A model generated the notes under the pieces. That model searched no databases. It was given only the letters and a program-made list of their open reading frames with translations, and was not told the origin of the DNA. From contig JASSKH010000006.1 of NCBI GenBank assembly GCA_031763025.1, positions 124,001 to 188,000 on the forward strand: DNA of 64,000 bases. Direction: 5' to 3'. Shown here one piece after another: positions 1-64,000 of this stretch. This DNA comes from Macrocystis pyrifera. Taxonomy: Eukaryota > Sar > Phaeophyceae > Laminariales > Laminariaceae. The position numbers were made by a program, and so were the translations under genes. The first letter of the stretch is position 1, and each line of letters begins with the position of its first letter.

Positions 1-191
1 GCAGTTCCTTCTCCTCTCGTCCCCCCACCGGCCCCCCCTTCCTTTCCTGCTCCCTGCACGTCCCTCTCGGCGCGCAGTCTCTGCCCCTCCATCGTCCTTT
101 CCAGGACCTCTATTTTCTTCTTCATCTCCTCTATGGTCTTTTCACTCTCCACGCTGGCTTCTTGACTGAGCATGTCCTCGAAACTAGGCAT
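1..191 (-). CDS. Copia Gag N-terminus, partial (cut by window start)
   Basis: The first 63 codons of a Ty1/Copia Gag lie here on the minus strand, with the start codon at 189-191. The sequence matches the start of the complete Gag at 53639 in the second copy. The peptide opens MPSFEDMLSQ and continues into a charged heptad-like stretch, EEMKKKIEVLERTMEGQRL, that probably forms a coiled coil. The rest of this element lies left of the window. Its leader and LTR follow at 192-544. Confidence 0.85.
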   Translation of the reverse strand, partial: MPSFEDMLSQEASVESEKTIEEMKKKIEVLERTMEGQRLRAERDVQGAGKEGGAGGGTRGEGT

Positions 192-266
192 GCCGAAGCA
201 GGTTCCTACCTCTCTAGGTTGGCCTTGGCTACGCTTGCCAATAGAAGATCGCCGGACTCACTAGTG

Positions 267-544
267 TGTTGATTGATCTCTAACGGTATAGGCGCAGCTG
301 GCACGGGAACGCGTGGTTGACTCCAGACAGTAACACGGAACTCCTCTTATATTATATCCGAGCTGTCGAGTGACAGCTCATGCATCGTATGCAGGTTATT
401 ATCCAACATGACGCGGGAATAAACCTCCCGTTTATCCCCCCGAATATCCGACTAAATATCCCTCTCCTATAATCCTATGTCAATATATGGAACTCCCTAA
501 TATTAGATGTAACGTCTCCGTCGTGTTTCTGAGCACAATCAATA
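267..544 (-). repeat. Copia LTR (5' LTR of the element running off the left edge)
   Basis: This 278-bp LTR reads TGTTGATTG...CAATCAATA on the plus strand and corresponds to 53715-53992. It lies upstream of the Gag start at 191, so it is the 5' LTR of a minus-strand element. CTACC at 545-549 is the same flanking target-site sequence as in copy B, so the Copia insertion predates, or is shared by, both copies of the 10.5-kb block. Confidence 0.85.
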
Positions 545-549
545 CTACC

Positions 550-1330
550 TTATGGGGTGTCTTACCTGCTCATTCCGCCCAGGGCTTCACCTGCACTTCG
601 GGTGGGGCTCGATACTTCCACACGGCTATTGGTCGGAGGTGGGTTCATGCATGTACCCTTTGCCGTGTACCACTCACGCGATCGTGGGGCTGTACATTAT
701 TCATGTGGTGCTGCCAACATGGAAAGTAAGATTGTGTTGACACATGGAATACATGGGTGATACCTTCCCGTCGCGACCATTATAAACTCACAACCACCGT
801 TTTGCACAGGGGAAACGATGTTTCTGCTCTATCAGTCACCGATCACAGCACGAAAAGCTACTCCCGATATCACATACCGGTCCGGTACCCTGGTGTGTGG
901 TATTGGGAGTGCAGATGTACGCATACTGCGCTGTATTTGACAAAACGAAGTTCTCGTAGGACCGGTAGCATGCGTAGCATAGATGGGCTTGACTCTGGCT
1001 CGAATGGTTCCCACATGGATTCATCGTGTGGCTTGTTCGAAGTTCCCTTCCTTAGCTAGCCCATGCAAAAAAGTCTGTTCCTGTGCGGTAGATAGTTTGA
1101 TGTTACGTTGCTCTGAACCACCACCTCATCGCAGACAAACCAAATGTCAGTTCTCTCGCCAAGATACAATCAATCATCTGTGTCCGAACGTTGATTATAA
1201 TACACCCCATAGTTGTGCGATTATGACATACCAGGTGTGATGTACTCTCATCAGCCGATACTCACTGTCGGTGGTACCACGGGTACAAGGACCGCTGCTG
1301 CAATGGTAACACACCCTGAAAAATAGCCTA
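550..1330. other. Non-coding stretch right of the Copia LTR
   Basis: I recognise no gene. Reading frames here (487-729, 757-1059, 983-1240) have no recognisable domain, and the 757-1059 frame is truncated in copy B. The first 190 bases may continue a reading frame from left of the Copia insertion; see the entry at 47048-47346. Confidence 0.5.
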
Positions 1331-1660
1331 TTCAATATGCCTATTGATCTGTCAATATGTTGAGGTATTGCGTATCGATGCCTATTGTCCCCTGCAATAG
1401 GGAGGTAAAAGTGTCTATCGATAACTACCCTCTTGATCAATCTGTACAGAGCAATATATACAAGAGACTGTTGTTCGTAGGATGGGTATATGGATTTGTC
1501 TATCGATACCTAAAGATTTGACATATAGGTTTAGAACAATAGGTACAATGAGCTATTATTCTAGGGATAGGTATGTGGAATCGTCTATCGATACCTACTG
1601 ATTTCTAATATGTTCAGAGAAGTATTGATCGATACCAGGTACCCATTTATTTGATCAATA
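1330..1660. repeat. Degenerate tandem repeat with TCTATCGATACCTA core
   Basis: The core TATCGATA(A/C)CTA recurs near 1413, 1499, 1583 and, degraded, near 1628. The spacing is roughly 85-100 bp, with similar flanking text (GGATGGGTATATGG or GGATAGGTATGTGG before the core). The array is present again at about 54777-55110. Confidence 0.6.
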
Positions 1661-3120
1661 AAATCAGATATTTTTGTGCAATGATCTGTTGTTCTCAGAA
1701 CTAGTGTGAGGTTTTTGTCGATAAGTTCGTTTTTTTTTTTCGGGCACACGTGTTACTCTACTACAAATAATTACTTCCACATTTAAACTTCATGCCTCTA
1801 CCAGGTATTTTCTAACAATATATTTCAATCCACGAAATGCAGCGTTCCATTCACTAAAAATACCATAAAACATGCCTATGGAGGGTGCCTCCGTTGGTGG
1901 TGTCGGTTTTGTCTTCGTCTTGGACGGGGTTAGCCGAGGCCTTGACGTGCACTTTTCATTCGTGATATGTGGCAAGGAGATGCCTCCACGAGCCTTTCTC
2001 GCGTCTCGCAGGGAGAGAACTTACAGAAATCGTGAGAGTGCGGGTCCTTCTCCGAAAAACCCTTTTCTCTCTGGCGCGTTCGGACTTCATGGCCCGAACG
2101 TCAACCTGTATGAAAATCCATCAGTGATGGCGGATCTCATAGACCGGACGTTGGTTTAAGTATCTTCATGGTTGGCGTTTGTGATCGGAGATTGACGGTA
2201 TTTTCGTACCCTGTACTCCACATACTATGGTATATGGGTATATAATACCTCAACTTGCCTCATGTGGCCCTCCTGCTCCCACGGCGGGAGGGCCGCTAAT
2301 TCCATCCATATTAATAGTATATATATATACATATATCCTGCGGGGCGTCTTACATTATGAGTGCCCGTCTATGAACCGACTCAAGCTCGACCCACCATAT
2401 CCCTGAGTGCTTCGGACAAAATGTCATTGCAAGTACTTGATGGACAACAAGCACATCTCCTAACACCAACATCCTGACCCCCTCGTGCGTCCAACAAGCT
2501 AGAACCAACCCCTCCCCCTTCCCAGCGATTTCCAGCTAAACATTGAACGAACCTACCTACTGTCCAAATGTATGGTCGGTTTGGAACTGCTGTGCGCGTA
2601 TTCCAAAGCGGAGAAGGCTTGGTGGTATTACTGCTCAACACGACTATCAGTCGTAACGAGGGACGTTTCAGTGCCGTCTCGCTGCCAGTAACTCTACGTT
2701 CATCAACTTTTCCCCTCAAATTATATTGCTGTTGCTGCTACCTTCCTTTCTCGATCCCCTATCGCGAGGGCCAAGTCCTTCCTCCGCGCTTTCGTAAAGA
2801 AGAAGCCAGTACGAAAACTCATAAACGGCTGGTTTTTTATCTGGCAGTAGTGGATGCTTTTGGCGCATATGGGTTCTTGCGATCCCTCCACGAGTTCTAC
2901 TGTATCCATTTGGCACATCGACGACCAATAGCAATGCGGGGGGTCAAGAGCTACTGCGTTGATGTGTTGCTCGATGCGTCTACTGAGCTATTTCACTACT
3001 GTGTAATCATATCGTTAGTATATTCATTGTACACTATGCGGCACATCCAGTGCCTCTTCGTCTGACGAAATAGTCGGAATACAACCGTTACACATTTTTT
3101 TTTAATAAATTTTAAAATAC
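1661..3120. other. Intergenic DNA without recognisable gene
   Basis: Frames exist at 1872-2159 (+, 95 codons), 2381-2719 (-) and 2568-3065 (+, 165 codons). None shows a known domain. The longest is split in copy B by the changes near 2803. It includes an AT-dinucleotide tract near 2318-2335 and a small GC-rich inverted motif near 2270-2295 that differs between the two copies. Confidence 0.5.
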
Positions 3121-3795
3121 AACCAAATCAACAACATTCAATCAATCTATAAATATTTGTGAAATGCAATGGTTTCAACATGTTGCAACATCATATCAAT
3201 ATCCCTTGTTCGGGTTATATAGTATCAGTGCGCAGAATAATTAGTTAAAATTGTCCTGTTGACCCGGGCAGCATCCAGGGGAGCCGCTGGCCTATATCTT
3301 TGACAAGGAATCACATATAGAATACGCGCGTTCGGTTTATCACAATAATTGTAAAATTAGGTAAAAATGGAAAATAGACGAGGCGTATTACGCAGCTTGC
3401 AAAGTTGAGTATCAACTATTTAATCAGTCGAACTCACAGCTGACGTATTTCAAAATTTATAAAAAAATACGTCAGCTGTGAGTTCGACTGATTAAATAGT
3501 TGATACTCAACTTTGCAAGCCGCGTAATACGCCTCGTCTATATTCCATTTTTACCGAATTTTACAAGTATTGTGATAAACCGAGCGCGCGTATTCTATAT
3601 GTGATTCCTTGTCAAAGATATAGGCCAGCGGCTCCCCTGGATGCTGCCCGGGTCAACAGGACAATTTTAAATAATAATTCTGCGCACTGATACTATATAA
3701 CCCGAACAAGGGATATTGATATGATGTTGCAACATGTTGAAACCTTTTCATTTCACAAATATTTATAGATTGATTGAGTGTTATTGATTTGGTTC
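3121..3795. repeat. Long fold-back palindrome (330-bp arms, 14-bp loop)
   Basis: Arm 3121-3450 is the reverse complement of 3465-3795 with about a dozen mismatches, roughly 96% identity. The axis is at 3457/3458 and the loop is only 14 bases. The arm tips next to the loop carry ACGTCAGCTGTGAGTTCGAC, the core of a repeat family found elsewhere in the window. There is no coding capacity. A hairpin or MITE-type element produced by inverted duplication is the simplest reading. I could not identify a target-site duplication. Copy B carries it at about 56563-57237. Confidence 0.9.
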
Positions 3796-3936
3796 TAAGT
3801 GTGAATAATTCTTCCGCAGATGAGCTGTTGCTTATATACGGGCCTGCTGTAGTCTTTGCCATTTCTTGATACGCATGAGCAGACCAGCAAATGTCACAAT
3901 TCAGAGCTTGGAGTGCATAATATCCCGGTATATATT

Positions 3937-4090
3937 TTTTTATAAATTTTGAAATACGTCAGCTGTGAGTTCGACTGATTAAATAGTTGATACTCCACTT
4001 TCCAAGCTGCGAGGGAAATACGTCAGCTGTGAGTTCGACTGATTTGATAGTTGATACTCAACTTTGCAAGCTGCGTAATACGCCTCCGGT
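3937..4090 (+). repeat. Two partial copies of the CAGCTGTGAG repeat
   Basis: TACGTCAGCTGTGAGTTCGA occurs at about 3956 and 4019, each followed by a GTTGATACTC(A/C)ACTTT..CAAGCTGCG segment identical to the inner arm of the palindrome just upstream. The second copy ends in the same CGTAATACGCCTC string as the palindrome arm. Confidence 0.8.
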
Positions 4091-6799
4091 ATATTTGTGA
4101 TATAGATATGGATACGATGTTGTCCCTCTGCTTTCAGCGCTTCTCAGCGCTTTTTTAAACGTTTTTTTAAGCAGCGGCACGCCCATGGTCTTACCTGGAG
4201 CCCCATAGTACAGACCAATCAGCGTTCATTTTTTTTTCATGACCAATAACAGCAATACAAAAAAAAAAAGCCTGTAGAGGGTGTTCCCATAGTACACCCC
4301 ATAGTACCGGAGGGATGTGACCAATCGAGAGCATAAGGGGATGTATGTGGCGGTGGAACCCATCATCCCGTCCGTCGTCCACGCTCTGTTTGCACCGCAT
4401 TTATTCCAAAAGTGGTCAACTCGAGAGGACGACCGTCTCAGCTGTAGTGCTGTAGCGCGGCCAGAGGGATGTAGGAACCGAATTGCCGGCTTGCAGCAGC
4501 ACAAAGGTACAGCAGGGCTGGGTAAGCTACTGGTGATCGAGTTGTTTTATCTTCCCAGGATGGGTAATCAGCTGAGATGACGATAGAGATGGCCCTTGGC
4601 GGTCGCAGTATGAGAGCCTGCTACGTACGGCAGGCAAGCGGAACTTGGTCGCCGGGCGGGAGACTGCTCCAATGTAGCGCCATCAGCTTGCCTCCAGGAC
4701 CGATACAACGGAGGAGACGTCTATGCACCTGGTGCCTGTTACTGTAGTGTCGGCTTGTTCTACAAGAAGAGTGGCGATGAATGCAGAGTATGTACGTCGA
4801 GCACTGCTACTGTAGACTTTTCCTCCGACCTACCAGGTACCAGGTACAGCAGTAGGTACCTGGTACTGCTGTACGGACTCTACCTCTTGGTGCGCTACTA
4901 CTTGGGCAGGATTGACCCCTATTGCCTGCACCCTACAAGCTTCGCCTATTTCTCTGTACTCGCACCTTCCCCCACAGCAGCAGCAGCAGTTGCGTGTTGT
5001 TGTAGCCATGCCTGGTACTGATGTACAGCTCGAATTTGTCACCCGGTACCGTTCTGAGCGGATAATATAGGTAGCGTGTACACATTAATATGGATACAAA
5101 AAATTCCTTATATTTCGCTCCAGAGTGGGATGTAGAGTTACAGCCCTGTTGTACTACAGCAGTAGCATTAATAGGCGTGAGAAGAACTGCCTGCGAGGCA
5201 CCTCTTGGCCTCATCGCTACACGCTCCCGGCGGTGCACCGGTTTAGACTTGCGCAGCAGTCCATCCAACACATATCGTAGTTATTGGGCACCACACTGGT
5301 TATATATGTACCTACAGCAGCAGCACTGACAGGAGCAGTGATCGGTACCATTTTCGCGCTGTGCGTTTTGGTATGATTAGTCGAACGATGAGTGGCGTTT
5401 GAAATCATGTTGAGAGCAATGCGGAGGGGGGGGGGGTGGTACTGGCAGTACTGCTGGCACTGACGATGTAACAACTTTTGCTCGTTTTGCTCTTGCCATT
5501 CGCGCCTCTCTTTCACTCTAGAAAGAGTGCAACACCAGGCGGTATGCTGACACCAGAGAAAACAACTACACTACGCGACAGAAGTTTATAGCTTCAGGCT
5601 CGAGTTTTTTACAAAGATAAGCATGTGGCATTATTTATACTGGAAGTTGAGTAGGACACACCCCGTCTCACATGAAAAAAAAATAGAGCCTGACCCGAAA
5701 TAAGAAAATTAGATATGCTAAAGTGGTGTCGCACACTTGCAGCATACACGTTGTGTTTGTCGTGCGATTGTCTTGCACGCAGCCGAAAGCGATGCCCTTG
5801 CAGCGGCGGCGACTGCGGAAAGAGAGCAGGAACAACAACACAGGCGTTGCCTGCTGAGGGAGTCAATTCGCTGACGGAAGACTACAAACCAACCAGTAGT
5901 AAGCAATAGTCGTGCATGAGAGTCGGCGCAAGGACAGGCCCGCCGGGTGAGGGTGGTGAGGGTTGTACGCTCAACCCCATGGCAAGACCCAAGTCCGGAA
6001 CCGCACGCCGTGGTGAAAACGTCAACTGCGGAGGTGCTCGTCTTGCCGGACAGGAAAGGACACTACACCTGCCCGGCGCGGCGAGTGAGCTACGAGCGAC
6101 GGAGATGAGGCAGAGGGAACTCGCCTCGCCGCCGGATTAACTTCCCGGGTGAAACACTGCACGGTGCCGTAGCTCTCAGCGCTGAACCCACACTAGTCGT
6201 CGCAGGTGTGGAGGTGGGGCGAGGGGGGGGGGGCAGGCCTGCACGATGGGTGAATCCCGAAGGGCGACGGAGAGCAAAGACCCATTGGTGTTAACGCGGA
6301 CGCCGGCGTTTTCCATGGAGAGGGTAGGGAGGAAATCTCGATTCAGGTGAGAAGCACTGGGACTAAGTAGTAGTCACCGGTACTTCGTTTCGTCGCCGTT
6401 TTTTTGCGCACATGTACCAAGCTTTGAGGGTAAATTAGCCGTTTGATTTTGCCCCAACCTCCACCTACTTGTTCGTGGTGATTGACGCTGCACACCACCT
6501 CTGTGAGCTATAAGCCTACCGTAGTGCCTTTTCGTGCAGTGCCAAAGCAGTAGGTAGGGTACGGCAGGTCGTGCCGTTTATGAATCAGCAGTACCGGCGG
6601 TATGGGTGTAGTTTTTGTTGTACTGAGTGCCGTGTTATATGTACCGTGACTCTTGTTTCCCCTGCCACCGCCGTCGGCCGGAGTGTGCATGCGCCTAGAG
6701 GTTTCCATGCGATTCAGTATCCTACTTTGCCACGGCGCCGGCAGTAGTGTGCATGTTTTAGGATTGGCGAAAAACTATTTTTCAAAATTCCGTGTAGAA
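4091..6799. other. Intergenic DNA; GC-rich patch 5740-6320
   Basis: I support no gene here. The stretch holds clustered TACCAGGTAC/GTACCTGGTA motifs (4840-4870), short CAG runs near 4976 and 5310, and homopolymer G tracts (5425, 6218) whose length may vary between copies. A short frame at 5916-6140 (74 codons) is conserved in copy B but is featureless and lies in GC-rich DNA. Confidence 0.5.
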
Positions 6800-7671
6800 G
6801 ACTTCGCGGAGGCGACCCTTTACCATAAACCTTAGCGGTAGTGAAACAGCCCTTCTGCCAGTAGGGCGGTCGCCAAGACGATGTATACATAACACTGGAA
6901 CGGGACGGGTGTCGCTATGTTCACACGTGCCGGAGGATAGCTGCACTGGTGCGAAACTGAAGGAGAACGATGTCGTCGCGGATATGGAAGCGGTAAAGAA
7001 CGTCGTTGTCCCCAGTTTGAGCAACAGAGCTGGCCACCTCGAGGCGTACTGTTAAAACAGCAGGTGAAACCCAGCCTGTTTTCGTGTTTTAAAGTTTCGG
7101 ATGCTCGAGTGAGGGCCTGTACAATTCCAGTAATTTTCTTGCGGCATTTGGGCTAAATGACACGTCCTCCCCACGTTCGACGTCTCACGGGAGGTAACGC
7201 AGGCATCACGGTCACATTAACACCAGGGAACCGCCAAGGGCTGTTTGCACAAAAGGTGCACCCATCAAGACCAACTGCCGCGCTTTCGTCGGTAGTGAAG
7301 GCCCCGCAAGTACCACTCGTGGCAAAGGCTTTGCTTGAATCGCTGATGACCTTCAGGTTGAGCAGATAGTATGCATAACATCAAACTGCCCCGAGATCAT
7401 GGGGGTGCAGAGGGTAGCTGTGCTGTCGTCAATGCCATCCAGATTTTCGGGGGTTTGCCGGGGGGTAAGAGATGGCAGTAGGAGCATAGAAAGACCATCA
7501 TGATCACTTTCGGCAGCAGCACCAAGGTGGAAGGTGTATCAAGTGCTGTGCACCTGACGAGCTTTATCGGGACTTTTAAGCATCCGAAGGAGACGAACAA
7601 AAATTGGAAATTCAGTGGGGAGTGCGAGTTTACACGCCCGAGACGAATTGTGTCAGGCGGGCTGCAATTCT
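6800..7671 (+). pseudogene. Degenerate protein-like reading frames, unidentified
   Basis: Two stretches read like former coding sequence but lack starts. The first, about 6800-7052, is open for 84 codons and ends with GAKLKENDVVADMEAVKNVV-type sequence before a TAA. The second, about 7379-7671, is open except for one TAG near 7470 and contains FGSSTKVEGVSSAVHLTSF and then NWKFSGECEFTRPRR. The composition is protein-like and neither stretch is a simple shadow of another frame. I do not recognise a family. Both stretches recur almost unchanged in copy B (for example near 60812-61104). Confidence 0.3.
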
Positions 7672-8776
7672 AGCCCACGATGATGGCGCACGTGGAGTGC
7701 GGGCCCGAATTATACTGTTCAGATTAAACCAAGTGGTGCACGATGCGTGCAGCATGTGCACTGTTTTTTTGTCTCAATATGCTTCAGGGATAGATTCTGC
7801 CACCGCTTGTAGGGCGACGTTTTTACTCCGTTGATGTTACGAGGATGGTTGTATTCTTGTGTTGGGCATACTGTTAATCAACGTATGGTTCACGTGTCTT
7901 GATTATTCCGCAAGAAATGTAGATGCTGTCCTTGCAAACTACATCCGACACTTACATGCGGTGCACAGCTTCTGAGAGCGGAATGCGTTTGAGATATATG
8001 CGAAGAACTTGTTGGGTTTATAAGTTTCGGGGGGCTGTAGGAGCAGTGAGCGACGAAGACTGTTTCTGCGTGTTGCCCCCAACGAGGACTCACGAGCGTA
8101 ATGGAAATACGTTGTGTTTGAGAACCTACTCGATTCAGGTACAAGAAAAGATACCATGCGCACACTTGTAAACCCGGTGATGACTTCCCATGGGCACGTT
8201 CTTCCATCTGCACGTACTTAATAATTATTGACTTCACCCGGCCAGATTAGCTGCTTACTCACGGTAAGTAAGTGCTCGCGGAATTATCATAGGCAAATTG
8301 AAGCGATCGCTGCAGAAAAACGTCGCTGGACCTATTGAAAACATCCAGAGGAAAGGCGAGAAGAAAAAGTGTATGTAATAGATGGAGAACATCAGGGTAA
8401 ACGTACCCAGCATCTGTGTTGTGGACCAGTGTAAACAGACCCAAAAGCTGTAGTACTCGTCTTGTCGGCCAGTACCACCAGTAGATAAATAGAGAAAGCG
8501 AGTTTGCCTGTTACATGCCGTAGGCCGTGTGCGTTCACAGAAAACGAAGTCAAACTACAAACGAAATAGTCCCGCCCCCAAAACATCACCAAGACCATAG
8601 CAGCACTCCGACAGTGACCAACTCGAGACAATTTGTCCAGCAAAACAAGTTCCACGCGTTAGCCTACGATCGTCCGCTTCTGTAGATGTCGAGTGTGTGG
8701 AAATCGGTCAGGTACAGCTCTCGCAATTTACCCTAGTGTAATCTAAAAGCAAAATTAATTTCCTATCCTAACGGAA
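7672..8776. other. Intergenic DNA without recognisable gene
   Basis: Overlapping frames occur on both strands (7890-8237 minus, 7923-8171 plus, 8392-8655 minus), but none has a recognisable motif. The plus frame around 8040-8170 could be further decay of the protein-like region upstream. Confidence 0.4.
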
Positions 8777-9080
8777 AAAATGCCAAAAAAAACGGTACAC
8801 CAGCGCTTTTTTGCCAGTTTTCGGTACGAAAACTCAAACCAGGCCATCAGGGTACACCAAACCCAAGTTAGATGGCATTTTGTGTCAAGGTATACCGTTT
8901 TTTGGCGAAACATCCATGTCCGTCCGTCTCACTTGCGAAAATGCCAAAAAACGGTACATCATTGTATTTTTGCCAGTTTACGGTACGAAATGTAAAACGA
9001 GGTGATCAGGGCACACCAAACCCAAGTCATATGACATTTCTGTCAAGGTATATCGTTTTCTGGCAAACAAACAATGTCCC
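8777..9080 (+). repeat. Two-unit tandem repeat, about 161 bp
   Basis: AAAATGCCAAAAAA begins units at about 8777 and 8938. Both contain TTTTTGCCAGTTT, CGGTACGAAA, ATCAGGG(T/C)ACACCAAACC and GTCAAGGTATA(C/T)CGTTTT in the same order. The homopolymers in this unit differ in length between the two 10.5-kb copies. Confidence 0.75.
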
Positions 9081-9693
9081 GGTACGGCTTATATTTTCGA
9101 ATCAATACTGCGTGCGTCAATAGAAGCGCCTTCTCGTACTCGTATTCCTACGAACATACCAGGTACGAGTCAAGCGTTGCTTATATAATCTGAAGCCATT
9201 TTATTTCGTTTCGTGCGCGTGCGTGTAGTCAGAACACGGTACCGCGGGCGAGCCCGGCGCCGCCGCGGGTGTCAGCGGGTGCTAGCAGGCAGAGGGGGTG
9301 TTGCAAGGAGCGCCTTCGCCGTTTGCATGGCTAGGCGTCGCGTGTGTCTCGAGACACGCAGGAAGCACAAATGGTATCTGTCTGGCCTCCTTGTGAGGCT
9401 CCGCTTGCACCATATACGAGATAGAAGGGTCGTTTTGATATGTGAAATAGTATTCAAGCGGTACTTATTTTTGCGACCAAACTAAACGTCAAAGAGACTT
9501 CAATGCAGTTTGAGCACCAACTTTGTCGAAGTGGCGAAGCAGGGCCACGGTGAGCACCAGGCTTGACGCGAGGCGGTCGACGACGCTCGCTCACTGTGGC
9601 AGAGATGGAGGAAAACTTTATCCGGACCCAATCGGTGATGAGGTGGTCGCGAGACGGGCGGGCGGCGTACAAGGCTGAGAGGGAAGCTCTGCT
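9081..9693. other. Intergenic DNA, GC-rich patch 9210-9330
   Basis: The frame at 9213-9485 (+, 90 codons) is arginine-rich and featureless, and it falls in a GC-rich patch. I see no support for a gene. The segment ends at the target-site duplication of the LTR element that follows. Confidence 0.4.
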
Positions 9694-9698
9694 GTTCG

Positions 9699-9964
9699 TG
9701 TTGATTGTACTCAGATACACGACATATAAGATCCATGGTAGATTGGGGAGTTCCACGCTGGAAAGGCATTCCGGCAGTAGGATATTGGGATATCGGGGTA
9801 ATGTGTGCCCACCAATGCCACTCGTCAGGTGCAACCCTACACTGCATGTAAGGCGAGTCAACTCTACAGCGAGGATGTAATATAAGAGGAGTTATTTTTT
9901 ATGTCTGGAGTCAGCCACGGGTTCCCGTGCCAGCTGCGCCTATACCTTTAGGGATCAATCAACA
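9699..9964 (+). repeat. 5' LTR of the non-autonomous element
   Basis: The LTR is 266 bp long with terminal inverted TGTTGATTG/CAATCAACA. Its 3' portion (TAATATAAGAGGAGTT, TGTCTGGAGT, CCGTGCCAGCTGCGCCTATA) matches the autonomous Copia LTR, while much of the middle has diverged beyond easy alignment. The element is therefore a related but distinct family. The same LTR lies at 63135-63400 in copy B. Confidence 0.9.
9876..9890 (+). promoter_or_regulatory. Putative LTR core promoter (TATA-like)
   Basis: TAATATAAGAGGAGTT lies about 180 bp into the LTR and is one of the few blocks conserved between this LTR and the otherwise diverged autonomous Copia LTR (minus-strand counterpart at 47422-47439 and 53790-53807). 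Position and conservation suggest the TATA element of the U3 region. The start site is not visible. Confidence 0.4.
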
Positions 9965-10047
9965 CACTAGTGGTAGTCGGGCGATCTTCTATTGGCAAGC
10001 GTAGCCAAGGCCAACCTAGAGAGGTGGGAACCTGCTTCCAGCATGTC

Positions 10048-11715
10048 TATTCTTTTTAGATGATGTGCTTCGTGAGGGAGCCGGCGTGTGTGAGTATTGT
10101 GAAGATGAGATCGAGGTCCTGGAGGAGAGGACGTGTGTGTGAGAAGAGTCAGGAGATGCCGCACCAGGAGAGCAGCAGCGATCCCAGCGGGGCCAAGTTT
10201 GAGCCGGACCTGGTAGAATCGCTTGGCACTGGTGGCGAAGGCGCTGGAGAGTAGTAGTTGCAGGGACAGCAGCAGCTCCAGCAGCACCGTCAGCACCGTC
10301 AGCAGTCAGAGGATTGTTGCACTTTTGTTGCGACGGTGAAGCGCATGCAGTAAGCACCGTTACCGTCGCCGTCGTCTCGACTGCCGCATAACCGTCGCTG
10401 ATGCAAAACCCCGGGATAGGCAGACATCTGCCTGAATCGGTGGGTTCGCTGCGCGCTGGCGACATAAATGTAGAACGTATATTATTATATGAAAGAGGGA
10501 GTTTGGCCGGCAGGAGCCGGGTGGGAAGGTGGAGACCGCAGGAGGGACTCTGAAAGCGTTTTGGCAGAATTTGCCTGGACTGCTGAAGCACCACGCCCGC
10601 AGGTGGTTGATGGAGGGGACGTTGCCCCGAGGAAGGAGTCGAGGGTGAAGATGGGCGCAGGGGGAGGAGTCTGCATCATCATCTGTTCGGGATGCGGTGC
10701 CCCAAGAGAGAGGAGGAAAGAAGGGATAGAGGCGCCACCGGCAAGGATTTACGTCCGCACCAGGCACGTTTGGCTTGCTTGGTTGATTGACTGCTGTGGT
10801 GACTACCGTTTTTAGAATCATTGTGTTTAAGAACGGTTGAGAATCTGCGAACATTGGAGATTCAGATTTATTTGGGAATACGAACTGGAAATTAAATGAG
10901 ATGCACAGACGTACACGTATACAGTATACGTATACGTGTACGTATAGCTTCCCTCACTGAAGTTTTTCTGTAGACGCACTGCTGTAGGACTATGACGTCT
11001 GTCTGTTTTATGGTTGACTGGTCGAGGGCTCTGGTTGAGCATCGACACGAGTACAGCAGGAAGAGGTGTATGTGATGAACCCTTGTGCCCAACTACAGCA
11101 ACACGTCTGTTTGCGGCATTTCACATATTTACATCTTTGTATGCGGGTATCTCGTTTTTGAGTTGTTGGGTTGGTGTGTAGCACGACCCGCGCCACTTGT
11201 TACGTGCTAAAGACAAGATATTTGCGGACGGAGTAATATACTATACGAGTACAGCAGCAGCAGAAGTAGTATGGTACTGTGAGCTGAGACGAAAACGGTT
11301 TACTTGGCTGCTGTATATGTTCATCAAGTATGTACTACAGATATAGAGTGGTCGAGGAATACATGGGTTTGATGTGGGACCAGATATTCTCGTTGACAAG
11401 TAGCTACCTATTTGCAGTAGCATTTGAAAAGTTAACTATACCAAAGAGGAGTTTGCAAGCAGTGCATACGCAGATCTAATCGCTCGAATGCACGCCCCAT
11501 CCCTTCTGTATGCCGGGTCAATGCTGCGGAGGCGACGTTTAATTTCACCCAGGAGGAATAGCTGGATGACCCGAGCTGCGGTGACACCATGAGACCGAAC
11601 GGAGAGGCAGCCGCGGCGGGGGCAACAGCAATAGTGTTCGGGGCATCGGGGTGATTCTTACTGAATGCGGTTGCCTGTGAATCTGGATGAATATTTTCAT
11701 TGCTTGTATTTTGGA
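10048..11715. other. Captured interior of the non-autonomous element
   Basis: This segment replaces gag-pol. Its left part (10050-10820) is GC-rich with open frames on both strands: plus 10060-10254 and 10489-10815, minus 10016-10594, 10360-10854 and 10485-10682. On the minus strand 11420-11660 also reads as protein-like sequence, for example PQLGSSSYSSWVKLNVASAA. The left junction lies just after the retained Gag ATG and includes TTCTTTTTAG, which resembles a splice acceptor. Candidates are an antisense host gene fragment or a decayed, unrelated body. I recognise no domain. Confidence 0.5.
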
Positions 11716-12717
11716 ATTGTTTTTTCTGGACGATTTGGATTCCGCGAGAGTTTTAGGTGTTTTCGAGTAGTCCCAACGTCAAATAAAATTCAAGTGAAGG
11801 AATGTATGCTATCTCGCATTACCGTCGCGATCTGTGTATCTATGGCGGGAGTAGGGGACAAGGGGAGACTCTTGTCCGGGGGAACGGGGTTCCTTGCGAT
11901 CTCTGGCATTTATTTTCTTGGCTTAATTTTTATTTTGATGAGTATGGCTACTATGATGTTTTTCCATGATTTTCATTAACTTCCTATAAATTTGAGGGAG
12001 GGGTTTTTGACGAGATTAAAGAGAGACTATGAAGCGCCTGGGGGCGTGTGCGGTCCATGTGAAATGTTTTCTGATTTGGAAGGTTTGGGTAGTATTTCGG
12101 AAATTGAGAGTTTGATTTTTTTGGTTGTTGAAAATTTGTGCTTTTGTTCAAAGTCAGTACTGACTAAGTGGTCTAGCAGGTAGTGCTATATAATTCCCTA
12201 GGGTGGGTCGGGAGTTGAAGTCTCGCCGAATTCGTGAGTTGATCTTTTCGAGCTTGCGCGCTGGAGACAATACGAATGATTATGATAGTGTGCCTGTAGA
12301 CACCAGTAGCGTTTGGCGAGGGGAGAGCCCCGGAGATCACTGTACGAAGTTGACGAGATCCCACTGTATATCTTTGGACCAATTCCGCGAAAAATGCCGT
12401 TTTACCTGACCGAATCCGAGAAGAATGCCGTTTTACCTGGCGTTGGATTTTGAGAGTTTTATGTGTTTGTAACAGAGAGGCTGGGGATTTGAGCATTTGA
12501 ATACTGATTTGAGGATTTGAGTGTTGATTCAAGAAATTGATTTTTGAGTTTCAGATTGGATTTTTGACTTTCAGAGTTTGATTCGAGTTGATATTTTTAT
12601 TGAGATATATCAGCCCTGCGATGTCACACATTTTCATGTACAGAGCTGAGGGGAATATTGATCATGCACAGGAGCAGGGGGGATATGAGTATGGTCGTGT
12701 ATATTGAGTAGGGGGGA

Positions 12718-12983
12718 TGTTGATTGTACTCAGATGCACGACATATAAGATCCATGGTAGATTGGGGAGTTCCACGCTGGAAAGAGATTCCGGCAGTAGG
12801 GTATTGGGATATCGGGGTAATGTGTGTCCACCAATGCCACTCGTCAGGTGCAACCCTACACTGCATGTGAGGCGAGTCAACTCTACAGCGAGGATGTAAT
12901 ATAAGAGGAGTTATGTTTCATGTCTGGAGTTAGCCACGCGTTCCCATGCCAGCTGCGCCTATACCTTTAGGGATCAATAAACA
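12718..12983 (+). repeat. 3' LTR of the non-autonomous element
   Basis: This 266-bp partner of 9699-9964 has about 12 substitutions and the same length. GGGGGGA at 12711-12717 immediately upstream is the polypurine tract. The flanking GTTCG at 12984-12988 repeats the five bases before the left LTR. The terminal bases AATAAACA show one change against CAATCAACA on the other LTR. Confidence 0.9.
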
Positions 12984-12988
12984 GTTCG

Positions 12989-13555
12989 TTTTTTTTCTTT
13001 TTGACCGGTGGAGCGGGCAAGCGGTAAACGCAACTCGTGAGTCACGTTTTAAAAAATCAACTAAGGGGACGATAAGTAACTATCCCCTTGTACCCGCGTC
13101 GTCCAACCCCATACAAACATCCAAACCGTTGGATACTCCGGTCAGCGAGTCAGGGGATCTTACGTACCGAACACATGCCAAGGCTGAGCCTGACACGGCC
13201 ACGAACCGCGGCTAAGCAAGATACGAAAGCAAAATCGCTCGCAGTAGCCTTTGTCCTTTTGTGGTCAGTCTAAAGCTCTAGATTCGAGCGGCTACCTCGG
13301 CACGAGCAGCGAGAAGCCTAACAATAACAACACAGCAGTCCAGGTTGAAGCATGCCTTCAAAAAAGAGGTGGGTGCAGATGTGCAGATGGTGTAGACTGC
13401 TGTAGACCGACCTACTGTTGTATCTATTGCTGTCGCTCGTGACTCTTGACCAGAGGGTTTGGCTGTTGATTCACAGCAGTTTTTTTCCTTGTGTCGAATG
13501 TGTCCCAGTTTTTTTCCTTGTGTCGAATGTGTCCCTGTTTGGTTGGTCGGATCTG
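12989..13555. other. Intergenic DNA
   Basis: There is no supported gene. It contains a direct duplication of TTTTTTTCCTTGTGTCGAAT at about 13480 and 13509. Confidence 0.4.
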
Positions 13556-13620
13556 CACGTCAGCTGTGAGTTCAACCGATCGGTCGATACTCAACTTTCT
13601 GCACACCCCGGACAGCTCAT
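13556..13620 (+). repeat. Diverged copy of the CAGCTGTGAG family
   Basis: CACGTCAGCTGTGAGTTCAA followed by GGTCGATACTCAACTTTC matches the palindrome arm-tip at 3465-3520 with substitutions. Confidence 0.7.
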
Positions 13621-13878
13621 GAGCTAGCTCATCTATTGTGCATAGCTCACGCTTCGAAAACATGTGCAGATGAGCTACCGCCTATAGCTCAAGCCGGGGG
13701 AAACATATGTAGCTCATGTAGCTCCTATAGCTCATCTCGGGCGCAGATGAGCTACTGTAACTCATGTAGCTCCTATAGCTCAGCCTGGGAAAATGTGTGT
13801 AGATGAGCTATCTTCTGTAGCTCAAGCCTTCAAAACATGTGCAGATGAACTACCACCTATAGCTCAAGCCTTCCAAAC
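13617..13878. repeat. AGCTCA/TGAGCT minisatellite
   Basis: About a dozen AGCTCA or TGAGCT hexamers recur in loosely periodic units of the form GCAGATGAGCTAC..CTATAGCTCAAGCC..AAACATGTG (starting near 13664, 13744, 13800 and 13842). The hexamers form small inverted pairs. Confidence 0.75.
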
Positions 13879-14292
13879 ATCGACGCCGCCGACAGAGCTG
13901 GGCTAAAGCTGGACGGGCTCCCTCGAGGTGTCATCGGCTGCTGTCCGGTTTACAGGAAGTTCTCCATCGTTGGTAAAGGCAAGCGGAAATTCACCATCAA
14001 CAGAATGCAGGTGCCTCTGTCTCTTGGTATTATTTCCTCAGTCTATCGAGCACAAGGCGAAACCATCCCTAAACTTGTGCTCGACATTCGTAAGCCAGTA
14101 GACGGCTATATGGACAGCGCGGCTGTCTACGTCGCTCCGTCCCGAGCGACCGATGCCAGCAATCTCTTCTTGCTGTCGCTGGTTACTCTCGACGATCTGA
14201 CCCATCCACAGGACGATGTAGCGGCTATGATCGACTACCTCGAACGCCTCGACAAGGCTACAATAGCCTTGTTCTTGGATGATCCCTCTACA
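13879..14292 (+). pseudogene. Pif1-like helicase C-terminal fragment
   Basis: An open frame of about 138 codons, without a supported start, encodes the last conserved part of a superfamily-1B (Pif1-type) DNA helicase. Visible motifs are LPRGVIGCCPV, then SLGIISSVYRAQGETI (motif V-like, where family members usually show TIHKSQG) and VYVAPSRATDASNLFLL (motif VI-like, usual YVALSR). The ATP-binding N-terminal half is absent, and the AGCTCA minisatellite abuts the 5' side. The fragment may derive from a Helitron or from a stand-alone Pif1 paralogue. No RepHel nuclease is seen, so a Helitron is not established. Confidence 0.6.
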
Positions 14293-15705
14293 TTCCGACC
14301 GGCCACGACAAGTCCTCCGGCTAGTTATACATCCACACCAACGACGGACAAACAGACACTGGCTCCATCCGCCCTTCACCTTTTCTGCCGCCCAATGAAA
14401 CAACAATTGCTTCTTCAACGCCGCCATAGCCTCCGCCATAGCTGCTTGGGAAGGACACCCTCTCCCCAACCCAACCATGGCAACACCAGCTGGAGCCATC
14501 TTCGTCTTCTCCACTCTTGCGGCTGTGCGTGCCTGCATGTTCGACGGCAAGCCTCTCCAACGCACCCTCTTGGTAAATTCTTGCTTGTTCTGTTATCCAC
14601 ATCTCGTCGTAATAATACCCCCCAATACTTACCGGCGCCCGCAAGTACCCATATATATATATAAATACTACGTTGTGCTTTCATGTGTCTTCCAAACGTA
14701 TTGTATCATTTCGTTCGGTATGCGGCGCATTCTTTGGCGGAATGCAGGATTCGTTGTCTCAAGCACGTGACAAGATCCTTGGTAGTAGCGGCCTACCGGG
14801 CGCAGGATCCGTAATGGAACGCCAGGCTCCATATACGAAGCGATCACCCTTCGACCTGATGATCAACTCCACCCCAACAGCGGGTGGCCAGGTGACGTCG
14901 TGGAACGACATGCTCGTATCATGTACACTCGGACGGCTCTCGGATTCAACTCGCACTACACTATCGATTCGATTGCCTTATCGAAGACCATGGCCATATC
15001 GAGATAACCGCATCCCAATGTGCACGATGGCGAGATCCCGCACCAGTCTGGATTCCGCACGGACCGCCCAGTCACTCCAGGATGCAGTCAATGCCTTGTT
15101 CCTAACCGGAGCCGCCTCCGACTTCTCATTTCCTGGACCTGCTCCGTGCCCCCCCTGCGACGAGAGCTGCGCCCGGCACATCAGCACATCCACATGGTCG
15201 ATTCTTCCTTGGAGTGCGGACAACGCCCCAGATCGCGTTTTCTTCGCGTCTGCACGTGTAGACATCTACGAGGACGCCGGAGAGCCGCCAGCACCGTCAC
15301 CCATTTTCATGATAAGCGTTGAGTACTGCCTCGTAGCTGTCATCTACTCCCTTCCGAACCATTTCGTGACCCAGTTGCGTTCGAGAGGCGCGGTGGTTGA
15401 AGTACGATTGCATACTCGGGGGGAGTACCACGTCTTGCGACGATTTCGACTATGACTGGTATCATGGTTTCCAGCATATGTATGTCTACCTTCGAAAGTC
15501 TATGACCTTGCCTGTTCCCCGGACACAAACGACACCATACCGTAGTGCTAGCTACCATGAGCGCGCAAGCCAAGAACGCACGAAGATAATCGAGGCGACT
15601 AGACAAGGACCCATCATGCCTCCGCCTTACCGACGTCCTGGCCACTACGACGTGGGGAGCGCAGCTGTGCCTTGCCGACTCGAATCCGACGTACCGCTGC
15701 CTTGA
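14293..15705 (+). pseudogene. Degenerate coding-like tract after the helicase fragment
   Basis: Long frames overlap here: 14673-15455 (+, 260 codons) and 15340-15714 (-). On the plus strand, about 15430-15705 gives DYDWYHGFQHMYVYLRKSM and runs open to PCRLESDVPLP before a stop. The frame switches between 14800 and 15430 suggest decay. I recognise no domain. It may be the rest of whatever carried the helicase fragment. Confidence 0.3.
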
Positions 15706-16540
15706 GCGTCCCACGTGTTCTTCATATGTGTGTTGAAATGTTTTGATTTTTGATGCGATATTGCTTCTCGATTAGGACTGCCTGCCTTCTTGTTTCTCTC
15801 TTTTTGCTAGAACGCATTTTGCAGAAATGTTGCACGGCGCGTCCAGCCTTTCGAGTTCTGCGCTGCTACATTTATATTAACTGTTCGGTCGACAGAATGT
15901 TGTTTACGGGGTGCATGTACGTGACGATCATCGGCGAAAAGTCTACTTGTATGCCTTTTGTCATCTTGGACTTCACGGCAGCGTTTTATTTGGTGTGGGT
16001 GTGTTCGCGACACGTCGAGGTCATCCCAATCTGCGCGATGCGACTGTGGCGTTTAGTTTATGTTTTTTGCTTCGAAATAGCGGCAACAGCAGCATCTGCA
16101 AACAAGTAAATATTCTACGTGGCAAATATCGACGTCGCGAGAGAATTGTCATACCGCCAGCCAACCTTTTGTTATATGGTAAAACCCTAGGGAACAGCGG
16201 GGCAACCCTTGCCCTGCCCTACAATCAGTATTACAAAAACACAACTTTTTTAGTTACAGACAGACGAAGCCTTTACCCATCGCTGTACGAAAAAAAATCC
16301 TATCGGCGAAAACTCGCTCCCTCGTTTTTGGCGCTTGGCGCCAATTTAATTTAATTGCCGGCTCCAGGTAATACCGTGGGCGTGCGGCCGTTTTTTTTTT
16401 TCGTTGTTCGTGCTAGCGCGAGATGAGCTTCACCTCACGCGACAAAAGTGCCGCATCGTGATCCCCGACCCCGACTGTGTCGGGGCGGCCTCGGGCGTGC
16501 TTGCACCGTGCTCTGGCTGCCGGCTGGCCGGGTGTGAGTA
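15706..16540. other. Intergenic DNA without recognisable gene
   Basis: Frames at 15750-16109 and 15911-16354 overlap each other and have no recognisable features. Nothing else is visible here. Confidence 0.4.
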
Positions 16541-18125
16541 CGCCAGCTGTGAGTGGGACCAGTTGAGTGGTCGATACTTGATTTATAACAGTCTCGCGGC
16601 CAAAGAATTTGGTTGACTGCTTACCTGTCGCCGTCAGGCTTACTTTTGTCCCGACAAACACTCTTCTCAAGTAAACACGTTTTTACCGTTGGGATGTGCT
16701 TGACAGCTGTGACCGGACGTCGTGCTCGTTTCATGCAAAAACTTTTTGTGAAAACGTCAGCTGTGAGTAGGACCAGTAGAGTGGTCGATACTTGATTTAT
16801 CAGTCTCGTGGCCAAATATTTTGGTTGATGACCTTCCTTTGCCCCGTCAGGCCTACCTTGGGCCCGTCAAGCCTTCTTCTGAATGTAATAATTTTGAGCA
16901 TCGGGATATCGCTGACGGCTGTCCGTCAAGGGTCAAATGCGCTGTCAGTCGACATCTATGCTCGCTCGTGACGGTAAAAACATCATGTTTTCGAGGACCT
17001 CTTCTCCTTTGGCCGAAACGGGAGAGGCCGCACCCTCCGCGGCTTTCAGCAGCTCATAGCGACAAGAGTGTGGGGAATATGGGCTGGAGTGGCCGGTGTC
17101 ATGCTCCGCCGTTGCTTGTGTGTGGAGGGTTGTGCGTTCGAAGACACGAGTGTCGAAATTCCGATTCGGGCTATTTTACGTACGAACGCACGAGGTTTGC
17201 GATCGCGAAGCGAACGTCACGAGCCTCTTAGGCTGCTGTGCACACCGGGCGACCAGACGCCGTAGTAAGGAAAAGAAGACGGATTCTTTGGTGTCGACCG
17301 AATTGGACAAGGCTACCGACGCGGGAGGAGCGGTACGGCGGTGGAGGTACAAACGGTGTCTACAAAAACATTTGTTTTTACACAGCATTGGCAGACAGTG
17401 AGTCACGTGCATCGTGGAGTTTTGGCTGTGTTGTGAAGACATTTTTTTGTACCATTATCTAGCTGCCAAGGAAAATGGAAGAAGTTCTGAACAAGTACCT
17501 GTATGCCTGGATGTGCGCGTTACGTCCACCATGCAACATATTTCGTTGCTGACCCTCGAGGGCATGATTATGTAATTCCTCGTCGTTCCTACTGCCGTAG
17601 AGACGGCCTCTGCCACGCTCGCGCAGTGCCCAGACGGGGCGCGAGAAACATATCAAATACCTCAGCTGTGAGTTGTACCAAATGAGTGGTCGATACAGAC
17701 TTTCGTGGACCAGTCCAGTGGTCGATACTGAGTTCGACCAGTAGTAGAGTGAACGATACCCAATTTTGAAAGCTACCGGTACGTGATTTATCACAGATTT
17801 AACGGCCTACGTTCGCCCCGTCAGGACTGCCTTTCGCTCGTCAAACCGTCATTTTAAATCCTGTGGTTCACGGCATTGGCATCTCCAATTTTTGCAAGCT
17901 ACAAAGACGTGATTTATCAGTCTCTGTGAGTTGTACCAGATACGTGGTCGATGCTGAGTTTCGTGGACCAGTCGAGTGGTCGATACTGAGTTCGACGAGT
18001 TGAGTGGTCGATACCCAATTTTGCAAGTTACCAGTACGTGATTTATCAGTCTCGTGGCCATAGATTTTTGTTGACGGCCTACCCTTGCCTCGTCAGGCCT
18101 ACCTTTGACCCGTCAAACCGTCTTT
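16541..18125 (+). repeat. Dispersed repeat family, at least four copies
   Basis: Units begin with a CAGCTGTGAG(T/G) core and continue GGTCGATACTTGATTTATCA, GTCTCGTGGCCA, TTTGGTTGA, CCCCGTCAGGC(C/T)TACCTTT and CCCGTCAA. Copies start at about 16541, 16754, 17661 and 17926, with partial cores between (GAGTGGTCGATACTGAGTTC near 17710, 17950 and 18000). The first half is shared with the palindrome at 3121-3795, so a single core occurs in more than one element. The DNA between copies shows no supported gene. Confidence 0.75.
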
Positions 18126-18159
18126 GCAAAAACAATATGTTAATAGCATGGGGATGTCC

Positions 18160-19330
18160 ATTTATCCTTCGGGTTGATGCCTGATGGTTCCAGTCAGTTT
18201 CGGCCAGGCGAGATAAGATTTTGTCCTCCCAAGAAATATATATATATATATATTCTTGATTTCGATCTTCTTCACACAAGAGGTCATAATTATTAATTAT
18301 TATTTGTGGGGGTTAAGAAACCCCGAATGATACACAAAATAACTATCCACGACTTTCCGGAACGACCAACACCCGTATCATCAAACTGTTATCCACGACT
18401 CTCTGGAACGACCAACGCACTTGCCCACAAATTCAAATTACTATCCACGACTTTCCGGAACGACCAACACACCTCATCGTTGATTGATTTCGATATCTTC
18501 CCCAACGAGGTGATAGTTATCATTTGCAGCGGGTTAGGAATCTCTGAAGGATACATCAAACAACTATCATCCATGATTTTTCGGTAGGACCAACGCACTT
18601 CATCGTATATTTCAGAGATTCTTAAACCTCCGCAAACGATAATTATAACCTCATTTGGGGAGGAGATCGAAATACACATTACAATATACCCACATAATTT
18701 TTTTTTGGGGGGGGGGGAGGAGAAATTGTGCTCTCCCGCAAGCTCGGTCGGGCTGATGCCTGATGTTTCCAGTTAGTTCGGACGCGCGGATAAAAAATAA
18801 CCACTCTACCGCAAGCTGCAAACAACAAAAATGGCATGAACGAGAACGTATGCGGCTTGCGCAGTGCCCAGACGATGCGCGCTGCTCCGCCGTGCTCGTC
18901 ATATTTTTGGCGGTTTCTCTCGTGGTTTCTGTTTCTACAGCAGCACGATCCTGTGTGCGGTGTGATAAACAATTATATGACGACTGTCTTCTGAACAAAC
19001 GACCTGATCTTGCTCCCATCTTTTTTTTTTTATTTTGCATGCGGTGTAATAAACAATTATCCTTCCAAGTACGATGACGGTCTCGTGAAATCAATTTTAT
19101 TTATTTCGAACTTCTTGTTTTATTTTAAGATTTCCTGGGTTTATCGGAGTGGATTTCTCGGCCAGCGTGCTGCAGTGTTTTCCTTCGATCAGAGCTCATG
19201 CCAAATGTTTCCAGTTAACTTCGGGCATGCGGAATAATTTCCTCGCTCTCTCGCAACATCGGTCGTGCTGATGCCTATTGTTTCCAGTTAGTTTGGACAT
19301 ACGGAAATGAGTTCGCTTCTCCCCCACAAA
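18160..19330 (+). repeat. Second dispersed repeat: GATGCC..GTTTCCAGTTAG
   Basis: CTGATGCCTGATGTTTCCAG followed by TTAGTTCGGACGCGCGGA and its variants occurs near 18175, 18755, 19195 and 19265. Copies are often preceded by CTCCCGCAAGCTCGGTCGGG or CTCTCGCAACATCGGTCG and separated by unrelated DNA. The frames in this interval (18651-19094 minus, 18763-19077 plus) are featureless. Confidence 0.65.
18252..18682. repeat. Fold-back MITE-like element
   Basis: The left arm (TTCGATCTTCTTCACACAAG, GTCATAATTATT, GTTAAGAAACC) pairs with 18609-18680 read in reverse (TTCGATCTCCTCCCCAAATG, GTTATAATTATC, GTTTAAGAATCTC). A third, internal partial copy lies at 18484-18575. The centre has three near-identical ACGACT(T/C)TC(C/T)GGAACGACCAA blocks (18347, 18395, 18449). 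There is no coding capacity. Confidence 0.6.
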
Positions 19331-20963
19331 CTGCGTGCGTACGAGGATAATTTCCCCTCTCACCCGAAAGCTCGACAGTCGGGTTAATCCTCCGTGTTTA
19401 TCCCGCCACGTCAGCTTGCATGCACAAAGCGCGCGGTGGCCCCTCCTCACTCTCACCCCTTCACACAACATCGCTCCACACACTACCCAACAACCCACCC
19501 GTCATCTCGTCAGCCACGCGTCCAGATTTTGACTTGGCAAGAATGGTGGTGCTTATGTTTCGAGTGGACCAATGAGGAAGCGGTAGTGGTGCCGTCATAT
19601 TGGATTAATCTGTGTATGCGTTCTGAGCGTTCCCTGCAGTATAGATAGATCGGTCGTACAAGTACTTGCAGCAGGTCCAACCTTACCTGCATCTCACGTT
19701 CCGGTCAAACAGATACTTTCATTTAGATTCGGTATGGTGTACGCGTTCAGGGTATTTTATGGCAGCACGGTGGCGTTTCTTTTCGTGGGCGGACGTCGCA
19801 AGCATAACACAAAAACAAATCATAAGGAGAACGTCAACAATAACGTCGAGGAAGCTGGCGGTCACGGCGAGCGTCATAAAAAATAAAATAACAATGCTAC
19901 TCCATTAATTTTTGATAATTTCCGTCATAAACCCCTTGGCAGTACAACCGGTTTTACGCTTCAATTCACCTACATTACGGGCATGCTCGAAGCCGCAGGC
20001 GGGCGTCAGCGCGGCGGAGCCCCCCCCTGTATCATGTACTATATCGGATGCAGCAGAGATACATTCCACGATATACGCGAAAATCTTGCAAACTATTCAT
20101 AACCCACATATATATCCAAATCCCATCATGTGGTCGGGATATAGGGAGAAACCAATAGGACTCTTATATCTAGAATTAGGAAAAAAGCAGGATATAAATA
20201 CAGATATATCATATATATATATATCCGTATGTATTGCGCAGATATGTCCTCGCCCAGGATAATGATACCCAGCCCTAGTGTACTTGCATGCAAGCATCCA
20301 TCAACCTGGGTCAACACCGTGTTCAACGTTCAACTTCCGCCTTCGCTTGGTCGGAGATATCTGTCACAGTCTCGTCGCGTGCATGTATCAGTTCTGGGGG
20401 AGCATTCACAACTCCTGCATGCAAAGCACTCATGATAGGAGCTGCTCGGTGTCATTTCGTCACCATATAACAAGCGCCTGTTTCCACCCCATGGTTTATG
20501 TTGTCTCCAAGAGTTCTAGCCCGCTAGGTGCTGGGCGTACATGCCACGCTCCCACTCTGCCCAAGTTCATGCACAGACTGATCATTGTACCACGCAGCCT
20601 CGGTCCTTGTTGGTTCGTAACCGTCAGCTCTGTCCTGACCGGTGCTCCTTGGGATTGGTATAGCGCCGAGGGTAACAGGCAAGGCTATGTAGGGAGCTAC
20701 GAGAGGTTGTGCGCTATATTGGCCGCACATCCGTTCGTGCGGGCAGGCGTTCATCTCCGGTATAGGTCACAATCCCTCCCTTTCCATTACTACGCCCATC
20801 CACCTCTCTGGAAATCCTCGGCTCCCTTGGAAAAACCGCTATGACATATCCGCCCGCTCCCACTTCTGTCAATTGAAACGAACTCGTGTCATGCTGTACC
20901 ATAGCGCTACACTGCTGCGCCGTTCATGGCTGCCCCGCCATTTGAAAAAAGACGACGTTATTC
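19331..20963. other. Intergenic DNA without recognisable gene
   Basis: Frames such as 20278-20844 (+, 188 codons) show no recognisable motif, and I do not support a gene. The stretch includes an AT-dinucleotide tract near 20195-20225. It lies downstream of the sulfotransferase-like gene and may contain its 3' UTR. Confidence 0.4.
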
Positions 20964-23070
20964 CTACCTCATACCCGAACAGAGTTGCGATTCAAACGCG
21001 TCAAACTTACGCTGAAAACGGGATGCAACTACATCAGCACCCTCGTACAGTAGCGACTTAGTTGAGTTTGGGTGCGGCTGTGCAAGTGCAACAAACGACT
21101 TATGGAGAGCTTTAGCCACAACTTCATTCGGTGCCAGAAAGTCCGCCACCGATTCGGACTGGTTTATATCGCCTACACGGTTATAGTCAAAACACACCAC
21201 GAATCCAGGATCCAGCTCTCCGAGGAAGGAGTGCACCACGGCGATATCCGTAAGCAAGACTTGCATGTACTGCATATACTTCTCCTGTGGCGTTGGTGTT
21301 CCCCCATTTTTTTCAGCCCGCTGTGACAACGTCCAACCGTAGCCCGTTGTAGAGTGTGCGGACGGACAAGCACAAGCGCATGCACAAGCGCACGACGGAT
21401 GTCAATGCACAGCTCTATCGACACTACGGCTGATGTTAGATACCAGGAGGGTAACGTCGAGTCATCGCGAACGTATCTCGAACATGAGTGGTTCAGGCAT
21501 AACACCGTAGACAGACAAGGACACTAGATAACGACCTCGAGAACAGCCTACGGACTCGACTAAACCGAATAGCGACCTCCGGGTTTCGAGCTTCCGTGCA
21601 TCATGTTTACCGTGCTGTAGATGCATCAACTGGGGAATTGGAATGCACCACTCGGCGGAGACCCGCCGAAATAGAGCGGAACCATGCACCGAGACAGTAG
21701 ATGTTCGACGTAAACAACGCTTACTGATAAGTGATAGGCCATCGCTCTGATGCACAAAATCTTTGACGCGTTGAGGGAAATCAAGTGATTACCGGGTGGT
21801 GTCGATACCGACAGGTACAAGGATCCAATACAGTTCAGATGGTTTGTTGGTGTATTTTTCGCTCATGTTCGCCCTACGCCGGCATGCGTTTGTGACCAAC
21901 CACATACATTCTTTCATGTACATATGGCCCATTTAGATGCGAAAAAACGATTTCGCTTGCGGACTACAGTACCAAACTTGGTTGTCCAGGGTGACGGTTT
22001 GACCAAGCTTACAGTATGACATGTCGACCACATCGCCATTGCCAGCGGAGAAAATATAAACTGTGAAGCTTTTGGATCGTATTCCGGGAGCCACTAGCTA
22101 CTTTGCGATCGACCGCATATTTATCATACATTTTCAGCAGGTATTGGCATAAGCGTGAAATCCGGTAAGCTCATACACTTCTCATCAATAGAACGCCGTG
22201 TAACAAAGAATCTACCGTAGATCATTTACATATACAATCAACCCGTTTCCAGAGCTTGGAAAGGTCTGACACAACACTCTTACGCTGTTACGCTGGAGAC
22301 AGTATACCATATACAGTAGATGCCTGGTACTCGTGTGTACACTACGTGCTCGTCCAGGTCAGAACGTTCGACATCCAACGAAGCTACACGATCAGTACCA
22401 TCCATGACACAACCTGGCCGTTTGTGCAAAAAACGAGATGGGTAAGAGAAGAGTGCAAACTAAGGGCCATCAAGTGTTATCAGTGCTGTTGGTCAGACTC
22501 ACGTTTGGAATTTCCGATGAACGGTTATAGAGATTAGCATATCTATTGCAGACCGCCGTAGATACATTATCCGCAAGTCCACACCCTCAGCTTCCGCCAC
22601 CTCTGCCAGGATGCGCAGGTCAACGTATCTGAGTCCTTTGTTCGGGCCAAAACCATAGGGATATGATAATCTGCGGGCATCAGCATCATCGTTCCTGGAT
22701 GTTCCATCTCCGCCCCGCGCTCAGCTAGCTTACGCATATCGTCTCTTGCACGGTCACGCGCTTTGCTATAGAGGGGCACATCCTGCCCCATTGCGTATTG
22801 AAGTAGGTAGAATTCATAGTTGATTTCTCTAGCGGGGACTTTAACCAAGTGTTTGTTAGTGCGGAACATGCGAGCATAGACCTCGCTAACGTAGTGATGT
22901 CCTGTGCCCTCTATTCCAACCACGAAAACCAAACGAAGTTTCGAACTGAAAATTGTCTTGGCGAGGGTGGGTGTGTAGTTTGCCTCAGACGCGACTTCGA
23001 GGGAGACCGGTGTTGCTGCCACGAACGTAGCCATCACTGCCCAAGCGATAATTGTGTTCACAAGCCTCAT
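20964..23070 (-). CDS. Secreted sulfotransferase-like protein (split gene, one frameshift)
   Basis: The first exon runs from ATG 23070 to a GTGAGT donor at 22502. It opens with a hydrophobic signal-peptide-like segment (MRLVNTIIAWAVMATFVAA). Next comes LVFVVGIEGTGHHYVSEVYA, a glycine-rich loop that could be the 5'-phosphosulfate-binding site. Further on are EVAEAEGVDLRIMYLRRSAI and DMLISITVHRKF, resembling the 3'-phosphate-binding region of sulfotransferases. A last exon, 21284-20964, follows a CCACAG acceptor and encodes YMQVLLTDIAVVHSFLGELD, ESVADFLAPNEV and a C-terminus ending CSGMR. Reading switches frame by one base at a GGG run (22658-22660), a class of position where the duplicated blocks also disagree. 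Donor phase 2 and acceptor phase 0 do not match, so a middle exon or another donor in the 1.2-kb gap is needed. Sulfotransferase is my best reading; the enzyme's substrate is unknown. Confidence 0.5.
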
Positions 23071-23480
23071 GACCACTGCCCCTCTTCTCGAAGAATCTCC
23101 CAACACGCGTTATATGTTTGCGTACAGGTGCTCGCGCCTCGACCTTCACCTGCATATCGTTCACCAAGGCGGGTTTGAGATTGCAGTAAATTAGCGACTC
23201 ACAACATGTGAAATTGTTTTTGCAGGAGTGAGAACAAGAAAATCTTGACTAGCAGCACCGGAACTTTACTTCTGACCAAAGCGCGTAAACAGAGATCCCG
23301 TGGCACAGCCACATGTTTTGCACTAGGTAAAAGTGGTGCTCCAAATGTATGTTAAGGTATTGACCCCTATGCTCCAAACAGTTCATATTTCTCAGATATT
23401 CCTGGATAAGGAGGAAACGCGTGCTGAATACGTTCAAACAACGTTGTATGCTCATGCCATGTACACGCGCTAGGCGTTCT
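23071..23480. other. Upstream region of the sulfotransferase-like gene
   Basis: I see no gene. This stretch would hold the promoter of the minus-strand gene starting at 23070, but no core element stands out. Confidence 0.35.
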
Positions 23481-23499
23481 ACTATTTCTATTGGAGCGG

Positions 23500-24220
23500 T
23501 CCAGACATATTGGTGCGACAATGTTTGGGCAAGCCACGGCAGTACCCATGGCAAGCCACAGCAGTGCCATGTCATGCCGTGGCAGCCCGTGTCATTTGCC
23601 AAGCAAACCCAAAGCACGACGGCTATGGCAAGCCGTACGGCAAGCGCCACGGAACGAAGCACGGCCGTCAATATACCGTCCAAGTAAACGGCGGGTCGCA
23701 TTTCGTCCAAAATAACCACCCCTGATCCCGCCTTCACTTGACCGCTCAAGAAATGGCTAGCGCTTTTCGCACGGTGCCTCCGGCGGCTCCAGCTAAGGGC
23801 CAATTTTGTATTTGCAACGTGTGAGTCGGACTAGGTCCGGATGGCACCAGGGGGCATTGTAATGCACAAACGCGACAGGTCATGCGCCCAAGAGATCAAA
23901 TGACGGGTCATGCTTCGCACTCGGTGCCACCGGTGGCTGCCTCCGAGGGCAAAATGATATGTTTGCACCTTGTGGATGGAATCAGGTCCGGGTGGGGCTG
24001 TTTTCATGGCACCATGTGGGGTTACCATGGCGCTGCCGTAGGGTGCCATGGTAAGTGCCGCGGCACGTTCCGTAGCAGCGTCATGATCGATGGTAGTCCG
24101 TGTGGCTTGCCGTGGCCATCTATGGGTCACGATCGCAACCTCACGACTTGCCACCATGCATGGTAAACCACGGGCTGCCACGGTCATGGTCACTACCATG
24201 GTATTCCATGAAAAAATCAA
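23500..24220. repeat. CCATGG-rich diverged duplication
   Basis: GCCATGG, GGCAAGCC and CCGTGGC motifs recur on both strands at 23525-23660 and 24000-24205. The segments 23760-23845 and 23905-24000 are diverged copies of each other (GCACGGTGCCTCCGGCGGCT and GCACTCGGTGCCACCGGTGG, then AGGTCCGG). Frames on both strands are by-products of this composition. Confidence 0.5.
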
Positions 24221-27200
24221 ATAGTGTGCATCCGTGATCGGCCAGTGAGAGCGTTGTAAAGTGTCGGCATGCTCCCAACCGGGGGAGAACGACCCCTTCG
24301 GGTGCCTCTCGATAGTAGAGGCACAGGCTCTAAACAAAGGCGGGTTTGGTAACAGTCCCGCACACGCTCTGTGAAACAAAAATACAACACCCTTCTAGAC
24401 ATGGGCAGCATTTACGCTCTTTGCGAAGCAGCAGGATCCCTCATTGATCCCAAACTTTATACGAATTAAGCTACGACCCAATGTTACAACAGTAATATCG
24501 TTTTTAACGAATTTCAGTTCGTTTAGATGCTGTCTGGGACAGAAACAAATGTTTCAGGTCGTATTTATTTTTGCCCGAATACCCCTGGTTTCGTTACTAC
24601 AGAGGAGTAGCTGCTCTATCGTGCTTGCTTATTGGTGCTTGGCCATAGTTTTTATTCCGCTGTTTCTATGTTATTTTCTTCGTTTCTGCCCACGTCTATT
24701 ATCATGATGTCTCTCTTGAGTGTTTCGTCGGCTCTTGAAACCCAACGTTAGCAGCAGTAGTAGCTTTCGTCATTCTAGTATGTCTCATTTGAGCGGTTTT
24801 TCCTTATATTTACTACCGCAGTACCGTAGTGTGCAACTAGGTTTACGCAGTGAATACTATGATAATCTTGTATTGCTCGTCCTGGATATGCTCGCCCGTA
24901 TCCTGTACGTTGATACAGGGCTTGTTGTCCTTGATTTTGTGTGCCAAACCCTGGGACCACAACGTGTCTGTCTCTCGTTCAGAATTAGACGGCACACCAC
25001 TAGATGGCACAACCCTAACCCCAACCCTAAAGCAAAATAAATCAGTACCGGGGTTGGGTCTATCGCTGACAATGAGTGGAAATATCAAAATAATGCTTTG
25101 ACCCTCTCGGAACTTCGAGAAGAGAAGCGTGACCATCATTTGTATCTGACACCTCACATTAGACACGGACAGTTCCAGCATCGATCACGCCAAACGGCCC
25201 TGGCTGTTACAATACTGAATTTAGGGTAGGAGCACGGGCCAGAAGTGCAACGTAGGTAAACGTATAACACGCAGTAGAATGGTGAACGTAAATATATTCA
25301 GATGTATCTTGCCATTGCGCAAGTGTTGGGATGGAGTCTCCAGCCGTTGCTGGGGACTCTCATCCCAGATGACACCCTTCTGCGAGCATCGTGCTGGATG
25401 CCCGTGAGGGGGTAACAACCCGGGTGCCAATGGCATAATACATGTCAAGGCTGGCTATGGCAATCATTTGCAGGGTAGTACGTGTAAGCCGGGACGATGG
25501 GATGACCCATCCCCTTTCCACCTCGTAGTAGATTTTCCGAGGTTTTTCTCCAAGCAGATTGGGCAGTAAGGGGAGGAGGCCTTCTACATCTACTCTGTTG
25601 TTCCAGTATTTTGACCTCGATCGCAAGCCATGTTTGGTTCCATACATCGGACACCTAGAATGCTGATGTATCGTGCTATTATGCAAGTGTTGAGTCGGAA
25701 TGAGGCCTTCGACCGTTGCTGGCGACACCACTCATACTTGCTGTCTGTTCGTTTGGCTTTATTCTCATTGCTCGCACCACCTAGCCCGTCTGGTGCCTGA
25801 TGTAGGTCGTGGTCCCGGTTTCCTCCTGACCTTTACATCCATAATTCCTTCTCTGGACTTATATACCCATATTTATTTACCATAGGGGTTCTCTTTGTGG
25901 GAAAGCTGCATATTTTTTTTTGCGAATGTTTAGGTTGTGGACCACTTATTCGCGTCCGGTACCCATGTTAGTGACCTTTCCCGCATGATTCCCTCGGCGT
26001 AGTGGTACGGAATATTGCCGATATTCCTCTGAACTAACCCTGCGCATTTCCTACTCACCCGCGAGGCTGTAGAGGGTCCGGGTGGATTACTTAAACCTAC
26101 GGACTTCAGACCAAGCGAGCAACTCATCGGCAGGACCACTGTGTCTGTAGCGGACAGCGCTTGCCTGTAGCCGGCCTTGAGCGGGCATTAATTACTAGTG
26201 TGCTTGAGCTTAGACGGCTCGACTGACGAAGCGTGTAAGGTCGAGGGCGCTAGGGGGCCTGGAGTGATTTCACTTCTGCCTACCGGACGAGGAATCACCT
26301 CGTTATGAGGCTATTTAACCCCCGTGTTTACGAACGCCTTATACGCCGTCTGAGGAACCCTGTTCGTGGAAACTACTCCGGAGAAATCGTCGACGTTTTA
26401 CGGACGCCTTCAGCACGATCCTCGAAAGTCGCCTGTGAAGGGTTCGAACACCGGCAGTCCGTCTCTAGTGTAATATAGGAGTGTCTCACTTAGCGGGTGA
26501 GATTATACTATATCGTCAGCCCGACCTGCCGGTGATAGTGAACGAAGCCCTGCGCAGGGTCGCGACCATTGACCCCGCTATCCTACACTAAGTGTCTCCC
26601 AAACGGAAACGTGTGGCGAAGACCGTTTCGCAACGTTTGAGGGTCAGAGTTGCTATACCTAGACCATCACGCGTTGATCTACGCTCGGGACCTCTCGTAT
26701 GTCCAAAGACACATTCCGTACACTACCGTGGCACCGATTGATTCCATCCCATCTGCTAGCTGTGTACACCTACGTTGGGACGATGCAACCACATACGTGA
26801 TCTGTGACATCAACCCTCACCACTGAAAAACAATTAGCATACATGTACGAAACAACGTTCAAACTATGCAACTCATTTCTAGCGAACCGTCGAGAAAACA
26901 TGGTGGACGAACGGATACCCAACGTAACTCCGGGCTTGTACCTACAGTATTAATGACTACCTGACCACGTCACGTATATCTGCTATCCTGAAAATAGCCC
27001 TTCTAACAGTATCAAAACTCGTGCATGAGTGTGGTGCGGCGAGATACGTTTTGCACATAATCTGCCAAGGGAACAATACGGCGCGCATTCCACGTGTTAT
27101 ACGACCCCGAATCGGATGCCAGCTGTGTTTTCGTCGCTGTATGATGCTGGTGTAGTTCCAATTGTGTACCTGTGATTGTGAGCGGAGGACCTTTGATGGA

Positions 27201-27230
27201 TTGTCTGCCCTGCGAAGAAGGTGTGGTGGG
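24221..27230. other. Intergenic DNA; small dispersed duplication
   Basis: I support no gene. A diverged duplication pairs 25300-25345 (ATGTATCTTGCCATTGCGCA) with 25662-25725 (ATGTATCGTGCTATTATGCA), each followed by AAGTGTTG..G and CCGTTGCTGG. A short telomere-like AACCCTAACCCCAACCCTAA tract lies at about 25011. The frame 24444-24707 is hydrophobic and T-rich without recognisable features. The segment 25930-27000 contains only short frames. Confidence 0.4.
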
Positions 27231-27232
27231 AC

Positions 27233-27439
27233 GCGTTGTATATTTCTGTGTGCATCATATGTGGGCACAATAAAATATATTCCATCGTACTCATGTTGGA
27301 TGCGTTGTATCTTTCTGTGTGCATCATATGTGGGCACAATAAAATATATTCCATCGTACTCATGTTGGACGCGTCGTATCTTTCTGTGTGCATCATATGT
27401 GGGCACAATAAAATATATTCCATCATACTCATGTTGTAT
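27233..27439 (+). repeat. 69-bp tandem repeat, three units
   Basis: Units start at 27233, 27302 and 27371 and are nearly identical (GCGT(T/C)GTAT(A/C)TTTCTGTG, TGCATCATATGTGGGCACAA, ATTCCATC(G/A)TACTC). The period is divisible by three, so frames on both strands stay open through it and give 23-residue repeats such as IFLCASYVGTIKYIPSYSC. This explains the overlapping open frames at 26957-27554; I do not take them as genes. Confidence 0.85.
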
Positions 27440-27559
27440 CCCAAGGGCATTCATCCGGCCCGGTGGTGGAACTCCCGGTATGTGTGGGGCAAACGCTAAG
27501 GATTGGGGTCAAATGACGATGCCTGGACGATTCTATTCAATAGACTTTGGGTGAAATCG

Positions 27560-27950
27560 ATTGGTAGACAATTCCATTTAATAGACTTTGCCCCAGAGCA
27601 ATTGTATATAATTTCCAATTTATTAACCTTGCCCGACCGAAATTGCCTAGGCATTTCCTATTAATTGGCATTGCCCCGAAGCAATTGCCCGGGCAATTCC
27701 ACCTGATCGACTTCGCCTCAAAGCAATTGCCCAGGTAATTCCAAATAATTGACCCACAGTAATTGCCGGGGTGATTTCAATTCATCGACTTCGCCCCAAA
27801 GCAATTGCCCAGGCAATTCCAATCGATCGACTTAGCCCCAAAGCAACTGCCCGGGCAATTCCAACTACTAACTGGAATTGCCCCAAAGCAATTGCCCAGG
27901 CAATTCCAGTCAGTTGACATTGCCCCAAAGCAATTGCAGAACCAATAGTC
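27560..27950. repeat. Degenerate CAATTGCC repeat array
   Basis: Roughly eight units of GCCCCAAAGCAATTGCCC(A/G)G and GCAATTCCA recur at 45-65 bp spacing. The palindromic CAATTG centre makes each unit self-complementary. Minus-strand frames through it encode WNCLGNCFGA-type repeats. Confidence 0.75.
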
Positions 27951-27954
27951 AATG

Positions 27955-28412
27955 TAATGTTTTATGCATAATACATAGATGTTATTTTGCATGTTAATTG
28001 TCGCCCCATGTATTTCCCCGCAGTTTTCGATGGAGACTACTCGCAACGGACAGAAACAGGTCAGAAACCAAGCAACACAGTGAACTCGCACACCCGCCAA
28101 CAGCGAACAGCACACGGGTACCCAGCGGCTTCGAGCGTGAACGCAACCAGGTAGTTTCCTCGGCAACAATATCTAGCCAAAATGATATGGATACGACATC
28201 TGCTTGAAGTGCGCTGAAAGCAATCAGTGCCTCATTGTGGACCTGGTACACAACCCACTCCCATCATCACGCAACTACGGACTCCCATTCTTTTCTTTCG
28301 ATTTGATTCGGCACGCTGCAAATCTTGGTATGCCTATGTATAACATAAATATTGGATTTTGCATGTTATTCGTTGCCCAGTGTGTTTTCCCGCCATTTCG
28401 ATGGAGACTACT
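27955..28412 (+). repeat. Direct duplication about 375 bp apart
   Basis: The segments 27958-28040 and 28334-28414 share TATG(C/T)ATAA.A..A.A..TATT, TTTTGCATGTTA, CCC.GC..TTTTCGATGGAG and ACTACT(C/T)..CAAC with scattered substitutions. The interval between them shows no gene. Confidence 0.65.
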
Positions 28413-28414
28413 TT

Positions 28415-29034
28415 CAACTTCTAGATGTTCCGGCCTTGGGCTGTTCGCGCTACTCTATAGGGTGATGTGTACAATCGTTCATATCTGTTCCTGAGGCTGT
28501 GATACGTGGTCTCGCGGCGTGGTGACTCGGTCAAAGGAGGGGAAGATGATGGTCACGCGAAGGTACTACATATTTTTTTGTAGAGTTGCGGAGGTATACC
28601 CCCGCAACATTTGGTCAAAAAGGGGGAATTGTTTGGGCCCCTCCTGCGCGGCGGTGCCGTTAGCCCCAGAAACGTTCCAGAAACAGAAAAAGTGAAGGCG
28701 GGCGTGCTGGGCATGAGCTGCGGGTGACTTGCCAGCGCGTCAGCATCGATCTCGGAGTGGATTGGGACACGTGGAAACACCTCCCGCGGGCGTGTTTTGC
28801 CTATACCCCCATATGGCTAAAAGCCCCGGGGGTATCCCCTTCGTTGATCATTTCCCAGAAATAAAACAACAAGGAATGTATACAAATGCTAACACTGGCC
28901 TACGCGCCAGACTGAATGCGTGCAATACAAGACATGTCAAACAAGCAAACGAACAAACGAGCGACTACTGTAAGTAAAACACACATTATTCTGATTATAT
29001 ATATTGTGAATGAATAATACGAAAATAACGAGCG
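28415..29034. other. Intergenic DNA
   Basis: There is no supported gene. Frames at 28553-28780 (-) and 28729-28977 (+) are short and have no recognisable domain. Confidence 0.4.
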
Positions 29035-31140
29035 ACAGCTGCGTACGGTAAGCTGCAGGTGGCATGGCCACACCCGGCTGAGTGCGTACGATTTCGAATC
29101 TGTGCGGTCCTCGCGCCGTGTATTGTAAGCGGCAGGCCTGGTTATGCCCGGCTGGGTGCGCACAATAGAATGATCCAAAGCCAGCGACAGGTGCGTACGG
29201 TCCTTTACGGTAAGTGGCGCATGATGTGAATCACGTCCGGCTGAGTGCGTACGACTGTGAATCTGAACATCCCTATGTCTGCGTGCGGTAAACGGCAGGT
29301 GCTGTTTCTAGACCCGGCTGAGTTGCATACGGCGTAATTACGTGAACAGCAAGCGACAAGTGCGCACGGTAAGCGGCAGGTGATTCTGGTCGAGCCTTGC
29401 TGAGTGCGTGCGGTTCATACGTACGGCAAGCGGAAAATGACTCTGATGCATGGTTGTAAGGGTGCGCTCGTCGTTCCGCAAGATTCAAGACACCTGGTCG
29501 AAGCTGGCCGTCATCTGATCGTTCGATGCCAACCCCAAGTAAACAAACGAAATAACGACACACGCAAAGCAACGCATGTAACACCGCGAACAAAAATGAG
29601 TGAACGTCACTGTACGGTATGCGCCGGATCTGAACTAGGTCCGGAGGGGTGCGTTGTGAACCTGAGCGTCTCTTATGTCTGCGTACGGTAATCGGTAGGT
29701 GGTGTTTCAAGACCGGGCTGTGTGTGCACGGAGTAATTGCGCAAGTAGGACGCGATACGTGCACACGGTAAGCGGCAGGTGATTCTGGTCGAGTCCGGTT
29801 GAGTGCGTGCAGTTGCCAACTTACACGGCCCTAGCTTCGCGTACGGTAAGCGGCGGGCGGGTACTATCCATGCCCGACGGAGTCCGTACAATATATATAT
29901 ATATAGACGAAGGCGGTTGTGAACCTGGACGTCTCTATCTTTGCGTGCGGTAAGTGAAGGTTATGTTTCTACTGTGGACCCGGATGAGTGAGAAAGGCGT
30001 AATTGCGTTGTAACACGCGATAGGTGCGCACGGTATGCGTTTAGTGGTTATGGGTCGAGCCTGGCTGAGTGCGTGCGGCTTGCGAGTCTGCGCGGTCCTA
30101 ATTTCGCGTACGGTAAGTGACGGGTGGTATCAACCAAGTTCGGCTGAGTCCGTTCAATAGCTATAGGTGAAGACGATCGACCGATGCGTGCCGTGAGTAG
30201 CAGGTCATGTATATCAAGCCCGGCTGATTTCGTACGATTGCGAACCTGGACGTTAATATTTCCACGCACGGAGAGCGGCGGGTGATATTTTTAGAGTTCA
30301 GCAGAGTGTGTACGATTTCAAACCTGGACGTTCCTATTTCCCCGCACATTGAGAGGCGGGTGATGTCTACAGAGCCCAGCTCAGTGCGTACGGCATTCGC
30401 ACGTAGAATGGGCACCAGGTACGCATGGTGAGCATCAGGTGATTCCGGTCGAACCTGGGTGAGTGCGTACGGCTTCGAGCCTGCCCGGTCTCATCTTCCC
30501 GTACGAGTAGCGGCGAGCGATATTGATCCCGCCCGGCTGAGTACGTACAGCATGCGGAAGTGGGCAACGGTTACGAACAGTAAGATGGGGGTGATGATAA
30601 CCCCTCGGCCGAATGCGTACAGTTACAAACATAGTTTTGCAAAAAAAAAAAAAAAAAAACGCTCTATGCGATTCCATTAGCAGTTCTGCGACCTTTTCCA
30701 TCTCGACGTCAGCGATATATACTGGTGTATGATCGATGCCATGCCTCCATGTAACTGAGTGAAAGCGAGCAACAAGTGCGTACGGTGAGCGAGAACGGTT
30801 TTAGCTTCGTCACCGTAAGCGGCAGGCGATACCGATCCAGCCCGGCTGAGTGCGTGCTGCATGTATCATGCAAGACAAGCGGCAGGTGCGTACGGTAAGC
30901 GGCAGGCGATATGGCCCCGCTGAGTGCGTACAATTTCAAACCTGGCATCATAGTGGGGTGCTCCGCGCGGTTCGTACTTTGCGCCCTTGTATCTAACCGC
31001 GTTATCTTGTCGATAATCGCATGTGATCGACCCAACATTTTCATGTGGATGAGCAGAAGAACTCGATTCGAACGAGCCTTGAGCCGCAGGTAGTATTGCT
31101 TACACCCGGTTGAGTGCGTATGGCTGCGGGTCCGATGGTA
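29035..31140 (+). repeat. 2.1-kb degenerate satellite (GTGCGTACGGTAAGCGGCAGGTG type)
   Basis: Two alternating blocks recur about twenty times each: GTGCGTACGGTAAGCGGCAG(G) and CCCGGCTGAGTGCGTACG. They are spaced irregularly at about 60-120 bp and increasingly decayed toward 31 kb. Clear examples lie near 29040, 29345, 29760, 29840, 30100, 30890 and 31100. Minus-strand frames through the array give RTQPGL..ARRLPYAKLG-like repeated peptides, which I read as a by-product. An 18-A run lies at about 30640-30658. Confidence 0.8.
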
Positions 31141-31284
31141 TACTTGCGCTGCGACGCGGTAATCGATCTATAGGATCCTGTGTGCTGCCTTGCTCGTGGT
31201 GCGCTGGAGTGGTCACGCTGACGGGGATAGCACCCCAATATTCGTGGATCACGTCCCCCTCGGCCTTTTAGGCCTGAGATAACG

Positions 31285-31660
31285 ATGGGGCTCCGTCGCG
31301 GAAAGCGTGGGCTCCGTAGTATGGGGAGTAGAATTGATAGGAAATCCCACGTGAGTAAGCGACCAACAGGACTGGATGGAGGCGGATGCGGCGGGTCGGG
31401 AGTGCAGCACCCGACACATTGGAATCAAGACAAGGACCAGAGCAGCCGAGATGTTAGATTGTTGAAATATGCTCGAAAACAACCAAGGATGGGTCCGAAA
31501 ACGCGACGAGTTGATCGAGAGACTCGAGAGGGTGAGTTGACCGTGGGCGCATTTAACGTCCGTACTCTGACCGTTAACGGCAAGAACGGTCTTAGCCCTG
31601 CCGAAGAAACAACGGAGGTCTGCAGGCAAACCCGGCGTACCATCATACTATATCACATAC
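31285..31660 (+). pseudogene. Non-LTR (LINE) endonuclease N-terminal fragment
   Basis: The open frame contains ELTVGAFNVRTLTVNGKNGL followed by AEETTEVCRQTR, about residues 88-119 counted from the ATG at 31285. This resembles the first motif (G-T-x-N-V-R-T-L) of the apurinic-type endonuclease domain of LINE retrotransposons, with a basic glycine-rich leader before it. It breaks off after about 120 residues, before any catalytic E, D or H motifs, and no reverse transcriptase follows. Confidence 0.55.
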
Positions 31661-31767
31661 CGTGGGTTTTTCATGCCAGGTACAGCATATCAAACTATAC
31701 CATCGTATCACATCATGTAAATAAGAGCATACGTTGAAGATGCAAGGTGATGAGTGGGGGTGGGCAC

Positions 31768-31900
31768 CTTAAAAAAAAAACCTGGTTTGAACCGGTTTTG
31801 GGAAATCTAAAAACCTCGTTTTTGTGCCGGTTTAAACCGGTTAACCGGATAAAAACCGGAAACCATAAAACGGTAAACCGGTTTTAAACCGGCAGTACCG
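31768..31900. repeat. AACCGG-rich fold-back patch
   Basis: Repeated AAACCGGTT, GAACCGGTTTT and CCGGTTTTAAACCGG motifs pair with each other across about 120 bp. There is no coding content. It may be a tiny MITE remnant. Confidence 0.5.
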
Positions 31901-32684
31901 GGCAAATTGTTTGTTGATTTTCGACAGAATAAAAATATTACCAGTTTACTGATAATCGACAGCACCAGTTGCAGGACTGGTATTAGCAGAGCATGTAGCA
32001 TACTACGTACCTGGTACCCTGGTAAGTGTTGACATCAACCAAACCTCGGCTGACATTTTTCTTCGCGTAATGTTTATAAGATTAAGGAAACTTATGTAAA
32101 GGGTTCGTAGACTCGTAAACCAGGTGTAATATATGATGTGCATATATGCATATACAAGGGGGCATATATGTGTGAATATGTGTTGTGTGCTGTGTGTGAA
32201 GGTGACCTAATTGACACTTTGCTTTCGTGAGGAGACGACGTACAACGACCCCCATACCATAAGAGTGCTCCTATGTCCTATGCTATGAATAATGGTACAT
32301 ACGATGCGAGGACTAGCGACGACACAGACAGATAGTCGCTGTCGTGTGAATTTCGTTCTGTGAACTGCTGTAGTAACTCTAAATTGCTGGTTAGCTGGCT
32401 ATCTTGCTCCACCCCTTGGCAGTGGGTGCCAGCGAAAACGCGTGACAAAAGCTGGTTGCCAGATTGGTTTCGGATAAAATCGTGCTCATTCATCGTGAAA
32501 TCGTGACACTTCCGTTTTGTGCTTTTGCAATGTATTTGCACGCTGACAGTAAGGCTATGCTGTTTTACCTGGATGTCAGGATAGTTATATGTAGGTGATC
32601 CTGGTTCAGGTGGCGTAGCTTCTTGGGGGGGTGTTGGGTGTGTGGGCGCTGCCAGCTTGGGGGCTGCCATGGTTAACTTGCCCC
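31901..32684. other. Intergenic DNA up to the gap
   Basis: I see nothing supportable. Short frames only (31807-32001 and 32278-32670, minus), and GTACCTGGTA motifs near 32009. Confidence 0.4.
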
Positions 32685-32784
32685 NNNNNNNNNNNNNNNN
32701 NNNNNNNNNNNNNNNNNNNNNNNNNNNNNNNNNNNNNNNNNNNNNNNNNNNNNNNNNNNNNNNNNNNNNNNNNNNNNNNNNNNN
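32685..32784. other. Assembly gap (100 N)
   Basis: Exactly 100 undetermined bases, the usual placeholder for a gap of unknown length. It is the only connection in the window between the left part, with copy A of the 10.5-kb repeat, and the right part, with copy B. Reading frames that cross it are meaningless. Confidence 0.99.
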
Positions 32785-33839
32785 GAGTAGTACCCACGAA
32801 CCAAGTCATGGTCAGGCACCTAAATGCTGAACCCCAACAGCCAGTGTCCCGCATATCGTTGAGATACCAGTGTGGGTTGTGTTTTGTTACTTCGTGTGAA
32901 TGTGCCCCACGCGAAATGATAGCATTTATTCGTGGTACTTTGCTATAGAGTTTGAGACGTACAAGTGGGAAGAAAGCCTTCAACTAGTAGTTATGCAAGG
33001 GTGTGCATATACCGAGAGTATACATGTGTGCGTTATTATTGGGTTATTTGACCACAGTAGTCGCGTACAGTGCTCATATACTTTTAAGTACGCATGTGTG
33101 TGGTTATTCAATCAAGTATATGAACGTTTTTTTAATCGTTTTAGGTGGAAGAGACACGGTGTTCTTTCCACCAGTCTCTTTGTGCAAGACACTAGGGATT
33201 CCTGGATACATGGATAATGTATTCTCTAGTGTCGGAATCGTTCCGTTGGATTTGACCGAGGAGAGGCAACCGTGCGCGTGAGTTGCACAATCCAAAGTCA
33301 TATGTCCTCTGGCACATTATGAGTCTCCGCTTGTTTTACTGCATTTTTGTGAGTGCTCTTTCTGCAGTCAATCGTCAATGACTGTCCGAATGTCTCCTGT
33401 ACATACCGTTAACTGTATAGATAGTTATGTACTATCAGCTCGTTATAAGTCGATTCCAGTATTATTCACTGAATCGCAAACATGTACTTGCTCGTGGAGT
33501 CGATGATGCCTTTTTCGACCGAGGAGACATGTCGTCGTCTTATTGTTCACGATGCACATGCAGTCCGTTATACTGCACCGTTATTGTCACAACCACATCG
33601 TTGTCAAGACATGCAGATTTTTATTTGTTATTATTTTTAATCGTTTAAAAAAAGTGGTTGATCAACCTAAACGCCCGTATCGTTTGTTGCGCACTCTGCA
33701 TGCAAATCCCTCTGACAAATTTATCATTCAGCACATTTAATTCTCTTTCAGTTTGTGTGTACTAAAGCTTGCAATCATTCCATATACACACTGTGTAACG
33801 TCGAGATAAGCTGGAATGTCGTCAAAGGCACATATCATT
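32785..33839. other. Intergenic DNA after the gap
   Basis: Frames at 32900-33217 and 33003-33281 overlap and show no recognisable domain. I support no gene. Confidence 0.4.
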
Positions 33840-34600
33840 TTTCGATATGAATGGTTTCGTATACCATTACAGGCACTATACCATTGTTCGGTATTAATGG
33901 TGATTCAAGGTTTAATATACCATGGTTAAGTATACCATCAATCATTCGTGATACATGGTTTCGTATACCATTGTATAGATGGTTCCGTATATACCATCAG
34001 TATGTTTTCATGGTTTCGTATACCATATAACATACATCCATAATATAGAATGATTGAGTTCGTATATCATCACTACGTACACATGGTTCTGTACACCGTA
34101 ACGCATATCATTGTTCGGTATGAATGGTTTCGTATCCCATTAAACAAGGCACTATACCATCGTTAGGTATGAATGGTTTCGTATATCATTACGTATACAT
34201 GGTTCCGTACACCGTAGTATACATGGTTTTGTATACCATCATTAAGTATACATGGTTCCGTACACCATAGTATACATAGTTTTGTATGTCATCGTAAGTG
34301 CACATGGTTCCGTACACCATAGTGCGCATGGTTTTGTATACCATCGTAAGTATAGATGGCGCCGTACACTATAGTGTACAGTATACATGATTCCGTACAT
34401 GATAGTGTACATGGTTTTGTATACCATCACTTGTTATACATGGTTTCGTATGGTTTCGTATACCATTGTATTATTCATGGATTTGTACACCATAACTTAC
34501 TCGTTATACGTGGTTTCGTATACCATTCTATACCTGATACATGAATTTGTATCCCATCGTTCGTTACACGTGGTTTCGTATACCATCGTGCGTTATAAAA
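33840..34600 (+). repeat. Palindromic minisatellite, ATGGTTTCGTATACCAT units
   Basis: More than twenty variants of CATGGTT(T/C)(C/T)GTATACCAT recur every 25-50 bp. Each unit is an imperfect inverted repeat (ATGGT...ACCAT), so the array can form a chain of small hairpins. Variants with GTACACCAT alternate with GTATACCAT between 34080 and 34330. Frames at 34242-34692 are products of the repeat. Confidence 0.85.
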
Positions 34601-34791
34601 TTTTAGTTTTCTTTGTGTATGTTAATCCTGAACCACGCAAGCGTGCATGCGAAGGACATAAACATATCCCACTAGTAGTTGATTTTTCGTAGTATATGAC
34701 TGACACACTTGTAAGTCAAATCATGATCATACAAGCCCGTGGTTTTTACTACGCAAGGGGTGACATGACTAGATGAACAAGTGCAAAGCTT

Positions 34792-35093
34792 ATACATCAA
34801 CTACTGCTGTACAATGCCTTCAATGGTAGAAAGCCACAAGCCTGTCACTCTTTTTAAATGTTCAAAAGCGGTAATGGGTTCTCCAGTATCACGCGTTCAA
34901 ACATATTGGGGGGCAATGTGGGTTCCAGGTTCTCGACCAGACAGTCGCATGGGTATTGTCCCGCGGAGGTCCCACCATTCGCCGAGGTCGTGGATATCCC
35001 TATATCTCATTGTACGACTGTGGTCTTCCATATTCCATGACCATTCGTTTTCGTCACCAGAGATGTCGTCAGCAGTGACATTGTCCGTGACAA
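34792..35093 (-). pseudogene. Unidentified coding-like fragment
   Basis: The minus strand reads DISGDENEWSWNMEDHSRTM, then RDIHDLGEWWDLRGTIPMRL and AFEHLKRVTGLWLSTIEGIV in one frame. It is interrupted by a single TGA at 34897-34899, with an upstream stop near 35090. Composition and lack of repetition suggest a former exon. Acidic and tryptophan-rich spacing recalls transposase N-termini, but I recognise no family. The opposite-strand frame 34781-35302 (173 codons) is the competing reading. Confidence 0.3.
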
Positions 35094-35929
35094 GTAGTCA
35101 CTGCAGATTGGAATGCAAGGCCCGTGCCTCGAACACTCTCTCTCTTCCTCTCCCAGCATCGTTGATGGTTGTTCGTGAGATCGTCCGTACCGATTCTATA
35201 CAAAAACCTGGCGTGTCCTACACGCTATGCTCTCTAAGGAAGGGAAGTGCCACAGATGTCGAGTGGAACCTGGGGGTCCTCCCCACAATTCAGCGATTAT
35301 AAAAAACAATCGCTGGAGAAATAGTAAAAGTATCATATTAAACAAAATGGGGGAAATGGGCAAGTGCCCATCGGTGCCTATCGAATGCCCATTGCCCATT
35401 TTTTACTTGAAAACTCGTTTTTTTTTTTTTTTTCAGCGACCCAAATATCTCCTCCCCGTATCATATGTCTGATCACACCTTCCCTCAAGCTCTCTACACA
35501 GAGGCAGCCACGGTACAGTAACAGTCGCTCATCAAGCTGTCGCTTTTGTGACGGCCACGGATAGCGTATTTTGTGTGTGTGCGTATGTGCGCCGTGATTC
35601 CTGTCAACCTAGGAAGTACGAACGAACACATACATACATAATCTCGAGAAAGGTGGAATCAATTGGATACTGGGCTGGGGCCGCGATTCGTACGAACGCA
35701 CACTTCCTCCGTATTTCCAAAGCAACGCACAGCCACGGTTCGCACTACAACATCAGCAACAGCACAACAGAACTGTTCGTTTAGTATGTGTGTGCAGTTT
35801 TCAACAGGTCGCGCAATCGAGTGATCGTGGTCTCGTGCTTTTTTTTTCGATGCAATATAGGCTTGGAAACCTACCCGTGAGCTCGCGAGTCGTGCACGTG
35901 GCGAGAAGTCAACAAAGTAAAACGGCCCT
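35094..35929. other. Intergenic DNA left of the Harbinger-like element
   Basis: There is no supported gene. It contains a T-run at 35418-35433. Confidence 0.35.
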
Positions 35930-35990
35930 GGCCGTTTCACACGTTCCAAATATTTGGAAGGAAAATTCCAATATTTGGATCAATAAATTT
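35930..35990 (+). repeat. Left terminal inverted repeat
   Basis: GGCCGTTTCACACG followed by TTCCAAATATTTGGAA, an internal palindrome, then a second TTCCAATATTTGGA. It pairs with 43816-43846. AACGGCC just upstream (35921-35927) forms an additional small palindrome with the TIR start. Confidence 0.7.
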
Positions 35991-36120
35991 GGAACCCAGC
36001 GTTTCATTTTACTCGTCCATCGCGGGCCCACTTCCATATTTCGCCGCATTTTGAGAGGAGGGCAGCAACGGGGACCCAAACACACTCTGTACACGCAGCA
36101 CACGCCACCGATAGCCAGCA

Positions 36121-38035
36121 TGAGCGGGCGACCCTCTAGGCCTAAGACTCCCCCGGCTCGGTTCCAAGGTGTCGGTGGGTTTGGCGCTGCCTGCGGACAC
36201 AGCGCTTGGTCATCATCGTCATCATCCATGCTTCCAGGGATTGGACGTGCTGCTGTGAACACTGCCGATGGCTACGCTGTCGCTGCCCCGACGGCCGCGG
36301 GCAGCGGCAGTTGTGGAGAAGGCGAAGAGAGAGGCTCCGGCGATGATAGTTGTGTGATCGATGTGGACGACGGCGCACTTACTCCTGGCGACGTGGCCGG
36401 GTCTGTTGCGCCGTAGCCTGCGGCGGCAGCGTCAGCAACGAGAAGGCAAGTCCCGAACACAACCCTAGAGAGGGGCTGCGCCAGTGCCTCTGACGACGAT
36501 AGCTCAAGCTCTAGTAGCGATTTTAGCATTGGGGGCCAGACTGGATCATCGGGGGAGGGGCTGCTGCTACCGGGGGGAAGGGCAAGAGCAAGGGCAAGGG
36601 CAAGGCACCGGCAACAAGAGAACGATCCAACTCATCACCGACACCAGCAGCAGCACCAACTGGACCTAGCGCAACGTTCATCAAATCCCTCCAACGAAAC
36701 AAGAAGAAGACCTACGCTTCCTGGCCGGCGACGCTGCTTCAAGTGGCATGCTCGTTGCGCCAACTTTCGGGCCAGTCCAAGCAGAGGGATACTGCAGTAA
36801 TGGCCACGGCCTTGGAGAATCTGGACTCGGTGGCGGGGAGGTCCAGCCCCGACGTGAAGGATCTCGAAGACAAAGCGGCAGATGAGAATTTGATGAGTGA
36901 AGCCTGCCGAGAAGTAGATGTGTGCGAGTATAGCCCTCAGCCTGCAGCATAATACTTGGTGGGGTCTTGCGGAGGGAGGCATCTTTGCGAGGGACGGGGG
37001 GTTTATAGAGCGGGCAATCCGAGCGAGGTTGGCATACACAAAGCTCGAGCGGGCGGGAATGCACGGATGCACGGTCGTTTTTTTTGTCGGTATTTTGTAG
37101 GTCCGCCCTGTACTGCTGTAGACAAGGATAAACACTCCCACTCCCACTACTACATTAAACCATACTTTTCGTACAGGTAAGACAAAAAAGAGAACAATAT
37201 GTGCTTCGTCTTCTTCGCGGGCATATCATCTCTCTTTTTCTGCGATCGCATGCCATGCGGAACTTCACGCACACGAACGGGATAGACCTAAAAGCTAACT
37301 TGGATGACATACAGGCGTCCCCCTTCCCACCTTGTGCGTTCTTGAAATGTACCTTGCAGGAGGCACTCCGGCGTCGAACCCACCAACAGCAGGTTCGGAA
37401 GATGATCCTATCGCGCCGCCACCCACCCTCGTTATGGCCATTGAAGCGGCTGTTGCCGGGGGCCTAAGCCCCCGACCGGAGAAGTTGTTCGACGGCAGCG
37501 ACGGGAAGTCGTACACGGCTGCCGACGTCGTGGCCTTTATCCAGAAGAAGAAGGAGGCTGCAGGGGGTGACTCGTCTACACCCAGGGTGTATCCCTCGGT
37601 GGGTGGAGTTGCATGTGGACATCAGGTGGAGGGGGAGGTATGCAGGCAGTAGGACCCAGCTAAGCAAGGCAGAGCTGGACAGCAAGCAGACGGGGAAATC
37701 GAGGAGCGTCAACGTGGATCTCTGGATGGCGCTCAAGGACGACACGGTGAAGGTGAGACCCCATGCCAACGTGTACGTCAGCCTTGAACCTGTTACACTC
37801 CCTCGGGCCTGTTGCTGTTGCTGGTGCTGCTTTCTCTTTCTTTTGTGGCGTAACGTGTCCTGTTGTTGGGTGTCCGAGTTTTTTTGGTATAACCATGGCG
37901 GGATGCTGTCCTTGTGAGTACCTCCGCAGTATTCTCTGCCAACGACTAGAGAAGTAGGATAGAGCACCAGGATGTAATACAAAAATACTTTCGGCCCAAA
38001 AGCGTCCTGATTGTTCTACACCAACAACAATAGCG

Positions 38036-38078
<43 letters not shown>

Positions 38079-39600
38079 ATCACCCTGTCTGAGGAGGCCG
38101 GTCCCGACTGTTAAATGCCCTCCTTTTGGTGTCATCTGGCGTTTTACCCGATTTGTGAACTCGTTTATGGCAATTTGTTTTTGGTTGTTGAAAGCGCTGG
38201 ATGTTGGGACTCGTCTTGCGGACATATTTGAAAAGCGACTCTGTGTCCTCTATACAATTGCAGGTCGCCGAGAGTCTCGCCGATGATGAACATGTCATCG
38301 CGGCGCAAATCGACCCCAACATCGTTCACCAGCCCGACATCTCGTTCGACAAGTTCATGAACATGGGCAAAGAAAGCAACAAGCAGTTCGGGGAATGCGA
38401 CGGCAACTACAAAAAGTCTGGGAGTCACGACGAGTGGTACAACTTCTGCAGAGGTGAATGGTGTACGCATTCTCTGACGGATTCATTTTCGTATAATGTA
38501 CGAAGCGGCCGATGTTTCGCTTGTTTTTTTTTCACTGCTGTGTTGCGTGCATGTACATGTCGTTGAATGCGAAACAAGTCCCCGCTTCGTGTGCAACCCC
38601 TCCAATCGGCGCAATCAATATTACAATGAGGTGCGACTACTGTACATGACTTTTTGTTAGATTAAATATCAAGAACTCCAGAGAGGAAGGAGTTGTTTTT
38701 TCTGCTGTCGCTTCCCACGAACATGCCGCAGTGTCTGAAGGCCTCCCCGACCACGATGTCTCACGCGAAACTGCGCCACCAGTAACCAATAGTTGTCATA
38801 TCTAGCAGTGGTTTAGACAACTCGAAACTCAGCTTCCACTTGTTGCAGAACTAGATCCACCCAGCCGCGAACGGTTGCTGATTTTTTATGTGACCTCTAC
38901 TCTTTTGATGCATGAATGGCGTACCCCCCCCAAAAAAAAAACCTAACAGGTGACTTGGATGCGTACTACTTCGGCGAGGTGATGAGGGAACACCAGGATG
39001 TACTCGCCGTGTGCAACCAGCTCATGCCGGACAGCGTGCAGAGGAACGAGACGGGTGTGGGGGCGTCGGACCCGAGCAAAGTTGGTGCCACCGGAGCGCA
39101 TCCAACGCCGCCAACAGGGAAAACGCCAAACGTGCGGCAAAGGAGCAAAACGACCACCTCTTAGGCAAGGACAAGAAGCAGAAGCAGAAGAACAAGGACA
39201 TTGAGGCCGCCGCGAAGGTCGCTTTCTCGGCATGCAAGAGCGAGCTGGGACTGGGAGAGGGTGGAGGTGGGCTGTTTGGCGGTCTGATCGAAACCCCGGC
39301 CCCGCCGCTGGCGGGCGCACCTACATCCTGGTGTGACACCAAGGAGGGAGTGGAGAGCAGTGCGGCGAAGCTACGGCTCTCTGAAGAGCTGTACAAATCT
39401 CTCCAGAGGCAGAAGAAACGGCTCGCGGCGGAGATGGCGAAGGGAGACGGTGCTGACCAGGACGACATCACGTACCTAAAAAAACAAATTATCCAGATAC
39501 GCGCCCGAATGGAGAAAATATTGTCGGCGATGATCTGTAGAGAGTCGGACGTCATGAATCCACATCTTGCAGCTGGGGGAGAGCCGGCGAGAGGGGGGGG
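36121..39600 (+). pseudogene. Harbinger-element accessory gene, multi-exon, unrecognised
   Basis: ATG 36121 starts MSGRPSRPKTPPARFQGVGG, a low-complexity acidic and serine-rich N-terminus. A TAG at 36414 and a frame change near the G-run at 36572 damage this part. A lysine-rich stretch (GGKGKSKGKGKAPATRE, then IKSLQRNKKKTYASWPATLL) follows to 36952. Downstream exons with good borders are 37369-37580 (PRPEKLFDGSDGKSYTAADV), about 37650-37752 (LWMALKDDTVK, then GTGAGA), 38264-38453 (after TTGCAG, ending GAG|GTGAAT) and 38950-39600 (after AACAG). Phases 37752/38264 and 38453/38950 join in frame. The last exon reads LDAYYFGEVMREHQDVLAVC, shifts frame near 39100 and ends in a lysine-rich coiled-coil-like tail (LYKSLQRQKKRLAAEMAKGD). 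PIF/Harbinger elements usually carry a second, often Myb-like protein; I cannot confirm a Myb fold here. Confidence 0.5.
38036..38078 (+). repeat. 43-base poly-C run
   Basis: An uninterrupted C tract within an intron-like stretch of the accessory gene. It makes proline-only or glycine-only frames on the two strands. Its exact length is probably unreliable. Confidence 0.95.
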
Positions 39601-41037
39601 GAGGGAGGGGGTGCGGAGGGAGGTTAGGGGTTGCGGATGGAGAGATTTAGGTACTCCATGGGTTGAAACAACGCGAAGTATCACAGACTGTTGGAAGACC
39701 GCAGATGACTCGTACAAAGTTATTTTTTTCTGTTCAAGTTATTCGTTCGCCCAACACGTTCGCGTGGTTTTCGAAATTCGGATGCGGACGAGATCGGGGA
39801 AGGGAAGAGGGTGACGAGTCTTATTTTGCGGGTGCCTATGTACCGCGCACATGAGTTTTTCGCGCGGAGGGTTTATGTTCAGCTTCCCAGACTGCAGGTT
39901 AAATTAAAGCGTTTATGGTTCTACATTGGAAAATATTGATGCGGGCGTCGCACCGCGCAAGTCCCGTATGTTGCACAGCCTTTGACGGGCGCGCAACATG
40001 TCGCTTGTGGCCTGCCGATAAAACAGCGAAGAGTATTTCCATCATGCACAGAAAGCTCACCGTGTGCACGAAAATCGCGAGAACGTCGTACGATCACACA
40101 CGTAGACGTTTTTTTTTTTGTCACATTAGCTCTCTATTCCAAAACATCCATGGGAACCCGTGGTCAAAAAGCTTGGCACACTAGACGCCGCAAAGAAACT
40201 AAGCAAAACAAATGTACATACGCGCCCGGCGATACTAAACTACGTCCCGAGGGGTCTAGCGTCTCGCTTGCGCTAAATCAGAAAAACAGGGTGCGTACCA
40301 TCCGGAACAATTATAAAAGGTGTTGAAAATACCAGGAAGCCTAGGTGCGACGCTATGTAGTGGAGAAGAGATGACTACGATGTAGGTAGCGAACTGCCTG
40401 GCGCACGCTTGCAAACAAGAAACACACCACAACAAGAAAAACAAACACAACAGCACGCAGACATGAACGACACGTTAACGACAACGATGTACTCCGCACC
40501 ATTGTTGCCCAACCGCTAGATGGTGCAAAATGGCTGGTGCACGCGTGCAAAAACAAAAACGCGTGTCAAAAAAAAAAATAGCGGTGTCAGAAAAACAAAT
40601 GTCACCAAAACCTGAAGGACGACAGTGATATATTCCGCCCTACATAAAACCGCTACATTGATAGGATATGCATTTTCCAACTTACCACCCAAACGGCACT
40701 TCGGAATGGAAACACTCAACACAAAAACACATGTGACATAATCAACACCACCGTCCCCATGGTTGTTACAACACCAGCGTACTCACCCCCGTACAGCACA
40801 AAAAAAAAACGTTCCCACCGCACACCTCGAACCCGTCCTCACCACTCATTCAGCACCCGCTCCAAACCAAAGTCGGCGGTTGCTCCACGAGCCTGTCCTA
40901 CGTCCCTCCCCTGTACCAAGCCGTTCAATTCGCCTCGGCTGCCCACCATCCCTACCGCCAAGCTCTCCCCACCACGATCGTCGCCGATGGGCTCATCCCC
41001 GCGCACCCGAAGCAACGAGAGGCTCACCACGCTCTCT
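39601..41037. other. Interior of the Harbinger-like element between the two genes
   Basis: The segment between the convergent genes holds short frames only. It is A-rich between 40100 and 40740. Long plus frames at 40759-41655 are antisense shadows of the transposase exon from 41038 on. 3' UTRs of both genes are expected here. Confidence 0.45.
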
Positions 41038-43594
41038 CTACGACACCCGGCCTCCGTTGCGAGCAATGTTGGTTTCAGGGCGGTACTGTCGCTTGTCGTC
41101 CAGCACCATCTTGACCGCGATGCGGGTGGTGACGTCTCCCGACCTTGTCGGCTTTTTCAGGCCCTTGGTGGTCGAAAACCTGTCGGGCAGCGTCTCGTCG
41201 TCCGCCAGGTCGGGGCTGCCACGCCCGGACGCTGCGTCCTCCTCTGGCCGCAGGATCGGCTTGGCTTGCTCGTCCCGGAGGAAGTTGTGAAGGTGGAAGA
41301 GGGCGGTGATAAGGTCGGTGCGCCCAGCAAACTGAACCCGCAGCGGCCTCCACAGAATCCCCCACTGAGACACGAGGATGCCGAACGATTGCTCAATCTT
41401 GATTCTCAGTTGGCTGAGGTGGAAGTTGAACGAGTCCTGGTCTCGCGGCAGCTTCTTTCCTGGATACGGCGTGAGAAGCTGGTCGCTCAGTGGGTAAGCG
41501 GCGTCGCCGAGGACATAAAAGCCCGCCGGCAAGTAATCTACCACGCTCGAAAGGTCCGAACGATTCCACGCCGTCCAGTCGTTGGTTGCCCCGGGGGAAA
41601 TTGCCGACATGCTGCAGAACCGTTAGTTGGAATCACACGTGGCCTGGACGTTTAGTCCGTAGCCGCACTTGCTGCCCGGGTAGTACGAGAGTACGTTCGG
41701 GGTGTTCACAGCAGTCGGAGCGAGGGTCGTCACGAACAGGCCATCCGCGGCAGCCACACAGCCCTTGAAGACGCCACCAGTACTTTTCACCTAGGGATCG
41801 AAAATATAATATTAAGTGGACGGCAGAAGGAACATCATAAGAGAATTAAATAGGAAATCATATTATTGACGACGTCTAGTGTCAAAGGGGCGACGGCGCG
41901 GCGAGAAAACATCGCCTAGATTGGTCGTCCAAATACATCCCCGGCGCCCCACCCGCGAGGAAGGGTTCACCAGCATCGGAAACACGTGAATACAACACAA
42001 AAGCAACGGGGCACCCCCACCCCCCCCCCCCTCCCGGGGGGTGGTAACATACCGGGAGTGCGCATGGCTTCTGAATGTATTCACGCCATGGCCATATGAA
42101 CTCGTCTTTGGGACAACGTATCGCAACTCCGACGGGCAAGCACGGTGACCAAAAATCGTCTGGACTCTGGTTAGGCCAACATATTCCGGTGGCCCACTGC
42201 CGTAATAACACCCCGAGGGAACATCTGACGTAATAAAAACAGATCGGCAAGGTGAAGGAAGTTGTTGCTTGACAGCATACATCCCTGGAAACGAATATGC
42301 CCCCGGTCGAGATAGTCTGCAACCCGCATGCACATATACAACGAGCAGGGATGGCTCGGACGGGCATGAATCCCGCATCGCCGAGGGGAAACGGGATGCT
42401 CTTGCAAGCACCTACATTGAAAAAAATCATCTACAACAGAGAGAGAGGCACAGTAACTCCTGGAGAGAGACACACGCGCAGGGGTAGATATCTACCGCTA
42501 GCTACGTACAACCGACAGCCCCACAAGAACGGGCGCGTGCACACACACACGCACACACATGCGATCGATGCTGATATATGTACATCGTAAAAAAACGTTC
42601 CATACACACAACCACACACACACCTCCCACAGCTGAGCTTGCCGGGTGCACTCGTCCACGGTCTGCGGGAAGAAGAAACGCCCTACTTCCGGCGTGTTGT
42701 TGATAGCATCCACAACCTGCCACAAGATATCGTAGACCGTCTCCTTCGCGATGCCGAACACCACTGCCACATCGAGGTAGGAACCGCCGGCCAGCATCCG
42801 CAAGGGGACAGCTAAACGGATCTTCACCGGCACAGCCCCGCTACCCGCGCGCAGCCCTGAAATATGTTCAGCAGTTATCGGAACGGCGAATGTATAAGAT
42901 GGAGTGCAGTCATGCCAGTAGGCTCTACACAGCAGCAACAGCAGCAGCGGCGGCGGCGGCGGCGGCGGCGGCGGCTGCGGTCGGGGACTCCCGATGGTTA
43001 AACAAAACACATGTGTAAAACCATGTGTACCAACTTGTGAGCTGCTGAGACATGTGTAAAAACATGTGTACCAACCTGTGCGCTGCTTGAGACATGTGTT
43101 AAAACATGTGTACCAACTTGTGAGCTGCTGAGACATGTGTAAAATCATGTGTACCAACTTGTGAGCTGCTGAGACAAAGTCGACCAGTTAAAGCCAGATT
43201 CACAAGCACGACGGCTACCTCTCACGGATCTACACTCTATCTGTCGGCTCTTACTTGCGTAGAAGTCGTTCGGCTCAAGGACCGGCCGCAGCAGCTCGGC
43301 CAGCCTGTCGAACGTGCCTGGATCCATGCGATACATCCTCCGAAAGATGCCACGCCGCCGCAGGTCCGCCGTGTGTGCTTCCCACACCAACTTCCGCGGC
43401 TCGTGGTCAGGCTGTCGAACCCTCGGCCCGAATCCTGACATGACGGTGGCAACTACGCTCAGCACCAGCACCACAGCAGCTACTGTTCGCATGTTCTTCG
43501 CCACTTCTTGTCGCGTAGAGGGTCGGTAGCGCGGCCTCCGTGGAGGGGGAGACGTGCCACCGGAAGGAGCAGCACGCTTCCTGCGGTCAGCCAT
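41038..43594 (-). pseudogene. PIF/Harbinger-type DDE transposase (three exons, one stop)
   Basis: Exons are 43594-43255, 42856-42624 and 41790-41038. Exon 1 (MADRRKRAAPSGG..., then FRRMYRMDPGTFDRLAELLR) ends A|GTAAGA. Exon 2 follows TTTCAG, reads VKIRLAVPLRMLAGGSYLDV then VVFGIAKETVYDILWQVVDA (helix-turn-helix region) and ends GAG|GTGTGT. Exon 3 follows CCCTAG and holds the nuclease: GCVAAADGLFVTT (first Asp), YVLGDAAYPLSDQLL (second Asp) and LRIKIEQSFGILVSQWGILW (Glu). All joins keep frame, giving 442 codons, normal for this family. A TAA at 41623-41625 interrupts exon 3 between the first and second catalytic Asp. If real it inactivates the enzyme; a sequencing error is possible. A (GT/CA) microsatellite marks intron 2, and a 36-base CGG run marks intron 1. 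Confidence 0.75.
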
Positions 43595-43814
43595 GGCCTA
43601 ATCCAGATAGCTGGGGTGCGGGGCCCTCGTCGTACAGCCCTAGAGGCTCTCACTTGTCACCGGCAGCTAAAACTTGGAAAGTGTGGTATAGGCTTCCAAA
43701 TATTTGGAAGCATCTCGTTCCAAAATTTTCAGCTCCGAACGCTTCCAATTTTTGGGAAGAAATATTGAGGAACGCCTCTTCATAAGTTCCAAAAATTAGG
43801 CAATTTGGAAGTTT

Positions 43815-43846
43815 TTTCCAAATATTTGGAACGTGTAAAAACGGCC
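43815..43846 (-). repeat. Right terminal inverted repeat
   Basis: Reverse complement of the left end: TTCCAAATATTTGGAACGTG then TAAAAACGGCC. It is followed directly by TAACCCTAACCCTAGGCC, two telomere-like heptamers. Further TTCCAA(A/T) motifs extend inward to 43690. Confidence 0.7.
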
Positions 43847-44424
43847 TAACCCTAACCCTAGGCCATCCGCCAAAGCACGGCGAAAAACCCTACGACTACG
43901 GGCGTTTCAACACTCGCCTCTATCTTCGAGAGGATCAAGCGCGAAGGTGGCTATGTCCTACAACACTTTCCTTCCCCTTGCTGTACCAGGTGCCTGGTAA
44001 CACGTACCGCATCTATCTGCCCTGTCTATTTTCGTACTGTTCCTTCGTATTGGCACCAACCTCATACCTTACACCCACATCCACATTCTCTTTCTCTTCT
44101 CCGCGGCTTCTCTTGTGCATGTTCGACTGCGAGGCCATCCACGAACCATTGCGAAGGTTTTCAACACGCGTCTCTTCCTCCCTCTTTCCTTCTGCCGATC
44201 GGTTGGAGGCACGTCTTGCAAATGTACATCGCACAACAGAACACCTTCAAAGTTTTCGAGCGGCACCTATTTGTATAATCCCAACTGTAACTCTGTACTC
44301 GCACCTGCGTCGATAGGCCAGCACATATCGTACCTGGTATGTAATTAGATCGTATCGCTTCGAATTTCGCCTCGATGGTACCTCTGCTGGTTGGACTTTC
44401 ACAGCCTACAACACCCGTCTCGGC
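43847..44424. other. Intergenic DNA
   Basis: There is no supported gene. Frames at 43978-44316 (+) and 44013-44266 (-) are shadows of each other and have no recognisable domain. Confidence 0.35.
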
Positions 44425-46378
44425 TCCTTGTCATGTCGTCCTCACTACCCGAAGGGATACCCATCCAAGATGCAGTGTACACACACGTTTCGGATAACAC
44501 ACGGATTGCGAACGATGAGCTCGTTCCCGCTATGAATCCAATACCAGTTGCCTTGACACGTTTCATGCACCTGTACCTTTGTCATTACTAACCACCAAAG
44601 GCCTGTAACCTTAAACGACAACACACTACGTACATGGTACCTGGTATGCTACGTGGTTTTACTTTTTGCCATCAAGTCGTGGATCCCGCTTCACAATAAT
44701 ACCTCGAGACATCCCTCCAGGTTTTTGCCATTCTACATCTGATTCAATCATATCTCGTGGCCACATAGCCTTGCCTATATTTAGGGTGATGCAGTTTCGA
44801 GTGTTCAAATACTGGGTACCACCGGGTATGTATTCATCGTCGCCTCATCCGCTCGAGTTTCTTCATTTTCCGGCTTCTAACAAAATTAAAAAGGCTATGA
44901 TCGAACTCTGCCGACCGTAGACGAAATTAAAAATTGAAGACTGAACAAAAGAAAAAATCTGGCATTTGTGGAGAGGCACTGAATCGTGTATACCTGCAGG
45001 CCGGATTGAAGAGGGGATGTGGAGTGCAGTTGGTTGAGGTATGGTTTTTTTACGTTACAAAGTGGCAGTCTACATGGGGTGAGTGTTCATATATGCTACA
45101 GTAGGTAGAGTGTGGATGGGATCCAGTCGTAAGTAGTGGCCACCACACCTTGAGTGTACGGTGCTGTCGTTTCGAATGTTTTAATACTGGGTACCATGGT
45201 ATATGTTTCATGGTCGCCTCATCCCGATCGCTTTTTTCAATTTTCCGGCTTCAAACGAGAATATGTATCGCTCAGGTCGAACTTTGCCTATCGTGATAAA
45301 TTCAATGTGGTAGATTTAACGAAGGAAATCTGGGGATTGTGAAGATTTTATTGAATCGTGGGCGGGATTGAAGAAGGAATAGGAAACAGGGTTACCAAGC
45401 CCATGAGAGGGAAGTTGGTTAAGGTAGGGTTTCTTGACGTTAGAAAGTTACAGTGTACATGGGGTTTCTTATGATATCCTAGGTACAGTGTGGATGAGAT
45501 CGAGCTGTCATTAACAATAATTCCAGATCCATGAGCAAAACAAACACGCTTTTCGGCTCATTTTGGCTCGGCACGTGGATTATGGGCTCAGGAAAAAAAA
45601 CAAAATTGACTCGATTTTCTCGACTCCTTGTCATAACGTCCTCAATATCCGAACAGATACCCCTCTAAAAATGCGGTGTACGCGCCTTTCGTTTAGCACG
45701 TTATAATAAAAAAAATGCGCTCGTTCTCGCATAGTTCGAAACCAACTGTATTGATACATCCCATCACCCGTATCTCTATCACCACTAATCACTTACCACC
45801 AATGGCCTGAAACCCTAAACGACAAAACACAACCAGGTTCCTGATACTATGTTACGTGGCTTTACGTTTTGCCATCAATCCTTCGATCCTCCTTCACAAT
45901 AAGAACTTCAGACATCACTCCAGTTTGGGCCATCGTACATTTGATTCCAGCGTGCTTCGTGACCGCAAAGCCTTGTCTGTGTTTAGGGTGCTGATGTTTC
46001 GAGTGTTTTGATACTGGGTACCACAGGGTAACATCATCGTCGCCTCCACCCGATCGCCTTGTCCATTTTCTTGTTTCGAACGAAAATAAAATTGCGCATG
46101 TCGAACTTCGCCTAACGTAAATAAAATTAAATGTGGAATTCAATTAAGGAAATGTGGGGTTCGTGAAGAGGTATTGAATCGTAGGCCGGATTGGAGAGGG
46201 GGTGGGGAAAGGGTTATCAAACCCATGAGGAGCAGTTGAAGCAGGATTTCTTGAAGTTTGAAAGTGGTGGTCTACATCGGGTGTGTTCATACATTCTAGG
46301 TGGAATTCGGATGAGATACAGCACGCAACATTAATAATTCCAGATTCATGAGCAAACACAATACACTTTACAGCTCAT
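44425..46378 (+). repeat. Three diverged tandem units
   Basis: Unit 1 (44425-45150) and unit 3 (45632-46378) share, in order, CTCCTTGTCAT, ACGACA, TTTTGCCATCAA, TTTCGAGTGTT..ATACTGGGTACCAC, TCGTCGCCTC, GAATCGT and a CTACAT(G/C)GGGTG block. Unit 2 (45165-45590) covers only the second half. Identity is moderate, with many indels. Unit 1 keeps an 84-codon frame at 44666-44920 that is not preserved in unit 3, so I do not call a gene. Confidence 0.7.
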
Positions 46379-47047
46379 TCCTGTGCGAGACCGATCATAA
46401 TACCTCGCAGTCTACCGCGACGTCATTCTCTTTCATGTCTATTCACACTAACATACTTTGACGTTATTACGGCCCAGTTCGACACAATTCATTCTTTCTG
46501 ATTTCGTCCCTGCCCCTGATACCTACCAGGTACATCTCTTGATTCCTTTTTTGTATCCATGTCAAGCCGTCGACTAGGCTTGGAACCGCTACTAAAGTAT
46601 GCACTTCTTACATACCTGGTACGTGTTTTATACAATTTTGCGTATGTTTTGCTCTCTCTTTTTACTCGTACACTTGCTTTCACATCCATCATTCTCAATA
46701 CTGTACATATGCCTGTATTTACTTCATACGACACTCTCAAACGTTCCATACTTGTTGTGCTGCTGGTGTTGTTTCCGCTGCCTTTTACCAAGCAACGTTG
46801 CATCGCACCTGATGTGTTACTTGGTAATGTACACCACTTGACTTTCCAATATCTTTCACACTAATAGGTACCTCTCTTTATTCCTATGTTAACGTTGTTT
46901 TCCGAAATGAGAGTACGCACAAGGCCATCAATACGGATTCCAATACTTTCAAGACGTTACACCAAAAACATTTCAATCACAGCCTTTTTTGTTCCTTGCA
47001 CACCTTTCTGTTTCCAGGACAACCTAACAAAACGTTGCGCTGGTTAT
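46379..47047. other. Intergenic DNA
   Basis: The frames 46489-46803 (-) and 46559-46864 (+) overlap on opposite strands without recognisable domains. It includes TACCAGGTAC and TACCTGGTAC motifs. Confidence 0.35.
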
Positions 47048-47346
47048 GGCTACGAAAAAGTGCACTTACACCGTCAGGTCCATCCTCCCCAGAGTAAGGC
47101 ACCACGACATGCTGAACTCTACCTGAGTTATTCCCTGCGGCAAGCTCATCGCACAGCAGACTCTCCTAGGCTTGTACCCTCTGCTCCTGCAGTTAAACGC
47201 GATGCCTTACATCATCCGAATGAGATGCGGGCACCGGAGGAGGTCCAGGTTGCGACTCTACTTGCGACTATTCCGACGTCTTCCCCGTCACCTGCCAGAA
47301 CAGGGCATCCCCGCACCTACGTACTTCCAACGACTTAATTCCTACC
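47048..47346 (+). pseudogene. Coding-like segment interrupted by the Copia insertion
   Basis: A plus-strand frame reads MATKKCTYTVRSILPRVRHH, meets a TGA at 47124-47126, then stays open to the Copia boundary at 47346. Past the Copia element, after one TSD copy, the same frame continues from 53998 to a stop at 54188, giving 137 codons across the insertion site. The product is unrecognised and arginine- and leucine-rich. It may be chance. Confidence 0.25.
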
Positions 47347-47624
47347 TGTTGATTGATCTCTAAAGGTATAGGCGCAGCTGGCACGGGAACGCGTGGTTGA
47401 CTCCAGACAGTAACACGGAACTCCTCTTATATTATATCCGAGCTGTCGAGTGACAGCTCATGCATCGTATGCAGGTTATTATCCAACATGACGCGGGAAT
47501 AAACCTCCCGTTTATCCCCCCGAATATCCGACTAAATATCCCTCTCCTATAATCCTATGTCAATATATGAAACTCCTTAATATTAGATGTAACGTCTCCG
47601 TCGTGTTTCTGAGCAAAATCAATA
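47347..47624 (-). repeat. 3' LTR of the Copia element
   Basis: 278 bp, TGTTGATTG...CAAAATCAATA on the plus strand. The conserved TATA-like block is at 47422-47439 on the minus strand. The polypurine tract (minus-strand GGGGGGA, 47625-47631) abuts it, and a second GGGGGGATAT copy lies about 30 bp further inside. Confidence 0.92.
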
Positions 47625-47631
47625 TCCCCCC

Positions 47632-48226
47632 TGCTCATTATACACGACCATACTTTAATATCCCCCCAGCTCTGTACACTACAATGTACGACTCCGCTGG
47701 GTGGAAACATCTCAATATTATGACCAACTCATATACGAAATTCAGAAACAAAATTTCACTCCAGAACCAAAAATCAAACTCTCAATTTCCAAAATACTAT
47801 CCAAATTCTCCAACTCAGAAAACATTTTCTATGGACCGCACACGCCCCCAGGCGCTTCATAGTCTCTCTTCAACCTTATCCAAAAAACTCTCCCTCTATT
47901 TCATGAGGAATTAATGCAAATCATATAAAATATCACGGTAGTCATACTCATCAAAATAAAAATGAAGCCAAGAAAATAAATGCCAGAGATCGCAAGGAAC
48001 CCCGTTCCCCCGGACAAGGGTCTCCCCTTGTCCCCTACTTCCGCCATAGATACACAGATCGCGACGGTAATGCGAGATAACATGCATTCCTTCACTTGAA
48101 TTTTATTTGACGTGGGGACTACTCGAAAACATCAAAAACTCTCGAAATCGATCACCAGGAACGAAATGGTATCATCCTCGGAATTAGCCAGGGAAAAACG
48201 GCAGCATCTTCGGATTTATACGTAGT
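47632..48226 (-). other. Copia 3' untranslated region
   Basis: A non-coding tail between the RNase H end and the polypurine tract. Its segment 47901-48140 matches 11750-11990 of the non-autonomous element in reverse complement (for example ATCTCGCATTACCGTCGCGA), which ties the two elements together. Confidence 0.8.
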
Positions 48227-50038
48227 TCAGACAAATCCTTCACTCAAAAATAACATAAAACTTTCCGCCTCGGAAAAACCGCGCCAAACATTCTTCAGAA
48301 AATCCCGGTGGTAACGAAACACCGTGTTGTTGAGCGGCTTTGTCAAGAAGTCTGCATGCTGTTTCTCCCACTCTACATGGGTAATAACAAACTCCCCCTT
48401 AAAATAAGCTCGCGCAAAAAGTGGTGTCGTACGTCGATTTGCTTCGAATTCGACGTGCACACTGGATTTTGTGCCAGGTGCCTTGCCCGCTCGTTATCCT
48501 CGAAAACCGTAATGCATCTCTCCCCAAACCCCGGAAAAATAAAACTCCATACATAGCGCATGAACATTGCCTCCTTGATGGCGTCTGCCAGTGCTACATA
48601 TTCGGCCTCAGTGGTTGAGAGTGTGACGCATTTCTGCGTCCTAGAAAACCAGCACACACACACACGCCCCAGCACACATGATGGCCCCACCGGAAACTGA
48701 CCTCCTGTCAGTGGCTTTGTTGGCATAGTCTGCATTTGCAAACGCTACCAGCTCAAGCCCGCTACCCTTCTGGAACGTAATGCCGAGATCACTCGTAGAA
48801 AATACATACTCTAAAATACCGACTGCTGTCTTCCAGTGTACTTCCCTCGGCCTATTCGTGTACCTCGCTATCGCCCTCACCGCGTTTGCAATATCCGGTC
48901 GTCTTTGGTTCGCAAGCCACATCAAGCACCCCACCAACTCGCGGAAAGGCCGATCACCCACGGGTTCATTCTCGTCAAACTCCTCGAGCTTCACACCAGT
49001 CGAAAGCGGGTTATTCCTCCCAGAACTAACACCAAACCTCGCCGCGGTATTTTCAGCGAACGCCTGCTGCGAAATCGTCAAAGTACCAGCGTCCCAATCC
49101 CTCGAAAAACAACAACCAGCATACCACCGCAACTCGCCCAGATTGTTGATCGGAACAAGGTTGTTCAGGTCGTCACAGAACTGATCGCACCTAGTCTTGA
49201 GTCCTACAGCAAAAATATCATCCACATGAACTACCGTTACAATGGAGACAGAGCCCGACTCGACCAACCTCATGACACACGTGTCAGCGGGGCTCTGCTC
49301 AAATCCTAGACTCTTCATGCGAGTGAGAAGGTGGTTGTGCCACGACCTCGACGCTTGCTTCAAGCCGTAGAGACTGCGATTCAACCTGACCACCTTACCA
49401 GACATTTCGCCGCAGCCGGGAGGTAGTCGCATGAATACATCCTCATCCAAACTCGACTGCACGAACGCCTGCTCAGCATCAAAATGACACAAATCCAAAC
49501 CCAACTCGCACGCAATAGCACCCAACAAACGAAACCAAAACCCTGCAGGCGTCGGAGCAAAAGTCTCAAAGAAATCAATACCCTCACGCTGCTTGAAACC
49601 TCGTGCCACCAGCCTTGCTTTCGCCCGCACCACGTCACCATGCTCGTTGGACTTCCAGGCGAACACCCACTTCGCCGAGATGACGTTGAGCCCCTCTGGT
49701 TGCTACGTCGCTCCAAACGTCCCCGCGTCCGCCAGCCCATGGTACTCCTTGTCCATCGCCTGTCTCCAGATGGCCGAATACTCGTCCGCACACGCTTCAA
49801 CATACGAGTTCGGCGTCGAAAGCTCGCTCGCCGGGCGTGTGGGAAGGGGAGGGTTCTCGCGCGGTGGGGCTTGGTGGAAAAGTACATGGCCTATACCTTC
49901 CCGCGCTGCCATCAACGACAGCAGCCCATGCCCCATAGCCTCGCGGTTCCGCGCAGTCTCCCCTCTTGTCCGCCCCCTCAGCACATCTCCACCTTCCGGG
50001 TGTCGCCCAGCTTCCCCCCTGGCCCGATCACCCTGCAC
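48227..50038 (-). pseudogene. Copia reverse transcriptase and RNase H, disrupted
   Basis: The RT begins with EYSAIWRQAMDKEYHGLADA and continues VFAWKSNEHGDVVRAKARLV, FFETFAPTPAGF, SLYGLKQASRSWHNHL and the catalytic VVHVDDIFAV. The usual Copia box is YVDD; here the first residue is His. RNase H shows AFANADYANKATDRRSVSGG, LSTTEAEYVALADAIKEAMF and, in the last frame, KQHADFLTKPL. Breaks: a TAG at 49703-49705 just before VISAKWVFAWK; a frame change at the CA repeat near 48655; another near the A-run at 48416. The proline-rich linker 49940-50160 changes frame among short tandem repeats. Whether all breaks are biological is uncertain, because homopolymer errors are evident elsewhere. Confidence 0.85.
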
Positions 50039-50450
50039 ACCGCCACCACCCTCCTGGTGTCGTGCGGTCTCCCCCTAGTCCGCCCTCTCTGCCCAGCGCC
50101 ACCGCTCTCCTGGTGTCGTGCAGTCTCCCCCCTTGTCTGCCCCCTCAGCACATCGCCATCCTCCGGGTCCGGGATATAATAACCCAGTGCCCGGGCAGCA
50201 CTCTGCGAAAGCTGTGGCTGCGGTGACTGCTGCGGCGGCGACGGCGATGATATCGGCGGCGACGGCGGCGGCGGTGACGGTGGCTGTAGCGGCGGCGGTG
50301 ACGATGACAGCGGCAGCGACGGCGACGGTGACGGCGATGGCGGTGGCGACGGCGACGGCGGCGGTGGCGGCGGTAGCGGCGTTGATGACGGCGGTTGCGG
50401 CGGCAGCAGTGGAGATGGGGACGGTGGCTCGGGCCATACGTCGGGGTCCC

Positions 50451-53400
50451 TCAGAGGCTCCGGCGCACCCGGCGGCGGTGGCGACGGCGACGGCGGCGGC
50501 GGGGAGCTCTCCTCCTCCGAAGGCAGTAACCCCAAAACGGTTTCCTCGGGTGTTCCCAAGTGACGTCACGGGAGAACGACCTTAAGCCAGACATCAGCAG
50601 GATCTTGCTGCAGTCAGCTGCGTGGTGGTTGCCGCCGTTGAGGTAGAAGCAAGCCTCCGCCTTCGGCTCGGTCTTCAGGGCCCTCCTGGCGTGGTGGAAG
50701 CCCGGCTTCAGAAACGGGAGCAGCCGCGCAAACGGTGGTCTCCCGCAGAATTTGCGGTACGGCGAGTGCATTTCCGGCTTGTCCCTTACCCTCGCCGTCA
50801 TGTTGATCACATCGCTCGCGTACACGCATGACTCAGCCCAGAGGGGCTGCGTCGCCGGCATCCTTGCATCGCCGAACAGGCGGGTGGCCTCCAGGCGGGA
50901 CGCCATTGCAAGCTCCAACGTCATGGCGGTCCGTCGCTCGACCACCCCGTCATGCTTCGGAGAATCGACGGGCGTGTACTCGCGGCGGATGCCGTGGTGG
51001 TTGAGCAACTCCACGAACTCCGCCTTGGTGAAGACGGTGCCGTTGTCCGAGCGAAGGCACTCCACGATGGACGGCACACCCTTCGCGTTGATGTCGGCCA
51101 GGAAACCAGCGAAGACCTTCGGGACGTCGGACTTCGGCTTCAAGAAATACGGCCACCCCAGTCGCGAGTAGTCGTCGACGATCATCATCAAGTACTGCGC
51201 ACCGCCAGCAGACGTAGGCTGTTGTCCCGACAGATCCACGAACAGACGCTCCAGAGGCCTGGTAGAACGGCACTCGGTCGTCCACGGCACCGCCATCCTC
51301 CTCCCTTTCGCCTCAGAACACCCAGCACACGGAACCAACTCCCCAAAAACCTTAATGTCCATTTGGCGTGCCGTCTCACCGAGAGTGTCAGCATGGGAGT
51401 GGGCAAGGACAACGCGAAGGTCGTTAATATCGATCCTCCTCATTTTTCCAGGAGCCCAAACAGCGGCAGAAACCGGGGTCTCTACAATCCGCGTGGCGTC
51501 TACGTATGAACCCGCGTCCCTACGCACGAAAGACAGCTGTCCATTCAACGTGTGAGTGCCCTGAGCATCAAGTGTCACCGGGCATTTCAACATTACTGCA
51601 TGAAGCGAAAATAAGTTGAAGCGAACACCGGGTACGTATGCTACGTCCACCAGCCTAACTTGAACGTCACCCTGAGAGCTGTGCATCACACTTGGAATCT
51701 GGCCGAAGTACTCTATCTTCAGTGACCTCATGTCAACGACCACCAAACGGCTCTTACCAGGGGGAGGGGGAGTACAGTTTACCATACCAAAAGGGTTGCC
51801 AGTCACATGAAAAGTTGCTCCTGAATCCGTTACCCACTCTTCTCTCCCATTAACCCAAAACAAATCATCATTCGCCTTGCCTTGGTGCGCAAACTGCGCG
51901 GTGAGGAGGTGCGGATCGAACGTAGGCGTAGGGTTGCCGTTGTTCGCTGGGCCAGGGGAGGGGGAAGTGCTGAAGGAGGGTTGTTGTGGCGGGGAAGCTC
52001 CGGCCGAGGTATACCCACCACTGCCGTAGGGCGTCTCCTGCAGCCAGCCACCTCCGTAGTACGGTTGTTGGGCGGGTTGAGGAGAAGCGGCACCCGGGAA
52101 AGCGACATTCATTTGCTCGGGAGCTGCCTGGCATGCCGCGGCGTGGTAGCCCGGTCTGCCGCACCGGAAGCAGGGCACCTTGCGCCTCCATGTGTTATTC
52201 GGTGGGGGACCCCAGCCTGCCGGAGTCGCTGCGGGCGGCGGGGGCATCGGCGGCAACGTCCCTGGTGGTGGGTCGGTAGGTACCCAACCCATGTGGGGGA
52301 CAACTCCACCAGTACCGAAGGGGTCTGGGGCTGAGTCATCCCAACGGTACCTGCAGTCCACGGCATCCCAACGCCATTTGGGGCCGGTTATCCCCCCCGA
52401 CGAAGTTCCTCTCCGGTTGCCACGTTGCTGATGGGGACGGTGCTGCTGCTGCTGTTGTGGGGCGTGCTGCTCCTGCTGCTGAGGCTGCTGCTGCTGATAC
52501 TGCTGCTGCTGCTGCTGATACTGTCGCTGGAGCCGCTGCTGCTGCTGCTGCCACTGGGGCTGCTGCTGCTGCTGCTGTCGCTGGAGCTGCTGCTGCTGCT
52601 GCTGCTGTTGCCCATCCTTGAGCCTCCCGCCTCTGCTGTTCCTCCTTCCCCCTCCTGGACCCGCACCTCCACCACAGGCAGGCTGCGCACCTCCGGCGTA
52701 CAAGGCATGCTGATCTACCACTCCCTGCACGCCCAACGCCCTAGAAACCATCTCCTTCTCTATCTTGTCGTTAGCATACGCGTCACGGATGATCTCATCG
52801 ATCTCGGAACGGGGGATGGAAGGGCGGGAAAGAATGGACTTGCTTTGAATAGTATACAAAGATGAGAGGTTGGTAACAATGTGGCGGTTTACTTCCTCTG
52901 TACTCTTACCACATCCTAGCATCGCCAGCTCATCTGCTGCCTTGTCCACCCTTCCTAAGAACAGCAAGGGGTTTTCATCCTCGGCCATTCGGATTGTATC
53001 AAAATCCCTCCTCAATCTATGAGTTGCGGCTATCGTCTTCGGCATGTAATAGTCTTCCAACTCCTTCCAAGCACCACTAGGAGACATTGCCTTCTGCATT
53101 CTAAACTCAGCCATATCGTATCCTGTCATGGCCTCCATCATCAATCCATACATCAATCTCGCGTCCCTAATCTCCTGGGGGGAATGTCTGGAGGCTAATT
53201 CCTCCGGCGAAACCCTCATGTCACCCCCCATAACTGGGTTTGCTGTGCTACTGAGTACATGCAAGCACCCAAGCGATGATAGGTATGCCAAAAACTTACT
53301 ACGCCACATGCTAAAGTGGGCCTCTACGTTATCGAAGACCGGGGGTCTCGACTGGGACAAACTTGGGCGGTACAAAGAAGGTAATGACATGCCTGATCGG

Positions 53401-53639
53401 GCCTCCAGCCCAGGTGTCGGCACCGTCCACGCTGCTTGTTGTCTTCCAGCAGTTCCTTCTCCTCTCGTCCCCCCACCGGCCCCCCCTTCCTTTCCTGCTC
53501 CCTGCACGTCCCTCTCGGCGCGCAGTCTCTGCCCCTCCATCGTCCTTTCCAGGACCTCTATTTTCTTCTTCATCTCCTCTATGGTCTTTTCACTCTCCAC
53601 GCTGGCTTCTTGACTGAGCATGTCCTCGAAACTAGGCAT
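50451..53639 (-). CDS. Copia Gag-protease-integrase polyprotein
   Basis: A 1,062-codon frame. Residues about 10-45 form a likely coiled coil. Residues about 95-270 are the Gag core, with MYGLMMEAMTGYDMAEFRMQ and MPKTIAATHRLRRDFDTIRM. Residues about 345-420 are a poly-Gln tract. The zinc knuckle CFRCGRPGYHAAAC starts at residue 490. The protease signature VTDSGATFH has its Asp at 605. The pre-integrase zinc motif runs HSHADTLGE...CAGC near 745-775. The integrase core has Asp802 (FVDLSG), Asp865 (RSDNG) and Glu901 (VVERR), so the D-E spacing is the standard 35. The true frame appears to shift at about 50560 into PEETVLGLLPSEEESSPPPP, a proline-rich linker to RT, so the last 35 codons of this frame are an artefact of that shift. 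ATG 53639 matches the leader position in the related element. Confidence 0.9.
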   Translation of the reverse strand: MPSFEDMLSQEASVESEKTIEEMKKKIEVLERTMEGQRLRAERDVQGAGKEGGAGGGTRGEGTAGRQQAAWTVPTPGLEARSGMSLPSLYRPSLSQSRPPVFDNVEAHFSMWRSKFLAYLSSLGCLHVLSSTANPVMGGDMRVSPEELASRHSPQEIRDARLMYGLMMEAMTGYDMAEFRMQKAMSPSGAWKELEDYYMPKTIAATHRLRRDFDTIRMAEDENPLLFLGRVDKAADELAMLGCGKSTEEVNRHIVTNLSSLYTIQSKSILSRPSIPRSEIDEIIRDAYANDKIEKEMVSRALGVQGVVDQHALYAGGAQPACGGGAGPGGGRRNSRGGRLKDGQQQQQQQQLQRQQQQQQPQWQQQQQRLQRQYQQQQQQYQQQQPQQQEQHAPQQQQQHRPHQQRGNRRGTSSGGITGPKWRWDAVDCRYRWDDSAPDPFGTGGVVPHMGWVPTDPPPGTLPPMPPPPAATPAGWGPPPNNTWRRKVPCFRCGRPGYHAAACQAAPEQMNVAFPGAASPQPAQQPYYGGGWLQETPYGSGGYTSAGASPPQQPSFSTSPSPGPANNGNPTPTFDPHLLTAQFAHQGKANDDLFWVNGREEWVTDSGATFHVTGNPFGMVNCTPPPPGKSRLVVVDMRSLKIEYFGQIPSVMHSSQGDVQVRLVDVAYVPGVRFNLFSLHAVMLKCPVTLDAQGTHTLNGQLSFVRRDAGSYVDATRIVETPVSAAVWAPGKMRRIDINDLRVVLAHSHADTLGETARQMDIKVFGELVPCAGCSEAKGRRMAVPWTTECRSTRPLERLFVDLSGQQPTSAGGAQYLMMIVDDYSRLGWPYFLKPKSDVPKVFAGFLADINAKGVPSIVECLRSDNGTVFTKAEFVELLNHHGIRREYTPVDSPKHDGVVERRTAMTLELAMASRLEATRLFGDARMPATQPLWAESCVYASDVINMTARVRDKPEMHSPYRKFCGRPPFARLLPFLKPGFHHARRALKTEPKAEACFYLNGGNHHAADCSKILLMSGLRSFSRDVTWEHPRKPFWGYCLRRRRAPRRRRRRRHRRRVRRSL

Positions 53640-53714
53640 GCCGAAGCAGGTTCCTACCTCTCTAGGTTGGCCTTGGCTACGCTTGCCAATAGAAGATCGC
53701 CGGACTCACTAGTG

Positions 53715-53992
53715 TGTTGATTGATCTCTAACGGTATAGGCGCAGCTGGCACGGGAACGCGTGGTTGACTCCAGACAGTAACACGGAACTCCTCTTATAT
53801 TATATCCGAGCTGTCGAGTGACAGCTCATGCATCGTATGCAGGTTATTATCCAACATGACGCGGGAATAAACCTCCCGTTTATCCCCCCGAATATCCGAC
53901 TAAATATCCCTCTCCTATAATCCTATGTCAATATATGGAACTCCCTAATATTAGATGTAACGTCTCCGTCGTGTTTCTGAGCACAATCAATA
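53715..53992 (-). repeat. 5' LTR of the Copia element
   Basis: 278 bp, identical in extent to 267-544. It is followed by target duplication CTACC (53993-53997). The minus-strand TATA-like block is at 53790-53807. Confidence 0.92.
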
Positions 53993-56562
53993 CTACCTTA
54001 TGGGGTGTCTTACCTGCTCATTCCGCCCAGGGCTTCACCTGCACTTCGGGTGGGGCTCGATACTTCCACACGGCTATTGGTCGGAGGTGGGTTCATGCAT
54101 GTACCCTTTGCCGTGTACCACTCACGCGATCGTGGGGCTGTACATTATTCATGTGGTGCTGCCAACATGGAAAGTAAGATTGTGTTGACACATGGAATAC
54201 ATGGGTGATACCTTCCCGTCGCGACCATTATAACTCACAACCACCGTTTTGCACAGGGAAACGATGTTTCTGCTCTATCAGTCACCGATCACAGCACGAA
54301 AAGCTACTCCCGATATCACATACCGGTCCGGTACCCTGGTGTGTGGTATTGGGAGTGCAGATGTACGCATACTGCGCTGTATTTGACAAAACGAAGTTCT
54401 CGTAGGACCGGTAGCATGCGTAGCATAGATGGGCTTGACTCTGGCTCGAATGGTTCCCACATGGATTCATCGTGTGGCTTGTTCGAAGTTCCCTTCCTTA
54501 GCTAGCCCATGCAAAAAAGTCTGTTCCTGTGCGGTAGATAGTTTGATGTTACGTTGCTCTGAACCACCACCTCATCGCAGACAAACCAAATGTCAGTTCT
54601 CTCGCCAAGATACAATCAATCATCTGTGTCCGAACGTTGATTATAATACACCCCATAGTTGTGCGATTATGACATACCAGGTGTGATGTACTCTCATCAG
54701 CCGATACTCACTGTCGGTGGTACCACGGGTACAAGGACCGCTGCTGCAATGGTAACACACCCTGAAAAATAGCCTATTCAATATGCCTATTGATCTGTCA
54801 ATATGTTGAGGTATTGCGTATCGATGCCTATTGTCCCCTGCAATAGGGAGGTAAAAGTGTCTATCGATAACTACCCTCTTGATCAATCTGTACAGAGCAA
54901 TATATACAAGAGACTGTTGTTCGTAGGATGGGTATATGGATTTGTCTATCGATACCTAAAGATTTGACATATAGGTTTAGAACAATAGGTACAATGAGCT
55001 ATTATTCTAGGGATAGGTATGTGGAATCGTCTATCGATACCTACTGATTTCTAATATGTTCAGAGAAGTATTGATCGATACCAGGTACCCATTTATTTGA
55101 TCAATAAAATCAGATATTTTTGTGCAATGATCTGTTGTTCTCAGAACTAGTGTGAGGTTTTTGTCGATAAGTTCGTTTTTTTTTTTCGGGCACACGTGTT
55201 ACTCTACTACAAATAATTACTTCCACATTTAAACTTCATGCCTCTACCAGGTATTTTTCTAACAATATATTTCAATCCACGAAATGCAGCGTTCCATTCA
55301 CTAAAAATACCATAAAACATGCCTATGGAGGGTGCCTCCGTTGGTGGTGTCGGTTTTGTCTTCGTCTTGGACGGGGTTAGCCGAGGCCTTGACGTGCACT
55401 TTTCATTCGTGATATGTGGCAAGGAGATGCCTCCACGAGCCTTTCTCGCGTCTCGCAGGGAGAGAACTTACAGAAATCGTGAGAGTGCGGGTCCTTCTCC
55501 GAAAAACCCTTTTCTCTCTGGCGCGTTCGGACTTCATGGCCCGAACGTCAACCTGTATGAAAATCCATCAGTGATGGCGGATCTCATAGACCGGACGTTG
55601 GTTTAAGTATCTTCATGGTTGGCGTTTGTGATCGGAGATTGACGGTATTTTCGTACCCTGTACTCCACATACTATGGTATATGGGTATATAATACCTCAA
55701 CTTGCCTCATGTGGCCCTCCTGCTCCCACGGCGGGGGAGGGCGCTAATTCCATATTAATAGTATATATATATACATATATCCTGCGGGGCGTCTTACATT
55801 ATGAGTGCCCGTCTATGAACCGACTCAAGCTCGACCCACCATATCCCTGAGTGCTTCGGACAAAATGTCATTGCAAGTACTTGATGGACAACAAGCACAT
55901 CTCCTAACACCAACATCCTGACCCCCTCGTGCGTCCAACAAGCTAGAACCAACCCCTCCCCCTTCCCAGCGATTTCCAGCTAAACATTGAACGAACCTAC
56001 CTACTGTCCAAATGTATGGTCGGTTTGGAACTGCTGTGCGCGTATTCCAAAGCGGAGAAGGCTTGGTGGTATTACTGCTCAACACGACTATCAGTCGTAA
56101 CGAGGGACGTTTCAGTGCCGTCTCGCTGCCAGTAACTCTACGTTCATCAACTTTTCCCCTCAAATTATATTGCTGTTGCTGCTACCTTCCTTTCTCGATC
56201 CCCTATCGCGAGGGCCAAGTCCTTCCTCCGCGCTTTCGTAAAGAAGCACAGTACGAAAACTCATAAACGGCTGGTTTTTTATCTGGCAGTAGTGGATGCT
56301 TTTGGCGCATATGGGTTCTTGCGATCCCTCCACGAGTTCTACTGTATCCATTTGGCACATCGACGACCAATAGCAATGCGGGGGGTCAAGAGCTACTGCG
56401 TTGATGTGTTGCTCGATGCGTCTACTGAGCTATTTCACTACTGTGTAATCATATCGTTAGTATATTCATTGTACACTATGCGGCACATCCAGTGCCTCTT
56501 CGTCTGACGAAATAGTCGGAATACAACCGTTACACATTTTTTTTTAATAAATTTTAAAATAC

Positions 56563-57237
56563 AACCAAATCAACAACATTCAATCAATCTATAAATATTT
56601 GTGAAATGCAATGGTTTCAACATGTTGCAACATCATATCAATATCCCTTGTTCGGGTTATATAGTATCAGTGCGCAGAATAATTAGTTAAAATTGTCCTG
56701 TTGACCCGGGCAGCATCCAGGGGAGCCGCTGGCCTATATCTTTGACAAGGAATCACATATAGAATACGCGCGTTCGGTTTATCACAATAATTGTAAAATT
56801 AGGTAAAAATGGAAAATAGACGAGGCGTATTACGCAGCTTGCAAAGTTGAGTATCAACTATTTAATCAGTCGAACTCACAGCTGACGTATTTCAAAATTT
56901 ATAAAAAAATACGTCAGCTGTGAGTTCGACTGATTAAATAGTTGATACTCAACTTTGCAAGCCGCGTAATACGCCTCGTCTATATTCCATTTTTACCGAA
57001 TTTTACAAGTATTGTGATAAACCGAGCGCGCGTATTCTATATGTGATTCCTTGTCAAAGATATAGGCCAGCGGCTCCCCTGGATGCTGCCCGGGTCAACA
57101 GGACAATTTTAAATAATAATTCTGCGCACTGATACTATATAACCCGAACAAGGGATATTGATATGATGTTGCAACATGTTGAAACCTTTTCATTTCACAA
57201 ATATTTATAGATTGATTGAGTGTTATTGATTTGGTTC
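56563..57237. repeat. Fold-back palindrome, second copy
   Basis: Counterpart of 3121-3795 at offset 53442, with both arms and the 14-base loop intact. I saw no differences in the loop. Confidence 0.9.
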
Positions 57238-60200
57238 TAAGTGTGAATAATTCTTCCGCAGATGAGCTGTTGCTTATATACGGGCCTGCTGTAGTCTTTG
57301 CCATTTCTTGATACGCATGAGCAGACCAGCAAATGTCACAATTCAGAGCTTGGAGTGCATAATATCCCGGTATATATTTTTTTATAAATTTTGAAATACG
57401 TCAGCTGTGAGTTCGACTGATTAAATAGTTGATACTCCACTTTCCAAGCTGCGAGGGAAATACGTCAGCTGTGAGTTCGACTGATTTGATAGTTGATACT
57501 CAACTTTGCAAGCTGCGTAATACGCCTCCGGTATATTTGTGATATAGATATGGATACGATGTTGTCCCTCTGCTTTCAGCGCTTCTCAGCGCTTTTTTTA
57601 AACGTTTTTTTAAGCAGCGGCACGCCCATGGTCTTACCTGGAGCCCCATAGTACAGACCAATCAGCGTTCATTTTTTTTTCATGACCAATAACAGCAATA
57701 CAAAAAAAAGCCTGTAGAGGGTGTTCCCATAGTACACCCCATAGTACCGGAGGGATGTGACCAATCGAGAGCATAAGGGGATGTATGTGGCGGTGGAACC
57801 CATCATCCCGTCCGTCGTCCACGCTCTGTTTGCACCGCATTTATTCCAAAAGTGGTCAACTCGAGAGGACGACCGTCTCAGCTGTAGTGCTGTAGCGCGG
57901 CCAGAGGGATGTAGGAACCGAATTGCCGGCTTGCAGCAGCACAAAGGTACAGCAGGGCTGGGTAAGCTACTGGTGATCGAGTTGTTTTATCTTCCCAGGA
58001 TGGGTAATCAGCTGAGATGACGATAGAGATGGCCCTTGGCGGTCGCAGTATGAGAGCCTGCTACGTACGGCAGGCAAGCGGAACTTGGTCGCCGGGCGGG
58101 AGACTGCTCCAATGTAGCGCCATCAGCTTGCCTCCAGGACCGATACAACGGAGGAGACGTCTATGCACCTGGTGCCTGTTACTGTAGTGTCGGCTTGTTC
58201 TACAAGAAGAGTGGCGATGAATGCAGAGTATGTACGTCGAGCACTGCTACTGTAGACTTTTCCTCCGACCTACCAGGTACCAGGTACAGCAGTAGGTACC
58301 TGGTACTGCTGTACGGACTCTACCTCTTGGTGCGCTACTACTTGGGCAGGATTGACCCCTATTGCCTGCACCCTACAAGCTTCGCCTATTTCTCTGTACT
58401 CGCACCTTCCCCCACAGCAGCAGCAGCAGTTGCGTGTTGTTGTAGCCATGCCTGGTACTGATGTACAGCTCGAATTTGTCACCCGGTACCGTTCTGAGCG
58501 GATAATATAGGTAGCGTGTACACATTAATATGGATACAAAAAATTCCTTATATTTCGCTCCAGAGTGGGATGTAGAGTTACAGCCCTGTTGTACTACAGC
58601 AGTAGCATTAATAGGCGTGAGAAGAACTGCCTGCGAGGCACCTCTTGGCCTCATCGCTACACGCTCCCGGCGGTGCACCGGTTTAGACTTGCGCAGCAGT
58701 CCATCCAACACATATCGTAGTTATTGGGCACCACACTGGTTATATATGTACCTACAGCAGCAGCACTGACAGGAGCAGTGATCGGTACCATTTTCGCGCT
58801 GTGCGTTTTGGTATGATTAGTCGAACGATGAGTGGCGTTTGAAATCATGTTGAGAGCAATGCGGAGGGGGGGTGGTACTGGCAGTACTGCTGGCACTGAC
58901 GATGTAACAACTTTTGCTCGTTTTGCTCTTGCCATTCGCGCCTCTCTTTCACTCTAGAAAGAGTGCAACACCAGGCGGTATGCTGACACCAGAGAAAACA
59001 ACTACACTACGCGACAGAAGTTTATAGCTTCAGGCTCGAGTTTTTTACAAAGATAAGCATGTGGCATTATTTATACTGGAAGTTGAGTAGGACACACCCC
59101 GTCTCACATGAAAAAAAATAGAGCCTGACCCGAAATAAGAAAATTAGATATGCTAAAGTGGTGTCGCACACTTGCAGCATACACGTTGTGTTTGTCGTGC
59201 GATTGTCTTGCACGCAGCCGAAAGCGATGCCCTTGCAGCGGCGGCGACTGCGGAAAGAGAGCAGGAACAACAACACAGGCGTTGCCTGCTGAGGGAGTCA
59301 ATTCGCTGACGGAAGACTACAAACCAACCAGTAGTAAGCAATAGTCGTGCATGAGAGTCGGCGCAAGGACAGGCCCGCCGGGTGAGGGTGGTGAGGGTTG
59401 TACGCTCAACCCCATGGCAAGACCCAAGTCCGGAACCGCACGCCGTGGTGAAAACGTCAACTGCGGAGGTGCTCGTCTTGCCGGACAGGAAAGGACACTA
59501 CACCTGCCCGGCGCGGCGAGTGAGCTACGAGCGACGGAGATGAGGCAGAGGGAACTCGCCTCGCCGCCGGATTAACTTCCCGGGTGAAACACTGCACGGT
59601 GCCGTAGCTCTCAGCGCTGAACCCACACTAGTCGTCGCAGGTGTGGAGGTGGGGCGAGGGGGGGGGGGCAGGCCTGCACGATGGGTGAATCCCGAAGGGC
59701 GACGGAGAGCAAAGACCCATTGGTGTTAACGCGGACGCCGGCGTTTTCCATGGAGAGGGTAGGGAGGAAATCTCGATTCAGGTGAGAAGCACTGGGACTA
59801 AGTAGTAGTCACCGGTACTTCGTTTCGTCGCCGTTTTTGCGCACATGTACCAAGCTTTGAGGGTAAATTAGCCGTTTGATTTTGCCCCAACCTCCACCTA
59901 CTTGTTCGTGGTGATTGACGCTGCACACCACCTCTGTGAGCTATAAGCCTACCGTAGTGCCTTTTCGTGCAGTGCCAAAGCAGTAGGTAGGGTACGGCAG
60001 GTCGTGCCGTTTATGAATCAGCAGTACCGGCGGTATGGGTGTAGTTTTTGTTGTACTGAGTGCCGTGTTATATGTACCGTGACTCTTGTTTCCCCTGCCA
60101 CCGCCGTCGGCCGGAGTGTGCATGCGCCTAGAGGTTTCCATGCGATTCAGTATCCTACTTTGCCACGGCGCCGGCAGTAGTGTGCATGTTTTAGGATTGG

Positions 60201-63134
60201 CGAAAAACTATTTTTCAAAATTCCGTGTAGAAGACTTCGCGGAGGCGACCCTTTACCATAAACCTTAGCGGTAGTGAAACAGCCCTTCTGCCAGTAGGGC
60301 GGTCGCCAAGACGATGTATACATAACACTGGAACGGGACGGGTGTCGCTATGTTCACACGTGCCGGAGGATAGCTGCACTGGTGCGAAACTGAAGGAGAA
60401 CGATGTCGTCGCGGATATGGAAGCGGTAAAGAACGTCGTTGTCCCCAGTTTGAGCAACAGAGCTGGCCACCTCGAGGCGTACTGTTAAAACAGCAGGTGA
60501 AACCCAGCCTGTTTTCGTGTTTTAAAGTTTCGGATGCTCGAGTGAGGGCCTGTACAATTCCAGTAATTTTCTTGCGGCATTTGGGCTAAATGACACGTCC
60601 TTCCCACGTTCGACGTCTCACGGGAGGTAACGCAGGCATCACGGTCACATTAACACCAGGGAACCGCCAAGGGCTGTTTGCACAAAAGGTGCACCCATCA
60701 AGACCAACTGCCGCGCTTTCGTCGGTAGTGAAGGCCCCGCAAGTACCACTCGTGGCAAAGGCTTTGCTTGAATCGCTGATGACCTTCAGGTTGAGCAGAT
60801 AGTATGCATAACATCAAACTGCCCCGAGATCATGGGGGTGCAGAGGGTAGCTGTGCTGTCGTCAATGCCATCCAGATTTTCGGGGGTTTGCCGGGGGGTA
60901 AGAGATGGCAGTAGGAGCATAGAAAGACCATCATGATCACTTTCGGCAGCAGCACCAAGGTGGAAGGTGTATCAAGTGCTGTGCACCTGACGAGCTTTAT
61001 CGGGACTTTTAAGCATCCGAAGGAGACGAACAAAAATTGGAAATTCAGTGGGGAGTGCGAGTTTACACGCCCGAGACGAATTGTGTCAGGCGGGCTGCAA
61101 TTCTAGCCCACGATGATGGCGCACGTGGAGTGCGGGCCCGAATTATACTGTTCAGATTAAACCAAGTGGTGCACGATGCGTGCAGCATGTGCACTGTTTT
61201 TTTGTCTCAATATGCTTCAGGGATAGATTCTGCCACCGCTTGTAGGCGACGTTTTTACTCCGTTGATGTTACGAGGATGGTTGTATTCTTGTGTTGGGCA
61301 TACTGTTAATCAACGTATGGTTCACGTGTCTTGATTATTCCGCAAGAAATGTAGATGCTGTCCTTGCAAACTACATCCGACACTTACATGCGGTGCACAG
61401 CTTCTGAGAGCGGAATGCGTTTGAGATATATGCGAAGAACTTGTTGGGTTTATAAGTTTCGGGGGGCTGTAGGAGCAGTGAGCGACGAAGACTGTTTCTG
61501 CGTGTTGCCCCCAACGAGGACTCACGAGCGTAATGGAAATACGTTGTGTTTGAGAACCTACTCGATTCAGGTACAAGAAAAGATACCATGCGCACACTTG
61601 TAAACCCGGTGATGACTTCCCATGGGCACGTTCTTCCATCTGCACGTACTTAATAATTATTGACTTCACCCGGCCAGATTAGCTGCTTACTCACGGTAAG
61701 TAAGTGCTCGCGGAATTATCATAGGCAAATTGAAGCGATCGCTGCAGAAAAACGTCGCTGGACCTATTGAAAACATCCAGAGGAAAGGCGAGAAGAAAGT
61801 GTATGTAATAGATGGAGAACATCAGGGTAAACGTACCCAGCATCTGTGTTGTGGACCAGTGTAAACAGACCCAAAAGCTGTAGTACTCGTCTTGTCGGCC
61901 AGTACCACCAGTAGATAAATAGAGAAAGCGAGTTTGCCTGTTACATGCCGTAGGCCGTGTGCGTTCACAGAAAACGAAGTCAAACTACAAACGAAATAGT
62001 CCCGCCCCCAAAACATCACCAAGACCATAGCAGCACTCCGACAGTGACCAACTCGAGACAATTTGTCCAGCGAAACAAGTTCCACGCGTTAGCCTACGAT
62101 CGTCCGCTTCTGTAGATGTCGAGTGTGTGGAAATCGGTCAGGTACAGCTCTCGCAATTTACCCTAGTGTAATCTAAAAGCAAAATTAATTTCCTATCCTA
62201 ACGGAAAAAATGCCAAAAAAAAAACGGTACACCAGCGCTTTTTTTTGCCAGTTTTCGGTACGAAAACTCAAACCAGGCCATCAGGGTACACCAAACCCAA
62301 GTTAGATGGCATTTTGTGTCAAGGTATACCGTTTTTTTGGGCGAAACATCCATGTCCGTCCGTCTCACTTGCGAAAATGCCAAAAAACGGTACATCATTG
62401 TATTTTTGCCAGTTTACGGTACGAAATGTAAAACGAGGTGATCAGGGCACACCAAACCCAAGTCATATGACATTTCTGTCAAGGTATATCGTTTTCTGGC
62501 AAACAAACAATGTCCCGGTACGGCTTATATTTTCGAATCAATACTGCGTGCGTCAATAGAAGCGCCTTCTCGTACTCGTATTCCTACGAACATACCAGGT
62601 ACGAGTCAAGCGTTGCTTATATAATCTGAAGCCATTTTATTTCGTTTCGTGCGCGTGCGTGTAGTCAGAACACGGTACCGCGGGCGAGCCCGGCGCCGCC
62701 GCGGGTGTCAGCGGGTGCTAGCAGGCAGAGGGGGTGTTGCAAGGAGCGCCTTCGCCGTTTGCATGGCTAGGCGTCGCGTGTGTCTCGAGACACGCAGGAA
62801 GCACAAATGGTATCTGTCTGGCCTCCTTGTGAGGCTCCGCTTGCACCATATACGAGATAGAAGGGTCGTTTTGATATGTGAAATAGTATTCAAGCGGTAC
62901 TTATTTTTGCGACCAAACTAAACGTCAAAGAGACTTCAATGCAGTTTGAGCACCAACTTTGTCGAAGTGGCGAAGCAGGGCCACGGTGAGCACCAGGCTT
63001 GACGCGAGGCGGTCGACGACGCTCGCTCACTGTGGCAGAGATGGAGGAAAACTTTATCCGGACCCAATCGGTGATGAGGTGGTCGCGAGACGGGCGGGCG
63101 GCGTACAAGGCTGAGAGGGAAGCTCTGCTGTTCG

Positions 63135-64000
63135 TGTTGATTGTACTCAGATACACGACATATAAGATCCATGGTAGATTGGGGAGTTCCACGCTGGAAA
63201 GGCATTCCGGCAGTAGGATATTGGGATATCGGGGTAATGTGTGCCCACCAATGCCACTCGTCAGGTGCAACCCTACACTGCATGTAAGGCGAGTCAACTC
63301 TACAGCGAGGATGTAATATAAGAGGAGTTATTTTTTATGTCTGGAGTCAGCCACGGGTTCCCGTGCCAGCTGCGCCTATACCTTTAGGGATCAATCAACA
63401 CACTAGTGGTAGTCGGGCGATCTTCTATTGGCAAGCGTAGCCAAGGCCAACCTAGAGAGGTGGGAACCTGCTTCCAGCATGTCTATTCTTTTTAGATGAT
63501 GTGCTTCGTGAGGGAGCCGGCGTGTGTGAGTATTGTGAAGATGAGATCGAGGTCCTGGAGGAGAGGACGTGTGTGTGAGAAGAGTCAGGAGATGCCGCAC
63601 CAGGAGAGCAGCAGCGATCCCAGCGGGGCCAAGTTTGAGCCGGACCTGGTAGAATCGCTTGGCACTGGTGGCGAAGGCGCTGGAGAGTAGTAGTTGCAGG
63701 GACAGCAGCAGCTCCAGCAGCACCGTCAGCACCGTCAGCAGTCAGAGGATTGTTGCACTTTTGTTGCGACGGTGAAGCGCATGCAGTAAGCACCGTTACC
63801 GTCGCCGTCGTCTCGACTGCCGCATAACCGTCGCTGATGCAAAACCCCGGGATAGGCAGACATCTGCCTGAATCGGTGGGTTCGCTGCGCGCTGGCGACA
63901 TAAATGTAGAACGTATATTATTATATGAAAGAGGGAGTTTGGCCGGCAGGAGCCGGGTGGGAAGGTGGAGACCGCAGGAGGGACTCTGAAAGCGTTTTGG
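63135..64000 (+). mobile_element. Non-autonomous LTR element, second copy, cut by window end
   Basis: LTR at 63135-63400, leader to about 63482, then the first 520 bp of the foreign interior. GTTCG precedes the LTR at 63130-63134, as in copy A. Confidence 0.9.

Follow-up and report, generated by a model that had tools for sequence, protein, structure and literature searches.

The question raised by positions 9699-12983 of this 64,000-nucleotide stretch of the Macrocystis pyrifera genome (hereafter the window; C220:124001-188000) is what an element represents that has the ends of a Ty1/copia retrotransposon and holds about 1.7 kb of other DNA in the place of gag-pol. It could be a single gutted copy, a decayed coding element, the carrier of a captured host gene, or a member of a non-autonomous family. 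The analysis favors the last of these with high confidence, namely an old copy of an amplified non-autonomous family derived from Ty1/copia, for which mobilization in trans and template switching can be proposed.

In outline, 9699-12983 is a complete LTR element, with paired LTRs, target duplications, leader, 3' UTR and polypurine tract. The features of the window that bear on its origin are the following.

9694-9698, no strand: left target-site duplication GTTCG, adjoining the 5' LTR; a paralogous empty site is found in locus L034
9699-9964, plus strand: 5' LTR, 266 bp, 95.5% identical to the 3' LTR
9965-10046, plus strand: primer-binding region, followed by the leader as far as the Gag ATG position, from alignments to Copia and of 38 loci
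10016-10675, minus strand: longest stop-free frame on the antisense strand (219 aa), not regarded as a gene
about 10047-11734, plus strand: non-coding interior specific to the non-autonomous family, recurrent genome-wide and with no sign of coding constraint
11735-12145, plus strand: 3' UTR segment common to the window's Copia and gag-pol members
about 12146-12579, plus strand: additional 3' segment belonging to this LTR family, found in most fetched copies but missing from the window's Copia
12580-12717, plus strand: 3' end of the internal region, with the polypurine tract AGGGGGGA (12710-12717)
12718-12983, plus strand: 3' LTR, 266 bp, aligned to the 5' LTR
12984-12988, no strand: right target-site duplication GTTCG, adjoining the 3' LTR
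47347-53992, minus strand: related Copia of a different LTR subfamily, its LTRs with 4 differences in 278 and its target duplication CTACC
63135-64000, plus strand: 5' part of the same insertion in a second block copy, 5' LTR identical

The two LTRs carry TG...CA ends (TGTTGA...AACA) and align without gaps, with 12 substitutions between them (8 transitions, 4 transversions); they are bounded by the 5-bp target duplication, and the polypurine tract AGGGGGGA directly adjoins the 3' LTR. In alignment to 47347-53992, the Gag ATG position of Copia is found in the leader at 10043-10045, and the 3' UTR matches that of Copia at 94% over 11745-11962 and at 88% over 12004-12120 (90.2% for the joined segment 11745-12120). 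The LTRs, GTTCG duplications, leader to the Gag ATG, 3' UTR and polypurine tract described in an initial annotation of this DNA were thus all confirmed. The interior at about 10047-11734 matches nothing else in the window significantly once the element's second copy is masked; the two hits obtained are of 26 nt (E 0.09) and 18 nt (E 0.32). A short strong palindrome at 10901-10945 within the interior gave weak sub-threshold matches to microRNA models on both strands, which are taken as chance. Behind the 5' LTR, a conserved region holds a hypervariable spot at 9973-9976 and at the same place in 38 other loci: after CACTAGTG come a few hypervariable bases and next, in most cases, ATACCGGTGATC or AGTCCGGCGATC; 22 distinct strings are present at this spot among 39 copies, duplicates counted, and the variation may reflect how the primer RNA gets copied. 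ARAGORN found no tRNA genes in the window, and the window gave nothing against Rfam at gathering scores. Searches of phage records, of IMG/VR with the reverse transcriptase and the leader pattern, and of prokaryote genomes with the leader pattern returned nothing.

The surroundings of the element are themselves repeated. Window positions 1-10564 are a second copy of 53449-64000 at 99.67%, with a 53.4-kb period and 21 difference events, of which 5 are mismatches and most others are indels in or beside homopolymer runs; the 5' part of the element is accordingly found again at 63135-64000. The initial annotation had overlooked both this repetition and the extra 3' stretch at about 12146-12579. 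The same insertion is also present on other scaffolds (C191, C204, and C223), each time within 9-37 kb of the scaffold end, and again on C220, at about 1 Mb from its far end, which suggests that the repeated block is partly a subtelomere-like duplication, or else an assembly effect. Five further loci (L009, L010, L011, L045, and L046) share the GTTCG duplication, and their 300-bp flanks are 96.7-100% identical to those of the window insertion, so that they represent duplications of one insertion and not new transpositions. At L034, both flanks are matched (93.7% and 95.0%) around a single GTTCG with no element between them; this site is a paralogous empty target. Three other observations concern this DNA: an inverted repeat at 3118-3797 with 333-bp arms (96%) and a 14-bp spacer, hairpin-like and also present in the second block copy; a transposase-like frame at 41038-41622 on the minus strand (DDE_Tnp_4, E 7.1e-17), of a family that suggests a Harbinger-like DNA transposon; and an assembly N run at about 32680-32785, apparently a scaffold gap.

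The initial annotation had proposed a non-autonomous family, to be checked by asking whether the interior recurs in the genome. Within the assembly (537,376,219 bp, 223 contigs), a query of LTR plus leader gave 40 scored matches of 1930 loose candidates; with the interior as query, 49 matches came from the 40 scored among 771 candidates. These candidate numbers are not copy numbers. The interior does recur: among those 40 scored of 771 candidates, 28 matches are near full length (at least 93% of the query), 7 of them being the window insertion and its duplicates (98-100%) and the other 21 lying elsewhere at 90-94%. Thirty-eight of the 40 LTR-plus-leader matches were fetched with their flanks, the other two being the window's own two copies; the sample is biased, as all 38 loci were picked by LTR-plus-leader similarity to the window copy. 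At least 100 bp of the interior is present in 35 of these 38 loci, and the remaining three (L025, L026, and L033) hold gag-pol sequence instead. Exact 5-bp target duplications border 24 of the 29 fetched loci with both LTRs; among the other five there is one mismatch in four (L021, L025, L030, and L043) and no duplication in L020. With duplicates set aside (L029 repeats L028), there are, besides GTTCG, 18 exact target duplications. The fetched copies with both LTRs have total lengths of 2,320-4,569 bp, the longest being L016. The distance between LTRs ranges from 0 (L012) to 0.035 (L031 and L039) in the other insertions and is largest, at 0.047, in the window copy. Because the interior recurs in dispersed copies that have their own target duplications, what the window holds is a comparatively old member of a non-autonomous LTR family that has been amplified, and not a single gutted copy; the element has no gag-pol coding capacity, and the same non-coding interior lies in many independent insertions. 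The proposal of such a family is therefore borne out, and the interior, being part of many copies, is not a nested later insertion, which had been named as a possible refutation.

To speak of one interior is nevertheless too simple, since four copies (L012, L016, L017, and L024) carry another interior segment, a second lineage with up to 2.3 kb of other DNA whose aligned pieces are 91.7-99.7% alike. Among 13 other copies, diversity is 0.024-0.098 per 100-bp step, with no clearly conserved block in the interior. L030 is a non-autonomous copy lying within an inverted Copia body, with Copia parts on both flanks. The 3' stretch at 12146-12579, which looked tRNA-like by eye, was considered as a nested SINE; there is no Rfam tRNA match in 9600-13100 at E up to 10, and this or any later insertion is rejected because the stretch is found in most fetched copies and in a gag-pol member, the same-LTR element on C196.

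One alternative is that the interior is what is left of the coding sequence of the same Copia or of a related one, a reading that the Copia-derived ends of the element, together with the true gag-pol pieces held by some copies, might seem to invite. However, in tblastn the Copia frames match the interior at an E of 2.0 at best, compared with an E of 0 for a gag-pol copy, and Pfam names no retroelement domain in any of the 24 interior-overlapping frames of at least 50 aa. The interior is moreover 90-94% alike between copies. By these comparisons the decayed gag-pol that had been listed as a refuter is not detectable, the reading appears refuted at this sensitivity, and the probability left to it is close to nil.

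A second alternative is that the element took up a host gene in antisense orientation and is spreading it, as the initial annotation had suggested from protein-like frames on the minus strand in the place of gag-pol. The longest frame is indeed on that strand (10016-10675, 219 aa), its core is largely open in many copies, and it has a weak Pfam match to VCPO_N (22.3 bits, E 1.3e-4) that is lost in one shuffle and one reversal of the frame; VCPO_N also appears in seven of eight relatives (8 of 10 relative peptides were taken) at 14-24 bits, with nothing in one, the best relative at 23.6 being slightly above the window frame. However, the match is below the 29.3-bit cut-off in the window frame, also when split, and in all eight relatives, and being below cut-off throughout, it is not counted as evidence of a gene. 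In Markov sequences of the same composition (1000 runs per order), the 210-aa interior part of the frame was matched in length by 2.3% (order 1), 16.8% (order 2), and 16.6% (order 3), and 84-88% of the simulated longest frames lay on the minus strand. Long antisense frames are thus a by-product of base composition, the sense strand being G-rich; the longest one does lie on the strand named in the earlier description, but composition accounts for it.

Substitutions within the frame point the same way. Variable columns are spread over the codon positions as 73/78/76 in 22 copies (28 of 39 sequences had the full segment, and 6 duplicates were dropped), and single-change codons of the core comprise 25 synonymous, 70 non-synonymous and 6 stop changes against a neutral expectation of 378:948:42. 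In 20 of 21 other copies there is a frame-shifting indel relative to the window frame, most of them near the frame ends. A genome search for VCPO_N found none at E 0.001, which says little as control genomes were silent too; the antisense frame has no PDB match at E up to 10, the other 23 of the 24 interior-overlapping frames of at least 50 aa match no Pfam family at E up to 1, and NCBIfam gave no match for 7 frames. With frames driven by composition, neutral-looking substitutions weighed above the VCPO_N signs, and a sole domain match below cut-off, a captured host gene is not supported by these comparisons and appears very improbable. It is possible that the interior comes from non-coding host DNA, the donor search having covered 40 scored of 771 candidates.

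If a non-autonomous family is accepted, its proteins would have to be supplied by a relative, and the Copia at 47347-53992 had been put forward as a plausible source. This element has Pol_BBD and rve in 50451-53705, upstream of RVT_2 in 48641-49702, and thus the Ty1/copia order of integrase before reverse transcriptase; the element at 9699-12983 is itself without pol. An RNase H, presumed from its motif, lies in another frame and was not named by Pfam. The relationship stands, but the Copia is a weak helper candidate, since its LTR is 71.5% alike to that of the element in global alignment (85-88% over the last ~108 bases) and its frames are interrupted as assembled, with a stop codon at 49703-49705 preceding the reverse transcriptase frame. 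The better candidate is the element on C196 (L026 together with L047), whose LTRs both belong to the family seen here and which carries gag-pol sequence (94.3-95.5%) and the extra 3' stretch; TAAAC is present on both sides by eye, and its 3' LTR ends in TCAAAA, not TCAACA.

The two kinds of element have also been joined. Chimeras of interior and gag-pol are present in 7 of the 38 fetched loci (L022, L033, L037, L039, L042, L027, and L038), the last two being visible in a finer locus map and not in the coarser one. Alignments overlap by 2-37 nt at the junctions, an upper bound on microhomology. Exact target duplications flank all four chimeras with both LTRs in view (L027, L037, L038, and L039), which suggests that joining preceded integration; a single LTR was found in the fetched stretch of L022, L033, and L042, and these were left out of the target-duplication count. 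L027 and L038 have one junction in common at two different sites, so that this chimera has probably moved again. L012 holds a 56-bp gag start within its alternative interior. In an alignment of the 38 loci with the window copy and its Copia relative at 47347-53992, leaders fall into two main types and mixtures of these; in the window copy and its duplicates, a gag-pol-type leader of about 62 nt is followed by non-autonomous sequence around the ATG. The 3' UTRs (full segment in 33 of 41 sequences) form groups that do not follow the interior, copies with one interior falling into different groups. Measured from the gag-pol-derived L025, one group stands at 2.4-6.9% and a second at 11.6-13.1%; the window copy is among the intermediates, at 8-10%.

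That interior and gag-pol are joined in 7 of the 38 loci suggests co-packaging and template switching. Alternatively, ectopic recombination or gene conversion could have produced the mosaics once the copies were integrated, an explanation that competes with the last step of the proposed history and with no other. The family looks abundant (1930 loose candidates for LTR plus leader), segmental duplications are present and one copy (L030) sits inside a Copia body, all of which speak for this explanation. However, crossing-over between integrated copies would mismatch the flanks of chimeras that in L027, L037, L038, and L039 have exact target duplications, and the L027/L038 junction recurs at two sites; conversion tracts would leave flanks matched. 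An origin after integration is accordingly considered unlikely, though by no means far-fetched.

Template switching before integration thus remains the preferred reading, and a history can be proposed from the structure, the target duplications, the empty site, the recurrence of the interior, the same-LTR gag-pol relative and the chimeric copies, all of them directly observed. The element keeps the cis parts (LTRs, primer-binding region, leader, 3' UTR, and polypurine tract) of a Ty1/copia element in which about 1.7 kb of non-coding DNA has taken the place of gag-pol. In the proposed history, gag-pol relatives would supply the particles that take up its RNA, and reverse transcription and integration would then proceed in trans, a mobilization suggested by the shared ends and the chimeras. 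Where both RNAs enter one particle, template switching may exchange leaders, interiors and 3' UTRs between them. Probably the window copy is itself a product of such a switch, with the start of a gag-pol-type leader on a non-autonomous interior, and would later have been multiplied through segmental duplication of its surroundings. The further proposition that parasite and gag-pol helper form one recombining pool, in which leaders, 3' UTRs and gag segments are traded and chimeras transpose, is given about even chances on these sequence comparisons.

The best-described helper-dependent LTR families are those of flowering plants, and the internal region of the present element (9965-12717; 2,753 bp) is above the classical TRIM size. 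In the published definition, LARDs have an internal region of more than 4 kb and TRIMs in broad use one of less than 4 kb, so that the element is TRIM-like in broad use and not a LARD, and at most the longest fetched copy, L016, just passes the LARD limit (PMC9033089). TRIMs and LARDs have been reported from a brown alga genome, and the kelp family resembles them in having LTRs, a primer-binding region and a polypurine tract around non-coding internal DNA, a likeness of layout (PMC3145265). Dasheng and RIRE2 of rice pair a defective LTR element with a putative complete partner, and the kelp family is similar in that a defective element has ends in common with a complete relative; RIRE2, however, is Gypsy-type and from a grass, whereas the kelp family is Copia-type, from a brown alga, and includes chimeras between the two kinds (PMC9033089). 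LTR retrotransposon chimeras of the Triticeae are large complex daughter elements ascribed to template switching; a fusion of two parents is there too attributed to switching in reverse transcription before insertion, but in kelp it is segments of gag-pol and of the interior that change places within a single LTR frame (PMC1950507). Finally, non-autonomous endogenous pararetroviruses of grasses have homogenized non-coding regulatory sequences, and in both cases partners would share regulatory ends and homogenize them by recombination; unlike those, the kelp elements are LTR retrotransposons, and it is the leader and 3' UTR types of a limited sample that point to exchange (PMC5491270).

The kind of element is thus already known, a TRIM/LARD-like, probably helper-dependent LTR family of which the kelp family is a further member. 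Such elements seem little described in brown algae: the literature search found the review mention of TRIMs and LARDs (PMC3145265), and no kelp report of such a family appeared in that full-text search, with its incomplete coverage, or in the accessible part of the kelp genome paper (PMC10498591). The antisense frames also caution against assuming that a long antisense frame in a strand-biased element must be a captured gene. Young copies exist, the LTRs of L012 being without substitutions, and together with the same-LTR gag-pol relative and the readable chimeras they form a natural record of recombination between parasite and helper. If the two do belong to one recombining pool, exchange would keep the packaging and priming signals of the parasite matched to those of its current helper.
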